A stretch of DNA of 64,000 nucleotides from Paraburkholderia sp. BL23I1N1. GTDB lineage: Bacteria; Pseudomonadota; Gammaproteobacteria; Burkholderiales; Burkholderiaceae. The stretch's first letter is position 1, and each line of letters starts with the position of its first letter. Below, piece by piece: positions 1-64,000 of this stretch. The notes below the pieces were generated by a model. That model made no database searches. It saw only the letters and a program-made list of their open reading frames with translations, and was not told the DNA's origin. A program made the translations under genes and the position numbers. The stretch covers positions 62,001 through 126,000 of the forward strand of contig NZ_RAPV01000004.1 in NCBI RefSeq assembly GCF_003610295.1, written 5' to 3'.

Positions 1-431
1 TTATGTCGGAGGCTGGGGCGTGCCGGTCGCAAGTGGTCTTGATGAACAGGTTTTGCTCCGCGCTTGAAGAAGGTTTGGTATTCGCGGCCGCCGATACGAT
101 GTGGCTGTGCTACGAGAATTTCAGTGGAATGAGCGGCGTGCTGATCCAGTCGGCTCAAGTGGGTGTGCCTGTGATCACCTCGAACTACGGCCTTATCGAC
201 CACAATCGGGCAAAAAATTCTCTCGGCCTGCGATGGGACGATTTTCTTCTCGCGGCGTCGCCCGTACCGCACTTTGACTGGGGAAAATTGGAGTCGATCG
301 TGCATTTCCTTAAGGACTCGCCTCAGCTCGCCGACTTTGCGCTCCAGCACAGCCCCAAAAATTTCGGACGCAACGTCTTGGATACGATCGACCGCGTTCA
401 TCCGATGGAGGGCGCGCGTGACTATCGTTAA
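1..431 (+). CDS. Glycosyltransferase, C-terminal fragment cut by the window edge
   Basis: The reading frame is open from the first bases (first full codon at nt 3) to TAA at 429-431, so the gene begins outside the window. The visible 142 residues hold the donor-binding half of a GT-B glycosyltransferase. A GMSGVLIQSAQVGVPVI stretch corresponds to the family's conserved small-residue helix that contacts the nucleotide sugar, followed by a variable C-terminal helix region. It overlaps the next glycosyltransferase by 14 nt, which indicates a co-transcribed EPS operon. Donor and acceptor cannot be told from this fragment. GT4/GT1-like is inferred from the fold pattern only. Confidence 0.7.
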   Translation, partial: MSEAGACRSQVVLMNRFCSALEEGLVFAAADTMWLCYENFSGMSGVLIQSAQVGVPVITSNYGLIDHNRAKNSLGLRWDDFLLAASPVPHFDWGKLESIVHFLKDSPQLADFALQHSPKNFGRNVLDTIDRVHPMEGARDYR

Positions 432-1674
432 CCTGATGCGCAGATTGCGGGGCCAGCGTGCCGGTTCACCGCACACCATGCACCGATCGAACAAGGACGG
501 CATCGCGAATGAACGTCTGCGCGTCGCTATCGTGTACCACTTTTTCCCGCATTACCGAAAAGGCGTTCTCGATGCGATCAGCCAGGACGATTTTGACGTG
601 ACGTTCTTTGGCGACCCGGTAGAACGCTACCAGGGCATCCCTGCGTTGCGTTTCGAAATCGACGCGGATTTCAGGCCGGCCGCCGTCAAGGTGGTAAAGG
701 ACATCTCGTTTCAATGGGCCGCGGTACACGCAGCCTTATCGAGCGAGTTCGACGTATTGGTATTGCTCGCCAATCCGAATTTCTTTACGACCTGGCTGGC
801 GGCGGCAATCGGGCGCTTGACTGGCAAACGCGTGCTTTTCTGGGGGCACGGATTCCTGTCGGACGATCGGTCTTTGAAAAATTACATCAGGCGTATCTTC
901 TTCTCGCTCGGACACGCACAGTATCTGTACGGCTACCGCGCCAAATGCATTGCGGAAAGTTTTGGTTTTCGCTCGAGGGACCTCTACGTAGGGTTCAACA
1001 GCCTGGACTACCAGTCTCAGTTGCGGACACGACGTGCGTTGTTGGAGCGTCCTGAAGAGCCTCGGCAATCCTCTGAAATTCGCGTCCTCGGTGTGTCCAG
1101 ATTGACGGACAAGTGCGCATACGACATATTGATGCATGCGGTGTCATTGGCGCAAGAAACGTCGGAGCGGCGATTCAAGTTGACGTTGATAGGCGGAGGC
1201 CCCGCGAAGAGCAAGCTTGAGGCGCTTGCCGCGCAATTGAAGCTGGACATCGACTTCGTTGGTGAGCTGTACGACGAGGAAGCGGTGGCCGGCTACATAT
1301 TTGATTCCGATGTTGTCGTGTCGCCCGGAAAAATCGGTTTGACCGCAATGCATTCGCTCATGTTCGGTACACCGGTCATTAGCCACTCCAACATGAACCA
1401 GCAGATGCCCGAAGTGGAGGCGGTTGCGCCGGGTATCTCGGGAATCTTATTCCGTTACGGCGACAGGGTTGACCTGTCGAGGTGTCTGATTTCGGTTCCG
1501 GACGTATTTCGTGACCGACGCCAGACGCGAGAGAACTGCTTCAGGATTATTGACGAAATATACAACCCTTTTAGGCAATGCGAAGTGCTCTCGGATGCGA
1601 TCCATGGCAAGGCGGCTGGGCAGGGCAACGACATGCAAGTACTCTATGGAGATGCGTATGAAGGCCGAGCTTAG
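418..1674 (+). CDS. Glycosyltransferase family 4-like protein
   Basis: A protein of about 418 residues with GT-B organisation. The N-terminal acceptor domain begins with RVAIVYHFFPHYRKGVLDAI and contains FWGHGF. The C-terminal donor domain has GVSRLTDKCAYDILMHAV, LTLIGGGP and a SPGKIGLTAMHSLMFGTPVI segment, which replaces the usual E-x7-E loop of family 4 enzymes. It would transfer a sugar during EPS repeat-unit assembly on the inner membrane. I chose the GTG at 418 because GGAGGG (407-412) lies 5 nt upstream and overlaps the previous stop. ATGs at 436 and 478 are alternatives. The long open stretch 5' of 418 is a shadow of the preceding gene. Confidence 0.8.
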   Translation: MTIVNLMRRLRGQRAGSPHTMHRSNKDGIANERLRVAIVYHFFPHYRKGVLDAISQDDFDVTFFGDPVERYQGIPALRFEIDADFRPAAVKVVKDISFQWAAVHAALSSEFDVLVLLANPNFFTTWLAAAIGRLTGKRVLFWGHGFLSDDRSLKNYIRRIFFSLGHAQYLYGYRAKCIAESFGFRSRDLYVGFNSLDYQSQLRTRRALLERPEEPRQSSEIRVLGVSRLTDKCAYDILMHAVSLAQETSERRFKLTLIGGGPAKSKLEALAAQLKLDIDFVGELYDEEAVAGYIFDSDVVVSPGKIGLTAMHSLMFGTPVISHSNMNQQMPEVEAVAPGISGILFRYGDRVDLSRCLISVPDVFRDRRQTRENCFRIIDEIYNPFRQCEVLSDAIHGKAAGQGNDMQVLYGDAYEGRA

Positions 1675-2215
1675 AGTCGCGCTGCGCAGCGCCAGGAGGT
1701 TGTTCTGGCGGACGCTGCTCAGGTTGAACGACGTGCATCCAACGGTGCTATTCGGCGGCTATGGCGATATCAGCCGGGACTTTCATGCGGACGAATATGT
1801 CTACGTGGGTCCCGGCTGCCGGATCAATCCTGGCGTTCGTGTCGGCAGTTATTCGATGCTGGGTCCAGACGTGCAAATTGTGGGCAACGACCACGTCTTC
1901 GATATTCCGGGTGTCCCGATCATTTTTTGCGGCAGACCTGCGTTTCGTCCGACCCGTATCGGCAAGGACGTTTGGATCGGGGCCGGCGCGACCATTCTCT
2001 GCGGAATGACCATTGGCGACGGCGCAGTGGTGGCGTCCGGGGCGGTTGTTACCCACGACGTCCAACCGTTCACGGTGGTCGGCGGCGTACCGGCACGTCT
2101 TATGAGACGCCGCTTCCCGATCTTGAGGGATGAATTGATACACAGAAAAATGCTCGAAACGCCTGTTGTTTCGGGTCAGTATTGCGCTCCCGTAGCGGCT
2201 CACCAGGAGGCGTGA
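1658..2215 (+). CDS. Left-handed beta-helix (hexapeptide) O-acyltransferase
   Basis: About 185 residues. Imperfect hexapeptide repeats run through the middle (GPGCRINPGVRVGSYSMLGP, then RIGKDVWIGAGATILCGMTI and GDGAVVASGAVV). The end, VVGGVPARLMRRRF, is typical of the CatB/maltose-acetyltransferase-like family, and GNDHVFD carries the probable catalytic His. It probably O-acetylates an EPS sugar using acetyl-CoA. The gene overlaps the end of the upstream glycosyltransferase. ATG 1658 has GGAG (1648-1651) at good spacing; ATGs at 1646 and 1652 are alternatives. The next acyltransferase follows after 3 nt. Confidence 0.8.
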   Translation: MKAELRVALRSARRLFWRTLLRLNDVHPTVLFGGYGDISRDFHADEYVYVGPGCRINPGVRVGSYSMLGPDVQIVGNDHVFDIPGVPIIFCGRPAFRPTRIGKDVWIGAGATILCGMTIGDGAVVASGAVVTHDVQPFTVVGGVPARLMRRRFPILRDELIHRKMLETPVVSGQYCAPVAAHQEA

Positions 2216-2218
2216 ACA

Positions 2219-2782
2219 ATGATTTTGCAAGGTGTCGATTCCAAGAATGCTCCTTCCTTCTCGCTCAAAAATCGCGTGGCACGCGTGCTATGGGGGATCG
2301 TCTACGTAGCGTTTTTTCTTCCGACGCCTCGCCCCTGTCATGCGTGGCGTCGAGGCATTCTGCGAGCGTTCGGTGCTAAGGTCGGGGCAGGGGCGCACAT
2401 TTATCCGCGAGTCAGGATCTGGGCGCCGTGGAATCTCTCGATTGGAGCGCTTGCGGGCGTTGCCAACGGCGTCACGCTTTACTCCATGGAAAAGATTGTT
2501 CTGGGGGAACGTTGTGTGATCTCACAGGGTGCGCATCTGTGCACCGGCAGCCACGATTTCAATGATCCTATGTTTCAGCTCACGGCACAGTCAATATCCA
2601 TTGGGCGCGAGGCATGGATTTGCGCGGAAGCGTTTATTTGCCCTGGTGCGGAGATCGCTGAGGGGGTTGTTGTGGGTGCTCGATCGGTGGTGACCCGCAG
2701 TCTGCGCGAGAGCTGGACGGTATATGCAGGCATGCCTGCGAGAAAGATATCCATTCGAACTGGATCTGGAGAAAAACGATGA
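2219..2782 (+). CDS. WcaF-like EPS acetyltransferase
   Basis: 187 residues of the colanic-acid WcaF/hexapeptide transferase type. The N-terminal region KNRVARVLWGIVYVAFFLPT and WRRGILRAFGAKVGAG are typical of this family. They are followed by beta-helix turns and the catalytic CTGSHDFNDPMF motif containing His, then the exit sequence YAGMPARKI. It would acetylate a sugar of the exopolysaccharide. A strong GGAGG (2206-2210 region) precedes the ATG. The stop overlaps the next start as ATGA, so translation of the following glycosyltransferase is likely coupled. Which position and sugar are modified is not visible. Confidence 0.85.
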   Translation: MILQGVDSKNAPSFSLKNRVARVLWGIVYVAFFLPTPRPCHAWRRGILRAFGAKVGAGAHIYPRVRIWAPWNLSIGALAGVANGVTLYSMEKIVLGERCVISQGAHLCTGSHDFNDPMFQLTAQSISIGREAWICAEAFICPGAEIAEGVVVGARSVVTRSLRESWTVYAGMPARKISIRTGSGEKR

Positions 2783-3610
2783 GCAATGTCTCAGTCCTAA
2801 TTCTGACAAAGAACGAAGAAAAGGATCTTCCAGGCTGCCTGGAGAGCGTTATCGAATGGTGCGACGACATCCATGTCTATGACTCGTACAGCACCGACCG
2901 CACGGTTGAGCTTGCCAGGGTGCTCGGCGCGAAGGTTACGCAGAGGGAATTCGATAACTGGGCTAGTCACCAGAACTGGGGACTAGCCAACATCAAGTTT
3001 AAGCACGATTGGGTGTTGTATATCGACGCCGATGAACGCGTGACTAAAGATCTGGCCCGTTCGGTACGCGAGATGGCCACCTCCTCGACCGACTGTGTTG
3101 CTTTCGAGGTACAGCGTCGTGACTTCTTTAGCGAGCGATGGCTGAAACATGTCCAGGTGTCGCCCTACTATGTTCGCCTTTTCAAAACCGGCGTACATTC
3201 GGTACGAGCGGATGGTGAATCCGGTCACCGTGGTCAATGGCAAGACAGGCAGGATTGACGGATATCTCGACCATCACCCGTTTAGCAAAGGTGTCTCGCA
3301 CTGGCTGGCGCGGCACAATTCGTATAGTTCACTAGAGGCCGACCAATTCCTGATCAACGCTAGCAACGGCGAGAAGTTCAAGGTGTCGAAGGCGCTGCTG
3401 GCCGCGGATTTTCAGGTGCGCCGTTATCATCAAAAGGGCTTGTTTTACAAATTGCCGCTGCGCCCGCTGGTCAAATTCTTTGTGCTATACGGGGTTCGAA
3501 GGGGGTTTCTGGATGGAAAACCCGGATTCGTTTACGCCGTGTTGCAGTCCATCTACGAATATTTCATCGTGTTGAAGGTGCAGGAGCGTCTGAAGGCGCC
3601 GAAAGCATGA
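2779..3610 (+). pseudogene. Frameshifted family 2 glycosyltransferase (WaaE/KdtX-like)
   Basis: The 5' part (2779-3258) reads VSVLILTKNEEKDLPGCLES, DSYSTDRTVELA and YIDADERV, the GT2 nucleotide-sugar core with its DxD-like motif. It then runs into non-homologous sequence and a stop at 3258. From about 3190 the next frame gives RYERMVNPVTVVNGKTGRID and LDHHPFSKGVSHWLARHN, the conserved continuation of the same family, up to 3610. Removing one base at about 3181-3195 (TTTTCAAAACC homopolymers) restores one protein of about 276 residues, normal for the family. The gene is coupled to its neighbours at both ends (ATGA overlaps), so it was part of the operon. True mutation and sequencing error cannot be separated here. 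Confidence 0.85.
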
Positions 3611-4908
3611 AGAACTCGCTCACCCGGTCCAGCGCGGCCACCGCCGATCGGTGGTCCTCCAGGAAGGTCCTGATCTATGGCCTCAACTATGCACCCGAGC
3701 TCACCGGCATTGGAAAGTACAGTGCCGAGATGGCGGAATCGCTGGCCGAGGCAGGATACGAGGTGCGCGTTGTATGCGCGCCGCCGTATTATCCGGAGTG
3801 GCAGATTGGTGCCGGTCACTCGGCCTGGCGCTATCGCACTGAGCAACATGCGGCCGTGCGCGTGCAGCGTGCGCCCGTGTGGGTGCCGAGTCGTCCCAGC
3901 GGGTTGAAGCGTCTCCTGCATCTCGCGAGTTTCGCCGTCGCGAGTCTACCGACGGTGTTCGCACAGTTGCTGTGGCGCCCCGACATTGTGATCGCCGTTG
4001 CCCCGAGTCTGATGAACATTCCGGCTACCTTGATGTTCGGCAGGCTTACAAAGGCTCGCACGTGGCTTCACATTCAGGACTATGAAGTCGATGCGGCTTT
4101 CGAGCTTGGGATGTTGAAAGGCAAGCGGTTGAGGCGGTTCGCCTTGGGTGTCGAAAGTTGGTTAATGCAGCGCTTCGACGTCGTATCGACGATTTCCGCG
4201 AAAATGATCGAGCACGGCCGCAATAAAGGTGTGGCTTGCCCGCGATTATTTGCTTTACCCAATTGGGTCGATGTGAACGTCATCTTTCCGCTGGAACGCC
4301 CAAGTCTGTACCGGACGGCGCTGAATATCGCCGAGGATTCCGTCGTCGTTCTGTATTCCGGGAACATGGGCGCCAAGCAGGGTATCGAGGTGTTGGCGCA
4401 GGCGGCCGCTGTTCTTGCACACAGAGAAAACATCCATTTCGTGCTTTGCGGAGACGGGCCATGCAAAGGAAGTCTTGTTGATCAGTGCGGGCATCTGGCG
4501 AACTGTACATTTCTTTCTTTGCAGCCGTTTGAGAATCTTAACGATCTGCTCAACGTTGCGGATATCCATGTCCTGCCGCAGCGAGCGGATGCAGCTGATC
4601 TGGTCATGCCTTCGAAGCTGACTGGCATGCTTGCAAGCGGCCGCTCCGTCATCGCAATGGCTCGCGCAGGGACCGAACTCTTCGACGTGGTGTCTCCGCG
4701 GGGCGTGACGGTTCCGCCAGAGGATGTTGAGGCGCTGGTGGCGGCGATAGAAAACCTGGCAGACGACAAGGACAAGCGGGCTCGGCTTGGCGCTGCTGCA
4801 CGCGCCTACGCTGAGACGGAGTTGTCGCGCCGGGCGGTGATGGAACGGCTCGATGGCAAGTTTCAGATGCTGTGCGATCGGGTTAGGGGGCGGTCGGTTC
4901 TTACTTGA
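3607..4908 (+). CDS. wcaI: WcaI-family EPS glycosyltransferase
   Basis: 433 residues. The N-terminal VLIYGLNYAPELTGIGKYSA and VVCAPPYYPEW are hallmarks of WcaI, the putative colanic-acid glycosyltransferase, a GT-B fold enzyme. The C-terminal half has VVLYSGNMGAKQGIEVLAQA, FVLCGDGP and MPSKLTGMLASGRSVIA, which form the nucleotide-sugar pocket. It would act at the cytoplasmic face of the inner membrane in EPS subunit assembly. The ATG overlaps the stop of the broken GT2 gene by 4 nt. The symbol is by family resemblance; the sugar is unknown. Confidence 0.85.
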   Translation: MKNSLTRSSAATADRWSSRKVLIYGLNYAPELTGIGKYSAEMAESLAEAGYEVRVVCAPPYYPEWQIGAGHSAWRYRTEQHAAVRVQRAPVWVPSRPSGLKRLLHLASFAVASLPTVFAQLLWRPDIVIAVAPSLMNIPATLMFGRLTKARTWLHIQDYEVDAAFELGMLKGKRLRRFALGVESWLMQRFDVVSTISAKMIEHGRNKGVACPRLFALPNWVDVNVIFPLERPSLYRTALNIAEDSVVVLYSGNMGAKQGIEVLAQAAAVLAHRENIHFVLCGDGPCKGSLVDQCGHLANCTFLSLQPFENLNDLLNVADIHVLPQRADAADLVMPSKLTGMLASGRSVIAMARAGTELFDVVSPRGVTVPPEDVEALVAAIENLADDKDKRARLGAAARAYAETELSRRAVMERLDGKFQMLCDRVRGRSVLT

Positions 4909-5073
4909 GGGGGCTTTGTATAAGCGGGTCGGCGGCGCTCGATCTCTGAACAGGTCTAGGCGGTAGACGATGTGGTTTATTCGGCTGATCCTTTGGCAGA
5001 TTCCGACAAACGCGGCATATTGGCGAATCGACTTGATACGATCCAAAGCCTATCCACCGACGGCTGGCTGAAA

Positions 5074-6585
5074 ATGAACTCGACGCGCCGGACGACACTA
5101 TCGCGGATCGGTCGAATCGGGATGGGGCTGGCGTGCACCATGAAATTGCACGGTGCACGGGCTGAGCATAGTGGACTGCTCGCTTCTCGCAGCCGGTTGG
5201 AGGCGCTCCAGCAGGAAGATTTCAGCGCGCGTGCGCGGGGTGGCGCGCGGGGTGACGGCAAGTCTGATGACACGATAGCGCTACAGTCCTGGATCAATTT
5301 CCTGGTGGCCAATCAGAAGCGGGGCACACTCGGTGCCGGCACCTATTGCATTAGTGCGCCGCTCGTCATTCCGGCCGGATTTGAGTGGGCGATAATTGGT
5401 GACATTGCCGGGGGCACCCGTATTCTGCAGACGACCGACAACGTACCGATCCTCGATATTGCACCGAATAGTCCCAAGCCGCTAACGCACACGTGGCGCA
5501 TCTCTAACATCGAGTTCGATTACGCGAACGAGCAGCCGGCTTCTCACGAGAACGCAAACCCAATTCTGTTTTCTCAGATGGTGTGTGAGTTTTCACTAAC
5601 AGGCTTACGTTTCGCGCGTGGATCCTACGCAATCAAGGTGAAGCCTGGCATTGGCGGGCCTTGGGGTGGTGTCTGGGATGAACTTGTGTTTGAAGGTGGT
5701 TTGAGCGCCGGCGCAATGCAGTGGACTGGATGCGTTAACGGTGTCCCGAATAATAGATGGGGACGGTTTTTCGTAGATTGCCACCGTATGATCGGTCCCG
5801 TCTTCAAGGACGTTCGTGGCTACAACTGGGTTGTGGACACCATTGAATTCATTGCTGCACAGCAAGGCGCCCAACTTTTCTCGATCGCAGCTGGAAGTAT
5901 GTGTTCGATCAGGGCGATAAAACTCGAGAACGGCGTCTATCGAAGATCGGTCAACCTGTTCGAAATCGGCGCAGGCGCACACGTCACAGTCGGACAATTT
6001 CACATTGGTGGAAATGCCATGGTGTTGCGTTCTGAACAGGGTGCAATAACGCTTTTCGCGACGGGAATCGGAGGGCCGACGGGGAGTTTCGAAATCGACA
6101 CCCTTGTTGCGACCGCAACCGAGTTGCACGGTGATGTCTTCGTGATAAGTGGCGCCAAGGGCCCAATGCGGATTAGAAACATGTCGCTCGATGGTCATAA
6201 ATGGCAGCTCTGCGACAACGGTTTGTCAGCGACTGGCGACACGCTGGTCCTCGATCAGTACAAGAACGATCGCGTCTCGAGGAACCTCGGGGATGCCGAC
6301 TACGCTGTGGCACTTGGAGATCCGAATATTCTGTCGTTCGAGACGCCATTCACATCCCCGCGCACGCTGCGGCTCCCCAATGCTGCGAACAGCATGTTCA
6401 ACGGTCTCTACTATGTGGTCCGATTGTACGGTGCGGTCAACCGCGATAACAACCTGGCGATTCAATGCGGAAGTTCGGTGAAATTTGTCGCGAGCGTCGA
6501 CAAGACCTTGATCCGCTTTGCATGGCGCCGAGATGCCAACGCTGCTTCCGGCTGGATTATGACCGGGTACGAGCCGTTGCCTTGA
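5074..6585 (+). CDS. Exported right-handed beta-helix (pectate-lyase-like) protein
   Basis: About 503 residues. The N-terminus has twin arginines (STRRTTLSRIG) and a short hydrophobic stretch ending near ARA, so export, possibly by Tat, is plausible. At about residues 50-80 lies DFSARARGGARGDGKSDDT, the N-cap found in pectate-lyase-superfamily and phage-tail-spike beta-helix proteins. The remainder is rich in short beta-strand turns. Such proteins in EPS loci are often polysaccharide lyases, hydrolases or binding proteins; which applies here cannot be seen. An upstream GTG at 4972 keeps the frame open, but the added segment is unlike a signal peptide, so ATG 5074 is preferred. The ribosome site is weak. 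Confidence 0.7.
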   Translation: MNSTRRTTLSRIGRIGMGLACTMKLHGARAEHSGLLASRSRLEALQQEDFSARARGGARGDGKSDDTIALQSWINFLVANQKRGTLGAGTYCISAPLVIPAGFEWAIIGDIAGGTRILQTTDNVPILDIAPNSPKPLTHTWRISNIEFDYANEQPASHENANPILFSQMVCEFSLTGLRFARGSYAIKVKPGIGGPWGGVWDELVFEGGLSAGAMQWTGCVNGVPNNRWGRFFVDCHRMIGPVFKDVRGYNWVVDTIEFIAAQQGAQLFSIAAGSMCSIRAIKLENGVYRRSVNLFEIGAGAHVTVGQFHIGGNAMVLRSEQGAITLFATGIGGPTGSFEIDTLVATATELHGDVFVISGAKGPMRIRNMSLDGHKWQLCDNGLSATGDTLVLDQYKNDRVSRNLGDADYAVALGDPNILSFETPFTSPRTLRLPNAANSMFNGLYYVVRLYGAVNRDNNLAIQCGSSVKFVASVDKTLIRFAWRRDANAASGWIMTGYEPLP

Positions 6586-6652
6586 ACTCGTCGTCTTCTG
6601 GCAATAGGGCGATCAATCTGTTTCAAGAAATGAAGTAGTAACAAGGGCAATC

Positions 6653-8002
6653 ATGCGTGTGAAAAATGGATCGCTAATGACAATGCTGTTTCTGCTGCCG
6701 CTGGCGTTCGACTATCGGAATGTAGATGACAGTCAAGGGCATTTGCTCCAGATCTTGCTCGTTGCACCTGCGCTAATCGCGGGTGCGCTACTGGCGCTTG
6801 CAGGCCCTCGATTTGGAGGCAGGTCCCAGCTTCGAACATTCGTGACTGCGGCGTTAATTGTGACCGTAGCGGGCAGCATAGTCACCCAGCTAGTGCAGGG
6901 AAACGACATCGGGAACTATCTTCGGGTGATATTGCCGTTCATTCTATTTCTAGTCGCGTATCTAGTAGGTTGTCACCCATGGAACGAGCGCAGGTTGAAG
7001 GCGTTCAATCGTTATATCTTCGTCGGCATGGCGCTATCGATGGCTGCGAGTTTCGCTTATGGAATGTTGACAGGAGGCTCGATTGATGAGGTACGGTACA
7101 AGGTTGTATCTCCGGTTCTGTTGGGCTTTCAAGGGATGCTGCTCTATGACATTGTCGTGCGGCGACAACACGCCAAGGTGGCAGGGGTGTTCTTCGCGGC
7201 GACTTTGATCGTTGAGCTATTGAGTGTGACAAGAAGTTTGCTAGTTGGCACGATTTTGTTATTTATTCTAGCAACGTGGCTCGCCGCTCCTACTGTAAGT
7301 CATCTTGCGAAGTCGCTGCTGCGTACGTTTATCGCTATCGCAGGGTTTGGTGGATTGATCACCGCGGGTGCGTTTTGGATATTTCCCTCCGTACTTGATC
7401 ATTGGACTCAGCGGTTGTTCTTCGCAGCGGGCACGCAAAGCGGTCAAGACCCAACGACTCTCAGCCGTCTGGCAGAAGTTGATGATCAGGTTTCTCAGGT
7501 TACAGCCGATGTCACATCACTGATCATAGGCAGAGGCTACGGGCACGAATTTCACTATGGAGAGAAATACATCCTTCAGATGCTTGAGTTTTCACGTCGT
7601 AGCGATCTCGAAGCGATACACTCCTGGGCGGCTGGGCACAATTTCTGGGTATACCAACTCTTCGCTGGCGGAGTCCTCTTTGGTGTCGCTCTTCCTTTGG
7701 CACTGGGATACGTTTTGTACCGCTGTACTAAAGCTTATCGCCGCTTTCGCGGCTTGCTGGAAGATGCCGGCCCCGTTGGAGAAATGGGCCGATATCTGAT
7801 GACGGTGGCTGCTATGCTGGCAACGACTATCGGCGGGAACCCGCTCGGACCCCGCTACTCGGGATTGATATATGGACTCGCACTTGGTCTGCTTGTCTCC
7901 GCGCACGCTCGGACTTCGATAGCGCGTCAAACGGAGACTGTCAACAGGGCGTCCCAGCGAGTATTGGAAACAACCCCCAATATCGGGGCAGCCTTCCAAT
8001 AG
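6653..8002 (+). CDS. O-antigen polymerase/ligase-like membrane protein (Wzy/WaaL type)
   Basis: 449 residues with roughly ten hydrophobic segments. A large polar loop lies between about residues 245 and 325 (HWTQRLFFAAGTQSGQDPT through HSWAAGHNFWVYQLF), matching the periplasmic loop of Wzy polymerases and WaaL ligases. The H-S/x-x-x-G-H-N-F-W pattern near the loop end is typical of the O-antigen ligase-like family. In this context it is most likely the EPS polymerase. AAGGGC precedes the ATG. The C-terminal tail of about 30 residues is cytoplasmic and unremarkable. Polymerase versus ligase cannot be settled from sequence alone. Confidence 0.75.
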   Translation: MRVKNGSLMTMLFLLPLAFDYRNVDDSQGHLLQILLVAPALIAGALLALAGPRFGGRSQLRTFVTAALIVTVAGSIVTQLVQGNDIGNYLRVILPFILFLVAYLVGCHPWNERRLKAFNRYIFVGMALSMAASFAYGMLTGGSIDEVRYKVVSPVLLGFQGMLLYDIVVRRQHAKVAGVFFAATLIVELLSVTRSLLVGTILLFILATWLAAPTVSHLAKSLLRTFIAIAGFGGLITAGAFWIFPSVLDHWTQRLFFAAGTQSGQDPTTLSRLAEVDDQVSQVTADVTSLIIGRGYGHEFHYGEKYILQMLEFSRRSDLEAIHSWAAGHNFWVYQLFAGGVLFGVALPLALGYVLYRCTKAYRRFRGLLEDAGPVGEMGRYLMTVAAMLATTIGGNPLGPRYSGLIYGLALGLLVSAHARTSIARQTETVNRASQRVLETTPNIGAAFQ

Positions 8003-8238
8003 CAGTTCAGGTCCTTGTGCGATCTGGCTTTCCGTAACGCATATCGGGTCAATTCTCGAGAAGCGCCCGGTTTCGGAAATTCTCGCCAGGCGTTTCGGCA
8101 GCATATGTGCGGCGATAGTTGCACCTACCGCGCCAACGTGCCGCCCATTAATGTCGGGATGATGGAGGAAAGCAGGATTGGAGCTTCGAATATGCTAATT
8201 CGTTTTCCGGCGACGCGTGACTGACGCGCGCTAGAAAA

Positions 8239-8877
8239 TTACCATGGCGACCTATAGAAGCTGGTAACCGGATCCCGGCCGCCAGATAAATCAGTCCGTG
8301 TAACGAAAGATGATGCCGGCGCAGCGCTCTGAGAGCCGGACATATCGCTGTTTCCCGACTGACCGCTGCGTACGCCTCCAGTACTCCGGCGCAACGTCCC
8401 CTTCCCAGCCGAAGCCCTCCCGCCGCTCCTTGCTCCAGGCGACGACAAACCCTCAACCGCCGCGAGCCCGTAGCTCGTCAAATGATGGGCGCTATCCATC
8501 TTTCCAGACTGGCTTCCAAAGTGCGCTGAGTAGCTATCCTCGAAATCCTTGGGCGCGCCGTACAGGGGGCTAGTGTGAGCACTCTGCAGTGGCTTGGTAT
8601 TACGCGTTTGACTATCGCGCGCGGACGTTTGGCTTCGGATTGAACTCGATGCGTCATCACCTGAGAGATAGTTCGTCTCGTAGTCCGGAGGTGATCCAAG
8701 CAGGGGACTCAAGGACGAATCCGAACCCGCCTGCCCACCGCGCGGCGGATTACCGCTTGAATATTGGGCTCGCATTGAGCCCAGGCTGCTTTGCGCATAC
8801 GCCGACGAGCAGGTGATGACAGCCACCGCGGCCGCCACTGTAGTAATCAGGGGAATTTTCACGAAACACCTATCCAT
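8239..8877 (-). CDS. Small secreted Ser/Gly-rich protein of unknown function
   Basis: About 212 residues. The N-terminus MDRCFVKIPLITTVAAAVAV followed by ITCSSAYAQ is a clear Sec signal peptide, cleaved after AYA-Q. The mature part is rich in Ser, Gly, Arg and Gln with low predicted structure. It contains two similar short motifs, SPLLGSPPDYETNYLSG and SPLYGAPKDFEDSYSAHFG, an internal duplication of about 17 residues. It lies downstream of UDP-glucose dehydrogenase on the same strand, inside the EPS region, so a surface or matrix role is possible. I do not recognise the family. The frame stays open upstream to 9105, but the signal peptide fixes the start at 8877. Confidence 0.6.
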   Translation of the reverse strand: MDRCFVKIPLITTVAAAVAVITCSSAYAQSSLGSMRAQYSSGNPPRGGQAGSDSSLSPLLGSPPDYETNYLSGDDASSSIRSQTSARDSQTRNTKPLQSAHTSPLYGAPKDFEDSYSAHFGSQSGKMDSAHHLTSYGLAAVEGLSSPGARSGGRASAGKGTLRRSTGGVRSGQSGNSDMSGSQSAAPASSFVTRTDLSGGRDPVTSFYRSPW

Positions 8878-9049
8878 GCGCAGGCCAAAATGCCGGCGCT
8901 GCTCTGCAGCGGCAGCGTGGCGCCAAAACAGATCAAAGCCGCCCACGCGAACTTGCAGTCGGCCTGCATCTGTATACGTGCAGACCCACGCGATGCCGTG
9001 GAGAAGCAGCGCAAACGCATTGAGCCTACTACGAATCATGGCCAATACG

Positions 9050-10423
9050 TCACCAGGAAGTAGAGTGGGCCGCATCGCGCCCGATCGTGTAGTACTTCCA
9101 GCCACTATCCCTCATCACACTGGGCTCGTACAGGTTGCGTCCGTCGAATATAACCGTGTCGTTGAGGGCTTCCTTCACCTGCTCGAAGTCGGGACTGCGG
9201 AACTCCTTCCATTCAGTCAGGATCACCAACGCATCGGCGTTTCGGAGCGCCACGTCGCGCTCTTTCGCAAAGGTCACATGCTCGTAGTCGTCGGGGCCGA
9301 GGTCTTCCGCCAGGCGCCGACGGGCTTCGTCAAGGGCAACGGGGTCGTACACGTTGACCGACGCTCCACCGCGAATCAATGCTGCAATCAGTTGCCGGCT
9401 GGTTGCCGCTCGCATGTCGTCAGTGTTCGGCTTGAAGGCAAGCCCCCAAATGGCAAAGCGTTTGCCATTAAGTGCGTTATTGAAGTGCTGTTTGATCTTG
9501 TCAAACAGTACCGTCTTTTGCAGTGTGTTCACATACTCGACCGAAGCCAGAATGTTCAACTCCATGCCGTTTTCGTTGGCGGTATGCATCAGCGCCTGCA
9601 CGTCTTTCGGAAAACAGGAGCCACCGTATCCGCAGCCAGCGTACAGGAAGCTGTAACCGATGCGTGGATCAGAACCGATGCCGCGCCGGACATGTTCGAT
9701 ATCCGCGCCGACGCGATCCGCCAGGTTCGCGAGTTCATTGATGAAGGAAATCCGTGTGGCGAGCATTGCATTGGCCGCGTATTTGGTGAACTCGGCCGAT
9801 CGCACATCCATGCACAGGGTGCGTTGATGATTGCGGTTAAACGGTGCGTAAAGCTGTTCCATCAGGCTCTTCGCGCGCAGCCCTGGGACGTCGGAATCGT
9901 ATCCCAGGACGATTCGATCTGGTCGCATGAAGTCCTCTACAGCAGCGCCTTCTTTGAGAAACTCCGGATTTGAAACCACGGCGAACTGTGCATCGTGGCC
10001 GCGTGCCGCCAATTCCTCCGAGATCGCATCACGCACCTTGTCCGCGGTACCCACTGGCACGGTCGACTTATCTACAATGACCTTGAACGAGTCCATGTGC
10101 TGGCCGATGCTGCGTGCAGCAGCAAGCACGTACTTCAAGTCTGCGGAGCCGTCCTCATCCGGCGGGGTTCCGACCGCGATGAACTGGATATCGCCGTGTG
10201 CAACCCCTTTCGCGATGTCAATGGAAAACGTCAGACGACCGGCGTCGCGATTACGCACGATCACTTCCGATAGACCAGGTTCGTAGATGGGTACACCGCC
10301 GCTGTTTAGCTCTTCGATCTTCGCTGCATCAATATCGAGACACAGCACATCATTGCCCAACTCCGCGAGGCATGCTCCGGTGACAAGACCGACATAACCT
10401 GTTCCGACGATAGTGACTTTCAT
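9050..10423 (-). CDS. ugd: UDP-glucose 6-dehydrogenase
   Basis: 457 residues. It oxidises UDP-glucose to UDP-glucuronate with two NAD+, supplying glucuronate for the EPS. The Rossmann motif IVGTGYVGL is at residues 5-13, [10 protein letters not shown] at about 118-126, the substrate helix [10 protein letters not shown] at about 211-220 and the catalytic Cys270 in [12 protein letters not shown]. The C-terminal UDP-binding domain contains [13 protein letters not shown]. Length is normal. The start is the ATG at 10423, which begins the Rossmann strand; an in-frame extension upstream has no homology. It is transcribed opposite to the glycosyltransferase operon. In cepacian-producing Burkholderia the equivalent gene is bceC. 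Confidence 0.95.
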
Positions 10424-10936
10424 GGATTCTGGTGCGCGTGGAAAGTGGAAATATTCTGCGAGTCGGCATGTAAATGCTAGCCTGATCGGCTTGTCCGAAG
10501 GCATAAGGGTCCGACGAGCTCGCATCGTTACTCAACGAAACCTGTTTGGGGAATACCTGGCGCAAGGCGACAATGTAATTTCTCTTTTCGTCAAGGTTTG
10601 ATCGACATGTCGAGCCCGGCGGGAGCGAAACGAGCGTATCTGCTTCGCTAGTTGGAAACCGACGATTGGAGAGGCCTGGTGAATGGCGCGCCGTTTGTGG
10701 AGAGGGCGCCTCTAAGAAGACGTCGGATAACGTCCCAAGATTGTCGGACAGAGCCAAATCTCGCAACGTATCCTTCTTAGAATGTGCACGGCTATTCGAC
10801 GAGCGGGAAGTATGCGTGCGATAACTATCTCGAAGACGTACCGGCACAGGGCACGCGCGTTGATCGGTGCTTTCACACGCAATCTGTCATGAGTTCCTCT
10901 CTAGTAACAACGTTCTTCTCGATCATTTTCTGCTGA
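10424..10936. other. Intergenic region between divergent ugd and the Nudix gene
   Basis: About 510 bases without a supported gene. It must carry the promoters of both flanking, divergently transcribed genes. I see no strong -35/-10 pair, terminator or repeat that I would defend. Short open frames in it lack ribosome sites and family resemblance. Confidence 0.5.
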
Positions 10937-11431
10937 ATGGCCATGCTTCCAACCCTTATGTTCTTGAATGTCGTCGATGTAACACCACTGGTAGCCATCG
11001 ACCTTATCATCGAGAACGAGATGGGCGGTTATCTTCTCGGGCGCCGCGTTAACAAACCCGCTCAAGGCTTCTGGTTTGTCCCAGGCGGTCGCATTCGCAA
11101 GAACGAGCGCCTTGACGACGCCTTTCACCGGATCGCAAGCGAGGAACTTGGTCGAACCGACCTTAGACGGGCCGATGCCGACCTTCTTGGCGTGTACGAG
11201 CATTTGTACGAGGACAATTTTAGTGGTCAATCCGGTATCTCGACTCATTACGTTGTACTCGGGTACAAGCTGCGGGGCACTATTGAACTTGCGAGCCTGC
11301 CGGACCTGCAACACACAGCGTACCGTTGGGCCACGAAGGAAGAGATCACGACCGATGCGGAGGTTCATCTGAACACGCAAGTTTATTTCGGTGGTCCCGC
11401 GCTACGGTGCGGAGACCGCTTTTCAATATGA
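10937..11431 (+). CDS. gmm: GDP-mannose mannosyl hydrolase (Nudix family)
   Basis: 164 residues. The Nudix-like segment PGGRIRKNERLDDAFHRIAS is followed by EELG and shows the variant box of GDP-mannose mannosyl hydrolases, which hydrolyse by attack at the sugar carbon rather than at phosphorus. The N-terminal TPLVAIDLIIEN strand and the WFVPGG loop are also typical. It releases GDP and mannose from GDP-mannose and usually sits in colanic-acid or EPS gene clusters (WcaH), where it may tune GDP-sugar pools. Family members usually begin with Met-Leu, so the ATG at 10943 is as likely as that at 10937. No good ribosome site is visible for either. Confidence 0.85.
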   Translation: MAMLPTLMFLNVVDVTPLVAIDLIIENEMGGYLLGRRVNKPAQGFWFVPGGRIRKNERLDDAFHRIASEELGRTDLRRADADLLGVYEHLYEDNFSGQSGISTHYVVLGYKLRGTIELASLPDLQHTAYRWATKEEITTDAEVHLNTQVYFGGPALRCGDRFSI

Positions 11432-12103
11432 TATGGACGCCCTCCTCGGATCCGGGGGCGACTGTTTCGTCGAGCGGGCGAATTCGTTGGCAGAAGAGTT
11501 AGCCGACGCATGCACACGGCGGTGAATCCCAGATTTATTGTGTCCGCTAACGTCAGAGTCTGGTTGATATCTGCCAGCCTGGCTCCAGGCGCGCCGGTGG
11601 TCGCTCATACTTCCATTCTCAATTGACCTCGGTGAGTGCTTCTGTGCCTTCGAAATCTCATCTTTCCTGCCTGCCCAATACGTGGGCTCTTTTCTGATCC
11701 ATCGTCGAAATGTCGGGCGGGGGCGGACAACGCGCATCGTGAAATATGCGTGTAGTCAGATGTTTGAACCTGCGGACAACAAGACCGATTTGTTGTCGGA
11801 AAGCAAAAGTCTACGAAATGCCCGCACACCGGCCGATAGTCGGTTGAGATGGAGGAAAAAAGAGAATAGTTCGAGAGACCAAGGCGAGGTATTTTCTCGG
11901 CGCGCACTGGAACCCTCTAACTGGCGTTAGTGGCCAGTGAATTGGAGGCGAGGCCCACTTCAACGGAAGGGATGGCGAACCCCGGGCGCCGGTCGTCAAG
12001 GAATGACACGAACACCGCAAAGGGTTAAAGCGTACTGGTAGCGCACAGGACTCACAGGGGCGGAATTAATTGGAAACGGGATTGGTAAGCGGGGGAATGA
12101 TCG
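11432..12103. other. Gene-poor intergenic stretch
   Basis: About 670 bases with stop codons in all frames at short intervals. Short open frames show no family resemblance or ribosome sites. No terminator hairpin with a U-tract was found directly after the Nudix gene. Confidence 0.4.
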
Positions 12104-12406
12104 ATGACGGAGAATGAACTCATCCAGGAGTCGGCCGCGCTGCGTGGTCAAGGCAAATATCGGGAAGCGATCGACCTCATCGAGGTGAACCTTCCGAACA
12201 TCGAGGGGGACATCCGACGCAATGCCCAACTCGAGGCATTCCGGGCCGCAGTAGAAGCCGGGGATGCCGAAACGGCGCACGAGTATGCGACAACGATTGC
12301 GGCCGAAGAACCGGCTCGGCCGAGCATCCTAACCGTTGTGCTGACCAACGGCGTATTAGGGTGGCCGATCAGGCCGGAAACGGTGACACAAGGCGGCCAC
12401 GCCTAA
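12104..12406 (+). CDS. Small hypothetical protein, TPR-like
   Basis: 100 residues, acidic and predicted mostly helical. The N-terminal half, ESAALRGQGKYREAIDLIEV, looks like a single tetratricopeptide-type helix-turn-helix, and a second helix pair (LEAFRAAVEAGDAETAHEYA) follows. A tail containing LGWPIRPET is not TPR-like. Codon use resembles a real gene. A GGGGGAATG stretch provides a modest ribosome site. It stands alone between long spacers, so it may be a relic or an independent small gene. Function unknown. Confidence 0.5.
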   Translation: MTENELIQESAALRGQGKYREAIDLIEVNLPNIEGDIRRNAQLEAFRAAVEAGDAETAHEYATTIAAEEPARPSILTVVLTNGVLGWPIRPETVTQGGHA

Positions 12407-12679
12407 GTGAACCGCAACCGCGGCGCGTCATGGAGGCAAACGCTGGACGGCCGTGTGGCGTCTCACCGCGCAGTGCGCGAGATGAAGGGCGACGCTTACG
12501 CTGCATTTTATCCCCGGCTACGACACGTCGTCGCTGCCGTCGGTATCCCTGTCCAACACCTACTTGCTAGCTCAGTGGCGTGGCTTGGCCGTCGAGTAAT
12601 TGCAGGGGGATCATCGGCGATGAGAGAGTGGACAGGGGCAGCTTGAAGCGCTCGCAATCGCGTACGTTATTTCAAGGAG

Positions 12680-12716
12680 ATAAAAAGAAGCCCGCCGCAC
12701 GAGGTGTCGGCGGGCA
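12680..12716 (-). terminator. Rho-independent terminator, minus strand
   Basis: GCCCGCCG (12690-12697) pairs perfectly with CGGCGGGC (12708-12715) around a 10-base loop. Read on the minus strand, the stem is followed by TTCTTTTTA. On the plus strand it is followed by A residues, so it works only leftwards. No protein gene on the minus strand lies upstream for several kb. Confidence 0.7.
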
Positions 12717-12830
12717 AAAAGAATCGAGGGGTGTCGTCGGACCGGGATAACCCCTCGAATCGGCCAGTCGCCAGTATCGAGCGGTAAGAATGGCGCGGCG
12801 CACAAATGGCGGTGAGAGTTAAGATTTTGT
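12680..12830 (-). ncRNA. Candidate small RNA (double hairpin, copy 1)
   Basis: Read on the minus strand, a TCGAGGGG...CCCCTCGA stem (arms 12751-12758 and 12724-12731) is followed 8 nt later by the terminator hairpin. The same order, spacing and stem sequence recur at 20.6 kb, with weaker similarity continuing about 70 nt 5' of the first stem. An intact terminator with no coding sequence in front suggests a short non-coding transcript. The 5' end is not visible and the stated limit is a guess. It could instead be the tail of an unrecognised short mRNA. Confidence 0.3.
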
Positions 12831-13374
12831 CCGAATCGGGCATTCGCTGCTATTGCGCGGGCTGAGTGCAAGCCGGCTGGTAGTCACGCACAGCGATGAT
12901 CAGCGAGTGGCTCGCATGTGAAAAGCTGTGGCGAACCATCCGAAGTGAGTGCCCGACTCTGCAAGCTGATCGGTCGGCGGTGGACGTTTAGTGAGGGAAA
13001 AAATAGTCGGCAGATTGAGGCCGGCGGGCTGAACAGGTCCTTTGAGAGGAGGGATTGGGCAGAGATTGGTATAAGCGGGAGAAATTTAGGCATATTTTGG
13101 AGAGTACAAGGCATAGATCCAGTCTTGAAGACTCACCTCTGATCCCTTCGCATAGAGTTGAGAAATGGGGTATTCCGCCAACATGTTAGCTTTTTCCGTC
13201 AGTGGCATTCCGCCATGCAGTAATCTGGATATGATGCACTGCAATCTAAATAGTTTTTTCCCGCGCTGTCACGAATCGTGGAAACTATTGCGACAGACAT
13301 TTAAATATCCTTTGCTGATCAACGTAAAATCGGTAATTTCGGAGCGTAGTAAATCGGCACATCGTACTGAAATA

Positions 13375-13421
13375 AACCAATACGATCGTCGTAATTAATT
13401 TGGTATGCTTATTTATTGGCT
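13375..13421. promoter_or_regulatory. Candidate regulator boxes upstream of yjbH
   Basis: AACCAATA (13375-13382) and the reverse-oriented TATTGGCT (13414-13421) lie in the AT-rich segment before yjbH. The motif AGCCAATA is found again as a perfect inverted pair and a single copy before the AraC-family gene. Binding by that regulator is inference from shared motifs only. Confidence 0.3.
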
Positions 13422-13687
13422 CGGTAAATTAGCCCGACATACGAGGGAGATTCTTATGACGCGATCCTGCCATAGGGCTTTGTGAAAGCGCGTGGGATGA
13501 AAAGAGAGGCATCGTCCAGAATTAGCGAAAAACAACACGAGGCGGCTGAACTGAACGTGGCGTGATGTATTAGCGAGTGGGCTGGCGATGGATACGTCGG
13601 GTATCAATCATCAAGATAGGCTGGTAATCGCTGCGATCGCGACGGGTTGGTCGACAGCAGCGCGAACTGATACAAGCAATTAAAAAT

Positions 13688-16066
13688 ATGACTCAGAATT
13701 TGCGCGGACAACGTCTCCGATCGGCACCGCGCGTGCTTGCGCTTGCTGCGGCTTTAGCGTTCTCCGCTTCGGCGGAGGCGACGGACCCTGCACTCAATGC
13801 GCTCGGGCAGGCTGGTGGTTTGGTGATTCCCTATGCGTTTGCACTGCCGGAAGAGACGGTGGAGGCGCAGTACAACAACTACATCGATCCGCGCTACGGA
13901 AAGCAGGCGACGGGTTCGCAGGTTTACTGGGGCGCTGTGGGTTTGTTGCCCTACGTGGAATTGTCTGCTGGGCTAGCAAACTATCCGGCTATCGTGCACG
14001 TTCCGTTTTCGAATGAGGATCGCACTGTTCTTCGTCATCTGATGGCGGACGTTAAAGTAGAAGTGCCGAAGTTCTTCAAGTACCAACCGAGCATTGCGTT
14101 CGGTGTGACGGATGTCAGCGGCCAGACACATTTCTTCCGTTCGAAATACGGCGTGGTGTCGCAAGCCTTTGGACCGGTGACGTTGACCGCCGGTTATGGC
14201 CAGGGCGATCGCCTCGATGGTTTGTTCGGCGGCGCGCAGGTCTCGCTGTGGAACACGGGTTTGTCGCTGCTTGCAGAAGACGATTCGAAGACGCCCTATG
14301 CCGGCGTGCGCTATCAGTCTCCGCGGATTAGCTGGCTAGCCGATGCGAACGTGATTGGTACGTTCATGCGTTCGATTCGCTCGACGGATGGTGTGTCGCC
14401 GCGCACGTCGTTCTCAGTGGGCATTCAGATTCCGCTGGGCAAACGCTTTAGCAGTGCGCGTTGTGCAGACGGTTTGTGCGCGGGCCCGCAAGTGCCGGTC
14501 GCGCAGACTGCGGACGCCGACGATGACGGTCCGATTCGCCTCGCGAGCCTGCAACCGGTGGACATGCGTGCCGCTACCGCTAACACCAACCCGCTGGCCG
14601 CAGCGCCGATTACGTATGTGCCGCCGCTGCAGTCGTATGCGTCTGTGATGTTGAGTGATGTGACGGCGGCCAAATCGTCGGATGCGCAATCACCCACCAT
14701 TCCGGAAGTGCTGGACACCTCCGCGCTTGACGAAATCGCCGCGCAACTCTTTGCAGCCGGCCTCGAGCGTGTGCGTGTCGGGATGAGCGGTCGCGATCTG
14801 GTGGTTGAGTACGAGAACCACCGATACAACCAGAACGAAGCCGACGCGCTCGGCATTGTGCTTGGGGTGGCGAGTGTGAATGCACCGCACGGCACGGACA
14901 AGATTCATGTGGTGATCAAGAAGGCCAATGAGCCGTTAGGCGAAGTCATTGTCGATCGCGATGCGTTTGCGCAGTTCGTTGCGGGTGGTGCGCCGACGGC
15001 TGCAAGCGCGTCAATGACGATGCGCACGCGTCCGACTTACGACGCGGATTCGATCGCATGGCATGGCAACGAGCACACGCATGGACTGACGCGGATTCAG
15101 ATCGAACCGATCGTCAGTTACCTGTACGGAACCGAGTACGGCAACTTCGACATTTCGCTCGGCGCCAACATTGAAGGGTTCGTGCCGCTGTGGCGTGGCG
15201 CGGAGTTGTACGCCAGTTATATCGCACCGATCTACAACACGAAGAACATGGACGACGGCCGCGTATTCAGCAATTACCGCTTGCGCGGCGGCCTGAATGC
15301 AGTCGCGTTGGCACAAAGCTTCTGGATCGTGCCGCAAGTGTTCAACGTGGCATCGGTCGGGAAGTTTGATTACTCGTATGTCGGCGTGCAAAACGAAACA
15401 ACCGTGTTCGTGCCGGGGCGCCCCGATCTGATTCGCTTGCGGCTTGCCTATTTGCACCATGAGCCGGGCCATGACGAATTGCCGAGTGAGAAGAATGCCG
15501 AGTTGACTTACCGCTGGGTGCAGCCGTCCTGGAAGTTGTGGATCGAAGCGGGCGTGGCGCGCTTTGTGGGTGGAGACAAAGGGCCGGTCGCGACACTGAC
15601 GCGCTGGTTCGACGATGTTTCGGTGAGCGTGCATGGCGAGCATAGCGGGCAGGGCACGTTTGTGGGCGCCGCAATCAGCTTCCCGCTGACGTTGCGTCAG
15701 GGGATGAAGCCGGGGATCAGTCAGGTGTACGGCTCTGAAGAGTTTGGGCTTGATTTCCGCACGCGAGTGGGATCGACGAATTATCTGACGACCAATGCGA
15801 CGGAGAACATGACGTTCCCGTATAGCACACAGCAGTACTTGCTGAATCAGGGCCGTTTTAGCGGTGAGTACTTCTCCACTCAGCTCTACCGGATGCGTGA
15901 TGCGTATCTGCGTTACGGGCGGCCTGGTAGTGACGAAACAAAGCCGAAGTCGCAAGTGAGTGTGCCTGCTGTATCCACGGGCGCGGCGCTTTCACATGGC
16001 GTCTGCGGAAACGGTTTGCAGGGTGTAAGCGACGGACGGGCGATGGTGCCGGTCAATTGTGAATGA
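13688..16066 (+). CDS. yjbH: YjbH-family exopolysaccharide outer-membrane protein
   Basis: 792 residues. A signal peptide covers about residues 1-31 (ALAAALAFSASAEA). The N-terminal part, ALNALGQAGGLVIPYAFALP, and the C-terminal part, LRLAYLHHEPGHDELPSEKN and WFDDVSVSVHGEHSGQGTFV, are diagnostic of the YjbH family, predicted beta-barrels tied to EPS secretion. A periplasmic domain (about residues 330-420) lies between two barrel-like sections, as in other members. It most likely helps export or assemble the EPS made by the upstream genes. A lipoprotein gene follows after 19 nt, probably in the same transcript. The ribosome site is poor. Confidence 0.85.
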   Translation: MTQNLRGQRLRSAPRVLALAAALAFSASAEATDPALNALGQAGGLVIPYAFALPEETVEAQYNNYIDPRYGKQATGSQVYWGAVGLLPYVELSAGLANYPAIVHVPFSNEDRTVLRHLMADVKVEVPKFFKYQPSIAFGVTDVSGQTHFFRSKYGVVSQAFGPVTLTAGYGQGDRLDGLFGGAQVSLWNTGLSLLAEDDSKTPYAGVRYQSPRISWLADANVIGTFMRSIRSTDGVSPRTSFSVGIQIPLGKRFSSARCADGLCAGPQVPVAQTADADDDGPIRLASLQPVDMRAATANTNPLAAAPITYVPPLQSYASVMLSDVTAAKSSDAQSPTIPEVLDTSALDEIAAQLFAAGLERVRVGMSGRDLVVEYENHRYNQNEADALGIVLGVASVNAPHGTDKIHVVIKKANEPLGEVIVDRDAFAQFVAGGAPTAASASMTMRTRPTYDADSIAWHGNEHTHGLTRIQIEPIVSYLYGTEYGNFDISLGANIEGFVPLWRGAELYASYIAPIYNTKNMDDGRVFSNYRLRGGLNAVALAQSFWIVPQVFNVASVGKFDYSYVGVQNETTVFVPGRPDLIRLRLAYLHHEPGHDELPSEKNAELTYRWVQPSWKLWIEAGVARFVGGDKGPVATLTRWFDDVSVSVHGEHSGQGTFVGAAISFPLTLRQGMKPGISQVYGSEEFGLDFRTRVGSTNYLTTNATENMTFPYSTQQYLLNQGRFSGEYFSTQLYRMRDAYLRYGRPGSDETKPKSQVSVPAVSTGAALSHGVCGNGLQGVSDGRAMVPVNCE

Positions 16067-16085
16067 CTTTCTTTGGAGATAGGCG

Positions 16086-16817
16086 ATGAAGCTTCTAAAC
16101 GGCGCTATGCAGCGCGCGCTGCAGTTCGGATCGATAGTGCTTGCGACCAGTGCGCTGGTTGCATGCGGTGGCAGCGGGGACTCGCCGGGCGCGACGGTGA
16201 GCGGTACGGCTGCGGTGGGCGCAGCGATGGCAAACGCAAGCATTGTCCTGACTTGCAAGAACGGTACGGGGAGTGCAACGGCTAACGCAAACGGCGTGTA
16301 TTCTGCGACTTTTAAGTTTGACGGACCGTGTGCGATCACTGCGTCGAGCGGCGCCACCGCGCTCCATTCGTTTGCGGTCAGCGCGGGCACTTACAACGTG
16401 ACGCCCTTGACCGAATTGCTTTTGAGCTATCTGGCCGGGCAGCTCGGAACCACCGTTAGCGGATTGCTGTCGGGAATCTCGAGCAACACAGCGTTTCAGA
16501 GTGCGCTGTCCAACAGCACGGTAATCGCGAACGCAGAGGCGGCAGTCGCCCAGTTGATCAAGACCCGGTACGGGATCACGCTTTCGTCATCTTCGTTCTT
16601 GACGGTTTCGTTCACGCCAGGGCAGCCCGGCGCGGATGCGGATTTGGACACTTTGCTGACCGCTGGCGCGATTACCGCGAATGGTCAGCCAGCGGCGTCG
16701 TTGACAGCCGCTGCGACAGCGGCGGGGGCGGCAGCGCCGATCTCCGGCGGGGGTAACAGCGGTGGAGCAACGGGTGGGACGGGCGGCACCGGTGGCACGG
16801 GAACCACAACGAAATAG
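16086..16817 (+). CDS. Secreted lipoprotein with Gly/Thr-rich tail
   Basis: 243 residues. The signal peptide ends in the lipobox LVAC (Cys at about residue 27), giving a lipidated mature N-terminus CGGSGDSPG. An immunoglobulin-like or carboxypeptidase-regulatory-like strand region (VSGTAAVGAAMANASIVLTC) is followed by a helical Ala-rich section. A low-complexity tail of GGTGG repeats follows (about residues 222-243). GGAGATA lies 6 nt before the ATG. Because it directly follows yjbH, a joint role at the cell surface in EPS export or anchoring is likely, but no enzymatic domain is visible. Confidence 0.75.
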   Translation: MKLLNGAMQRALQFGSIVLATSALVACGGSGDSPGATVSGTAAVGAAMANASIVLTCKNGTGSATANANGVYSATFKFDGPCAITASSGATALHSFAVSAGTYNVTPLTELLLSYLAGQLGTTVSGLLSGISSNTAFQSALSNSTVIANAEAAVAQLIKTRYGITLSSSSFLTVSFTPGQPGADADLDTLLTAGAITANGQPAASLTAAATAAGAAAPISGGGNSGGATGGTGGTGGTGTTTK

Positions 16818-17048
16818 CTTTCACGCGCGGAAGCAGAGAATCGGGCTGCCGGACCGGTTCAGGTCCTCAACGGAACTGGGCCGGCCGCTCGCTAAAGAAC
16901 CTTTGTCCAATACGAAATCGCTCTAACAAGCCTGGAGGGTATTTGAGGCTTCGTATCGCGATGGTCTGGATTGGATAACGAGGGTCTTTGCGATTCTGCC
17001 GCCAATATCCATGAACGGAACTACAAGGGCTTGAGACGTGAAAGGCAA

Positions 17049-17432
17049 CTATTCGTAGCCGAGCCTATGACTCAGAATGGGCGCGAAAAAGAGTGCTATC
17101 GCAGAGCCCGCTGCTTTACCCTCGAGCACCGCGGCCGCAGCAGCGGCCTGCATTCCGTACATGTGCGTGGATAGATCAAATAGCTGAGGTAGGCAGTAGA
17201 ACGCTGCGATCACAATGCAATAACCTTGCGTGACCGATATGCGCCAGCCTTTCTCGAAAGCGACAGCAGCGGCGACAACGCGCAGAACGCCGAACAATAC
17301 AAGCGCACCCACAGCAGCCTGTTCGCGGAGCAAATACTCTGGAATAAACTCGCCCATAACTTCCCGTTCACCTGGAACGTTAAACCACCAGAACCATCTG
17401 AAATTGAAAGCCGCCAATTCGAACGTTGCCAT
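17049..17432 (-). CDS. Small integral membrane protein of unknown function
   Basis: About 127 residues with three probable membrane segments: VGALVLFGVLRVVAAAVAF, a stretch around YCIVIAAFYCLPQLF, and AAAVLEGKAAGSAIALFFA. The N-terminal part FNFRWFWWFNVPGEREVMGE is aromatic and polar. The frame is open upstream to a TTG at 17564, but ATG 17432 starts the part with protein-like composition. An 18-bp palindrome at 17543-17560 lies upstream. The family is not recognised. Confidence 0.5.
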   Translation of the reverse strand: MATFELAAFNFRWFWWFNVPGEREVMGEFIPEYLLREQAAVGALVLFGVLRVVAAAVAFEKGWRISVTQGYCIVIAAFYCLPQLFDLSTHMYGMQAAAAAAVLEGKAAGSAIALFFAPILSHRLGYE

Positions 17433-17542
17433 CGAATGCCGGCCGCTCAGGACAATCAGTCTTCGGAATTCAGAAATGAGTTGACCGGTTTTGATGTTAT
17501 CGAAACCGTCCCGGGACAATGAAAGCACGGCTGAATGAACCA

Positions 17543-17560
17543 CTATATTGGCCGATATAG
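17543..17560. promoter_or_regulatory. Near-perfect 18-bp palindrome (operator-like)
   Basis: CTATATTGGCCGATATAG has six-base arms and a GGCC centre, with one mismatched pair. It sits just upstream of the small membrane-protein gene on the minus strand and has the size and symmetry of a dimeric repressor site. No cognate regulator can be assigned. Confidence 0.4.
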
Positions 17561-17810
17561 TCAAGCGCTACGTTCAGTAAAACGGGCGCGCGTTATCCGT
17601 GCGCGGCCCTGCTTTTCAATATCTACGGTCGTGTTGGCCGTGTCTGCTTTGACTGTCAACGCGACTGCGAAGGGACTCATTCGTCTCGGCAGACTGTCAC
17701 GGGTAGTAATTGGCGAGGGCAATCTGTGGCGTCCGCTTGGATTAGGGGCTGCCGCAGTGCTCCCCGGAATGGGCTGGTGCCGGTGATCCGGCACCTGTGC
17801 TTGAGGCCTT

Positions 17811-18794
17811 CTACAGTGCCACTTCGTTGCGCATCCGATAGTCCGTCGGTGTCGTCGCCAGATATTTTCTGAAGAGTTTCGACAACTGCCCGCCGCTGCT
17901 GATACCACAGCGGCGCGCGATCTTGTCGACTGGCAAACGCGATTCAATGAGCATCCGACAACTCATGTTTAATCGTGCACGGAGTAGATAGTCGGAGGGC
18001 GTCATGCCGATCTCGCTCTTGAAACGGCGCAGGAAGTTGCGCTCGCTCATCGCCGCGACCTGCGCAGCATCGTCGATCGAGATGGCACGATCGACGTTCG
18101 CTTCCAGCCAGCGCGCCGACGCCAGAATCTTCTCGCTGATTTGCGGCGCCGCGCCAAGCGTGACCGACGAGGTGAACGGTGCATTGGATTGGGGCGCGAT
18201 CGACTCTGCAACCTGCTGCGCCAAATCGGCCCCGAGATCCTCCTCGACGATGCGTAACGCCGTGGATACGGCGCCCGGCGCTTCCGTCAGCGACTTCGCC
18301 GGATACAGGCCGTGCGCTTCGTTGCCGCCATAGAGAAGCGGGCAGTAGCGACTGGGCAGCCCGGCCGCTTGCAGCAGCAACAGGCCTTCTGCGATCGGAT
18401 GCACGATCTCGCTGAACGGATGCCTGCGGCGTAGCCAGTTGCTCAACCGCTCGTCGCGGCACGCCTGCTGTACGCCCGCACCGCCGGCGATGAACAACAG
18501 ATGTGTCTGGTTCGTGCCTCGGTGCGACTGGACGTCGTCGGTCCAGACAAATACCGATGACGAACTGGCGATGCGCCCGCCCGCGGCGGAAAGCAGCGAG
18601 ACGTCGTAGCGTGCACTGCCAGATCGCTGCGCGGCGACGAGCGAGTTTGCCTTCTGGAAGATTTCGATGATTGCTGCGACCGTAGGCAGTGCAAATCCGT
18701 TGAACAGCGCGATGTCGATGCGAGTCAAAGCGTTCGTTTGCATCGGCGCGGCACTTTGCCGCGAGATGCGCGGCAGAGTATGTACCAAATCCAT
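17811..18794 (-). CDS. AraC-family transcriptional regulator with DJ-1/PfpI-like domain (GlxA type)
   Basis: 327 residues. The N-terminal DJ-1/PfpI-like sensor domain (about residues 22-195) includes IDIALFNGFALPTVAAIIEI and LLFIAGGAG. The C-terminal AraC domain (about 220-320) has two helix-turn-helix units: AISIDDAAQVAAMSERNFLR, and DKIARRCGISSGGQLSKLFR with its closing TPTDYRMR. GGGGA precedes the ATG. It probably controls the adjacent yjbH/EPS genes, since AGCCAATA motifs occur in its own promoter region and upstream of yjbH. The target and effector are inference. Confidence 0.85.
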   Translation of the reverse strand: MDLVHTLPRISRQSAAPMQTNALTRIDIALFNGFALPTVAAIIEIFQKANSLVAAQRSGSARYDVSLLSAAGGRIASSSSVFVWTDDVQSHRGTNQTHLLFIAGGAGVQQACRDERLSNWLRRRHPFSEIVHPIAEGLLLLQAAGLPSRYCPLLYGGNEAHGLYPAKSLTEAPGAVSTALRIVEEDLGADLAQQVAESIAPQSNAPFTSSVTLGAAPQISEKILASARWLEANVDRAISIDDAAQVAAMSERNFLRRFKSEIGMTPSDYLLRARLNMSCRMLIESRLPVDKIARRCGISSGGQLSKLFRKYLATTPTDYRMRNEVAL

Positions 18795-19876
18795 TTAGTT
18801 TTCCCCGGAAATATGTGGTCTGCAAAGTCTTCTCCCCAAGACTCTGTCTTTTTCTTATTGGATCATCCTATACATATGATTCTCTTACCAGTATTTAATG
18901 GCCGAATTAGCCAATACATTGGCTGTTGAGGACACTGAGCGGCGAGATAGTTGGTAGCCTTGCTGGGGTTGTGATTTTAACCGGTGAATTGGCAATATTT
19001 CATATGCGTAGTGCATATATCACCAAATTGAGACGGAATGTATAGCGGATCTGTTTTATATTTATATGTGGTAGCCAATAATTGTTTGTCAAAATCGCTG
19101 AATTGACCATTGCAAGCGAAACATCTCGTAAGTAATTCTATTTGGAGCCATGTCGACCCAACCTGGTGCATTCGCTATATCGCGTCGTAGGCTTTTACAA
19201 AACACCACTGCCGACGCCGGTAAAGTAGACGCCTCAGGCCATTCGCGGGGCGACGTCCAGCTGCTTGGTCGTTTCGGACAGAAGTTTTCCGAAAAACGCC
19301 TCAAAACGGTGCGACACACGGGAAGATGTAAAATTTTGGTCGGTCGCTCAGAATACGCGCTTGCAAAGGCGCGCCACGCGTGTCGTTGCCCGGCTACGCC
19401 GTATGGCAGCGACCGTGTGCCGATTTCGAAGGTACTGCGTCACGATACATCCAGGGATAGGGTGCATCTGCACGTTAACTCAGTGCGATACCTCGCGAGC
19501 CGACTCTACTTTGCCGTCACGCCGGAATCTAACGATCAGGGTTCGTGGGACTTGGCGTCGTTCGGGCCGCGGGCTTTGAACGTGCCGATCGCCTTGCGGA
19601 TTGGTCAATACTCTGGAGCAACACCAGCGGCCGAATGGTGGCTTTTTTGGCGTATGTGGTCTGCTGCCGTTCAGCAGGCGTTCGTTTGCGATGCGGCCGG
19701 ATTTTCACGAAAGGCGTTTCCCGCCGACTTGCGCACGGGGAACGCTTGTGTCATGTGATGTTTAAGTCGTTTGCCGCACTGGCATCGTTGCGGGCGAGGG
19801 TGCGGGGATAAAAAATTTTTAGCAAACGATTGCGCGTGAACCTAAATAAGCTCTGCGCGCGACCGTTAACGGATTC
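18795..19876. other. AT-rich promoter zone and unassigned sequence
   Basis: 18840-19100 is distinctly AT-rich and holds the AGCCAAT-AC-ATTGGCT inverted repeat (18909-18924) and AGCCAATA (19073-19080), likely the regulatory region of the AraC-type gene. An open frame at 19150-19758 (202 codons) has unremarkable codon use, no clear ribosome site and no family resemblance, so I do not call it a gene. The rest holds nothing I can identify. Confidence 0.4.
18909..18924. promoter_or_regulatory. Perfect inverted repeat AGCCAAT-AC-ATTGGCT
   Basis: Seven-base perfect arms separated by two bases, about 115 bases upstream of the AraC/DJ-1 regulator. A single AGCCAATA at 19073-19080 and similar boxes before yjbH suggest a shared protein-binding site. 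Autoregulation is inferred. Confidence 0.4.
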
Positions 19877-20062
19877 ATGCACAAACAAGACATTCAGACA
19901 ATTGTTTCCGCGGCTCGCGAAACGGCCGATTCGATCGTCGGTGCGCGCGAGTGGAAGACGGCCGAAGATGCCAGCGCGATGCGCGATGTGATCTTTTGGG
20001 ACATGCTTGCCAAGCGGCTCCCTAACACGAACATTGCTGATCTGCTGTCAATGTTCGATTAG
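19877..20062 (+). CDS. Small hypothetical protein
   Basis: 61 residues, acidic, predicted helical: IQTIVSAARETADSIVGARE, then AMRDVIFWDMLAKRLPNTN. Composition and codon use look protein-like, and the frame ends cleanly. The ribosome site is weak. No family recognised; it could be a stable orphan gene or a fragment. Confidence 0.45.
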   Translation: MHKQDIQTIVSAARETADSIVGAREWKTAEDASAMRDVIFWDMLAKRLPNTNIADLLSMFD

Positions 20063-20183
20063 ACGACATCGTCGACAGGGCTCAAGCGAGACATCTCCAC
20101 AGCTTGCGGCACAATTGGCCGCGTGGCTCGCGATTGCGGGCGTACTCGATGTCCGTCGATTAGCGTCCGGCGCTTCACGATGA

Positions 20184-20555
20184 CTACTGGTCGCCAAAAC
20201 CAACCAGGGAAAATATCTTGACGACTGTTCCTGGTTTCGGTTGACGCCCACCTTGTTGCTGAATGAAGACTTGCATTGCGCGCGCCATCTCTTGACTTGA
20301 AAGTTTGCGATAGGCGCAAATGTTGTACGTGACGCCGTGCTCCCGGTCTTTGATGAAATTGTCTATGTTCGGTAACTGCATGCGTTCCTCGAAAGCGTCT
20401 TGCGTTTCTCCCGCCGAAACTGATCGTCCATCGCCGTGGACGGCAGTCGCAATCGTTGACTGTCCAGAGTGTGTGCCGATCTGATCATCTCGTTTCCTGA
20501 GCGACAGTATCTCTGGTGTTTCGCGAACCTCCACACGAGTAGTTCCCGACGTCAT
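20184..20555 (-). CDS. Hypothetical protein
   Basis: 123 residues. The first half is polar and looks flexible. The second half, YNICAYRKLSSQEMARAMQV and GTVVKIFSLVGFGD, has the alternation of a small alpha/beta domain. An AGGCGGTATGG stretch precedes the ATG. No signal peptide or membrane segment is present. It ends about 120 bases from the small gene at 19877 on the opposite strand. I do not recognise the family. Confidence 0.5.
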   Translation of the reverse strand: MTSGTTRVEVRETPEILSLRKRDDQIGTHSGQSTIATAVHGDGRSVSAGETQDAFEERMQLPNIDNFIKDREHGVTYNICAYRKLSSQEMARAMQVFIQQQGGRQPKPGTVVKIFSLVGFGDQ

Positions 20556-20583
20556 CCATACCGCCTGGTACAGAAGAGGTCCA

Positions 20584-20620
20584 CGAAAAAAAACCTGCCG
20601 CCCAAGGGAGCGGCAGGTTA
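20584..20620 (-). terminator. Rho-independent terminator, minus strand
   Basis: AACCTGCCGC (20592-20601) pairs perfectly with GCGGCAGGTT (20610-20619) around an 8-base loop. On the minus strand it is followed by a run of eight T. The nearest upstream minus-strand protein gene is about 1.9 kb away, so it probably ends a short local transcript. Confidence 0.8.
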
Positions 20621-20740
20621 AAAGATCGAGGGGTGGGGTTGCCTCAGAGAAGCCCCCTCGAAAGACCGAAGCGGAGCTTATTCGAACGGAACATGTGGCG
20701 GACGCAAGCGGCGGAATTGGTCAACATGTTGACCGAACAT
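20584..20740 (-). ncRNA. Candidate small RNA (double hairpin, copy 2)
   Basis: It has the same architecture as the element at 12.7 kb: on the minus strand a TCGAGGGG...CCCCTCGA stem (arms 20654-20661 and 20626-20633), then after 6 nt a GC-rich terminator. Patchy similarity between the copies extends about 70 nt further 5'. A short open frame ending at 20644 overlaps it, so a tiny protein with a structured 3' end is the alternative. The 5' limit is not visible. Confidence 0.3.
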
Positions 20741-20869
20741 GGCATGAGAGCAGACCCGTCCTGAAGAGAGGGGGCCAAATGCTCCCTCCTCAGGGCTAAA
20801 CGTCGGGGTTCTGTGGCAGAGAGGCGGTCCGTGATGATGTGCGGAACACGTTGAACGGCTGAAAGCTCG

Positions 20870-21214
20870 ATGAGGACATTGAATCCCGCACCGGTCCGAG
20901 TGGACAAACGCCTGCGTTATCCCTTCGACGTGCTCCTGACTCGTTTGGCCTATCCGCTGAGCCTGCGGCACCCCGAAGACATGATGACTGAGCGCGGCGT
21001 TTCGGTCGATCACGCCCCGAAGGAGGTGCCCTTGGTGGATTCGACGGTGCATCGCTGGGCCATCAAGCTGTTGCCGGCGCTGGAGAAAGCGTTTCGCCGC
21101 CGCGAGCGGCCGGTTGGCGAGAGCTGGCGGACGGGCGAGACGTACACTCGCCACGGTTCATTTGTCTTCACGAGCAACGTCGATGGTCATTTCCGGAGAG
21201 CCGGTTTCGACTAA
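20870..21214 (+). pseudogene. IS6-family transposase, degenerate N-terminal fragment
   Basis: LAYPLSLRHPEDMMTERGVS, then STVHRWAIKLLPALEKAFRR and RPVGESWR, match the N-terminal helix-turn-helix part of IS6-family transposases. Homology covers about 20900-21150. The segment before LAYPLS is shortened and about nine residues are inserted before STVHRW. The DDE-start motif, normally W-R-M-D-E-T-Y, reads WRTGETY, so the first catalytic Asp is lost. Everything C-terminal of this is missing. No terminal inverted repeats could be identified. Confidence 0.8.
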
Positions 21215-22502
21215 GAGCGGTTCGTGCAGTGCCACGGCTCGACCAACTTCCGCAATACGGTGAGCCGTGCGGCGGCGCGATATGGGACTCAGTCGACCTG
21301 ATGGATGGCGCAGATATAGATACCCTCGCACTTTCCGGGTTGCCGCGCTGCCAACATTGTGGCTGACTCGCGGAATGCGACGTGGTCGGCATCCGTGTCT
21401 TGCTAAAGCAGTATCGCCGGTTTTCCGATCAACCGGCAACGATTCTACCCACACAGCACTAAGCCGGGCTGGTTTCAGCCGTGGCTTTCCAGCGAATGAC
21501 ACTGTAATGCTACTCGGGGCCGCAGAACCCATCGCAGGATGGGCCAAAAGATCTGGCTTCAAACCCAATTGAGGGTATCTGAGGTTCTTAGATGGGGCCG
21601 ACTGTTCCGACGGGAACCAGATTAAATGCTGGTCTTGGTGTGTCGCCACGAAGTATGGGTAGGGTGGTGGGTACGTCGTGGCTCGGGCGTGTGGAATCCA
21701 AACCTGGCGGGGCTTTGCGAGCATCTGTTGGAATCGGCTGCCTTCCGCCAGTCAATGCTTCCCGGGCATTCCGGCAAGTTCCGAAAACGTCCTCTAGATC
21801 GCTGATTTCAAAGCGGTTTATGGGTAACTATCGACATACAAAAAAGTCCGCACTTTCGTGAGAGCGCTCTAAAAGCGCAAAAAAGGGCGCACCCGACAAA
21901 AGGCCGGTTAGCAGCGTGCAGCCGCCCGATGAGGGCGGTAGCTGAGCGTCCGCTATGGCCGAAATGCCGCACTCGGGAAGCTGGCGCCGAGGACCGGACT
22001 GCTCCGTTACCCGCCCTCCGAATCGCGAGAAACGCGATCGTCGGCAGAGAGTGGGATTGGCATAGAGCTATCGTTCAGGGAGGAATAGGTGGTTCGTCTG
22101 CGCGTCGGTGTCACGCGCAAAACCGTCACGGCCTCGATGACCGTCCTTCAGAAAAACCGAAATGTGCTCCGCCTCAGACTGCTGACGGGCAGACGCAGAT
22201 CTCCAGTCGACGCCATGCGAACGCGACGCATCGCGGCGTGTCGCTCATAGGCTCATAGGCCCCGCAACGGACCTTTTTCACGGCAGCTTATCGTCGCAGG
22301 CGAACGGCTCGGTACAAGGCGCAGCCGCAACGTCCGTCTTTTTTCCGTTTCAGCTATGCGCCAGAGTTAGCGCAGCAGCCCGTGCGTACTCAAGGCGTCC
22401 GATGCTTGTGATGCAACTAACGGTCAAGCGCTCACGGCCTCTCGCTGAGCTTCGCCGCAACCCCGTCTGGCAGAAGGATGTAACCTGCCTTGCCCGCCTT
22501 GA
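21215..22502. other. Long unassigned region
   Basis: About 1.3 kb with no gene I can support on either strand. Short open frames are Arg-rich and unlike known proteins. The position between a dead transposase and a recombinase gene suggests decayed mobile-element or island sequence, but I recognise no specific remnant. Confidence 0.4.
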
Positions 22503-22772
22503 TCAGTAGCGCCTGAAATCGTCAGGTGTCAGTTCGACGCGTGCGCCCGGGTGCGCGAGCTGCTTGCGTTCAGCGATCGCGCGGATGCGGCTGTATCCGT
22601 CGCGAAAGGTCCTGAGGATCCGGAGGTCGTCGGCCTTGTCTTCGAGCCAGAAGTGGGCCTCGAGTGCTGTCGTCGTGATGATGCATTCGACGAGGGTCTG
22701 CCCTCTGACGAGGCGGAATGACACGCCTTGCCGGTTTGCCAGAATCTGCGGCTCGAATTCAGGTTTTTCCAT
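22503..22772 (-). CDS. DUF1488 family protein
   Basis: 89 residues: GVSFRLVRGQTLVECIITTT, ALEAHFW, and a helical end RIRAIAERKQL. This resembles the small DUF1488 family common in Burkholderiaceae, whose function is unknown. The protein is cytoplasmic and of normal length. It lies downstream of the recombinase gene on the same strand but about 170 bases away, so co-transcription is possible, not shown. Confidence 0.7.
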   Translation of the reverse strand: MEKPEFEPQILANRQGVSFRLVRGQTLVECIITTTALEAHFWLEDKADDLRILRTFRDGYSRIRAIAERKQLAHPGARVELTPDDFRRY

Positions 22773-22944
22773 GGCTGGTTTCAGGGCGTTGTCGTTTGCG
22801 CGCGTAAAGCGGCATGCGTATCGTTCTGATGAGGTTGGCGATTGCCGGTGGCATCAGGATACAGGCTGCGGGGCATCGCGAAGCGCGCAGGCGGGCATAA
22901 CGGACGGCTGTTGACAGGCGCGTCCGTGACACGAGCGGTTACTC

Positions 22945-24660
22945 TCACCGCCGGATGGTAAAAGCCTCGCCGATCTGTCGCGCGCGCTTCACTTCGTCGC
23001 TGTGCAGGTAAATCGAGGTCGTGGAGACAGAAGCGTGCCGCAGGTTGTCGCGCACCGTGGTGAGTTCGGCGCCGTGCCCCAGCGCGTAGGTGGCGTGGGT
23101 GTGCCGCATCCAGTGCAGGCTCGCGCGGCGCAGCTTCTCAGCGAGCGGCGGGTGATCGGCCTCGATGGCATTGGCGGCAAGGACGAGAAAGCGCTCGAGC
23201 ACGGTCCACAGCCGCACACTGCTGATGGCCGCGTCACTGTCCGCTTCCAGGCTGCCGATGACCGGTGTGTGCGGCCGCCAGCGCGCCGTAGTAGTCGGCA
23301 ACTGGCGCCCGGCCAGATAGCGGGCCAGTGCGTCCCACGCGAGCGGCGGCAGCGCCACCCGCGCCATCTTGCCGCCTTTGCCGGTGACGCGCAGCCAGTG
23401 CTCGCCGCGTGCGTCCGTCTCGACGTGGCCGAGCGTCGCGCCGACCAGCTCACTCGCGCGCAAACCTGTCGCAAAGCCGAAATCGAGCAGGAACCGCAAG
23501 CGCTGCGCGGCCGGAACCGTCCAGCCGTGAGACCATTCCAGCCCGTCGGCCATTGTACGAACCAGTGCCCATTCTCCGTCGGTAAAGGCACGCGACGCGT
23601 CGAGCGCCGCTGCCGTCTTGCCGCCGCGCACCTTGATGCCCGCAAACGGATTGGCCAGTACGTAGCGCTGTTCGACCAGCCAGCGGAACAGGGCGCCGAG
23701 AATCGACAGCGCGTGCGCGACCGACCGCGCCGACAGGGTGCCGTTAAACGGCCGCCAGTCCGGTGACGTGCGCGGGCGCACCGGGCCGATCCAGCGTCCC
23801 CGCGGCGCCGGATGGCGCAGGAACGTCCGGTACGCGATCGCGTCCTCGGTCGTGAGCGACGACAGCGCGCGGCCGCGCTCGACGATGGCCCAGAGGATCA
23901 GCCGCTCGGCTTCCTTGCGGTAAGTCCGCTGCGTGGCAGGCGACTCATGCAGGGACAGCCACGTCTGCACGGCCTCGTAGTCGTTGGACGCGTCGAGCGT
24001 GCAGGTGGCTGCTGGTGCGCGGAACGTGCCGGCGGAGCCGTCGACCTCGTGCGGCAGCTTGAGGGTTTCCCACGGCACGACGTCGCCGCGCCGGCTCGCG
24101 GCCACCAGCGCCCGCGCCCGATCCGTGAGCGCGGGCCGGGCGGCGAAGAACGACTCGATCGCACGGGCGCTCGCCATGCCGAGTCCCGGCACGGCCTTCC
24201 ACCATTGGCGCCGGCGCGGAATGCGCACCGTGAGATCGGCGAGTGTCCTGATGCCGTGTGCATGCAGCACGCGCACCACGCGCGGGGAAAACCACTGCGC
24301 GACGTCGTCGGCGGTCTGGGGTTCCGGAGGGCGCGCTGTGCGCAGCACATCGATCGCCTGCGCCACGCCTTTCGCGTGCTGCTCACGTCCCGCTATCGGA
24401 TGAGTGAGGCGTGCGACGAGATCGTCGCGATGGGCCGCGCGCGCAATGTCCAGCAGTTTGCTCCGGATGCGCCCGAGCATGCCGCGCGCCGATTTCCCGC
24501 CACCGAGTGCGGAGGGCAGGTAACGCGCCACGGCCTGCCGCACAGACATCCCGGCGTACCACGCGCGCAGCACGGCAAGCTCGTCGGCACCGGGAAAACC
24601 GGACTCGGAAGATTCAACGTCAGCAGCAGGCGCGGAGGGCAGGGCGAGGCGTGTTTTCAT
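22945..24660 (-). CDS. Tyrosine recombinase / site-specific integrase with long N-terminal extension
   Basis: 571 residues. The C-terminal catalytic domain (about 355-560) has the full tyrosine-recombinase set: Arg401 in GFATGLRASELVG, Lys around 428-431 in TGKGGK, His516-x-x-Arg519 in LHWMRHTHATYAL, His542 in NLRHASVSTTSIYLH and the nucleophile Tyr551. A SAM-like core-binding domain spans about 225-335. The first 200 residues form an extra helical domain, with ELAVLRAWYAGMSVRQAVAR and a helix-hairpin-helix-like VPGLGMASARAIESFF, as in proteobacterial integrases with a phage-integrase N-terminal domain. It catalyses strand exchange between att-like sites. Two palindromes lie directly upstream. 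Confidence 0.9.
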   Translation of the reverse strand: MKTRLALPSAPAADVESSESGFPGADELAVLRAWYAGMSVRQAVARYLPSALGGGKSARGMLGRIRSKLLDIARAAHRDDLVARLTHPIAGREQHAKGVAQAIDVLRTARPPEPQTADDVAQWFSPRVVRVLHAHGIRTLADLTVRIPRRRQWWKAVPGLGMASARAIESFFAARPALTDRARALVAASRRGDVVPWETLKLPHEVDGSAGTFRAPAATCTLDASNDYEAVQTWLSLHESPATQRTYRKEAERLILWAIVERGRALSSLTTEDAIAYRTFLRHPAPRGRWIGPVRPRTSPDWRPFNGTLSARSVAHALSILGALFRWLVEQRYVLANPFAGIKVRGGKTAAALDASRAFTDGEWALVRTMADGLEWSHGWTVPAAQRLRFLLDFGFATGLRASELVGATLGHVETDARGEHWLRVTGKGGKMARVALPPLAWDALARYLAGRQLPTTTARWRPHTPVIGSLEADSDAAISSVRLWTVLERFLVLAANAIEADHPPLAEKLRRASLHWMRHTHATYALGHGAELTTVRDNLRHASVSTTSIYLHSDEVKRARQIGEAFTIRR

Positions 24661-24694
24661 AGGCCCAAGTTTAGCCTGAAAACAGACACCTTTA

Positions 24695-24710
24695 GATAAG
24701 AAAACTTATC
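24695..24710. repeat. Palindrome GATAAG-AAAA-CTTATC
   Basis: Six-base perfect arms around AAAA, about 35 bases before the recombinase ATG. It may be an operator or a recombinase arm or core site. Only the symmetry is observed; function is inferred. Confidence 0.45.
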
Positions 24711-24728
24711 TTTATAGCCGGATTTTGC

Positions 24729-24751
24729 GATGCGTTTTTTGCAAACGCATC
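24729..24751. repeat. Perfect inverted repeat GATGCGTTT / AAACGCATC
   Basis: Nine-base perfect arms separated by TTTGC, 18 bases beyond the GATAAG palindrome. There is no U-tract on either strand, so terminator function is unlikely. It could be a binding or recombination site for the adjacent tyrosine recombinase. Confidence 0.45.
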
Positions 24752-25253
24752 TTCACGGATTGGTGTGCGGACACCCTTGTGAGCGATGGGGCATGTGCGC
24801 ATCGACATAGCGTCGGCAACTCTTCTTGTCCGACGCCGGGATGAGGCCGCGCAGGGTTCACCATTTTCCCGTCGATGCGGTGCGCTGCCGTGCAGCGATC
24901 TGCGCTAATCGAAGCAATCATCCTGCAAGTATTCATAGTGAAATGCGCAATCTCATCCGGAACGGCAGGCAGCAGCGGCGACCGACTTTCGTAGCCGCGC
25001 CAGCAATTAATGGACACGATCAGTACGCTCACGCAGGCCATTAGCGGAATTAGCAAACTTCAACTGCACGACCCGTGTGGTTCTGAACTGTGGAAGATGG
25101 CTCCGCATGCCGCTGGGTGAGTGAGAGAGCTCACAGTCCTGAACGTGACCGCCTAACGGCGAGTATCCGCTTCATAAGCGTTTCCTATCGTGCAAGAGCG
25201 AAGCCATCTTTGTGTGCATCGCAGGGGCGATATACCGGGCGACAGGATGTTCA

Positions 25254-26150
25254 TCAGCCCGTAGCCATTTCCTTGGCGGTTTGCTTCAATTGTGCGACGA
25301 ACTGATTCACGATTAACGAGTGCGGCCGGCCCGGTGCGAATAGAAAGCGAGGCTCCACTGGCACCGCTGGCGAGAGTTTCCGAGAAATCAGATCGGGAAA
25401 AGACCGACTCATCAGCGCGAAAGGATCCACTAGCGCTACAGCGTTAGCCTCTCTCACTAGCGCGCAGAGCACGGGCGTACTATTTGAGACGAACACGCTG
25501 GCAAAGCTTCGACCCTGCGCGCGAAAAGCCTCGCGCAGGCGCCAACCAGTGAGCGTGTCCTCGCCAAACGTAGCTAGCATCTCATTATCGAGCAGGCGCG
25601 GTGTGATCGTCTTACGTGACGCGAGCGGGTGCCCGGCGCGCATCACGCAGCGCAACTCTGCGCTACAAAACTCTTCCACTTCGAGCGTGCCGGAAGGTGC
25701 GGCCACGTCGAGGATGCCGAAATCCGCCTGATTGTTGTTCACGTATTCGACGACATGTCGCGTAGGCAACGCGCGAATATCAAACTCAACATACGGATGC
25801 GTGTTGCGGAACTCGCCAACAGCGCGCGCCACGATAGTGGTGGCCAGCATCGACACCGTGGCCACACGTATCGATCCACGCTGACCTTGCTGGATTTCGC
25901 GTGCCGTTTCGGCGATGGATTGAACGCTGCCAAAGAGCCGTTCGATCTCGGGCAGGATGGCCTCGGCTTCGGGCGTGCAGACGAGCCGCCCCTTCACGCG
26001 CAGAAAGAGTGTGAGGCCGATTTCTTCTTCCAGTATGCGCAATGTCTTGGTGACAGCAGGCTGCGACACATAGAGAAGACGCGCCGCTGCCGACACGCTG
26101 CCCGCCTTCACTACTGCGCGGAAAATCTCGAGATGGCGCACTTTGAGCAT
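25254..26150 (-). CDS. LysR-family transcriptional regulator of the adjacent catabolic operon
   Basis: 298 residues. The N-terminal winged helix-turn-helix, LEIFRAVVKAGSVSAAARLL and SQPAVTKTLRILEEEIGLTL, is typical of LysR regulators. Residues about 90-290 form the two-lobed effector domain (IRVATVSMLATTIVARAVGE and VDPFALMSRSFPDLI). It is divergent from the aldehyde dehydrogenase operon with a 140-base intergenic region containing ATAAGCTTAT (26186-26195), a candidate LysR-type site. It probably activates the operon in response to the imported substrate. The inducer is unknown. Confidence 0.9.
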   Translation of the reverse strand: MLKVRHLEIFRAVVKAGSVSAAARLLYVSQPAVTKTLRILEEEIGLTLFLRVKGRLVCTPEAEAILPEIERLFGSVQSIAETAREIQQGQRGSIRVATVSMLATTIVARAVGEFRNTHPYVEFDIRALPTRHVVEYVNNNQADFGILDVAAPSGTLEVEEFCSAELRCVMRAGHPLASRKTITPRLLDNEMLATFGEDTLTGWRLREAFRAQGRSFASVFVSNSTPVLCALVREANAVALVDPFALMSRSFPDLISRKLSPAVPVEPRFLFAPGRPHSLIVNQFVAQLKQTAKEMATG

Positions 26151-26219
26151 CGTGGACGCTTGGAAAGTATAACTTTCTGGAAGGAATAAGCTTATCAGAA
26201 TGTATTGGTTTTCATAATC

Positions 26220-26249
26220 TTGACACTTTACACTGCGTTTCAGTGGTAT
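26220..26249 (+). promoter_or_regulatory. Putative promoter of the aldehyde dehydrogenase operon
   Basis: TTGACA (26220-26225), an 18-base spacer and TGGTAT (26244-26249) form a sigma70-like pair about 40 bases before the start. The weak -10 fits an activator-dependent promoter, and a palindrome ATAAGCTTAT lies about 25 bases upstream of the -35. Confidence 0.4.
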
Positions 26250-26290
26250 GAGGAAGCACGCAATTCACTCATCATTCAAGGAGCTTTGCT

Positions 26291-27784
26291 GTGAGCATTC
26301 CCGACGCATCGGTGTGGCGCGCCCGCGCCCAGGAGATTCGGCCAGAGGGCCGGGCGTTCATCGACGGACGCTATGTGAGCGCGCTGTCGGGCAAGACCTT
26401 CGAGACTCTCAATCCCGCCACGGGCCGCGTAATCGCAGAAGTGGCCGAGTGCGGACAGGAGGACGTGGATCTTGCTGTTGCAAGTGCCCGAAAGGCGTTT
26501 GAGTCTGGCGTATGGTCGCGTCGCGCACCGGCCGAGCGCAAGGCCGTGATGCTGCGTTTCGCGCAACTCATGCTGGAGCATCGCGAGGAACTGGCGCTGC
26601 TCGAATCGCTCGATGTCGGCAAACCCATCGCCAGCGCCTATAACGGCGACATCGTTAGCTCTGCCACATGCATTCAGTGGTATGGCGAGGCTATCGACAA
26701 GCTTTATGGCGAGACCGCGCCCGCCGCGCCGGATATGACAACCGTGATCGTGCGCGAACCGCTCGGCGTGGTGGCGGCCGTGGTGCCCTGGAACTATCCG
26801 CTTTCCATGGCGAGCTGGAAGCTCGGTCCCGCGCTGGCGGCAGGCAATTCCGTCGTGCTCAAGCCCGCCGAACAGTCGCCGCTCAGCGCGATCCGCATTG
26901 CCGCGCTTGCAACAGAGGCTGGCTTGCCGCCCGGCGTGCTCAATGTATTGCCGGGCTATGGCGAGACCGCCGGTCGTGCGCTCGGGCTGCACATGGACGT
27001 GGACGCGGTCGGTTTCACCGGCTCCACGGCCGTTGGCAAACTTTTCATGCAGTACTCAGGGCAATCGAATATCAAGCGCGTGGGGCTCGAATGCGGTGGC
27101 AAGAGCCCGCATATCGTCCTTGACGATTGCCCCGATCTCGACGCCGCCGCCCGCGCCGTGGCGGCCGGCATCTTCGCCAATAGCGGCCAGGTGTGCAACG
27201 CTGGCTCGCGGCTCATCGTGCAGGCGGCGGTGCGTGACGAACTGCTGGAGAAAGTCGCAGCGATTGCGCGAGAACTCGTGCCGGGCGATCCACTCGATCC
27301 CGCGACGAAGATGGGTGCGATCGTCAGCCAGACGCAGCACGACACGGTGATGTCCTTTATCGACGCGGGACGTGCGGACGGCGCGCGGGTCATCGCGGGC
27401 GGACGTGCCGCGCGGCCTGAATCGGGCGGCTATTTCATCGAGCCTACCGTGTTCGACCAGGTGAGCAACGACATGCGTATCGCACGTGAGGAGATTTTCG
27501 GCCCGGTGTTGTCGGCGATTACGGTCGGGACGCCTGAAGAGGCGGTGCGGGTCGCCAACGATACGATTTATGGCCTGGCCGCCGCCGTGTGGACCTCGAA
27601 CGTGGCGCGCGCACAGCAGGTGTCGCGGCAATTGAAAGCGGGTGTAGTGTGGGTCAACTGCTTTGATCGCGGCACGATGTCCTCGCCATTCGGCGGCTTC
27701 AAACAATCCGGTTTCGGCCGCGACAAGTCGATGCACGCCTTCGACAAATACATGGACTGGAAGGCGATCTGGATCGCCGGATGA
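26291..27784 (+). CDS. NAD(P)+-dependent aldehyde dehydrogenase (PuuC-like)
   Basis: 497 residues of the aldehyde dehydrogenase superfamily, closest in pattern to gamma-glutamyl-gamma-aminobutyraldehyde or betaine-aldehyde type enzymes. Asn168 and Lys191 (VVPWNYP, LKPAEQSP) lie in the cofactor site. Glu267 in LECGGKSPHIV is the general base and Cys302 in NSGQVCNAGSRL the nucleophile; FGGFKQSGFGRD is near the C-terminus. It would oxidise an aldehyde to the acid. The start is GTG with AAGGAG 7 nt upstream. It is the first gene of an eight-gene same-strand cluster with a polyamine-type ABC transporter, so an amino-aldehyde substrate is likely but unproven. Confidence 0.9.
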   Translation: MSIPDASVWRARAQEIRPEGRAFIDGRYVSALSGKTFETLNPATGRVIAEVAECGQEDVDLAVASARKAFESGVWSRRAPAERKAVMLRFAQLMLEHREELALLESLDVGKPIASAYNGDIVSSATCIQWYGEAIDKLYGETAPAAPDMTTVIVREPLGVVAAVVPWNYPLSMASWKLGPALAAGNSVVLKPAEQSPLSAIRIAALATEAGLPPGVLNVLPGYGETAGRALGLHMDVDAVGFTGSTAVGKLFMQYSGQSNIKRVGLECGGKSPHIVLDDCPDLDAAARAVAAGIFANSGQVCNAGSRLIVQAAVRDELLEKVAAIARELVPGDPLDPATKMGAIVSQTQHDTVMSFIDAGRADGARVIAGGRAARPESGGYFIEPTVFDQVSNDMRIAREEIFGPVLSAITVGTPEEAVRVANDTIYGLAAAVWTSNVARAQQVSRQLKAGVVWVNCFDRGTMSSPFGGFKQSGFGRDKSMHAFDKYMDWKAIWIAG

Positions 27785-27815
27785 CGCACTGCCCCGATCA
27801 CGCATGGAGACCAAC

Positions 27816-28916
27816 ATGAAAACGCCTACTTCTCGCAGTCCGATCAACAACCTCAAGACCGACGCCGCAGCCGATTCCCCGTCGCGCCCGCGTCGTGCAT
27901 TTCTGCAGCAGGCGGGCGCGTTGGCGGGTGCCGCGCTGCTTGGCGCGCCGGCTATCGTGCGCGCGCAATCGAAGAGCATTAGCGTGACGTGCTGGGGCGG
28001 CGCATACGAGGCGGCGGTGCGGGCCGCGTTCGCTGAGCCCTTCACGAAGGAAACGGGCATCGCGGTCAATCTCGTCAATAGCGCCGACCTCGCGCGCATG
28101 AAAGTGCAGGTGGACTCGAAGAATGTTTCGTGGGACGTGTTCGACAGCATCGGTCCGCAGATCGTCGCCGGCTCGCGTCAAGGCATGTGGGAAAAGCTCG
28201 ATCCGGCTATCGTCAAGTCCGATGGTCTCGTCACGAAAACGGGCGCGGACTTCGTAGGTACGTATTCGTACGCAGGTGGTATCGGCTACGACCCGAAGCG
28301 CGGCGGTGGCAAACATCCCAGTACGTATGCCGAGTTCTGGGACGTGAAGGCGTTTCCCGGCCGCCGTGGTTTGCGCCCGCGAGTGAGCGAAAACCTGGAG
28401 ATGGCGCTGCTGGCGGATGGCGTCGCGCCGGGCAAACTCTATCCGCTCGACGTGGAACGCGCGTTCAAGGCGATGGACCGCATCAAGCCTTCCGTGCGCA
28501 AATGGATCGAGACGACGCCGGAAACGGTCACGCTCATCGCGAGCAACGAGCTCGATTTCACCTACACGTATCTGAGCCGCGTGCTGCCGGCGCAACGCGC
28601 GGGTACGTCGATCCAGATGTCGATGAAGCAGACGCTCAACAGCCTCGAATATCTGGCGGTGCCGAAGTACGGCAAGAACACGCAGGCGGCGATGCAGTAC
28701 GTGGCGTTCTGTCTGCGTCCCGACCGGCAGGCGGCGTTCTGTGAAATGGTGGAATTCGCGCCGAATGCCGTGCAAGCCTTGCCGCTCGTTTCCGCCGCCG
28801 CGAAGGCGCGCATGCCGGATATGCACGATCCCAACAGCATCATCATCAACGACACATGGTGGGGCGATCACTACGATGCACTCCAGAACCGCTTCACGAC
28901 ATGGATGCTGACGTAA
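27816..28916 (+). CDS. PotD-like ABC transporter substrate-binding protein, Tat exported
   Basis: 366 residues. A long N-terminus carries the twin-arginine motif SRPRRAFLQQAGALAGAALL and a cleavage site after IVRAQ, so the folded protein probably uses Tat. The mature part begins ISVTCWGGAYEAAVRAAFAE, the family 1/PotD-PotF type, and contains GGIGYDPKR and YTYLSRVLPAQRAG in the ligand cleft. It binds the substrate in the periplasm for the two permeases and ATPase encoded downstream. GGAGA precedes ATG 27816; ATG 27804 is an alternative. The ligand is unknown; a polyamine or other cationic compound is the family expectation. Confidence 0.85.
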   Translation: MKTPTSRSPINNLKTDAAADSPSRPRRAFLQQAGALAGAALLGAPAIVRAQSKSISVTCWGGAYEAAVRAAFAEPFTKETGIAVNLVNSADLARMKVQVDSKNVSWDVFDSIGPQIVAGSRQGMWEKLDPAIVKSDGLVTKTGADFVGTYSYAGGIGYDPKRGGGKHPSTYAEFWDVKAFPGRRGLRPRVSENLEMALLADGVAPGKLYPLDVERAFKAMDRIKPSVRKWIETTPETVTLIASNELDFTYTYLSRVLPAQRAGTSIQMSMKQTLNSLEYLAVPKYGKNTQAAMQYVAFCLRPDRQAAFCEMVEFAPNAVQALPLVSAAAKARMPDMHDPNSIIINDTWWGDHYDALQNRFTTWMLT

Positions 28917-28934
28917 AAGAACCCGGAGCGCGCG

Positions 28935-29768
28935 ATGAATTACACGCTGAACCTGAAGGCCGTGGTCGTGATGTTGCTGCCGCTTTACGGCCTGCTGGCG
29001 GTGTTCTTTCTCTGGCCGCTGGGCGTGGTGGGGTGGTCGAGTATCTACGAGCACGCGTTCACGCTGCGCGGCTACGAGCAGGTGCTCACCAATCCGCTGA
29101 TTCGTCGCGTGCTCGGCAATACCATGAGCATCAGCGTGCTCGCCACGGCCACGAGTCTCGTGCTCGGCTACATCATTGCGCTGCATCTGGCGCGAATGCC
29201 AATGTCGAAACGCGCCCCGTATCTCGTGATGGTGATGTTGCCGTTCTGGACCAGCATTCTCGTCAAAAGCTACGCGTTTACCGTGATTCTGGGCAGCGCG
29301 GGCATTATCGCGAAGCTGGCGGGCTGGCTGAGCGGCGATGCGTGGCATCCGGATCTGATTTTTAATCGTACCAGCGTGGTGATCGGCATGACCAATTATC
29401 TGCTGCCGTTCATGGTGCTGCCGATTCTCACGAGCCTCACCACGCAGAACCGTAATCTCAAGTTTGCCGCCGAGTTGATGGGCGCGGGCCCGTTCATGAT
29501 TTTCGCGCGCATCACATTGCCACTTTCCATGCCCGGTGTGATCGCGGGCGTGCTGATGTGTTTCACGCTCTCGATGGGTATGTACATCACTCCAGCGTTG
29601 CTCGGCGGTCCGCGCGACATGATGCTCGCGAACCTGATCGATTTCTACACGCGCCAGACGCTCGACTGGACGCTCGCGGCTTCGATCGCGATGATGCTGC
29701 TGGTCCTCTCTGGCGTGCTCATCGCCATGCTGGGCCGTGTGCAGCAGGGCAAGGAGGTGCTCGCATGA
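28935..29768 (+). CDS. ABC transporter permease (PotB-like)
   Basis: 277 residues with six predicted membrane segments, the first LLPLYGLLAVFFLWPLGVV. The binding-protein-dependent transport (EAA) loop reads ELMGAGPFMIFARITLPLSM with the conserved G followed by I-x-L-P and contacts the ATPase. It forms the membrane pore with the next gene product. The stop overlaps the start of the second permease (ATGA), indicating coupling. It differs from true PotB only in detail visible by alignment, so the substrate is not assigned. Confidence 0.85.
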   Translation: MNYTLNLKAVVVMLLPLYGLLAVFFLWPLGVVGWSSIYEHAFTLRGYEQVLTNPLIRRVLGNTMSISVLATATSLVLGYIIALHLARMPMSKRAPYLVMVMLPFWTSILVKSYAFTVILGSAGIIAKLAGWLSGDAWHPDLIFNRTSVVIGMTNYLLPFMVLPILTSLTTQNRNLKFAAELMGAGPFMIFARITLPLSMPGVIAGVLMCFTLSMGMYITPALLGGPRDMMLANLIDFYTRQTLDWTLAASIAMMLLVLSGVLIAMLGRVQQGKEVLA

Positions 29769-30616
29769 TGGACACCGCAACCCGCGTGGGCAACGACTTC
29801 GTGAAGCCCGCACCCAGACGCCACGACTGGCACGCAGCGATGCGCGTACTCGGTGCGGTCGGTGGCTGGTGCGGCTATCTGTTCCTGCTGCTGCCGAGCC
29901 TCGTGATCGTGCCGATTTCGTTCGGTGGTGGCACCGAACTGAGCTTTCCGCCCAAAACGTTTTCTTTCGCGCTGTTCCAGCAATTTCTCGCCGATCCGGC
30001 GTGGCGGGGCGCATGCGTCACCAGCGTGACGGTGGCCTTGCTGGCGTCGGCCATTTCGATCACGGTGGGCGTGCCCGGTGCCTATGCACTTGCGCGCGGT
30101 CGTTTTCCCGGCAAACGCGTGTTCGAAACGTTCGCCATCACACCGTTGCTCGTGCCGGTCGTCGTGCTCGGACTCGGCGTCTACAAGCAGTTCTCCATGT
30201 TGGCGCTGGTCAACACCATCTGGGGTCTCGCGCTCGCGCACGCCGTGCTGGTGGTGCCGTTCGTGATCATCGCGGTGGGCTCGGGGTTGCGTCATGCGGA
30301 TGTGTCGCTCGAAGCTGTCGCGCTCGTCATGGGGGCGAGCCGCCTGCGTATTTTCTTTCAGGTAGTGCTGCCGCAGATTCGCGCTTCGGTAGCAGTGAGC
30401 GTGCTCTTTGCGTTCCTGCTCTCGTTCGACGAAGTGGTGGTCGCCTATTTCATCTCCGGGCCGCAAACCACGACGCTGCCGGTCAAGATGTATAGCGCGA
30501 TCCGCTGGGAAGTGTCGCCGGTGCTCGCAGCCGTGTCCACGCTGCTCACCGTCATCTCGCTTCTGGTGTGTCTCGGCATCATGGCATTGCAACGACGCGA
30601 CGCCTCCGCCGAATGA
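29765..30616 (+). CDS. ABC transporter permease (PotC-like)
   Basis: 283 residues with about six membrane helices. The EAA loop is VALVMGASRLRIFFQVVLPQ, and LLSFDEVVVAYFISGPQTTT is a motif shared with PotC/PotI permeases. ATG 29765 overlaps the previous stop. It is the partner of the preceding permease in the import complex. The first 35 residues are a polar cytoplasmic extension that contains HDW and precedes the first helix. Confidence 0.85.
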   Translation: MMDTATRVGNDFVKPAPRRHDWHAAMRVLGAVGGWCGYLFLLLPSLVIVPISFGGGTELSFPPKTFSFALFQQFLADPAWRGACVTSVTVALLASAISITVGVPGAYALARGRFPGKRVFETFAITPLLVPVVVLGLGVYKQFSMLALVNTIWGLALAHAVLVVPFVIIAVGSGLRHADVSLEAVALVMGASRLRIFFQVVLPQIRASVAVSVLFAFLLSFDEVVVAYFISGPQTTTLPVKMYSAIRWEVSPVLAAVSTLLTVISLLVCLGIMALQRRDASAE

Positions 30617-30653
30617 CATTCGACCATAACAAAACATAGCGAACGCGACGAAC

Positions 30654-32243
30654 ATGGCGAACCACTACGACGCAGTGATCATTGGTGCGGGACATAATGG
30701 GCTCGTGTGCGGCGCTTATCTGGCGCGCAAGGGCTTCAAGGTCTGTCTGCTGGAGCGGCGCGAACTCGTGGGCGGCGCGGCCGTGAGCGAGGCCTTATGG
30801 CCGGGATACCGCGTTTCCACAGCGTCTTACACAATGGCGCTGCTGCAACCGCGCATCATCCAGGAACTGGAGCTGGCGAAGTACGGCTACGAGATCATAG
30901 TCCCACCGCCCATGCTGCATCTTTACGGGCAGGGACGCAGCCTCGCATTTCGCGCGGACGGCGAGCAACTGCGTGCGGACATTGCCCGCTTCAGCAAGGC
31001 CGATGCGGACTCATATGGCCGATATCGGGCGTATATGGCACGACTTGGCAAAGTGGTGTCCGAGATGCTGTGGGAAGTTCCGCCCGATCCCTCCGATAGC
31101 GGCCTTGGCGCGCGCAGCCGGCTGCTCGGCTTCGCCTGGCGTTTTCGCGACATCGGCGAGCAGTTCTACGACCTCTACGACGTCCTCACGCTGAGCGCAC
31201 GCGATTTTCTGGCGCGCTGGTTCGAGTCTGACGAGATGATTACCGCAATGGGTTTCTACGCGTCGTGCGGCGGCGCCGCGACGAGCATCTGTTCGCCCGG
31301 TTCGGCTTATGTTCTGCTGCGCGGCTTCATTCGCGATCACAGCACCAATGCGGGGCCGGCGGGCTTCGTGCGCGGCGGCATGGGCTCGATCTCTGAAGCG
31401 ATCGCCGCATCCGGCAAGGCGCATGGCATGGAAGTGCGCTGCGATGCGCCGGTTGCCTCGGTCATCGTTAAAGGCGAGCGCGCAACCGGCGTGCGGCTTG
31501 CTTCGGGCGAAGAGATCGAAGCGGGTTGCGTGATTTCGAATGTGGCCACCAAGGTGCTGTTTCAGCAGCTCGTGAGTGCGGAGAATGTATCGCCCGAATT
31601 TCTCTCGAGAGTTGCGCAGATACGCGACCGCTCCACGGCCTTCAAGGTCAACCTCGCGCTCAAGCGGTTACCCACATTCAAGGACTTCGACGCGCAAACA
31701 GCAGGGTTTGCGTATCCGGCGCAAGTGCGTATCGGACCTTCGGTGGAATATCTCGAACGCGCATGGGACGCCGCGAAATACGGCGAAATCTCGCCGCGGC
31801 CACCGCTCGTCGTGTTGAGTCCGAGCGCGGTGGACCCGAGCGTGACGCCAGAAGGCAAGCACCTGATGAGCATTTTTGGCCAGCATGCGCCTTACGCGCT
31901 GCGCGAGGGCTCGTGGGATACGCAGCGTGAGCATCTGTACGACATCGTGCTCGACACGCTTTCTGCGTACGTGCCCGACATACGCGATTGCATCGACGAT
32001 GCACAGGTGCTTTCGCCTGCTGACCTCGAACGGATTTTCGCGCTGCCCGGTGGCCACGTGCATCACGGCGAATTGAGCGCCGACCAGATTTTCTTCAGGC
32101 GTCCCGTGCAAGGCGCGGCGGACTATCGCACGCCAATCAAGGGGCTTTATCAATGTGGCGCATCGGTGCATCCGGGCGGCGGTGTAACGGGTGTGCCGGG
32201 ACACAACGCGGCGACAATGGTGATGCGCGGCGAGCGGCATTGA
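30654..32243 (+). CDS. FAD-dependent oxidoreductase (phytoene-desaturase/PYROXD2-like)
   Basis: 529 residues. The N-terminal dinucleotide fold, DAVIIGAGHNGLVCGAYLAR followed by LLERRELVGGAA, binds FAD. The C-terminal GLYQCGASVHPGGGVTG with PGHNAA is the closing FAD motif of the CrtI/PYROXD2 group. The function of this bacterial subgroup is mostly unknown; carotenoid synthesis is unlikely given an ABC importer and aldehyde dehydrogenase in the same operon. Oxidation or desaturation of the imported amine or its acyl derivative is a reasonable inference. It lies 37 nt after the permease and 20 nt before the ATPase gene. Confidence 0.8.
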   Translation: MANHYDAVIIGAGHNGLVCGAYLARKGFKVCLLERRELVGGAAVSEALWPGYRVSTASYTMALLQPRIIQELELAKYGYEIIVPPPMLHLYGQGRSLAFRADGEQLRADIARFSKADADSYGRYRAYMARLGKVVSEMLWEVPPDPSDSGLGARSRLLGFAWRFRDIGEQFYDLYDVLTLSARDFLARWFESDEMITAMGFYASCGGAATSICSPGSAYVLLRGFIRDHSTNAGPAGFVRGGMGSISEAIAASGKAHGMEVRCDAPVASVIVKGERATGVRLASGEEIEAGCVISNVATKVLFQQLVSAENVSPEFLSRVAQIRDRSTAFKVNLALKRLPTFKDFDAQTAGFAYPAQVRIGPSVEYLERAWDAAKYGEISPRPPLVVLSPSAVDPSVTPEGKHLMSIFGQHAPYALREGSWDTQREHLYDIVLDTLSAYVPDIRDCIDDAQVLSPADLERIFALPGGHVHHGELSADQIFFRRPVQGAADYRTPIKGLYQCGASVHPGGGVTGVPGHNAATMVMRGERH

Positions 32244-32263
32244 TCGGACAGATCAAGGATTGC

Positions 32264-33361
32264 ATGATGAACATGATCGAACTGAAACAGGTCTCACGGC
32301 GCTACGGCGCAGTGGAAGCACTCGCGCCACTCGACTTCAGCGTGAAGCAGGGCGAGTTCGTTACCCTGCTCGGGCCGAGCGGTTCGGGCAAGACCACGCT
32401 GCTGAACCTGATTGCGGGCATGGTTAGCCCGTCGTCGGGGCAGATATTCGTGCGTGGGGTCGACATCACGAATGCGCCGCCCAGCTCGCGCGGCCTCGGT
32501 ATGGTCTTTCAGAACTATGCGCTGATGCCGCATATGACAGTGTTCGACAACATTGCGTTTCCGCTGCACGTTCGCAAGATGCCGAAGGAGGAGATTCGCC
32601 GCAAGGTGAAAGACGTGCTGGACATGGTGCGATTGCCCGACATCGCGGCGCGCAAGCCGAAGGAACTCTCGGGCGGCCAGCAGCAGCGCGTATCGCTCGC
32701 GCGTTGCATCGTGTACAACCCCGCGCTGATTCTGCTGGATGAGCCGCTCGGCGCACTCGACAAGAAGTTGCGCGAGCAGATGCAGCTCGAAATCCGCCGC
32801 CTGCACGCGCAACTGGGCATCACGATGCTGAACGTCACGCACGATCAGGACGAGGCGCTGTCAATGTCGGATCGCATCGTTCTGATGAATCAGGGCCGCA
32901 TTGAGCAGGTCGCGACGCCGGACGAACTCTATCGCTCGCCACGCACAGCGTTTGCGGCGAGTTTCATCGGCGCGGCCAATCTGATTTCCGGCACCGTGCA
33001 GGACAACGCGGGCGAGCATACGGTTGTGTCCACGCCGCTCGGCTTGCTGCCCGCCACGATGAGGTCTGGTGCGGTGTCGCGTGGTGCAGCCGTGAAGCTG
33101 CTGGTGCGTCCGGAAAGCGTACGCATGACATGCGCTCTTCATTCGCCGGATGTGGATACCGCGAGCGGATTGCGCCACGCAGGCATGCTGGAAGATTCGA
33201 TCACGCTCGGCAGCGTGGTGCGTCATCACGTGCGTTTGGCGTGCGATATGCAGATCGTTGTGCAGCAGCAGGGCAACCGGCGGCAGATCACGCAGGAACG
33301 CGGTGCGCCGGTTCTGCTTGACTGGCTGCCCGAGGATTGCCAGATCATCTTGCAGGACTGA
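32264..33361 (+). CDS. ABC transporter ATP-binding protein (PotA-like)
   Basis: 365 residues. Walker A is LLGPSGSGKTTLLNL, the Q-loop lies in MVFQNYALMPHM, the signature is LSGGQQQRVSLARC, Walker B is ILLDEPLGALD and the H-loop is NVTHDQDEAL. A C-terminal TOBE-type regulatory domain begins near residue 240 (VRPESVRM). It energises import with the permeases encoded upstream. AAGGA precedes two adjacent ATGs (32264 and 32267). The gene is separated from its permeases by the FAD oxidoreductase, an unusual order suggesting the enzyme and transporter belong to one functional unit. Confidence 0.9.
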   Translation: MMNMIELKQVSRRYGAVEALAPLDFSVKQGEFVTLLGPSGSGKTTLLNLIAGMVSPSSGQIFVRGVDITNAPPSSRGLGMVFQNYALMPHMTVFDNIAFPLHVRKMPKEEIRRKVKDVLDMVRLPDIAARKPKELSGGQQQRVSLARCIVYNPALILLDEPLGALDKKLREQMQLEIRRLHAQLGITMLNVTHDQDEALSMSDRIVLMNQGRIEQVATPDELYRSPRTAFAASFIGAANLISGTVQDNAGEHTVVSTPLGLLPATMRSGAVSRGAAVKLLVRPESVRMTCALHSPDVDTASGLRHAGMLEDSITLGSVVRHHVRLACDMQIVVQQQGNRRQITQERGAPVLLDWLPEDCQIILQD

Positions 33362-33416
33362 GCCACGCAAAACGCGCGCCTTGCCGCGCGAAGCTTCGAT
33401 ATTTCTGGGGAACAGT

Positions 33417-35057
33417 ATGAAGACACAGTCGCCGACCGTGGAGGACGAACTCGCTCGTCGAAAAGGTCAGGAGCAACTCGCATTGCCTGAATCGCTTGGG
33501 GAGTTCGTGCACGAGCAGGCCGCCCTTCACGGCGACAGGATCGCGGCGGTGTGGTTCGACCGCGGCATCAGCATGACGTATGCGCAGATCGACCGCGCGG
33601 CTTCGCAACTGGCTGACTCGCTCGTGAGGCGCGGCATTCGCAAGGGTTGCCACGTTGCGCTGATGCTGAAGAATGCGCCTGAGTTTCCGATTACGTGGAT
33701 TGCGCTTGGTCGGATCGGCGCCGTGATGGTGCCGGTGAATACGGCCTATACACCGGATGAAATGACGTTCGTGCTCACTGACGCGGACGCTCAATACCTC
33801 GTGATCGACGCTGAATTCCTGCCGCGCATTGCCGAAGCGCCCGCATTGCCGAGTTTGCTCTCGTGGGAGCGCGTGATCGTGTGTGGAGAGAGCGAACATC
33901 CGCTTAACTGGCAAACGCTACTCGATGCCGGCAGCGCGGATTTTATGGCGTCGAGCGCGATTTCCCGCCACGATCTGCTGAATCTGCAGTACACATCAGG
34001 CACCACTGGTTTTCCGAAAGGCTGCATGCTGAGCCACGACTACTGGATGATTCATTGCCACGGTGCGGCGCGGCATCGGCGTGGGCCGGACGCGGGAATC
34101 GAGAATGTGCTGATCTGGGCGCCATTCTTTTACATGGACCCGATGTGGCAGTTTCTCATGACGATGAAACTCGGCGGCACCGCGTACATTGCGGAGCGCA
34201 TGAGTCTCACGCGCTTTATGTCGTGGCTGGTCGACTATCGCATTCACTACTGCATCTTTCCCGAGCCTGCGCTGAGCCAGCATCCACGCAGCGCGCGCGA
34301 TGCGGACGTGTGCCTGAAGTACATCAGCATCTACGGTTGGACCAGACCCGCACGAGAAGAAGTTCAGGCGCGCTTTAACGTGATTGCGCGTGAAGGCTTC
34401 GGCATGACCGAAGTGGGCACGGGCGCGCTCGTGCCGGCATGGGCGCATGACGAGGCACTGGAGCGCACCTGTGGTCTGCCCGCACCGTTTCGCGAGCTAC
34501 AGATCCGGCGAGAGGACGGCAGCCTCGCCGAGGTCGATGAAACTGGCGAATTGTGGATTCGCGGTCGCGGCATTCTATGGGGTTATTACAAACGCCCCGA
34601 AGCCAACGCCGAGAGCTTCGACGGTGACTGGTTTCGCACAGGCGATCTGTTCAGGCGCGACGAGCAAGGCTTCTATTTCATCGTCGGACGCATCAAGGAG
34701 ATGATCAAGCGCGCGGGCGAGAATGTTTCGGCAACCGAAGTGGAGACCGTTCTGCGTAGCATGGACGCGATCGACGAAGCAGCCGTGGTGGCCGTGCCCG
34801 ATCCGCTGCGGCGTGAAGAGGTGAAGGCTTATCTGAAGTTGCGCGATGGGCTTGCGCTGGGAGATTTGCCGCCCGAAGTGGTATTCGAGCATTGCGCGCG
34901 GCATCTCGCGCCGTTCAAGGTGCCGCGCTATCTGCAATATATCGAGGGCGATTTCCCACGCACGCCTTCGCGAAAGATTGCAAAGAAGCGATTGATCGCC
35001 GAAACGGCAGACCCATTCGCGGGGACTTTCGATCGCCAGGAATCGCGCTGGCGCTGA
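33417..35057 (+). CDS. Acyl-CoA ligase (AMP-forming, CaiC-like)
   Basis: 546 residues of the ANL superfamily. A3 is LQYTSGTTGFPKGCMLSH, A5 is GFGMTEVG, A7-A8 is RTGDLFRRDEQGFYFIVGRI followed by KEMIKRAGENVSATEVE. The A10 lysine is in FPRTPSRKIAKK, where the usual Gly before Lys is Arg. It activates a carboxylate to the acyl-AMP and then the CoA thioester. The N-terminal pattern resembles crotonobetaine/carnitine-CoA ligases. In this operon it may activate the acid formed by the aldehyde dehydrogenase. The start ATG 33417 follows CTGGGGAACAGT. Confidence 0.85.
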   Translation: MKTQSPTVEDELARRKGQEQLALPESLGEFVHEQAALHGDRIAAVWFDRGISMTYAQIDRAASQLADSLVRRGIRKGCHVALMLKNAPEFPITWIALGRIGAVMVPVNTAYTPDEMTFVLTDADAQYLVIDAEFLPRIAEAPALPSLLSWERVIVCGESEHPLNWQTLLDAGSADFMASSAISRHDLLNLQYTSGTTGFPKGCMLSHDYWMIHCHGAARHRRGPDAGIENVLIWAPFFYMDPMWQFLMTMKLGGTAYIAERMSLTRFMSWLVDYRIHYCIFPEPALSQHPRSARDADVCLKYISIYGWTRPAREEVQARFNVIAREGFGMTEVGTGALVPAWAHDEALERTCGLPAPFRELQIRREDGSLAEVDETGELWIRGRGILWGYYKRPEANAESFDGDWFRTGDLFRRDEQGFYFIVGRIKEMIKRAGENVSATEVETVLRSMDAIDEAAVVAVPDPLRREEVKAYLKLRDGLALGDLPPEVVFEHCARHLAPFKVPRYLQYIEGDFPRTPSRKIAKKRLIAETADPFAGTFDRQESRWR

Positions 35058-35080
35058 CGCCTTGTTTGCTGGAGTTTCTC

Positions 35081-35932
35081 ATGTTCGTGGATTTTTCGAG
35101 TCGTCCGCCCTCTCTCCAGTTCGACGGACCTGCCAGTCATCTGGCGAACTATCGGCGTGTTTATGAAGGCACGGAACGCCAGGTGGCCGATTTGGGCAGT
35201 GATGATCCGCTAACCGACTATCTTGCCACTTACGAGCGCCTGAACGCGCGTCACGTTGTGCTGAAAGCGCGCGATCTGACCAGCACGTTTGGCGTAAAAA
35301 TCTCGAATGAGGACGTGGCTGCGTTTTGCCGAACGCACGGCGAGCGATACATCGGCTTTGCGGGCGTCGACCCGCACAAGGGCGCCGCGGCGGTTGTGGA
35401 GTTCGAAGCGGCGGTGCGTGATCTCGGTTTGCGCGGTCTGAACGTCCAAGGTTTCGAACACAGGCTGCCGATCGACGACCCGTTGCTATTTCCGCTCTAT
35501 CGCAAGTGTGTGGAGCTGAACGTACCGGCGAATATTCATTGCGGCACCAATTTTTCCACGCATACGTCGATGATGTTGGGCCATCCCGCCGCGCTCGACC
35601 GCGTGATGATGGACCTGCCCGATCTGCGGGTGTGCGCGTCGCCGCCGGGCTGGCCGTGGGTGCAGGAACTGCTCGCGGTGGCATGGCGGCATTCGAACGT
35701 CTGGATCGGCACGCTGGCGGTCCGTCCAAAACTGCTGGCCACCGCGCATTCGGGATACGAACCGCTTCTGCAATACGGCAGAACGGTGTTGAAAAAGCGC
35801 ATGATTTTCGGTTCCGCTTTTCCGATGATGTCGATTGAAAACGCATTGAGTGAATTCGACGCGCTCTCATTGCCGGACGCAGTGCGCGACGACTGGTGCG
35901 GCAACAATGCACTCGCGTTCCTGGGACTATGA
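35081..35932 (+). CDS. Amidohydrolase-fold protein lacking most metal ligands
   Basis: 283 residues with the ACMSD/amidohydrolase-2 fold pattern: N-terminal VDFSSRPPS, GFAGVDPHKGAAAVVEFE, PANIHCGTNF, DLRVCASPPGWPWVQELLAV and a final MIFGSAFPMM. In catalytic members the first strand carries H-x-H, here Ser6 and Arg8. The A-x-H-x-G ligand is replaced (SPPG, residues 187-190) and the FGSD Asp is Ala246. Only His153 remains. It is therefore probably not a metal hydrolase. A GGAG 6 nt before ATG 35081 and normal codon use argue for an expressed protein. It is the last gene of the operon; its role may be non-metal catalysis, binding or regulation. Confidence 0.8.
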   Translation: MFVDFSSRPPSLQFDGPASHLANYRRVYEGTERQVADLGSDDPLTDYLATYERLNARHVVLKARDLTSTFGVKISNEDVAAFCRTHGERYIGFAGVDPHKGAAAVVEFEAAVRDLGLRGLNVQGFEHRLPIDDPLLFPLYRKCVELNVPANIHCGTNFSTHTSMMLGHPAALDRVMMDLPDLRVCASPPGWPWVQELLAVAWRHSNVWIGTLAVRPKLLATAHSGYEPLLQYGRTVLKKRMIFGSAFPMMSIENALSEFDALSLPDAVRDDWCGNNALAFLGL

Positions 35933-36053
35933 CTGCCGCTTCTCAAGGTACTTCAGGGATCTCTGTGCTGCGTACCCCAGACGGCAACTTTTGATGGACG
36001 GGTGTATTTGTGGCTTTCGGGCGCTTATCTCTCACGTAACGCAATACACGCGC

Positions 36054-36533
36054 ATGTCGCCCGTAACGTTACGCGGTGAACGAAGCGGCGCCGTCGGCGC
36101 GCTATCGTTGTTGTTTGAGCAGTATCCGATGCTTGCGGCGTGGCTGGTCGTGCAAATCAGGCCGCGCCGCGTCAGCCTGCATCAGATCCCTTGCGATGAC
36201 GGTCTTCGCATCTGCCTGCGTGGCTTGCGTGCGCTCCCCGAAAGATTCCTGCAGGAGTGTCGGCAACCGGGCCTGACGGCTGCGGACTATCCGTTCAACA
36301 CAACGGGCCGCGCCATCCGGTCGCTGTCCTCACGCGTAAAGGCGGAACTGTTGCGTGGCTTCAGCACGGTAGCGCAAGCTGCCGGTGCCTCCCACCTGAG
36401 GGAATCGAACTTGAGACTGGGCGGTTTCAAGAGTGAAGCGCAACAGTGGGCTAATGAATGGAAGCTGAGGTTATCGACGCGGTTGCGAGCATACGTTCGA
36501 AGACCTCGAATGGTGAATGAAATGCATGGGTAG
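36054..36533 (+). pseudogene. Transposase/integrase N-terminal fragment (Mu/TniA-like)
   Basis: The frame encodes YPMLAAWLVVQIRPRRVSLH, LRGLRALPERFLQECRQPGL, TAADYPFNTTGRAIRSL and AQAAGASHLRES. These resemble the DNA-binding helical region of large DDE integrases of the Mu/TniA kind, which precedes the catalytic core. The catalytic domain is absent and the frame stops at 36533. The borders of the original element are not visible. Confidence rests on recall of the family pattern, not on an alignment. Confidence 0.4.
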
Positions 36534-36559
36534 CGCGAGGTCGGCTGTTGAGGCTACGG

Positions 36560-36770
36560 TTCCCGGCGCCTGTGGCGTGGGATGTCACGGACTAGCGCTC
36601 GCGTCGACCTCAGCGAGAGCAGGAAGTCCGCCTGCTTCAGGTTATTACCCGACGACCATCCAGTCACCTGGTGCGATCAGGCTTTGCAGAACATCGACGA
36701 TGCGCTCGGTGGGCAGGATCACGCCATCGGCTATCGAAGCAACTTGCGCAAGCCACCGAGGGTTTTTTCC
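36560..36770 (-). pseudogene. mdcA: Malonate decarboxylase alpha subunit (mdcA) N-terminal remnant
   Basis: On the minus strand, ADGVILPTERIVDVLQSLIA then PGDWMVVG match the start of MdcA, the acyl-carrier/CoA transferase subunit. A stop follows at 36645, but in the next frame NLKQADFL continues the family motif (G-D-N-Q-K-Q-A-D-F-L), followed after a second shift by LAEVDAS. So at least two frameshifts and loss of the rest of the gene are seen. No other mdc gene is present. It is a decayed relic, probably left by rearrangement beside the transposase fragment. Confidence 0.55.
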
Positions 36771-37058
36771 GCACGACGCGTGGCCCGGCGGGACTGCGAT
36801 GGACGTAGCTGGACATGTGTACTTCTGCTCAAGACGTGAGGCGAGTCTAAGAAGGGAGGTAAACCGGTTCAATCACCTTTGCGACGTATTCGTTGCCCAA
36901 GGCTAACGATCCTACGTGCATTGCGCGATAAGCCAGGCGGGGCGGGGCTGTCGGGCCGTCTGCTATCCGGGGGTCTCCCTCGTATCGCGGACGGATGCGT
37001 CGGGGATGTGACGAGGCCCGGCAGCGACGGTGTATGTCAGTACACGGCGGGACCAGCG
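36771..37058. other. Unassigned sequence between the mdcA relic and the LysR gene
   Basis: About 290 bases without a supported gene; it continues the debris zone 35933-37058. Nothing specific recognised. Confidence 0.4.
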
Positions 37059-37991
37059 TCAAGCAGCGGATTGCGCACCCCAACTGCTATTGGTAGCGGC
37101 GGCGTAGTCCATCAGCGTATCGAGCACCTCCTTCGCCGCGTGGCTGAGTTCATAATTGTCAGCCGTCACGATGTACTCAGATAGTCGGGTACGCACGCTG
37201 ATAGCGAGCGGTCTGACGAGGCGCCCGTCTTCGATCATTTCCGTGCAGCCGTAGGACCAGGCGAGCGCGACACCTTTTCCGGCACACGCCGCGCGGTAAG
37301 CCAGATCGAAATTGCTGACACGGATCGAGCTGTGATGATCGCGCGGCTCGACGCCCGCCAGTTCGAACCAGTCGTCCCAGCAGTTGCATATCGACAGACC
37401 GGCTTCAACGTCGATCAGCACTTCGTTCTGTAAATCGCATGCGCTCTGGATGGAGTGTTGCTCAAGGTAAGACGGGCTGCAGACCGGAAAAATTTCTTCA
37501 TCGAACAGCTTGTATTTGACGAGACCGGGCCAGTGGCCGTCTCCATAGTGGATAGCGAGATCGACGGCCTCACGGCGCGGATCGACCGGCTGATCGCTGG
37601 CGAGTACGCGGATATCGACTTCCGGATGGCGTTCGCGGAACCGGATGATGGCCGGCATCAGCCAGAAGCTCGACATCGCCACGCTCGCAGCGATCGTCAC
37701 GCTGGTCGATTCGAGATTCTCGATGATGGCCACCGCGCGGCGAATCGACATCAGGCTTTGCGCGATTGCTTGTTGAAAGACCATGCCGGCTTTGGTCAGC
37801 TCGATTTCGCGGTGCCGCCGATTGAAAAGCAGAACGCCAATCCTTTCTTCCAGCATCTGAATCTGCCGGCTCACCGCACCTTGCGACAGGTTTAGTTCTT
37901 CGGCCGCGCGCGTGAAGCTCAGGAGCCGCGCCGAGGCTTCGAACGCGCCAACTGCGTTGAGGGGAGGCAGACGTTTCCTCGGCTTGATCAT
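37059..37991 (-). CDS. LysR-family regulator (GcvA-like) divergent from the betaine monooxygenase genes
   Basis: 310 residues. The DNA-binding domain reads PPLNAVGAFEASARLLSFTR and AEELNLSQGAVSRQIQMLEE, the GcvA/AmpR subgroup pattern. The effector domain follows from about residue 95 (VTIAASVAMSSFWLMPAIIR, DLAIHYGDGHWPGL). It is transcribed away from gbcA with 345 bases between, so it is the likely regulator of betaine catabolism here. This differs from Pseudomonas, where the AraC-type GbdR has that role. Effector unknown; a betaine pathway intermediate or glycine is plausible. Confidence 0.9.
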   Translation of the reverse strand: MIKPRKRLPPLNAVGAFEASARLLSFTRAAEELNLSQGAVSRQIQMLEERIGVLLFNRRHREIELTKAGMVFQQAIAQSLMSIRRAVAIIENLESTSVTIAASVAMSSFWLMPAIIRFRERHPEVDIRVLASDQPVDPRREAVDLAIHYGDGHWPGLVKYKLFDEEIFPVCSPSYLEQHSIQSACDLQNEVLIDVEAGLSICNCWDDWFELAGVEPRDHHSSIRVSNFDLAYRAACAGKGVALAWSYGCTEMIEDGRLVRPLAISVRTRLSEYIVTADNYELSHAAKEVLDTLMDYAAATNSSWGAQSAA

Positions 37992-38336
37992 CGTGCTTCC
38001 CTGTGAGAACGGCGGCGTTTGCGGGCGTTCCGCGTCCTGTCGGTCACGCTTTGTTCAGAATGCTGTCATGAAAAAACGTTAGTCAAAAAACAATCTGCTT
38101 GGAATCCGGGTAAATCCTCACTAGGCCGCCGGGTCAGCGTTTACATTTGTTTCACCGTCAGTGCAAACATTGTCGCGCGCGCCGCTCTCGCATGCAAAAA
38201 CGCATGTCTGGCATCAGTAAAAATGGCTTGTCCCGTCAAAATTGGAGTCCTCTAATGAAACCAAGCCCTGAGAGGGCCGTCGCTGCCGCATACCTCAGGG
38301 TGCACATGGGATTTTCTGGAAACATCAGGATGGGAC
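37992..38336. promoter_or_regulatory. Divergent control region between the LysR regulator and gbcA
   Basis: 345 bases with no gene. It should contain both promoters and the LysR site. I see no single convincing -35/-10 pair. AGGATGGGAC (38328-38334 area) is the ribosome site of gbcA. Confidence 0.4.
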
Positions 38337-39578
38337 ATGTTCGACCATAAAAAACTCGATGCTTTGCTGGCGGCCTATACGCCGGGACGCCCTCTTGAGC
38401 AGGCGTTTTACAAGGACGCAGAACTATTCGAGGCGGACCTCGCACTCATCTGGCAGCGAAAGTGGCTGTTTGCCGGCTTGAGCTGCGAGATCAGGCAGAC
38501 CGGCGAGTGGTTCACGGTGCAGATTGGCGAGACGTCGGTTATCGTCGTGCGGGATCGTGCAGGTGCCGTGCGCGCCTTCTTTAACACCTGCCGTCATCGA
38601 GGCTCGCGCATCTGTGCGGGTGAGAAGGGCAAGTCAGGCGCATTCGCCTGCCCGTACCATCAATGGACCTATGGCCTCGATGGCAAGCTGATGTTCGCGC
38701 GCAACATGGGCGAGTCGTTTGACCTGTCGACCTTCTCCCTGAAGCCGGTTGCATGCGAGGTCGTAGCGGGCTATGTGTTTATCTGCCTGTCCAGTACGCC
38801 CGACGATTTCAGCGGCTTTCGCCGCCGCGTTGAACCGTACCTCGCGCCGCACGGCATCGAAGATGCGAAGATCGCCTACGAATCCACAATTGTCGAGAAA
38901 GGCAACTGGAAACTTGTACTCGAAAATAATCGCGAGTGCTACCACTGCAGCGCCAATCATCCGGAATTGCTGCGCACGATTTCCGAGTTCGATGGTCCGA
39001 CCGATCCGCGCTATGGCGGCGAGTTTGCGGCGAAGAGCGAACGCGACGAAGCGCGCTGGAGGCAGGTCGGCCTGCCGTATGCACCCGTCGAAGAAGAACC
39101 GGTGTATCGGATGGTGCGAGCCGCGCTGGAGCGGGGCGTGTCTTTCACGATGACGGGCGAGGCGGCCTGCAGCAAGGTCATGGGGATGCTTCCCGAGCGG
39201 GACGTCGGCGCGTTGCGTCTGTTGCGTTTTCCCAATACGTGGAATCATGCGCTGGGTGATCACGCGCTGGCATTCCGTCTCTTGCCGCTCGGCCCTCGCG
39301 AGACACAAGTCACGACAAAATGGATCGTGCACAAGGACGCGGTCGAAGGCGTCGACTACGACCTCGACACGCTGACCGAAGTCTGGAAAGCGACCAACGC
39401 ACAGGACCAGCGACTGGTCGAAACGAATCAGCTCGGCATCAATTCAATTGGCTACGAGCCAGGAGTCTATTCGGAACAGGTGGAGTCCGGCGTCATGGCA
39501 TTCGTGGACTGGTACATGGATGCACTCAGAGAAGGCCTCGCGCAGATGCCGAGGACCGTGCCGCTCAAGGTGTGTTGA
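38337..39578 (+). CDS. gbcA: Glycine betaine monooxygenase, Rieske oxygenase subunit
   Basis: 413 residues. The Rieske [2Fe-2S] ligands are Cys85/His87 (NTCRHRG) and Cys105/His108 (CPYHQW). The mononuclear iron site has His203 and His208 in NNRECYHCSANHPEL. This is an aromatic-ring-hydroxylating-type oxygenase alpha subunit. The following reductase plus dimethylglycine dehydrogenase, sarcosine oxidase and a betaine-type importer in the same region identify it as the betaine demethylase GbcA/BmoA rather than an aromatic dioxygenase. It converts glycine betaine to dimethylglycine and formaldehyde. The stop overlaps or abuts the reductase start. The stachydrine demethylase group is the main alternative. 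Confidence 0.85.
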   Translation: MFDHKKLDALLAAYTPGRPLEQAFYKDAELFEADLALIWQRKWLFAGLSCEIRQTGEWFTVQIGETSVIVVRDRAGAVRAFFNTCRHRGSRICAGEKGKSGAFACPYHQWTYGLDGKLMFARNMGESFDLSTFSLKPVACEVVAGYVFICLSSTPDDFSGFRRRVEPYLAPHGIEDAKIAYESTIVEKGNWKLVLENNRECYHCSANHPELLRTISEFDGPTDPRYGGEFAAKSERDEARWRQVGLPYAPVEEEPVYRMVRAALERGVSFTMTGEAACSKVMGMLPERDVGALRLLRFPNTWNHALGDHALAFRLLPLGPRETQVTTKWIVHKDAVEGVDYDLDTLTEVWKATNAQDQRLVETNQLGINSIGYEPGVYSEQVESGVMAFVDWYMDALREGLAQMPRTVPLKVC

Positions 39579-39580
39579 CA

Positions 39581-40633
39581 GTGGCCGCGAAGCAGGCAGG
39601 CTCCTTACCGTCAACGCGCGATGATGGCTTCTTCCTGGCGCAGTGCGTGGCAGTGGCCGACGAATCCGTGAACGTGAAAACGTTCGAGTTCGTCGCCGTT
39701 GACGGAAGATCGCTCGACTATGCCGCGGGGCAGCACATCACAGTTGAAGCGCCGACCCTCAGCGGCATTCTGTACCGCTGCTACACGTTGTCGTCGACGC
39801 CGACGCGTGCAGGGCGCTTCGCGATAACGGCGAAAGCCGCGCCTCATGGTCCGGTGTCCGCATGGTTGCATCAGGAAATTGCGCCAGGCGCTCGCTTTCG
39901 TATCTCCCCACCTTCAGGCGCGTTCATCGCTCCTGAAGCAACCGGAGGCGCGTATTTATTCGTCGCTGGAGGTGTGGGCATTACACCGCTCCTGTCGATG
40001 ACAAGGGCGTTATACGACGCGCGCGCCGAGATCGATCTTGTCTTCCTGCAATGTGCGAGCACGCAGGAAGATCTTCTCTTTCGCAAGGATCTGGAGGAGA
40101 TGGCGGCATCCTGGCCGAGTCTGCAAGTCAAGCTGACGGTATCGCGCGAGGCCGCTGTACCGCTTCTCGCTGGCCGGCTTGAACGCGCCAAATTGGCCCA
40201 ATGGATTCCCGATATCGCGAAGCGCACGATTTATTGCTGCGGCCCCGATGCATTCATGAAGACTGTCTACGAGGCTGCGGTGAGCCTTGGCGTTGCACCG
40301 CAACGGTATCACCAGGAGAGTTTCGTGCTGCCGCTCGCCGCGAACGCGTTTGAAGCAGTAGTGCCGACGGCGCAGGTCAGTGTGATGCTTGCAGCGTCGA
40401 GACTCGAGTGTGTCGCGTCAACGAACGATGTGCTGATAGACGCCGCCCAGTCCGTGGGTGTCGTGATCCCGAGTGCGTGCCGCGCCGGTATGTGCGGCAC
40501 CTGCAAGACACGTGTGATTGCGGGCCAGGTCGAGATGGCGCACAACGGCGGCATCACCGATGAAGAGATAGCAGAGGGATGGATCCTGACCTGTTGTGCA
40601 CGCCCGCTAACGGACATAGAACTGGACTGTTAG
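39581..40633 (+). CDS. gbcB: Glycine betaine monooxygenase, reductase subunit
   Basis: About 350 residues. The FAD-binding barrel has YRCYTLSSTPTR (the R-x-Y-S/T-type motif). The NAD-binding domain begins VAGGVGITPLLSMTRAL and ends with IYCCGPDAFMK. A C-terminal plant-type [2Fe-2S] ferredoxin domain follows, with SACRAGMCGTCKTR and a distal Cys in TCCARP. It passes electrons from NAD(P)H to the Rieske subunit. Candidate starts are GTG 39572, TTG 39575 and GTG 39581; the last gives 2 nt after the gbcA stop. Either way the two genes are translationally coupled. Confidence 0.85.
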   Translation: MAAKQAGSLPSTRDDGFFLAQCVAVADESVNVKTFEFVAVDGRSLDYAAGQHITVEAPTLSGILYRCYTLSSTPTRAGRFAITAKAAPHGPVSAWLHQEIAPGARFRISPPSGAFIAPEATGGAYLFVAGGVGITPLLSMTRALYDARAEIDLVFLQCASTQEDLLFRKDLEEMAASWPSLQVKLTVSREAAVPLLAGRLERAKLAQWIPDIAKRTIYCCGPDAFMKTVYEAAVSLGVAPQRYHQESFVLPLAANAFEAVVPTAQVSVMLAASRLECVASTNDVLIDAAQSVGVVIPSACRAGMCGTCKTRVIAGQVEMAHNGGITDEEIAEGWILTCCARPLTDIELDC

Positions 40634-40875
40634 GCTGACAGATTCGATTCTATGGTGGATGAATTCGTAAAACAATCAGTATGCCTAATGTCGTTGCGGT
40701 GCGGTTTTTCACATGCGAAATTGCATGAAAACCATGTTCTAAATTCGTTTGAGAAAAGAATTAACGCTTCTTAGCATGCATGTCACACGCGCTGAAGCAT
40801 TCAATCGCGACATGATGGACGAGATGCCGGTTCTGTCGCTTTTCGATACACGCACACACGAATGAAAGGGAATTC

Positions 40876-43293
40876 ATGAAAAGTCATTGTCAGGTGGCGA
40901 TTATCGGCGGAGGTGTTGTTGGCGCCTCGGTGCTGTACCACTTAACGAAATTCGGCTGGACCGACGTCGTGATGCTTGAGCGCAAGGTTCTCACCGCCGG
41001 GTCGACATGGCATGCGGCCGCCGGCTTCCATGCGTTTAACGGCGATCCCAACGTCGTCAGGCTGCAGAGTTACACGATCTCGCTCTACAAGGAAATTGAG
41101 GAAGAGGGAGATCAGAATGTCGGCCTGCATGTGCCTGGCGGCATCACCATGGCGGCAACGCCTGAGCGCTGGGAGTTTCTGCGCACCGAGTGGTCACGGC
41201 ACCGTTTCATGGGTCTCGACACCGAGTTGATCACGCCGTCCGAGATCAAGGCAATGTGTCCGCTGGTCGACGTGAGCGAGGTGAAGGGAGGCCTGTGGGC
41301 GCCGAACGAAGGCCACCTGGACCCTTACGGATGTACTCAGGCCTATGCGCGCGCCGCGCGAAGACGCGGCGCGGAGATCTATCAGCATACGCGGGTAGAG
41401 GCGCTCGAACCGCGTGCGGATGGCAGCTGGACGGTCATTACCGATCAGGGGGTGATTCATGCCGAGCATGTGGTCAACGCAGCGGGACTGTGGGCGCGGG
41501 AAGTCGGTGCTATGGCTGGTGTGAAGCTGCCGCTCATTCCGATGGAACATCACTATCTCATCACGGAAGACATTCCGGAGCTCGTCACGCTCGGACGGGA
41601 GATACCGGTGATGGTCGACCTCGATGGCGAAATTTACATGCGCCAGGAACACCACGGTGTTCTGTTCGGCGTGTACGAGAAACGCTCGACACCATGGTCG
41701 CTGGACGGGACTCCGTGGGAATACGGCGAGACCGATCTGTTGCCGCCGCGGCTCGAGCGTATCGAAGACGAACTGATGCGCGGCTTCGAACGCTTTCCGA
41801 GCGTGGGGAACGCCGGTATCAAACGCGTCGTCAATGGGCCCTTCACATTTACGCCAGACGGCAATCCGCTCGTCGGCCCCGTGCGCGGTTTGCGCAACTA
41901 CTGGGCGGCTTGTGGCTGCATGGCGGGTTTCAGTCAGGGTGGCGGCGTCGGCCTGGCACTGGCGCAGTGGATGATCGAGGGCGAACCGCAAGACAACGTG
42001 TTCGCGATGGATGTGGCGCGTTTTCCAGACCTCACACAGACCTACGTCGCGGCCAAAGCACGGGAATTTTACGAGCACCGTTTCTACCTCGCGCGGCCGA
42101 ATGAGCAGTGGCCCGCGGGCCGCCCACTCAAGACCACGCCGCTATACGACCTGCAGGAGCAGGCGAATGCCGTATTCGGTGTCAACTACGGACTTGAAAC
42201 GCCGATGTGGTTTGCGCCGGCCGGTCAGCCCGCTCATGAAACGCCGACGTTTCGCCGGTCGAATGCCTTCGACACCGTAGCCGCGGAATGCCGCGCCATT
42301 CGCGAGCAGGTGGGTCTGTTCGATGCAAGTAGTTATGCGAAGTACGAAATCAGCGGACCTGGCGCAGAACTGTGGGTCGACCGGTTGTTCGCCAGCTGTC
42401 TGCCGGAAGTCGGCCGTGCCCGGCTTGCGCCGCTCCTTTCGCCGTCGGGCCGTCTCAAGGGCGATCTGACGATTCTGCGGCTCGCGGCGCAGCGGTTCCT
42501 CGTGACGGGGTCCGGTTACCTGCAGGAGTGGCATCTGCGCTGGTTCGAGGACCATCTGCCGGCAGACGGAAGTGTGCGCATCGACAACCGCAGCGAGTCG
42601 CTGGCGATGCTCGCGATCGCCGGTCCCAATGCAAAAGCACTGGTTGGCGAAGTCTTCGGCACCGCGGCAACTGCTGCGGCCCAGCGCTTCATGTCGGTCG
42701 CCCGGATCGATGCGGGCTTTGCCCCGGCGTGGATCGCACGTCTGTCGCTGACCGGTGAACTGGGCTACGAGATCTACGTCGAGAACCACTATCTGCGCAG
42801 CGTCTACCAACGGTTACTCGCGGCGGGCGGCGCTTTTGGGCTGCGTCAGTACGGCGTATGGGCGTTGCTGTCGACGCGCCTCGAAAAGGGCTTCGGCATC
42901 TGGTCACGCGAATTCGGCCCCGAATACACGCCGGCCATGGCGGATCTCGAACGCTTCATTGCCTTCGACAAGGGCGACTTCATCGGGCGCGAGGCCGTGC
43001 TCGCGCAACGCGGCGTGACGCCTGTGCATCGGCTCATCACATTCGAAATCGATGCTATCGACGCAGACGCGAGCGGTTTCGAACCGGTCTGGGTGGGCGA
43101 CGCGGTTGCGGGCTACACCACATCGGGGGGCTATGGCCATACGACGGGCAAGAGTCTCGCCATGGGTTACGTGAAGAGCGAATACCTCGTCGGTGCGAAC
43201 GCATTCGAGATCCAGATTCTCGGCGAGCGCCAGCCAGCAAGGATACTGACAGCGCCAGCATACGATCCGGATGGCGCGCGTATGCGCGGATAG
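40876..43293 (+). CDS. Dimethylglycine dehydrogenase-type FAD/folate oxidoreductase (DAO-GcvT)
   Basis: 805 residues. The N-terminal DAO domain has [20 protein letters not shown] and [11 protein letters not shown], where His46 matches the covalent-FAD His of dimethylglycine and sarcosine dehydrogenases. A central FAO-M-like domain is followed by a GcvT aminomethyltransferase domain (about 430-700: [26 protein letters not shown]) and a C-terminal GcvT barrel (AMGYVKSEY). It oxidatively demethylates dimethylglycine, passing the methylene group to tetrahydrofolate and electrons to ETF. EtfBA are encoded next. AAAGGGAA precedes the ATG. Sarcosine dehydrogenase is possible, but sarcosine oxidase is encoded nearby, favouring dimethylglycine. 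Confidence 0.85.
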
Positions 43294-43354
43294 TACGACG
43301 GCTTCGGCGCATGCCAGCCGTGGGGGCAGTGATCATTCAATGAGCAGGGTGACT

Positions 43355-44104
43355 ATGAAAATCGTGGTGGCAGTCAAGCGCGTGATCGATTCGAACGTGA
43401 AGCCGCGGGTGCGCGCGGACCAGACGGGAGTCGATATGACGAACGTGAAGATGTCGATGAATCCATTCGACGAGATCGCCGTCGAGGAAGCCGTGCGCCT
43501 GAAGGAAGCGGGTGTCGCGACCGAAGTGATTGCTGTGTCGGCCGGTGTTACGCAGGCGCAGGAAACACTGCGCACGGCGCTGGCGATCGGCGCGGATCGG
43601 GCAATCCTGATCGAGTCGAATGAAGAAATTCAGCCGCTGGCGGTAGCCAGACTGCTGCATGCGGTCATCGAGCGAGAAAACCCGCAACTCGTGATTCTCG
43701 GCAAGCAGGCAATCGACGACGACTCGAACCAGACCGGTCAGATGCTCGCAGCGCTGACAGGCTGGCCGCAGGCCACCTTCGCGGCGAAGGTGGATCTGGT
43801 GGATGGCGCGGCGCTCGTTTGCCGTGAAGTGGACGGCGGTACCGAGACTGTGTCGCTCAGTTTGCCCGCCGTCATTACGACGGATCTGCGTCTGAACGAG
43901 CCGCGCTATGTAACCTTGCCGAGCATCATGAAGGCGAAGAAAAAGCCACTGCAGACACTGACGCCCGGCGAGCTCGGCGTGGACGTGACGCCCCGGCTGA
44001 AAACGCTGAAGGTCGTGGAGCCGCCCAGGCGTGCCGCCGGTGTCAGGGTGCCGGACGTGCAGACTTTACTCGACAAGCTTAAGACTGAAGCCAGAGTGAT
44101 CTGA
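43355..44104 (+). CDS. etfB: Electron transfer flavoprotein beta subunit
   Basis: 249 residues, the usual EtfB length. [20 protein letters not shown] starts the protein, [16 protein letters not shown] is the conserved strand-helix, and the AMP/recognition-loop region has [20 protein letters not shown] and IMKAKKKP. Together with EtfA it binds FAD and AMP and carries electrons from the upstream dehydrogenase to the ETF-ubiquinone oxidoreductase. AGGGTGA precedes ATG 43355; an upstream in-frame ATG at 43340 is less likely. Confidence 0.92.
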
Positions 44105-44125
44105 GCAGCACGAGGAGACAATGAC

Positions 44126-45082
44126 ATGACGATTCTGGTTATCGCCGAACACGACGGCGGCGCGATCAAAACTTCAACGCTCAATGCAGTGACTGCGGCG
44201 GCGGTAATCGCCACGTTCACCGGCCAGCCGATTCATTTGCTGGTAGCGGGCTATCAGGCACAAGGCGTCGCTGACGCCGCGTCGAGGATCGCTGGTGTGA
44301 GCCGGGTATTGCTCGCCGATGCGCCACAACTCGCGGCGGGACTGGCGGAGAACCTTGACGCGACGGCACTGGCGTTGCTGCGCCGCGAGAGCGGGATTTA
44401 CTCGCATGTGCTGGTGGCCGCCACCGCCTACGGCAAGAACATCGCGCCCCGCCTTGCCGCCAGGCTCGATGTCGCGCAGATCAGCGACATTATCGCGATC
44501 GTGGGAGCCGATACTTTCGACCGGCCGATCTATGCTGGCAACGCTATCGCCACCGTGCAATCGTGCGATCCGGTCAAGGTCGTCACCGTGCGGACCACGG
44601 CGTTCGATCCCGCCGCCGATGACGGCGGGGGCGCGACGGTGGAGAGAATCGAAGCGGCACCGGATACCGGCATCTCACGGTTGGTCAGCCGCGAGTTGAC
44701 CAGGCAGGACCGGCCTGAATTGACGTCCGCGGCTATCGTCGTCTCCGGCGGCCGGGGACTCGGCAGCGCGGAGAACTACGCGAAAATACTCACGCCGTTG
44801 GCGGACAAGCTCAACGCCGCACTCGGCGCCTCTCGCGCCGCGGTGGACGCAGGATTCGTCCCGAATGACTATCAGGTTGGTCAGACGGGCAAGATAGTCG
44901 CGCCGCAACTGTATGTGGCCGTGGGTATTTCCGGCGCGATCCAGCATCTCGCAGGGATGAAAGATGCCAAGGTCATTGTTGCAATCAACAAAGACCCGGA
45001 GGCGCCGATTTTCGCCATCGCGGATTACGCGCTCGAAGCCGATCTGTTCGTCGCAGTGCCCGAGATGACAGCTGCGTTATAA
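44126..45082 (+). CDS. etfA: Electron transfer flavoprotein alpha subunit
   Basis: 318 residues. The N-terminal domain begins [20 protein letters not shown]. The C-terminal FAD domain has [40 protein letters not shown] and [20 protein letters not shown], the classic EtfA FAD-binding signature. It pairs with the preceding EtfB. A dedicated ETF beside the dimethylglycine dehydrogenase gene shows how its electrons leave. GGAGA precedes the ATG; the spacing from etfB is 21 nt. Confidence 0.93.
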
Positions 45083-45119
45083 CAACCACTCGTAGTCCGC
45101 AAAGGGAACGGAGAAAAAC

Positions 45120-46166
45120 ATGTTCAACTGCATCGCAAGACGTATAGTCGTCGGACTCGTGTTGGGCGCGGCCGCTCTGGCGCAGCATGCCAATGCCGCA
45201 GCCACGGAGTCTGCCTGGTGTGCATCTGGCAAGCCGGTGAAATTCGCCGAAATGGGCTGGGACAGTGCCAGATTCATGACCGAGGTGATTCGATATGTGC
45301 TCGAGAAGGGCTACGGCTGCAAGACCGATCAGACACCGGGCACCAACGCCATTGCCCTGCAAGGCGTGGTGATGAACGACCTGAACGTGATGGTCGAATA
45401 CTGGTCCGGACGCACACCGGCATACGAAAGCGCGGCGCGTGAGGGCAAGGTCAGGATTCTCGGCTCGCTGATCTCTGGTGGCAGCGTGGAGGGTTATTAC
45501 GTGCCGGAATATGTCATCAAGGGTGACCCTGCCCGAGGTATCAAGCCGGTCGCGCCGGACTTGCGGAGCATTACTGATCTGCCGAAATACAAGGATCTGT
45601 TCGCCGACGACGAGGACCCATCGAAAGGACGGCTCTATAACTGCCCGATTGGCTGGCAATGCGAGGCGGACACGGTGCAGAAGATGAAAGCCTACAGGCT
45701 CGACAGCGCGTTCACCGACTTTCATCCTGGTTCCGGGCCAGCGCTCGATTCGGCCATTGAATCGGCGTACACGCGCGGCAAGCCGATCCTGTTCTACTAT
45801 TGGGAGCCGTCGACGATCCTTGGCCGTTTCAAGGCCGTCCGTCTCGTCGAGCCCGCGTTCAACGAAGCATGCTGGAAAACCATCAACGGCAGCAAGGATG
45901 GGAATCCGTGCGGATCGGCCTCGCCGCCCACGGCGCTGCGCATTGTGGTGTCGAACGCGCTGTACTCAGCCGATCCGCAGATCGTCGGACTCTTCGAGAA
46001 AGTGCAGTTCCCGATGGAATCGATCAATGCGGTTCTTGCACGCATGGCAAGCGCAAAAACGCCGCCGCGCCAGGCCGCGATCGACTTCCTGAAGGCCAAC
46101 CCCGATATGCTGTCGCACTGGGTGCCGGCCGATGTGTCGAGCAAGGTACGCAGCAGTCTGCAGTGA
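45120..46166 (+). CDS. Glycine betaine/choline-type ABC transporter substrate-binding protein (OpuAC/ProX-like)
   Basis: 348 residues. A Sec signal peptide ends in ANAAA (about residue 28). The mature protein starts with KPVKFAEMGWDSARFMTEVI, typical of ProX/OpuAC proteins that hold the ligand's quaternary amine in an aromatic cage; YYWEPSTILGRF is the second-lobe cage motif. It delivers glycine betaine or a related compound to the permease and ATPase encoded next. GGGAACGGAG precedes the ATG. Several extra Cys residues (CASGKP, GYGCKTD, CPIGWQC) suggest disulfides in the periplasm. Confidence 0.87.
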   Translation: MFNCIARRIVVGLVLGAAALAQHANAAATESAWCASGKPVKFAEMGWDSARFMTEVIRYVLEKGYGCKTDQTPGTNAIALQGVVMNDLNVMVEYWSGRTPAYESAAREGKVRILGSLISGGSVEGYYVPEYVIKGDPARGIKPVAPDLRSITDLPKYKDLFADDEDPSKGRLYNCPIGWQCEADTVQKMKAYRLDSAFTDFHPGSGPALDSAIESAYTRGKPILFYYWEPSTILGRFKAVRLVEPAFNEACWKTINGSKDGNPCGSASPPTALRIVVSNALYSADPQIVGLFEKVQFPMESINAVLARMASAKTPPRQAAIDFLKANPDMLSHWVPADVSSKVRSSLQ

Positions 46167-46274
46167 CATTGCACGCGGTGCGCGCCGGAAACGGCCGCGC
46201 TCTTCCGTGTATCGCATTGGATGGATGCCGGCGCCGCCATGCTGCGCCGGCGCGACTCACAGTACAGGTGCCGT

Positions 46275-47147
46275 GTGAATGGAATATTCTTGCAACTCGA
46301 TCTGGGCGACCCGATCAACCGCTTCTTCATGGGGCTCGTGGCGCAATATGGCGACCTGTTCCACCGCATCAGCGCGCTCCTGCTGGGTTATGCGCTCAAT
46401 CCCGTCGAGACGATGCTCAAGGGTGCGCCGCCGCTTGTCGTGATCGGCGTCGTAGGCGCGATCACGTGGCTCGGTTCGCGCAAGATCGCACTCACGGTGC
46501 TGCTCGCCGCGATGACGTACCTGATAGGCTGCCTCGGGCTATGGGACAAGCTGATGCAGACCTGCGCGATCATGCTGACCGCGATGATACTGACGGTGCT
46601 GATCGGCCTCCCGCTCGGTATCGCAATCTCGCGCAGCCGCTGGTTGGCTCGGGTGATCAATCCGATCCTCGACATGATGCAGACACTGCCTTCGTTCGTG
46701 TATCTGATTCCGGTCGTGATGCTGTTTGGCCTCGGCCGCGTACCGGCGATCTTCGCTACGATGATTTACGCGTTGCCACCCCTGGTCCGGCTGACCGACC
46801 TTGGCTTGCGGCAGGTGCCGGGCGACGTGCTGGAGGCCGCGAGGGCTTTCGGCGCGACACCGGGCCAGCAACTGCTTGCTGTGGAGCTGCCGCTCGCGTT
46901 GCCTTCCATTATGGCGGGCATTAACCAGGCCGTGATGATGTCGCTTGCAATGGTCGTCATTGCGTCGATGATCGGTGCGCGCGGACTCGGAGAGGATGTG
47001 CTCGCGGGCATCAACAATCTGGATATGGGACAGGGTGTAGTCGGCGGCGTAGCGATCGTGATTCTGGCGATCGTATTCGACCGCATCACCCAGTCGTTCG
47101 GCATCGGCAAGCGCGCGCGGCGCGGTCAAAGTGAGAGTCTTCGATGA
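46275..47147 (+). CDS. Glycine betaine/proline ABC transporter permease (ProW-like)
   Basis: About 290 residues. A short N-terminal segment ([20 protein letters not shown]) precedes six or seven membrane helices. [20 protein letters not shown], the EAA loop [20 protein letters not shown] and the [20 protein letters not shown] helix are typical of ProW/OpuAB. It forms the import channel. The start is uncertain: GTG 46275 has AGG at 6 nt and matches where relatives begin, while ATGs at 46221 and 46239 would add a polar extension. The stop overlaps the ATPase start (ATGA). Confidence 0.85.
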
Positions 47148-48085
47148 ACATTTCTTCACTGCGCAACATTGTGCGTGGTCTTGAATCTGGCACGGCGCCG
47201 CTGAAGAGCGCGGTGCCGTCGGCCATGGAAACCACAAACACGGCGGGGTTCGCTGCTATGGCCGAAACCTCGGCGCTGCTCGAACTGCGCGGGCTTTACA
47301 AGGTGTTCGGACCGCATTCACGGCAGATTCGCGAGGCACTTGAACAGGCCCGGGCAGGCATATCCAAGGAACAGATTCTTTCCGCGACCGGGTGCAACGT
47401 CGCGGTGCGCGATGTGTCGCTGTCGGTGTATCCGGGTGAGATCTTCGTCATCATGGGGCTTTCGGGTTCGGGCAAGTCGACACTCGTGCGGCACTTCAAC
47501 CGTCTGGTCGAGCCGACCGCGGGACAACTGCTGTTTCGCGGCACCGACGTACTGAAGCTCAATGCCCGGCAGTTGCGCGAAATGCGGCGCTTCCACATGG
47601 GCATGGTCTTTCAGAGCTTTGCACTGCTGCCGCACAAGACCGTGCTGGAGAACGTGACCTTCGGGCGCTGGATTCGTGGCGACGACGCGGCGGCGTCGCG
47701 CGAGGCGGCACGCGCGTGGATCAATGGCCGGCTCGGTTTGCGGGGCTACGACGATCGCTATCCGGACGAGCTGTCGGGCGGCATGCGTCAACGTGTCGGG
47801 CTGGCCCGTGCGCTCGTTGCCGAACCTGACGTGCTATTGATGGACGAAGCCTTCAGCGCGCTCGATCCGCTGATTCGCGCGGAAATGCAGGACATCCTGC
47901 TCGAAATGCAGGCCGACCTGCGGCGCACGATTGTCTTCATCACGCACGATCTGGACGAAGCGATGAAGATCGGCTCGCGTATCGCCATCATGAAGGATGG
48001 CGCAGTCATTCAGGTCGGCACACCCGAGCAGATTCGCACGAATCCGGCGAACGACTACGTGCGGCGCTTTGTCGATGCCCGGTGA
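47144..48085 (+). CDS. Glycine betaine/proline ABC transporter ATP-binding protein (ProV-like)
   Basis: 313 residues. The N-terminal region has [15 protein letters not shown] and the ProV-typical helix [16 protein letters not shown]. Walker A is [17 protein letters not shown], the signature is [16 protein letters not shown], Walker B is [14 protein letters not shown] and the H-loop is [13 protein letters not shown]. The C-terminal CBS pair found in osmoregulated ProV/OpuAA is absent, which fits a catabolic rather than an osmotic importer. About 40 extra residues precede the usual start. It overlaps the permease gene and the downstream folB-like gene. Confidence 0.9.
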
Positions 48086-48498
48086 CGCCTGGCTCGTTTC
48101 TACACGAATACGCCGCTGATGCGTTCGATGCGCTGTTGAATGCCACGTTGCTATGCGAATGCCGGCGCGTATTCGTGCGGGGCTGGCGCCCGGGTCCGGA
48201 AGCGGCAGCACCGCGTGCGGACGTCAGTTTGTATGTTCCGCTCGCGGATTCCCCGTCGACGTTCGACGATCTCGCCGATGTGGTCGATTACGAAGCGGTG
48301 TATCACATCCTGCATTTGCATCCTTTCGTAGCTGCGCGGGAATACAGCCGTGCAGTCGCGGCGCACCTGATGAAGGATCCCAGGATCGCTGCCGTGCGGA
48401 TCGCGATACACTTGCCTTTCGTCGCGCCGGTCGACAGCTATTTTCTACGAGATGCAGATTCAGCGTTTGCGACAGCCGCGACGAGAACCGTGCCTTGA
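48082..48498 (+). CDS. Dihydroneopterin aldolase (FolB)-like protein lacking the catalytic Lys
   Basis: 138 residues with the T-fold FolB pattern: [36 protein letters not shown], and [14 protein letters not shown] near the end. In active FolB the final strand carries K-P-x-A; here the Lys is Leu (HLPFVAP), and the acidic residue of the central helix is displaced (AAREYSRAV). Aldolase activity is therefore doubtful. GTG 48082 overlaps the ATPase stop (GTGA), so it is translationally coupled to the betaine importer. A folate-related role fits the folate-dependent demethylation steps around it, but this is inference. Confidence 0.6.
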
Positions 48499-48566
48499 CA
48501 CGGACAAATGGCAGGGCAGGTCTACGAGACCAGGCGCCAGGCACGGCGCCACTTGCACGTACGGTT

Positions 48567-49466
48567 TTATCGGACCACCGTTTCTGGCACAAGCTGGCGA
48601 TCGATGCCGTTCTGGTGACATGCGGCAAGCACGGTATTGCGAAGCAGGCAAGCGATCGTCATGGGGCCCACTCCGCCTGGGACCGGCGTAATCGCGCCGG
48701 CGCGCGAAGTGGCCGATTTGAAGTCGACATCGCCTACCAGCCGGAACCCTTGCTGTTCCGAACCGGTCCGGTTAATGCCGACGTCGATCACCGTCGCCCC
48801 TGGCTTGATCCAGTTCTCATTCACGAGTTCGGCGCGACCTACGGCAACAAACAGGATATCGGCCTGGCGGCAAATTGCTTCGATGTCACGCGTACGCGAG
48901 TGCGCGATCGTCACGGTGCAGTTTTCCTGTAATAACAAAACCGCCAGCGGTTTGCCGACAATGTTGGAGCGGCCTACGACCACCGCATGCAAGCCCGCGA
49001 GCGACTCGCCTAGCTGTTGTTTCGCGAGCATGACGCAACCCTGCGGCGTACAGGGCACGAGAGCGTGTGGCGCGCCGTTCAGCAGGCCACCGGCATTGAG
49101 CGCATGGAAGCCGTCCACGTCTTTTTCAGCCGCGATCGTCGCGATCACCCGTGCTTCGTCGATATGTGCGGGCAGCGGCAATTGCACGAGGATGCCGTGT
49201 ACCGCGGGGTCGTCATTCAGCGTGCGAACGAGTGCGAGCAACACGTCGCTCGACGTGTCGGGCGGCAAGCGGTGCTCGACGCTGCGAATGCCCGCCTCGC
49301 CGGCCTGGCGAACCTTGTTGCGCACATAGACCTGGCTTGCCGGGTCCTCGCCGACCAGCACGACCGCGAGAGCGGGCTGAATGCGATGCAGCCCGGTCAA
49401 AGTCGTGACTGCTGCACGGGTGGCCGCATTGAGGCGCGCGGCGCATGCCTTTCCGTCGATGATCAT
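48567..49466 (-). CDS. folD: Methylenetetrahydrofolate dehydrogenase/cyclohydrolase
   Basis: 299 residues. Motifs are [14 protein letters not shown] (with Tyr and Lys of the cyclohydrolase site), [13 protein letters not shown], the NADP-binding [13 protein letters not shown] and the end [17 protein letters not shown]. It converts 5,10-methylene-THF to 10-formyl-THF. Here it would process the methylene-THF formed when dimethylglycine and sarcosine are demethylated, feeding PurU. It lies downstream of soxG on the same strand and is probably a pathway-dedicated copy, since most Burkholderiaceae carry another folD elsewhere (established for the group, not seen here). Confidence 0.95.
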
Positions 49467-49536
49467 GGGGATGAGGAGTCCAGAAGTAAAAGAGCTGACG
49501 CGGTTAGACGCAAGGCCGAATAACAGACCTACACCG

Positions 49537-50130
49537 TCATGCCTGGCCAGGCAAGAATTCGGACGCGGCGTCGATCAGCCAGTGCACCAGAAAGGCGGCG
49601 TAAGAGGCATCGACGTAGACCAGATAGTCGTTGTTGCCCTGATGCAGGAGCATCGTCGGCAAACCGGCGAAGCGTGTCGTCACCACGCGTCCGATGGGAC
49701 AGGCCACGGAGGAAAAGTCGACTGCGCTGCCTTTGGCAAGCAGCGATGCCGAATCTGCGCCACTCACCAGGAACCCGGTGCGGCTGTCGGAGATGAGCGT
49801 GGCCGTCGCGAAGCGGCCGTCGCATGCTGCGCGCAGTGCGCGCAGATGCGCTTGTTCATCGTCGAGCGGGCAGAAATAGAGCCATTCGGTCGGTCCGGAC
49901 CAGGCAAGACAGGTTTCGCCGCGCGTGGCGAAACGCTCTGGCGTGGGCAGCGCCAGACCCGTGGCGTCGCCAATGGCCTCGGCGAAATCGGCGTCATGAG
50001 CATCGCCTTGCAGTCGAACGATGCCGCCAAGCGGCTGTTCGTCGACGCAAAGCGTCGGGCCGCGGACGGGAAACCGCTCAGGTGGCGCCCATTGGCGTGT
50101 CACGTAGATTGCTGCTTCGAGCTTAGCCAT
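49537..50130 (-). CDS. soxG: Sarcosine oxidase gamma subunit
   Basis: 197 residues of the SoxG family, with a GcvT-like N-terminal fold: [44 protein letters not shown] and [20 protein letters not shown]. It is a structural subunit of the heterotetrameric enzyme beside the alpha subunit. ATG 50130 overlaps the soxA end by 8 nt and has AGGGAGAG upstream; the open frame beyond it is a shadow of soxA. Confidence 0.9.
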
Positions 50131-53122
50131 GCAGACGCTCTCCCTGCGGATCAAAATGGGCGGGCGGCACGACGCGCGCGGTCGTCACTTTGCCCTTGGC
50201 ATAGATGTGGACCTGCTCGCCGAGGCGAGCGGAGCCGTTGCGCAGAATGCCGAGCCCGATTGCCTTGCCGAGCATCGGACTGATGCAGGCGGCAGTTACG
50301 TAACCGTGGGATTTGACCGGCATGTGCGGCGTGGCTTCGTCGATAAAATGGCCGCCCACCGGCAGCGGCACGTCGGGCACTAGCGATTCGAGCCCCACGA
50401 ACTGGAGGCGCGCGTCGCCACAATCGGCAGCCCGTTGCAACGAGCGGCGCCCAATGAAGTCGGTGGTCTTTTTGTCGATGATCTTGCCCCAGCCAATGTC
50501 GAGTGCGTTGGAGCTGCCGTCGGTATCGCTGCCGATATGCAGGTAGCCTTTCTCGGTACGCATGACTTCAAGCGCCTCGATGCCATAGGGTGTGATGCCA
50601 AACTCGGCGCCCGCGTTGCTTATGCATTGCCACAAGGACTGCGCGTAACGCGCGGGCACCGACACTTCGAATGTGACCTCGCCGGTAAAACTCGCCCGCA
50701 ATATGCGGGCGGGCGCACCTGCAAAATGGCCGGAGCGGAACTGCATATGCACGAAGGCGTCTGCGTCGAAATCGATATCCGACTCGATCTTCTGCAGCAC
50801 CTGGCGCGCCTTGGGACCCGAGACGGTGACGTTAGCCCATTGCGTCGTCACGTTGGTGACGTGTACGCGAAGTTCCGGCCACTCGCACTGCAGATACTCT
50901 TCGAAAAGCAGAAAGACCCGTGCGACCGCGCCGCTCGTGGCGTGCACGAGAAAATCATCGTCGGCGAGGCGAACGATAACACCGTCGTCGATGAGGACGC
51001 CGTTGTCGTTGCTCAGCATGGCATAGCGCGCAAAGCCCGGCTTGAGCGTTGCCAGATTATTGACGTAGACGCGGTTGAGAAACGCGGCGGCGTCTGGCCC
51101 CTTGAGTTCGATCTTGCCGAGCGGCGAGCCGTCGAACAGTCCGACGCCGTGACGCACGGCCAGCACCTCGCGCAGCGTTGCCGTGGCAATCCCTTCGTCT
51201 TCGCGCGGATAGTATTCCGGTCTGCGCCAGCCGTAGTCGCCGAAATGCGCCGCCTGTGCCGCGTGCCACGCGTGGGCGGGCAACGTCTGCCACGGCGCGT
51301 AACGTTCGCCGACGGTCGGCCCGGCAAACGTGCCGAGCGTGACAGGCTGATAAGGCGGGCGGAACCGGGTCGTGCCGACCTGCGGTATCGGCTTGCCGGT
51401 CAATTCCGCCATCACGGCGAGAATATTGAAGTTGCCCGACTTGCCCTGATCGATGCTCATGCCGCCGGTCGTATAGCGCTTCACGTGTTCCACCGACACG
51501 TAGTTCTCGCGAAGCGCGAGTTCCACGTCCGACACCTTGACGTCGTATTGAAAATCGAGCCACTGTTTGTCGGTGCGGGCGCCGCGTGTGTACCAGTACG
51601 GCTCGATGCGCAACGTCTCGTCGAGGCCGGTATCGACGACAGGCGCGCCGGTCGACAGGTCGTGGGCGCCGCCGGACGGCTCTGCCATTTCCCGGCCGGC
51701 GCGCGCTCCGTCGGCGAGGCAGCCGGCCAGTGTGAACTTCCCGTTTGCTGCGCCGACGACGCGCACCTGCTGCTCACAACCGTCCGGCACGAGGCACAGA
51801 TTCGCTTCGTCGTAGCGCAGCTTGCCGCCGGCCTGGCTGAAAAGATGCACGGTCGGGGTCCAGCCACCCGACATCGCGAGCAGATCGCAGGGAAGGGTGA
51901 CGATGGCGGCGCCCAGCTGCCCGCCACCGAGGTGTCGTGCGAGTCGTACAGCTGTGATCTTGCGACGGCCTTGAGTGGCGACGATGCCATGTGCCGGATA
52001 GTGAGCGATGCCTCGCTCGTGAAGACACTGCTGCAGCTTCTCGTCGACGTTCGCCCGCGTATCGACGACCGAAAGTTCGCGCACGCCGGCTTCGTGCAGA
52101 TCGATCGCGGTGCGATATGCGTCGTCATGGTTCGTCACGATCACCACGCGCTGACCGCACACAACGCCGAAGCGGTTCACATAGGCCCGTACCGCTGCCG
52201 CGAGCATCACGCCGGGGCGGTCATTGTTCGGAAAGACGAGTGGCCGTTCAAGGGCGCCTGTGGCGAGAATGACCGCTGAGGCGCGGATCCGCCACAGGCG
52301 CTCACGCAGCGTGCCAGTGCGATCTTGCGCCCGCACGGGAGCGGCAATGCGCTCTGCGGCAGCCAGAAAATTGTTTTCGTAATAGCCGCTGACCGTGGTG
52401 CGAGTCAACAGTTGTACGTTCGGTAGTGCCCGCAGTTGCTCCACGACCCGTTCAACCCAACGGCCTGCCGATTCACCGTTGATCCGCATCTGCTCGTGCA
52501 GGAGCGCGCCGCCGGGTGCATCTCGATCGTCGACTAGCACCACGCGTACGCCGCGTTGCCCGGCCGCGAGCGCAGCCGAAAGGCCAGCCGGGCCGCCGCC
52601 GCAGATCAGCACATCGCAGTGGAGATTGCGCTTCTGATAGGTTTGCGCATCGCGGGAGGTCGGGGCCCTGCCGAGCCCTGCGATTCTGCGTACCACACGC
52701 TCATACATATGCCAGTTCGGCCAGATCATCGACTTGTAATAGAACGAAGCCGGCAAGACCCGTTGAAACAAATCGAGCAAGCCGAGCAGATCCCAGCGAA
52801 CTGAAGGCCACGCGTTCTGGCTGGTGGCGCGCAGGCCTTCATAAAGCATGACCAGGGTGGCACGCGCGTTAGGTTCGTCCAGGCCGCCCGCTTCGAGTTG
52901 CACCAGTGCGTTGCATTCCTCGACGCCTGCGCTGAAGACGCCGCGCGGCCGGTGCAGTTTGAAACTGCGGCCCACGATGTCGATTCCGTTAGCCAGTAAC
53001 GCGGAAGCCAGGGTGTCGCCTTCAAGGCCGACGTAGTGACGTCCGTCGAACGTAAATCCCAGTGGCTTGCGCGCGACTCCCGCGGGCGCATCGTACGGCG
53101 CAATGCGCTTACGCTGCTTCAT
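50123..53122 (-). CDS. soxA: Sarcosine oxidase alpha subunit
   Basis: 999 residues, normal for SoxA. The N-terminal Fer2-like fold has GDTLASALLANGIDIVGRSF and RGVFSAGVEECNALV. A pyridine-nucleotide disulfide-type domain has DVLICGGGPAGLSAALAAGQ and VLVDDRDAPGGALL. A GcvT/tetrahydrofolate-binding domain occupies about 600-990 (GVGLFDGSPLGKIELKGPDA, TGEVTFEVSVPA). It is part of the enzyme that oxidises sarcosine to glycine with O2, giving H2O2 and methylene-THF. GGGAGG precedes ATG 53122; the gene overlaps soxD by 14 nt. Confidence 0.95.
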   Translation of the reverse strand: MKQRKRIAPYDAPAGVARKPLGFTFDGRHYVGLEGDTLASALLANGIDIVGRSFKLHRPRGVFSAGVEECNALVQLEAGGLDEPNARATLVMLYEGLRATSQNAWPSVRWDLLGLLDLFQRVLPASFYYKSMIWPNWHMYERVVRRIAGLGRAPTSRDAQTYQKRNLHCDVLICGGGPAGLSAALAAGQRGVRVVLVDDRDAPGGALLHEQMRINGESAGRWVERVVEQLRALPNVQLLTRTTVSGYYENNFLAAAERIAAPVRAQDRTGTLRERLWRIRASAVILATGALERPLVFPNNDRPGVMLAAAVRAYVNRFGVVCGQRVVIVTNHDDAYRTAIDLHEAGVRELSVVDTRANVDEKLQQCLHERGIAHYPAHGIVATQGRRKITAVRLARHLGGGQLGAAIVTLPCDLLAMSGGWTPTVHLFSQAGGKLRYDEANLCLVPDGCEQQVRVVGAANGKFTLAGCLADGARAGREMAEPSGGAHDLSTGAPVVDTGLDETLRIEPYWYTRGARTDKQWLDFQYDVKVSDVELALRENYVSVEHVKRYTTGGMSIDQGKSGNFNILAVMAELTGKPIPQVGTTRFRPPYQPVTLGTFAGPTVGERYAPWQTLPAHAWHAAQAAHFGDYGWRRPEYYPREDEGIATATLREVLAVRHGVGLFDGSPLGKIELKGPDAAAFLNRVYVNNLATLKPGFARYAMLSNDNGVLIDDGVIVRLADDDFLVHATSGAVARVFLLFEEYLQCEWPELRVHVTNVTTQWANVTVSGPKARQVLQKIESDIDFDADAFVHMQFRSGHFAGAPARILRASFTGEVTFEVSVPARYAQSLWQCISNAGAEFGITPYGIEALEVMRTEKGYLHIGSDTDGSSNALDIGWGKIIDKKTTDFIGRRSLQRAADCGDARLQFVGLESLVPDVPLPVGGHFIDEATPHMPVKSHGYVTAACISPMLGKAIGLGILRNGSARLGEQVHIYAKGKVTTARVVPPAHFDPQGERLHG

Positions 53123-53420
53123 GAATGCCTCCCTGCAAAGTCGTGTCCTTGGCACTGGCGCGCGCTATCGGCAGGACGCGTGTGATCTTGTGACTGGCGG
53201 TATCGCGCTCGATGCCGAACCAGCGGCGGCAACCGAACGTATGCCGCCAGCGCTCGGGCGCCGGGCCGCGCACGTTGTCGCGCGTGAACAGATAGTCGGC
53301 CCAGTCTTCATCACTCAATTGCTGCGGATCAGCCGGACGCGTGCGATCGAACGGACCGCCAAAGGTGAACTCTTCCTCGTCGCGGGTAGTGCCGCAGTAG
53401 GGACACGGAATGCGTAACAT
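53109..53420 (-). CDS. soxD: Sarcosine oxidase delta subunit
   Basis: 103 residues. The zinc-binding ligands are visible in IPCPYCGTTRDEEEF and in RHTFGCRRWFG. DPQQLSDEDWADYLFTRDN and GPAPERW are family-typical. It is a small structural subunit of heterotetrameric sarcosine oxidase. GGGAGAG precedes the ATG, and it lies 12 nt after soxB. Confidence 0.93.
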   Translation of the reverse strand: MLRIPCPYCGTTRDEEEFTFGGPFDRTRPADPQQLSDEDWADYLFTRDNVRGPAPERWRHTFGCRRWFGIERDTASHKITRVLPIARASAKDTTLQGGIHEAA

Positions 53421-53432
53421 GCGTCTCTCCCT

Positions 53433-54683
53433 TCAATGGTCGACGCCGGCTGCGGCCGCTTCGTTGATGAAGCGGCCGCTGGCAAAGCGATCGAGTCCGA
53501 ATGGTGCGATCAGGTGGTGGGGGCGATCGTTCGCGATGGTGTAAGCGAAGGTGTCGCCACCGGCCGGAATCGCCTTGAAGCCGCCAGTGCCCCAGCCCGT
53601 GCTGATGTAAAGGCCGCTCACCGGTGTCTTGCCGACGATGGGACTCGAATCCGGAGAAATGTCGACAATGCCGGCCCACTGGCGCATCAGCTTGAGGCGG
53701 CTGAATGAGGGAAAGAGGTTCAGCACCGCGCTCAGCGTATCCTCCAGGGCGGGGAGATTGCCGCGCTGGCCATACGAGGGGTAGCTGTCGGCGCGCCCGC
53801 CGATCAGGATTTCGCCGCGATCCGACTGGCTCACATAGGTGTGAACGACCGGCGACACCACCAGTCCGCCCAGTGCTGGCTTGACCGGCTCACTGACCAT
53901 GGCCTGCAGCACACCGCTGGTGATCGGGAGCGTCATGCCGGCCATTCTCGCGAGCAGCGAAGAATGACCGGCTACTGCGATGGCTACTTTGTCCGCCGTG
54001 ATCACACCACTTTTCGTCTCGACGCCGCGCACCCGGTTGCCGGAACGGACGATCCCCGTCACCTCGCAGTTCTGCACGATGTCCACGCCGAGCGCGTCGG
54101 CCGCACGCGCATAACCCCACGCGACAGCATCATGGCGCGCTACGCCGGCTCGGCGCTGAACGAATCCGCCGAGAATCGGTAAGCGGGCGCCAGCGCTGGT
54201 GTCGAGCAAGGGCATGAAGTCCTTGACCTGGCCGATATCCATCATCTGCGCGTCGATGCCCTGCAACTGGATCGAATTCGACCAGCGCTCCAGCATGTCC
54301 ATCTGATGAGGACTGTGAGCAAGCGTCAGCGCGCCACGCTGGCTTAGCATCACGTTGTAGTTCAGTTCACGGCTCAGGCCTTCGTAGAGGCGCAGTGAAT
54401 GCTCGAAAAAATTGGTGCTTTCGGGATAAAAGTAGTTCGAGCGGATCGCCGTGGTGTTGCGCCCCGTATTGCCGCCGCCGAGCCAGCCCTTTTCGAGGAT
54501 GGCGACATTCGTAATGCCATGCTTTTTGGCGAGGTAATAGGCCGTGGCAAGACCTTGGCCGCCGCCACCGATGATCACCACATCGTAGTGCGCCTTGGGC
54601 GGCCGGGTGTGCCACGCCGGTGCCCATTTGCGATGCCCTGACAGCGCATGTTTGGCGATAGCCCAGAATGAATATTTTTCCAC
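53433..54683 (-). CDS. soxB: Sarcosine oxidase beta subunit
   Basis: 416 residues. The FAD-binding DAO fold starts YDVVIIGGGGQGLATAYYLA; RNTTAIRSNYFYPES follows. VARHDAVAWGYARAADALGV contains His184, in the position where the FMN is covalently attached in characterised enzymes. The C-terminal end has YISTGWGTGGFKAIPAGGD. It is the catalytic subunit that oxidises sarcosine. The start is GTG 54683 with TGAGG upstream. It is the first sox gene after purU, in the order purU-soxB-soxD-soxA-soxG-folD. Confidence 0.95.
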   Translation of the reverse strand: MEKYSFWAIAKHALSGHRKWAPAWHTRPPKAHYDVVIIGGGGQGLATAYYLAKKHGITNVAILEKGWLGGGNTGRNTTAIRSNYFYPESTNFFEHSLRLYEGLSRELNYNVMLSQRGALTLAHSPHQMDMLERWSNSIQLQGIDAQMMDIGQVKDFMPLLDTSAGARLPILGGFVQRRAGVARHDAVAWGYARAADALGVDIVQNCEVTGIVRSGNRVRGVETKSGVITADKVAIAVAGHSSLLARMAGMTLPITSGVLQAMVSEPVKPALGGLVVSPVVHTYVSQSDRGEILIGGRADSYPSYGQRGNLPALEDTLSAVLNLFPSFSRLKLMRQWAGIVDISPDSSPIVGKTPVSGLYISTGWGTGGFKAIPAGGDTFAYTIANDRPHHLIAPFGLDRFASGRFINEAAAAGVDH

Positions 54684-54719
54684 GCAATACCTCAGGAGCG
54701 TGACGCCGGACGGCGTCGC

Positions 54720-55592
54720 TTACAGAATCACAGTACGATTGCCGTTCAGAAAGATGCGGCCTTCGCTGAACAGACGCACCGCGCTGGCGAGCGCCACCGC
54801 CTCCGTGTCCTGGCCAACGAGCACCATGTTTTCTGCCGTATAGGCGTGGTCGATCGGCTTGACTTCCTGCGCGATAATGGGGCCTTCGTCGAGGTCTTCA
54901 GTCACATAGTGTGCCGTGGCGCCGATTACCTTGACGCCGCGTTCGTGCGCCTGGTGATACGGCCGTGCCCCCTTGAAGCCAGGCAGGAACGAGTGATGGA
55001 TATTGATTGCGCGGCCGGCGAGGCGGCGGCTCATGCCGTCGGACAGGATCTGCATGTAGCGGGCGAGTACCAGCAACTCCGCATACTTTTCGTCGAAAAG
55101 CTCGAGAATTTTCGCTTCCTGCTCCGCCTTGGTCGCCGGCGTGACCGGAAGATGATGGAAGGGGATGCCATACCATTGGACAAGGCCACGACAATCGTCG
55201 TGGTTCGAGACAACCCCGACAATTTCAACCTTGAGTGCGCCCGCCCGCCACTTTGTGAGTAGCAGGTTCAGGCAATGATCGTATCGTGACACGGCGATGA
55301 GCACTTTCGGCCGGTAATCCGCGCGCCGGATTGCGAAGCTCATGTCCAGGTCCGACGCGAGTTCAGTCAATGCATCATTCAAATGGTCGATCGAGGATTT
55401 CAGCAACTGGTCGTTGAACACCATCCGGGCAAAGAAAGTCCCGGTTTGCGGATCACCGTAATGGAATGACTCGGTGACGAAGGCGCCTTGCTCGAAAAGC
55501 AAACCCGAAACCTTCGAGAGGATGCCGAGCCGGTCCGGGCATCGGAAGGTAAACAGGTACTGCACGGAAGATGCGTCGTTTGCATTGGTCAT
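54720..55592 (-). CDS. purU: Formyltetrahydrofolate deformylase
   Basis: 290 residues. An N-terminal ACT domain (about 10-90: FTFRCPDRLGILSKVSGLLF) is followed by the formyl-transferase catalytic domain, with INIHHSFLPGFKGARPYHQA (the N-x-H and catalytic region) and TAHYVTEDLDEGPII containing the conserved Asp. It hydrolyses 10-formyl-THF to formate and THF, here regenerating THF consumed by sarcosine and dimethylglycine demethylation. AGGCAGGA precedes ATG 55592. It is the promoter-proximal gene of the sox operon, divergent from a TetR gene. Confidence 0.95.
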   Translation of the reverse strand: MTNANDASSVQYLFTFRCPDRLGILSKVSGLLFEQGAFVTESFHYGDPQTGTFFARMVFNDQLLKSSIDHLNDALTELASDLDMSFAIRRADYRPKVLIAVSRYDHCLNLLLTKWRAGALKVEIVGVVSNHDDCRGLVQWYGIPFHHLPVTPATKAEQEAKILELFDEKYAELLVLARYMQILSDGMSRRLAGRAINIHHSFLPGFKGARPYHQAHERGVKVIGATAHYVTEDLDEGPIIAQEVKPIDHAYTAENMVLVGQDTEAVALASAVRLFSEGRIFLNGNRTVIL

Positions 55593-55723
55593 GATTGCGG
55601 TCCTGCCTGGTGCCATGCACATGGGCTGCGATGATTGATGAGCCGCATTGATCCCAAGGGAGCGGCGCTTCCTGGCAGTGACAGGGACGTGCTGGACAAC
55701 CGGCGCGCTGCAAGACCGGTGGC

Positions 55724-55751
55724 AACTAACAATAAAAAGTTATTGTTAGTT
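55724..55751. promoter_or_regulatory. Operator 1: perfect 12-bp-arm palindrome
   Basis: AACTAACAATAA and TTATTGTTAGTT flank AAAG, a 28-bp perfect inverted repeat about 130 bases upstream of purU. Its inner 20 bases match operator 2 at 18 of 20 positions. It is the probable binding site of the divergently encoded TetR protein. Confidence 0.7.
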
Positions 55752-55872
55752 AGCGAGCGGCAGCGACCGATACCGTTTTGCTGCGGACGGCATCGGTCGA
55801 CTTCTCGCAGCCACACCGCAATGTCTCTGACTCTGCGTATGGCTCGCAGTATAGGCATCGTGCCTTGAATAA

Positions 55873-55892
55873 AACAATAAAAATTTAATGTT
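55873..55892. promoter_or_regulatory. Operator 2: related palindromic site
   Basis: AACAATAAAAATTTAATGTT differs from the core of operator 1 at two positions. It lies about 80 bases before the TetR gene, suggesting autoregulation. The position of one site near each divergent promoter is the observation; binding is inferred. Confidence 0.65.
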
Positions 55893-55971
55893 ACTTGTTC
55901 ATGGATTGTGTCGGCGCCTTTCCTGGCGCGAGGTTTGGCGCGGTGTTACATGGTCCTGATGGCAAGGTAGA

Positions 55972-56694
55972 ATGGGCGGATCGCAATCCGAGCCCAGGAA
56001 ACACAGCGTGCCAACACTTGCATCCCGATCGGCGTCTTCGCGTAGAACGCAGGAAGAGCGTAGTCATGCCACGCAAAGCCGGATCATCCGGTCAGCGCTC
56101 CGGTTGCTGGAAAAGAAGGGGATTCAGGGCGCCAATCTGCAGGATATTGCTCGCGGAGCCCGGGTGACACTCGGTGCGTTGCAGCATCACTTCGGCAGCC
56201 GCCAGGCACTGATGGAGCGTCTTATCGATGAGGTAATGGCGCCCCTTTCCGACGACAGCAGCGTGTGGCCTTTGCCGGCGCTTCCTCTGGAAGAGCGGGC
56301 AAAGGCATTCGTACAGGCGGCATGGCATTCCATGTACGGCGCTCCCAGCTACGTCGCTGCGTGGAGCCTGTTCTTTGGCTGCAAAGCTTCGCCGGAACTG
56401 TTCGCCCGCATCGGGGCCGGCCGCGCACGCAACGACCCGGTATTTTTCGACCGTTTCGTCGAGCATTTCCCCGAAATCGTGGCTTCCTGTCCGGATCCGC
56501 GCCATTGTGCCGGCCTCGTATTCGCGAGCTTGCGCGGAATGGGCGTGCTGAACGTATTTACGGTGTCGACTGAAGAAATCGACGGTCAACTGCAAATGCT
56601 GAGCTGGATGATTATTCAGGCCGGCACGCCTGCAAAATCTGGGTGCGCGACTGCCCCGAAGCCCGCGCGCAAGTCGCGAAAGCCCGCCGCCTGA
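55972..56694 (+). CDS. TetR-family regulator, likely controlling purU-sox
   Basis: 240 residues. The TetR DNA-binding domain is at about 35-85: IIRSALRLLEKKGIQGANLQ and TLGALQHHFGSRQALMERLI. The ligand domain follows. The C-terminus is a Lys/Arg/Pro-rich tail (PKPARKSRKPAA). It is divergent from purU across a region with two near-identical palindromes. It most likely represses the purU-sox-folD operon and itself, with a pathway metabolite as inducer. ATG 55972 has a short-spaced AAGG; GTG 56008, with AGGAAA at good spacing, is an equal alternative and would remove 12 residues. Confidence 0.85.
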   Translation: MGGSQSEPRKHSVPTLASRSASSRRTQEERSHATQSRIIRSALRLLEKKGIQGANLQDIARGARVTLGALQHHFGSRQALMERLIDEVMAPLSDDSSVWPLPALPLEERAKAFVQAAWHSMYGAPSYVAAWSLFFGCKASPELFARIGAGRARNDPVFFDRFVEHFPEIVASCPDPRHCAGLVFASLRGMGVLNVFTVSTEEIDGQLQMLSWMIIQAGTPAKSGCATAPKPARKSRKPAA

Positions 56695-57072
56695 AGCCGC
56701 AGGTCAGCGGCGCCGATACTTTTGCCAGACAAAATGACGGGCTCGCCGTCGGGGCGTGGCATGCAAAAACTGATGCAAGGCATTCGCTTTTTTCGATTGC
56801 CCCATTTGTTTTGGCTAACTCTAATTCGCTTGCGGGCTGAGCGGACGTCATGTCCGACCGCAGGCCGGTTAGGTCATCGCGACGTCTAACAGCCGGCGAA
56901 CAATATCCGCTTGATGGGGGAGGGGCGGGTTAGTCCTGGAATCCGGAATTGACTCGAATCACCCTTGTCAGGCTGGTTATTCCGCAGGGACATGACCGAA
57001 GAATCCGGATGCCTGACGCAATGGATTGTCGTAGCAAAAGCCCTGGTCTTGATTCAATAATAAGGATTACAT
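56695..57072. other. Intergenic region upstream of the porin gene
   Basis: About 380 bases, no gene supported. AATAATAAGGATTACAT immediately before the ATG supplies the porin ribosome site (AAGGA). A TTGACT at about 56949 could be a -35, but no matching -10 is convincing. Confidence 0.4.
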
Positions 57073-58122
57073 ATGAGTAAGAAAATCGCTTTGGCTTGCG
57101 CTCTTGTTTTCTGTGGGGTGGCCCATGCGCAATCATCGGTGACGCTCTACGGTTTGATCGATGCAGGCATTACCTACACCAACAACCTGACCGGTTCCGC
57201 AGGAAACGGCAGCGCGCTGCAGTTTATCTCCGGCTCATCGCAAGGAGACCGCTGGGGACTGAAAGGAGCCGAGGATCTCGGCGGGGGAACCAGGCTGGAC
57301 TTTGTGCTCGAAAACGGATTCGTGCTCGCCAACGGCAAGCTCGGGCAAGGTGGCCGCATGTTCGGGCTTCAGTCCTACGTCGGCTTGTCAGGACCGTGGG
57401 GCGCGCTGACCATGGGACGCCAGTACGACCTGATCGGCTGGATTTTCCCGGCCTATGCCGTGGCATCGAATACGCCTGCCGGATTGCTTGCGTGGAGCCT
57501 GCCAACCAACGCGGCGGGCGGATACACGCTCGACAACCGCGTGTGGGGCGACGAAGTCGACAATTCGGTCAAGTACATGTCGCCGAATTTTGGTGGATTT
57601 TCATTTGGTGCGATGTACGGCTTTGGCAATATCGCCGGCTCGTTAGGGACCAACAGCAGCACCAATTTCTCTGTCAGCTACGATCATGGGCCGTTCAGCG
57701 CAACACTGGCATACATGGCGATTCACAATGTTACGACCTCGGAAAATTCGGTGGAATACGCTGGGGGCGCCGCGTATATGATCGGCAAAGTTCGAATATT
57801 CGGGCTCGTCACCGACGTTCAACTTTCCAGCGGAGCAAAGCAGCGAGCGACGACGTTCGAAGGAGGCGCGGCCTATACGCTGCGACCCGATCTCTCGCTC
57901 GCTGCCGGCTATCAGTTCCAGAAGCGGAATAACGACGTGGGAAGCGCGAATCAATTGACGTTGAGCGCGGACTATTTTCTTTCAAAACAGACGGACGTCT
58001 ATCTCGTTGGCGCGCTTGGCCACGATTACGGATATGGTGCTCAGGTTCAAGCCGGCTATGGGTCAGTATCGAGCACGTCGACTCAGGTTGCGGCGCGCGT
58101 AGGTCTGCGCCATAAGTTCTAG
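57073..58122 (+). CDS. Gram-negative trimeric porin (Burkholderia OmpC-like)
   Basis: 349 residues. The signal peptide is ALACALVFCGVAHAQ, and the mature start SSVTLYGLIDAGITYTNN is typical of burkholderial porins. Sixteen-strand barrel features follow, including RWGLKGAEDLGGGTRLDFVL, FGLQSYVGLSG and TMGRQYD near the constriction loop. The C-terminus ends QVAARVGLRHKF with the required terminal Phe for outer-membrane assembly. It allows diffusion of small hydrophilic solutes. Its place beside the betaine region or the tannase is not informative about substrate. Confidence 0.92.
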   Translation: MSKKIALACALVFCGVAHAQSSVTLYGLIDAGITYTNNLTGSAGNGSALQFISGSSQGDRWGLKGAEDLGGGTRLDFVLENGFVLANGKLGQGGRMFGLQSYVGLSGPWGALTMGRQYDLIGWIFPAYAVASNTPAGLLAWSLPTNAAGGYTLDNRVWGDEVDNSVKYMSPNFGGFSFGAMYGFGNIAGSLGTNSSTNFSVSYDHGPFSATLAYMAIHNVTTSENSVEYAGGAAYMIGKVRIFGLVTDVQLSSGAKQRATTFEGGAAYTLRPDLSLAAGYQFQKRNNDVGSANQLTLSADYFLSKQTDVYLVGALGHDYGYGAQVQAGYGSVSSTSTQVAARVGLRHKF

Positions 58123-58364
58123 CGCCATGCTTTCAACAGGAGCAGTTCGTTGCACCTGGTTTCCGGAACTAGGGAGCGCATTGGAATCTCGTGAGAAACG
58201 TGCTGCGTCTGTCGAATCATGCTGTTATCCCATTCTGCTTCGGTGTCCGGCGTAGACCTTTCGTGCGTCCAATCTCGGTCAATCTTACGTTCGGCGACCC
58301 TTCCAGCAAGTCCCATAATATCTCGCCGCCTACTTCGGCCCTAGCCTGCATGGCGGCGCGATTT

Positions 58365-58745
58365 TCAAGGTAACTGAGAGCACAAGCGACGGCACATGCG
58401 CTGAGGGCCATGTGGCAAAGTCACGCGGTGGCGCGGTGGGCACTCCGCAGACCCAGCCAACATTTTCGCCTGATACGAGGATCGGTTGCGGCCGGATCCG
58501 TCGCCCCCCGAGAGAGGCGTGACGATTTGATGGGATTCATGCGATTCGTGGATGTGCTTCCCCCTCGCAGGGAATACCGACGCGATCGTTGAACTGACCG
58601 CGGTGCCGGTCAACGATTGGAGGTCGTCCGTCAAGATCGATGCCTCGGCGCACGCGTAGTGTCCAATAACGTAGACGATTCCGTCCAGACTTCCACCGGT
58701 CAGGAGTGTCTCTAGCATCGCCTGTCGAATCTCAGCCGACAGCCC
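58365..58745 (-). pseudogene. Truncated gene fragment abutting an IS6 remnant
   Basis: On the minus strand a protein-like segment reads GLSAEIRQAMLETLLTGGSL, DGIVYVIGHYACAEASILTD and DLQSLTG. Before it the frame enters the IS6 debris, and after about residue 70 composition degrades. The pattern is weakly reminiscent of the ligase part of ADP-forming acyl-CoA synthetases, but I cannot assign it. It is probably the stump of a gene interrupted by the insertion element. Confidence 0.3.
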
Positions 58746-58804
58746 AAAGGGTTTTGTTCCGATAAGGGAATCGAGATGGACGAAAGCGCAATGCCTGGTA
58801 TTTC

Positions 58805-59028
58805 TTAAGTTGCAAGCAAGTGGAACTGCTGGGCAGCAGAAGCACGGCGTTCTCCGGCGCCTTTCATCTGCCCTTTCTTGATCATATGCATGACCTTGAT
58901 GGCGCCCAGAAGAATGCGGGCGCAGCGAAAATTCTTGAGCCCCAGCATGGGTCGCGGCGACGCTTGATCGCTCGATGGTCTTGGTCGGGTAACCGCTCGG
59001 ACCCATGGGTCGAGGTCACATTGACGAC
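58805..59028 (-). pseudogene. IS6-family transposase, degenerate C-terminal fragment
   Basis: On the minus strand, PDQDHRAIKRR is followed after a one-base shift by RPMLGLKNFRCARILLGAIK, VMHMIKKGQMK and SAAQQFHLLAT with a stop at 58805-58807. This is the characteristic end of IS6-family transposases, including the D-H-R-x-I-K-R region near the last catalytic residue. The N-terminal two thirds are missing and the frame is broken. Its upstream edge lies 5 bases from the end of the tannase gene. GGTTTTGTTCCGATAAGG near 58750 might be a worn terminal repeat. Confidence 0.75.
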
Positions 59029-59032
59029 CGCA

Positions 59033-60721
59033 CTAGTTTGAGCAAATGAAACTGGATGCAAGGTTCTGGTCGCCGCCGACGTACTTTGGCCACTGCGGAT
59101 ACTCGCACATTGGCCGAGTACGTCCGGCAGATGGCGGGCTAAGGTCGGTAATCGTCAGATTGCGCGGCTCCGTCCCGTTCGTGACCCAGTTGTCCAGGGC
59201 GGTCAGACCGTCGTACGAACCGTTGAACTGGCCGCCGGAACCGTGCGCCGCTCCTGGTACCAGGTAGAACTTAAGAAACTGACTGAGCGGACCCTGACCG
59301 AACCGCGATACCAGGCGGTTATAGTAATCAATCGTCAGCTGAGCCGGAATGAACTGATCGGCTTGCCCGTGCTGCAGAATTATCTTGCCGCCGCGACTTT
59401 GAAATTGTGTCAAGTCAGTGCTCGTGCTATCCATGAGCGCACTTATGGCCTGGACACGTGCTGTCAGTGGCCCAGGATCCGCAGGGTCGAACCCGAGAAT
59501 GCTCAAGCTAGGATCGCGAGCAATTGCAAACCTGAGCATATCGTTAGAGAACGTATAGAAAAAAGAAGTTTTGCCGTTCACGCCGGGTTCGATCGTGGCA
59601 TCGGCAGCCGAGGCGCCCCATGCACCGCTGGACCAGAAGTCCGACCCGGAGAAGACGTTGTATGCCGGGAAAGACCGGATTCCGTTTGCCAGATCAAAAC
59701 TGGTGCTTAAGGGTGTTCCGGCAGTCGTCACCGTAGCAATCTGCGTGTCGGACAGGCAGGCGTCACCGGTATCGGCTCCGCCCGGGCAGCGGATGATCTT
59801 CGGGTCAAAGACGCAAGCTGACGGGTTACTGATCAGACCATCGGTGGCGCCGTCCAGCGCATCACACTGCTTCATGACCGCTGCCCGAAGTACCGCCCCC
59901 TTGGCAGCGTTGACGTATCCGCCCGGGGACAGGAATGCTTTGGAAATTCTGCCCATCTGAAGCCATAGTCCCGTGATTCCGGACGCGGGGTACGTCGCAA
60001 TAATGCCGTCGTAGTCCATTGGAAACCGCTGCGCAGCGATCAGAGCCTGGCGGCCGCCGCCTGATCCCCCGATGAAATAACTATGGGCAAACGCCGAGCC
60101 GTACCGTGCCTTCGCGACGTAGGCTGCAAAGTCGTGCGTTTTCTTAATGTGGTCCACGGAGTAGTTGGCGAGTGCCTCATCATTTGCTGCAAAGGAACCA
60201 TCGAAGGAGTTTCCGACGTGGCCACCGTCGCTCCCGAAAGTCACATAACCTCTGCGCAATGGGGTTGTAACACCTGCGGGTTCGGCTGAGCGCGAGAACC
60301 CATCGACGGGCGCGCCCGCTGTAGCCGGAATGGACCCGTCAAAGCCCCCGCCTCCGAAGTGAACGGACTTGCCGTTAAAGTTGGTCGGCAGGTCGATCTC
60401 CACGCGAATATCGGGCGCCTGGAAATCCACCGGATGTATATTGCCGAGCACTTTGCAGTACTCGCCGCTCGTATTACCGGAGGCCGTTGCTGATACGAAT
60501 GTCGCGGACGAGATGGTCGCTCCGGTCGTGGGCAACCCGATCGAGGCCGGTGGAACGGTCATGCCAGCCAACTCACTGCACATCGATGCGGGCGTTTTTA
60601 CAGCCGTGCTAGCCAAGCTGGAGTCATTGCCGCCGCCGCAGCCCGCTGTAATCACAGCTGATACCACTGCCAGGGCACTAACAATCGCCCAGGTACGGTC
60701 GATTCCTAACCGAGTTTTCAT
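59033..60721 (-). CDS. Tannase/feruloyl esterase-family lipoprotein
   Basis: 562 residues. A lipobox ITAGC (Cys at about residue 28) marks an outer-membrane or periplasmic lipoprotein. The alpha/beta-hydrolase elements are the nucleophile Ser in FIGGSGGGRQALIAAQRFP, an Asp in LQHGQADQFIPA and a His in VPGAAHGSGGQF. Paired Cys residues typical of tannase-family enzymes (CDALDGATDG, ACLSD, CPGG) should form disulfides. It would cleave aromatic esters such as gallate or ferulate esters. GGAGAC precedes the ATG. Its partner may be the acyl-CoA synthetase at the right edge, which could activate the released acid. Confidence 0.88.
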   Translation of the reverse strand: MKTRLGIDRTWAIVSALAVVSAVITAGCGGGNDSSLASTAVKTPASMCSELAGMTVPPASIGLPTTGATISSATFVSATASGNTSGEYCKVLGNIHPVDFQAPDIRVEIDLPTNFNGKSVHFGGGGFDGSIPATAGAPVDGFSRSAEPAGVTTPLRRGYVTFGSDGGHVGNSFDGSFAANDEALANYSVDHIKKTHDFAAYVAKARYGSAFAHSYFIGGSGGGRQALIAAQRFPMDYDGIIATYPASGITGLWLQMGRISKAFLSPGGYVNAAKGAVLRAAVMKQCDALDGATDGLISNPSACVFDPKIIRCPGGADTGDACLSDTQIATVTTAGTPLSTSFDLANGIRSFPAYNVFSGSDFWSSGAWGASAADATIEPGVNGKTSFFYTFSNDMLRFAIARDPSLSILGFDPADPGPLTARVQAISALMDSTSTDLTQFQSRGGKIILQHGQADQFIPAQLTIDYYNRLVSRFGQGPLSQFLKFYLVPGAAHGSGGQFNGSYDGLTALDNWVTNGTEPRNLTITDLSPPSAGRTRPMCEYPQWPKYVGGDQNLASSFICSN

Positions 60722-61435
60722 TCACGTCTCCAAATAGTTCTAACCGTGACTTCCTGCCACGGGTTTATTAATTTTTCGCCTGTTCGAGCCAGTGAATGCA
60801 GAAGCAGTGTCAGTCATTTCACGCTCTTAAGCGAGCCTGCGTTCATTTAAGGTACGAGGCGACTCGTTAAGTGTCAAGAAAATCCGAGTTGGGGCAAACC
60901 CGTGACTGGCCACCGACTTTCTGCTTCTGATACGCACGGACGCGCCAGAATATGAGTCATCCGCCTGCATGGGAGAGATTCAGCGGGGTTTCGGTCCACA
61001 TCGAGCGAGGATGCGCTATTTGATTGCGTCCGCGCTGAACTCGCCTGATGTCCGGAGGGATCTGTTTAACGGCGAGCCGCAAAGAAACAGGGTGCGGACG
61101 CAAGGCCGATGGGTGCATCCTTTGGAGGGGAGCAGGAGAGAGAAAACGCAGGTGCGACGGCTCGTTTCACTGAGTCTGGAAGCGATATGCTCGCGGAACG
61201 TCAGGCGCAAACGATGACGCGCCGACCGCAGGGCACGTATGGGTTGCCTATTTAGGGCTGCCGTACCCGATAACCTCGCTGGAGGCTCAGTCATTTTCGC
61301 GCTCACCGACCATTCGGTGCGCTGGCTTGACTTCCCCGGGCCTCCACTGCGCGCGCGGATCGTCGCGAACCGTTGCTCGAGCGTGCCCGAGGACCGCCGT
61401 CGCCAAGCCAGCAGAACGGCGGGATTCAGGTTCGC
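60722..61435. other. Intergenic region without supported gene
   Basis: About 710 bases. Short open frames on both strands are Arg-rich and lack family resemblance. Presumably it contains the tannase promoter near 60740-60900, an AT-richer part. No terminator with a U-tract was seen after the TetR gene at 61436. Confidence 0.4.
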
Positions 61436-62116
61436 CTAAGGGCGGCTGGAACGCGGAACGAGGGCGATCGTATCGTCCACAGGCTCGAAAGCTAACGGAC
61501 TGCCGGAGACGCCCCGCAGGCAGAAGCTAATGATCGCAGTTGCATGAGTGGTCATCTCCTGACCATCGTTGGGCGGGTTATTGGTCAGCGGTACCACCAG
61601 GCCCTCAAACAGACAGCCGACGATGCAGTCCGCTGACGATCCCGCGCTTTGGAGGGGGAATTCTCCGGCCGATATTCCCTGTTCGATGATGGTCTTGAAG
61701 ACCCGTGACAATGCACGGTGATAGATCAGACGGGCTGCTTCGACATCCGGTTCGACCGGCTCGGCTACCAATGCGTAGGCGAGGCGTCGACCACGCAAAG
61801 CTCTAGAGGCGAACGTCCACGCTGCAGCGCCAAGTCGTTCACGCGCGGTGCCGTCACGCATCGCAATTCCAGCCACAACGTCCACCTCCCGTTGCGCGGT
61901 TGTTTTCACGATCTCGACCATCAACTCGGTCTTCGAAGGAAAGTAGCGATACAGAGTCCCAATTGCTATCCCTGCCGCGTCGGCGATGGACGACATCTGA
62001 GCTTCGCGGAATCCAGCTTCGGCAACAAGCCCTCGCGCCGCTTTGAGGATCAACGGATATTTGTCTGCTCCGCGACGACGGATGCGCACGCGCGGCACGC
62101 CAGCTAAGTGTTGCAT
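61436..62116 (-). CDS. TetR-family transcriptional regulator
   Basis: About 226 residues. The DNA-binding domain reads YPLILKAARGLVAEAGFREA and SSIADAAGIAIGTLYRYFPS then KTELMVEI, followed by a helical ligand domain (TAQREVDVVAGIA, ALVAEPVEPDVEAARLIYH). It is divergent from the acyl-CoA synthetase gene, which it probably controls. ATG 62116 is chosen; an upstream TTG at 62170 is open but unlike the family. A sigma70-like promoter for the divergent gene lies in the 281-base gap. Confidence 0.87.
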   Translation of the reverse strand: MQHLAGVPRVRIRRRGADKYPLILKAARGLVAEAGFREAQMSSIADAAGIAIGTLYRYFPSKTELMVEIVKTTAQREVDVVAGIAMRDGTARERLGAAAWTFASRALRGRRLAYALVAEPVEPDVEAARLIYHRALSRVFKTIIEQGISAGEFPLQSAGSSADCIVGCLFEGLVVPLTNNPPNDGQEMTTHATAIISFCLRGVSGSPLAFEPVDDTIALVPRSSRP

Positions 62117-62295
62117 TCCAGTTCCGCAGTTTTTCTCTATCTCGGGCTTTCCGGCGTTGGACCGCGACAAAGCGGCACGACCCTATGACGGGCGGGAGTC
62201 GCCTGCGCATTATGTCATGACGGGTCGCCCGATCCCGAAAACGACTTCGGCTTTGCGGGAGTCTTCGCTCGGTGTTAATACTGATGCCGGTTCAA

Positions 62296-62324
62296 TTGAC
62301 AGTTTCCCCACCGACACATATCGT
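62296..62324 (+). promoter_or_regulatory. Putative promoter of the acyl-CoA synthetase gene
   Basis: TTGACA (62296-62301), 17 bases, TATCGT (62319-62324). The -35 is perfect and the -10 matches four of six consensus bases. It lies 74 bases before the start codon in the divergent TetR/synthetase gap. Confidence 0.4.
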
Positions 62325-62397
62325 TAACTGTAATTGTGATTCGCTTAATAGCAAACACCGCTATCACGAATGTCGGGGCAAACGTCAGGAGATAGAG

Positions 62398-64000
62398 ATG
62401 GATCTAAGCGCGTCGCACACGGACACAGCAAAACGAATACATGAACTGCGTGGCACCTACGGCGATGGGAACGCGAGCCTTGCCTGGTTACTGTGCGACC
62501 GACACGATCCTGAAAGTGTCGCGTATGAGATTGTCGACGCAAACCTCACGGTGGAACGATTGACGTACAACGATCTGAAACGGGAGTCGCAAGCGTTCGC
62601 TGCGGGACTCGCATCGCTTGGCGTGAGCCCCGGGGATCGTGTCGCAACACTTGCCGGGAAAAGCAGGGAATACCTTATCGCTTTGATGGGTATCTGGAGA
62701 ATCGGCGCAGTACATGTTCCGCTCTTCACCGCGTTTGCCACCCCTGCCATCGCTCTGCGGTTGTCGGGCAGCAACACGAAGGTAGTTATTTGCGACGCAA
62801 CGCAGCTATCCAAACTGCTGCCAGATGAGAACGTTCCGGAAACCCCGGCCTATCGGGTGATTGTAATTGGCGGTTCAGACGGGGATATAACGAACGGACT
62901 CTTCTGCAGCTTCCAGTCAGTAGTCGAGGCTGACAGTCCGCAGGTAACGCCGGCTGCGCTCGGCGGAGATGCTCCGTTCATTCATATCTGTACATCAGGC
63001 ACGACCGGTCGCCCAAAGGGCGTGGTCGTTCCAACCCGCGCGCTTGCATCGTTTCACGCCTATGTCGAGTTCGGCATAGGCCTGCGGCACGACGATGTCT
63101 ATTGGTGCGCCGCCGACCCGGGTTGGGCATACGGGCTCTATTTTGGCATTCTGGGTTCGCTTTGCACCGGCGTCCAGAGCGTTCTTCTTAAGGCTGGTTT
63201 TGATGCGCAGACCACCTATCGAGTCCTTACCGAGCGGAATGTCACCAACTTCGCTGCAGCGCCGACGGTCTACCGGTCTCTGCTCTGTTCCGAACATCAA
63301 CCGCCCGCTGGCCTGAAATTGCGGTGCGCCTCCAGCGCAGGAGAACCGCTCACTCCGGACGTGAACGGATGGGCAGTGGGTGCACTTGGTGTGCAGGTCT
63401 TCGATCATTACGGGCAGACGGAGGCAGGCATGCTCATCAATAACCATCATGACGAACGCCTGGCTGGCCCGGTCAAGGAGGGGTCCATGGGCATTCCACT
63501 TCCAGGGTGGAAGGCGGTTGTGCTTGACCGGGATGAAGACACCGAGATTGCAACTGGTGAGGTCGGCCGCGTTGCCTTCGTCGTGGAGGATAGTCCCCTG
63601 GCATGGTTTCGAGGTTATGAAAAAGACCCTTCGAAGAGCGCCGAGAAGTTCACCGGCGATGGCAAATGGTACCTGTCGGGCGACCTGGGCCGTGCAGACG
63701 AGGACGGCTACTTTTTCTTCTCCTCGCGCGAGGACGACGTCATCATCATGGCGGGATATCGGATTGGTCCGTTTGAAGTGGAGTCCGTCATTGCGGCGCA
63801 TCCGGCCGTTGGAGAGTGCGCCGTGATCGCGGTACCTGACAAGGTTCGGGGAGAAGTCCTCGAGGTTTATGTCGTCCTGCGCCATTCGTACACGCCGGCG
63901 CCTGTCATTGAGGCGGAAATCCAGCAATGGGTAAAGACGCACTATGCAGCTCACGCCTATCCTCGCCGCGTTCATTTTGTAGACCAACTCCCAAAAACAC
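62398..64000 (+). CDS. AMP-forming acyl-CoA synthetase (cut by the right edge)
   Basis: The frame runs open from ATG 62398 to the window end (534 codons, no stop), so the 3' end is missing. AGGAGA lies 5 nt before the ATG. The A3 motif is ICTSGTTGRPKGVVVPTRA. WCAADPGWAYGLYFGILGSL is typical of acetyl/propionyl/medium-chain acyl-CoA synthetases. A5 is YGQTEAG, A7 is YLSGDLGRADEDGYFFFSSR and A8 is MAGYRIGPFEVE; the A10 lysine would be just beyond the edge. It forms an acyl-CoA from a carboxylate. Being divergent from a TetR gene and near a tannase, an aromatic or short-chain acid is possible. Confidence 0.9.
   Translation, partial: MDLSASHTDTAKRIHELRGTYGDGNASLAWLLCDRHDPESVAYEIVDANLTVERLTYNDLKRESQAFAAGLASLGVSPGDRVATLAGKSREYLIALMGIWRIGAVHVPLFTAFATPAIALRLSGSNTKVVICDATQLSKLLPDENVPETPAYRVIVIGGSDGDITNGLFCSFQSVVEADSPQVTPAALGGDAPFIHICTSGTTGRPKGVVVPTRALASFHAYVEFGIGLRHDDVYWCAADPGWAYGLYFGILGSLCTGVQSVLLKAGFDAQTTYRVLTERNVTNFAAAPTVYRSLLCSEHQPPAGLKLRCASSAGEPLTPDVNGWAVGALGVQVFDHYGQTEAGMLINNHHDERLAGPVKEGSMGIPLPGWKAVVLDRDEDTEIATGEVGRVAFVVEDSPLAWFRGYEKDPSKSAEKFTGDGKWYLSGDLGRADEDGYFFFSSREDDVIIMAGYRIGPFEVESVIAAHPAVGECAVIAVPDKVRGEVLEVYVVLRHSYTPAPVIEAEIQQWVKTHYAAHAYPRRVHFVDQLPKT

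Follow-up and report, generated by a model that had tools for sequence, protein, structure and literature searches.

The locus described here raises the question of what becomes of an amidohydrolase-fold protein when nearly all of its metal ligands are replaced, and whether such a protein is a damaged copy, a pseudoenzyme or an enzyme that works without metal. It lies in a window of 64,000 nucleotides from Paraburkholderia sp. BL23I1N1 (positions 62,001 to 126,000 of contig NZ_RAPV01000004.1), where the gene, here termed AH, occupies positions 35081-35932 of the forward strand and is translated into 283 residues with no stop inside. Translation, Pfam matching, alignment and modelling together describe its product as a PF04909 protein without metal ligands. 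An initial annotation, made from the sequence, had already taken the fold and the ribosome site to be intact, and both were found to be so. The PF04909 (Amidohydro_2) match spans residues 42-283 with 118.9 bits against a cut-off of 26.4, and a GGAG at 35071-35074 is located 6 nt upstream of the ATG. The structure model, built from 119 sequences (pLDDT 91.4, pTM 0.90), forms a complete (beta/alpha)8 barrel whose eight strands end at residues 4, 62, 95, 122, 152, 186, 211 and 243. The NCBIfam scan returned no name for AH. Its nearest solved structure is that of the uncharacterised protein BB4693 (3irs), and the ACMSD matches in the PDB span only the middle part of AH.

Four of the five usual ligands are substituted in AH. 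Ser6 and Arg8 replace the two histidines of the HxH motif on strand 1, where the sequence is Ser-Ser-Arg (residues 6-8, 35096..35104, forward strand), Pro188 takes the place of the strand-6 histidine within Ala-Ser-Pro-Pro-Gly (residues 186-190, 35636..35650, forward strand) and Ala246 (35816..35818, forward strand) stands at the site of the strand-8 aspartate. His153, which follows strand 5 in the model (35537..35539, forward strand), is the sole canonical ligand left. The initial annotation had read each of these residues in the same way, and our alignments show that columns 6-8, 186-190, 246 and 153 face the HxH motif, the histidine of A-x-H-x-G, the aspartate of FGSD and the strand-5 histidine, respectively, of relatives that keep their ligands. 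The host genome itself holds sixteen PF04909 matches, fifteen of them above the cut-off and AH among these. The strand-6 histidine is retained in 13 of the 14 other strong genes, at the position where AH has proline; the N-terminal columns of this paralogue alignment were out of register, so the strand-6 column alone was counted. Another PF04909 gene of the same genome (G000:C1:5784445-5785236) was observed to have a glutamate (SAENG) at this site.

The substitutions are shared by all close relatives that were sampled. From the 764 relatives returned by a protein search, the best 120, reaching down to about 60% identity, were taken; removal of one entry (P0027, 270 residues, no contig given) left 119 proteins with the window protein counted in. 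A genome scan with the patterns ASPPGWPW and GLN[VLI]Q[GC]FE[HL] gave 91 places, of which 80 loci were kept. By their titles these loci belong mostly to alpha- and betaproteobacteria, the remainder being a Rokubacterium MAG and a few unplaced loci; one of the 80 (L017) holds the orthologue of Paraburkholderia xenovorans LB400. The combined alignment therefore has 199 rows, 119 proteins and 80 loci, of which 190 are distinct since nine loci duplicate a listed protein; in one locus the gene is split (L090) and only the part after residue 116 was scored. Among these 199 rows, histidine at positions 6, 8 or 188 and aspartate at position 246 were never observed, whereas His153 is present in every row. 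Pro188 is likewise invariant, residues 6 and 8 drift across the subfamily, and position 246 is A, G or S in 198 rows and F in one. As the 80 loci were found by two motifs, the conservation of those motifs among them is partly by construction; the 119 proteins, which were chosen otherwise, agree. No close homologue with standard ligands was found among the 199 rows, and no histidine or aspartate ligand was found shifted within the old site. The loss of these four ligands in every row thus defines a subfamily under purifying selection.

The purifying selection is observed at the level of the gene, where dN/dS against five close relatives is 0.05-0.09, as calculated for five of six pairs (L020 skipped), in which synonymous sites approach saturation (differences of 0.52-0.63). 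When 150 genomes of the order were searched, E-values leapt from 2e-147 to 3e-48 with none between, which sets the class clearly apart within that search. Judged from these sequence comparisons, the AH class is real and conserved, and its substitutions are neither chance nor sequencing error. AH is present in 4 of 200 genomes of the family, with one copy split. This split copy belongs to Paraburkholderia sartisoli (L090:2842-10501), where AH is interrupted by inserted DNA that encodes a Tn3-family transposase and a phage-type integrase and where the adjoining ligase and ABC ATPase genes are called as long open genes. In the literature searched, which consisted mostly of papers available without subscription, we found no description of the AH class, nor of a metal-free or pseudo amidohydrolase-2 subfamily recognisable as AH.

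The initial annotation had stated that only His153 remains. This is true of the canonical ligands and does not extend to the polar residues of the pocket, where E126, Q123 and N157 are invariant and D65 is nearly so. The residues conserved in all 199 rows are Q123, E126, H153, N157 and Y226, and N121, N151, K62 and D65 are nearly fixed (194-198 rows); D65 and D97 each occur in 198 rows. Q123 and E126 belong to a Q-G-F-E stretch (residues 123-126, 35447..35458, forward strand) located after strand 4 in the model. Of the old ligand positions, those on strands 1 and 8 vary, and 153 and 188 are fixed. In the 198 rows that remain when the split copy is left out, the entropy at positions 6, 8 and 246 is 1.41, 1.26 and 1.62 bits, respectively, against a protein mean of 1.17, and is zero at positions 123, 153 and 188. 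In the same rows, with loop sets chosen by hand from the strand ends, the mouth loops have 0.57 bits against 0.92 in the opposite loops (p 0.009) and 1.35 in the helices (p 2e-6). The kept residues are probably situated where strands 2-5 open at their C-terminal ends, the substrate side in this fold, with Y226 placed by the model in the loop after strand 7. In each of the pairs N121/Q123 and N151/H153, the two residues sit two positions apart at the end of a single strand, and their side chains should point the same way.

A smaller comparison of 19 AH rows with 18 BB4693-like rows, six ligand-bearing rows, two further rows and one decarboxylase-like row separates what is particular to AH from what is common. 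Q123, E126, N157, P188 and Y226 were observed in 19 of 19 AH rows and K62 in 18 of 19, and all six are absent from the 24 BB4693-like and ligand-bearing rows. H20 and W272 are likewise fixed in the AH rows alone. N121, Y24 and Y28 are fixed in AH yet are found in some others, with N121 present in 5 of the 18 BB4693-like rows, and D65 is common to AH and all six ligand-bearing rows. Among the latter, L107 deviates with tyrosine at position 8 and aspartate at position 153, so the full ligand set is present in only five of the six. The pattern of conservation suggests that the pocket residues are kept as in an enzyme; with half of the old site drifting and the other half fixed, it points to an activity without metal. 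Ligand loss that is shared, together with the keeping of different pocket residues, looks like a maintained, uncharacterised class and not like a broken copy.

Missing ligands are not unique to AH. The initial annotation had proposed either a pseudoenzyme or new chemistry, and while the shared loss does mark a subfamily under purifying selection, BB4693-like relatives also lack ligands. By alignment, BB4693 of Bordetella bronchiseptica (3irs, 3k4w) is itself without part of the metal site; no mention of it was found in the literature searched. BB4693-like rows differ from AH in that the strand-6 histidine is kept (18 of 18), glutamate is present where AH has Gln123, and His153 is absent. The combination of R6, E123 and H188 is found in all 18 BB4693-like rows and in none of the 19 AH rows, although the PP of the RxRPP motif is common to both, and the possibility that AH is a plain member of the BB4693 group is ruled out on this basis, although the two may share an origin. 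The branching order depends on the rows used. In a first tree with more rows, the BB4693-like group falls outside a group of AH and ligand-bearing proteins (support 95/92), whereas a second tree, from which eight long-branch rows had been removed, joins AH with the BB4693-like group (82/73), with AU p values of 0.241 and 0.233 for the alternatives; two fragments below 230 residues were excluded from the trees. On these trees the ligands may have been lost once or twice. Four BB4693-like loci (L099, L100, L102 and L113) were seen to have tandem pairs of two different paralogues, short of metal ligands, that recall the AibH1/AibH2 heteromer. One genome (G140) has at least 16 matches to the AH profile. 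A further small group (L097:4451-5308 and L098:3717-4583) is without HxH and the strand-5 histidine and keeps the strand-6 histidine and strand-8 aspartate; it is found near an AMP ligase that is 25-28% identical to the one in the window.

AH is the last gene of a same-strand run that has a LysR regulator at its front. The regulator (25254..26150, reverse strand), identified by domain scan, is divergent and occupies the same place in close relatives. The run opens with an aldehyde dehydrogenase (26291..27784), assigned from Pfam and NCBIfam, whose best NCBIfam match is PuuC with 631.5 bits against a cut-off of 850. It is followed by a solute-binding protein of the SBP_bac_8 type by domain scan (27804..28916), with a start and a Tat-like signal set by eye, and by two ABC permeases placed by position and conserved order, which look PotB-like (28935..29768) and PotC-like (29762..30616) by eye. 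Domain scans then identify an FAD-dependent oxidoreductase of the CrtI/CrtO type (30654..32243) and an ABC transporter ATPase with a TOBE domain (32270..33361). The penultimate gene encodes an AMP-forming acyl-CoA ligase-like protein of 546 residues (33417..35057), with its start set by relatives of that length; all of these genes are on the forward strand, and 23 nt separate the end of the ligase gene from the start of AH. Terminator-like sites after AH are marginal (2 against 0.8 expected), and an Rfam search of window positions 24000-44000 returned nothing at gathering score. Further downstream, at 38337-43293, a Rieske oxygenase, a ferredoxin reductase and a DAO/GCV_T protein are found behind a second LysR gene, a gene make-up which we take to resemble glycine-betaine-type demethylation. 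A link of AH to these genes was considered, but few matches at 60% coverage or more occur near AH elsewhere: to the Rieske protein in L048 (30%) and L051 (26%), and to the reductase in L078 (30%). Two loci (L041 and L043) have a shorter gene that is partly like the DAO/GCV_T protein of the window.

The association of AH with the ligase across loci is strong. A homologue of the window ligase was found in 77 of the 80 loci, in 74 of them on the same strand (BLAST, E below 1e-30, more than 60% of the query), and the count by called-gene clusters is 73. One of the 77 matches (L070) has just 27% identity, lies on the opposite strand and was discounted. A convincing ligase, of at least 38% identity, is thus present in 76 loci, with identities to the window ligase that form two bands: at least 60% in 11 loci and 40-48% in 65. 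In the three loci without any ligase, AH lies close to at least one contig end, at most 1.3, 0.4 or 2.7 kb away. Ligase and AH are directly adjacent in 30 of the 71 loci in which both were called, and in 28 of these 30 they share a strand and are no more than 300 bp apart. Because AMP ligases are widespread, chance could account for some of the ligase matches; as a loose control with smaller flanks, a ligase match was found in one of 12 BB4693-like loci, on the other strand. A ligase (25-29% identity) also occurs near the ligand-bearing genes of L107 and L111 and near those of the L097/L098 group, and the ligase neighbour may therefore predate the loss of the ligands. Among the 200 family genomes, ligases of 87-91% identity occur in the same four genomes as AH, and two more genomes have ligases of only 41-46%; such co-occurrence would be expected if the operon is transferred as a unit. 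Three loci (L032, L034 and L053) have minimal operons that seem to hold two ligase genes flanking AH and a transporter, with no oxidase or amidase called.

The other companions change from locus to locus. The FAD enzyme was found in 39 of the 80 loci and the aldehyde dehydrogenase in 38 by BLAST, and called genes place the FAD enzyme in 38. Cluster counts, which are lower bounds because some genes were missed in several loci (L056, L059, L060 and L083), give an amidase in 27 loci, a class III aminotransferase in 18, an acetylpolyamine-deacetylase-like protein (Hist_deacetyl) in 16 and caprolactamase-like subunits in 9-10. The transporters are of the Pot, Opp or Tct kinds. On a marine Paracoccaceae plasmid, by its own annotation, an aminotransferase, a PuuC-like aldehyde dehydrogenase, the ligase, a CrtI-like enzyme and AH are consecutive and are followed by a regulator, beyond which the opposite strand carries NylB'-like hydrolase, acetylpolyamine hydrolase-like and amidase-type genes. 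On a Sulfitobacter plasmid, the ligase, AH and an amidase are consecutive beside an ABC transporter. According to a published account, caprolactam breakdown proceeds through an ATP-dependent lactamase, an omega-aminotransferase and a dehydrogenase to adipate, with CoA activation proposed to occur by a CoA-transferase (PMC6061476). A theme in which an amide or lactam is turned into an acid and then into an acyl-CoA agrees with these gene sets, with AH presumably taking a place within the route. The theme may not hold for all members, as 14 of the 80 loci, some of them on short contigs, lack any counted C-N gene (with the FAD enzyme and aldehyde dehydrogenase counted by BLAST); among these, for example in L030, L034 and L053, the conserved genes are the ligase, AH and a Pot-type transporter. 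We also considered a Puu-like pathway for acyl-masked amines with AH as its hydrolase; the oxidase is present in 39 of the 80 loci and missing from about half. The literature searched on acetylpolyamine, lactam and nylB genes contained no matching operon.

Characterised members of the fold show how far AH departs from them. LigI, the 2-pyrone-4,6-dicarboxylate lactonase of cog3618, keeps HxH and uses the strand-8 aspartate as a base, whereas AH has neither. Compared with the metal-dependent decarboxylases of cog2159 (gamma-resorcylate, 5-carboxyvanillate and iso-orotate decarboxylases and ACMSD), AH retains only the counterpart of the third histidine. In iso-orotate decarboxylase, the metal ligands are His12, His14, His195 and Asp323, and the strand-8 aspartate is the calculated proton donor (PMC6305744). 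In the benzoxazole pair NatL2/NatAM, an adenylating ligase passes its product to the amidohydrolase-fold enzyme NatAM, which is about 490 residues long and has a zinc site with His75, His77, His253 and Asp345 (PMC7204872). The pair resembles the ligase and AH in its pairing of a ligase with an amidohydrolase-fold protein and differs in its zinc site and in its biosynthetic rather than catabolic operon.

We propose that AH is a metal-free enzyme whose pocket has been rebuilt on other residues and which acts on the substrate or the product of the ligase, a reading to which we would give an even chance. The ancestral metal site would have been lost and the barrel pocket rebuilt around other residues. 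With the strand-8 aspartate gone, another acid/base is needed, and among the residues at the mouth the best-conserved candidates are His153 together with E126 or D65; this pair would serve as the general acid/base, and the Gln/Asn amides together with K62 would hold a carbonyl or carboxylate. The substrate would be a carboxylic acid, acyl-AMP or acyl-CoA used or made by the operon ligase, in a route that would import a compound, in many cases an amine, amide or lactam, and convert it to acyl-CoA. A more specific version, which we hold tentatively and consider somewhat doubtful, is that AH founds a metal-free class in which catalysis has moved to a His153/E126/Q123/Asn centre at strands 2-5 and is directed at ligase-made acyl-AMP or acyl-CoA, the ligase and AH forming a portable two-enzyme module found in several amine, amide and lactam pathways.

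The main rival to a metal-free enzyme is a pseudoenzyme, a non-catalytic barrel that binds the ligase and steers, stabilises or regulates it in the manner of AibH1 or the CRMPs. The loss of every ligand but one would be expected of such a protein, as would the presence of a ligase in 76 of the 80 loci while other companions change, and there are precedents for it. In the AibH1H2 hydroxylase, AibH1 is described as an amidohydrolase-fold subunit that is probably non-catalytic and yet essential (PMC7782822). AibH1 still binds one metal and has a paralogous partner; a second relative of AH at the same locus (E up to 1e-20) was found in none of 79 of the 80 loci, some on short contigs, and in the 80th, that of P. 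sartisoli, the match is its own split gene. CRMP1 is reported to have four of the five ligand positions changed and the strand-5 histidine kept, and to show no metal and no amidohydrolase activity (PMC2999344); in its ligand pattern it is like AH, which also keeps the strand-5 histidine when four of five ligands differ. Against a pure scaffold, the pocket side of AH is the most conserved of the parts compared and carries polar residues that a scaffold would not need. Direct adjacency in only 30 of 71 loci and the two bands of ligase identity are explained by a common pathway no less well than by a close partner surface. We consider a pseudoenzyme rather unlikely.

That AH still binds metal, at a site moved to H153, E126, D65 and D97, seems improbable to us. 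These residues are conserved, with H153 and E126 in all 199 rows and D65 and D97 in 198, following strands 5, 4, 2 and 3, respectively, in the model. Such a site would nevertheless take no ligand from strands 1, 6 or 8, and E126 is located in a short helix four residues past strand 4. Almost all BB4693-like and ligand-bearing relatives also have D97, and D65 is shared with the ligand-bearing proteins, so that neither residue counts as a particular acquisition of AH. A damaged or decaying copy confined to the host genome has a negligible chance and is refuted by the alignment and the dN/dS values. The split AH of P. sartisoli shows that a relative can be broken by a Tn3-family transposase insert, but the substitutions are common to the 199 rows, dN/dS is 0.05-0.09 in all five pairs, and the start, the ribosome site and the operon are intact in the window.

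Some public records name members of this class metal-dependent hydrolases, and no member examined can form the known site. The pair of ligase and AH marks a route that is probably catabolic and occurs for the most part in alpha- and betaproteobacteria. Should AH prove active in the absence of metal, it would illustrate how the barrel of a metalloenzyme can be converted to chemistry that needs none, with the pattern of loss indicating which residues to test.
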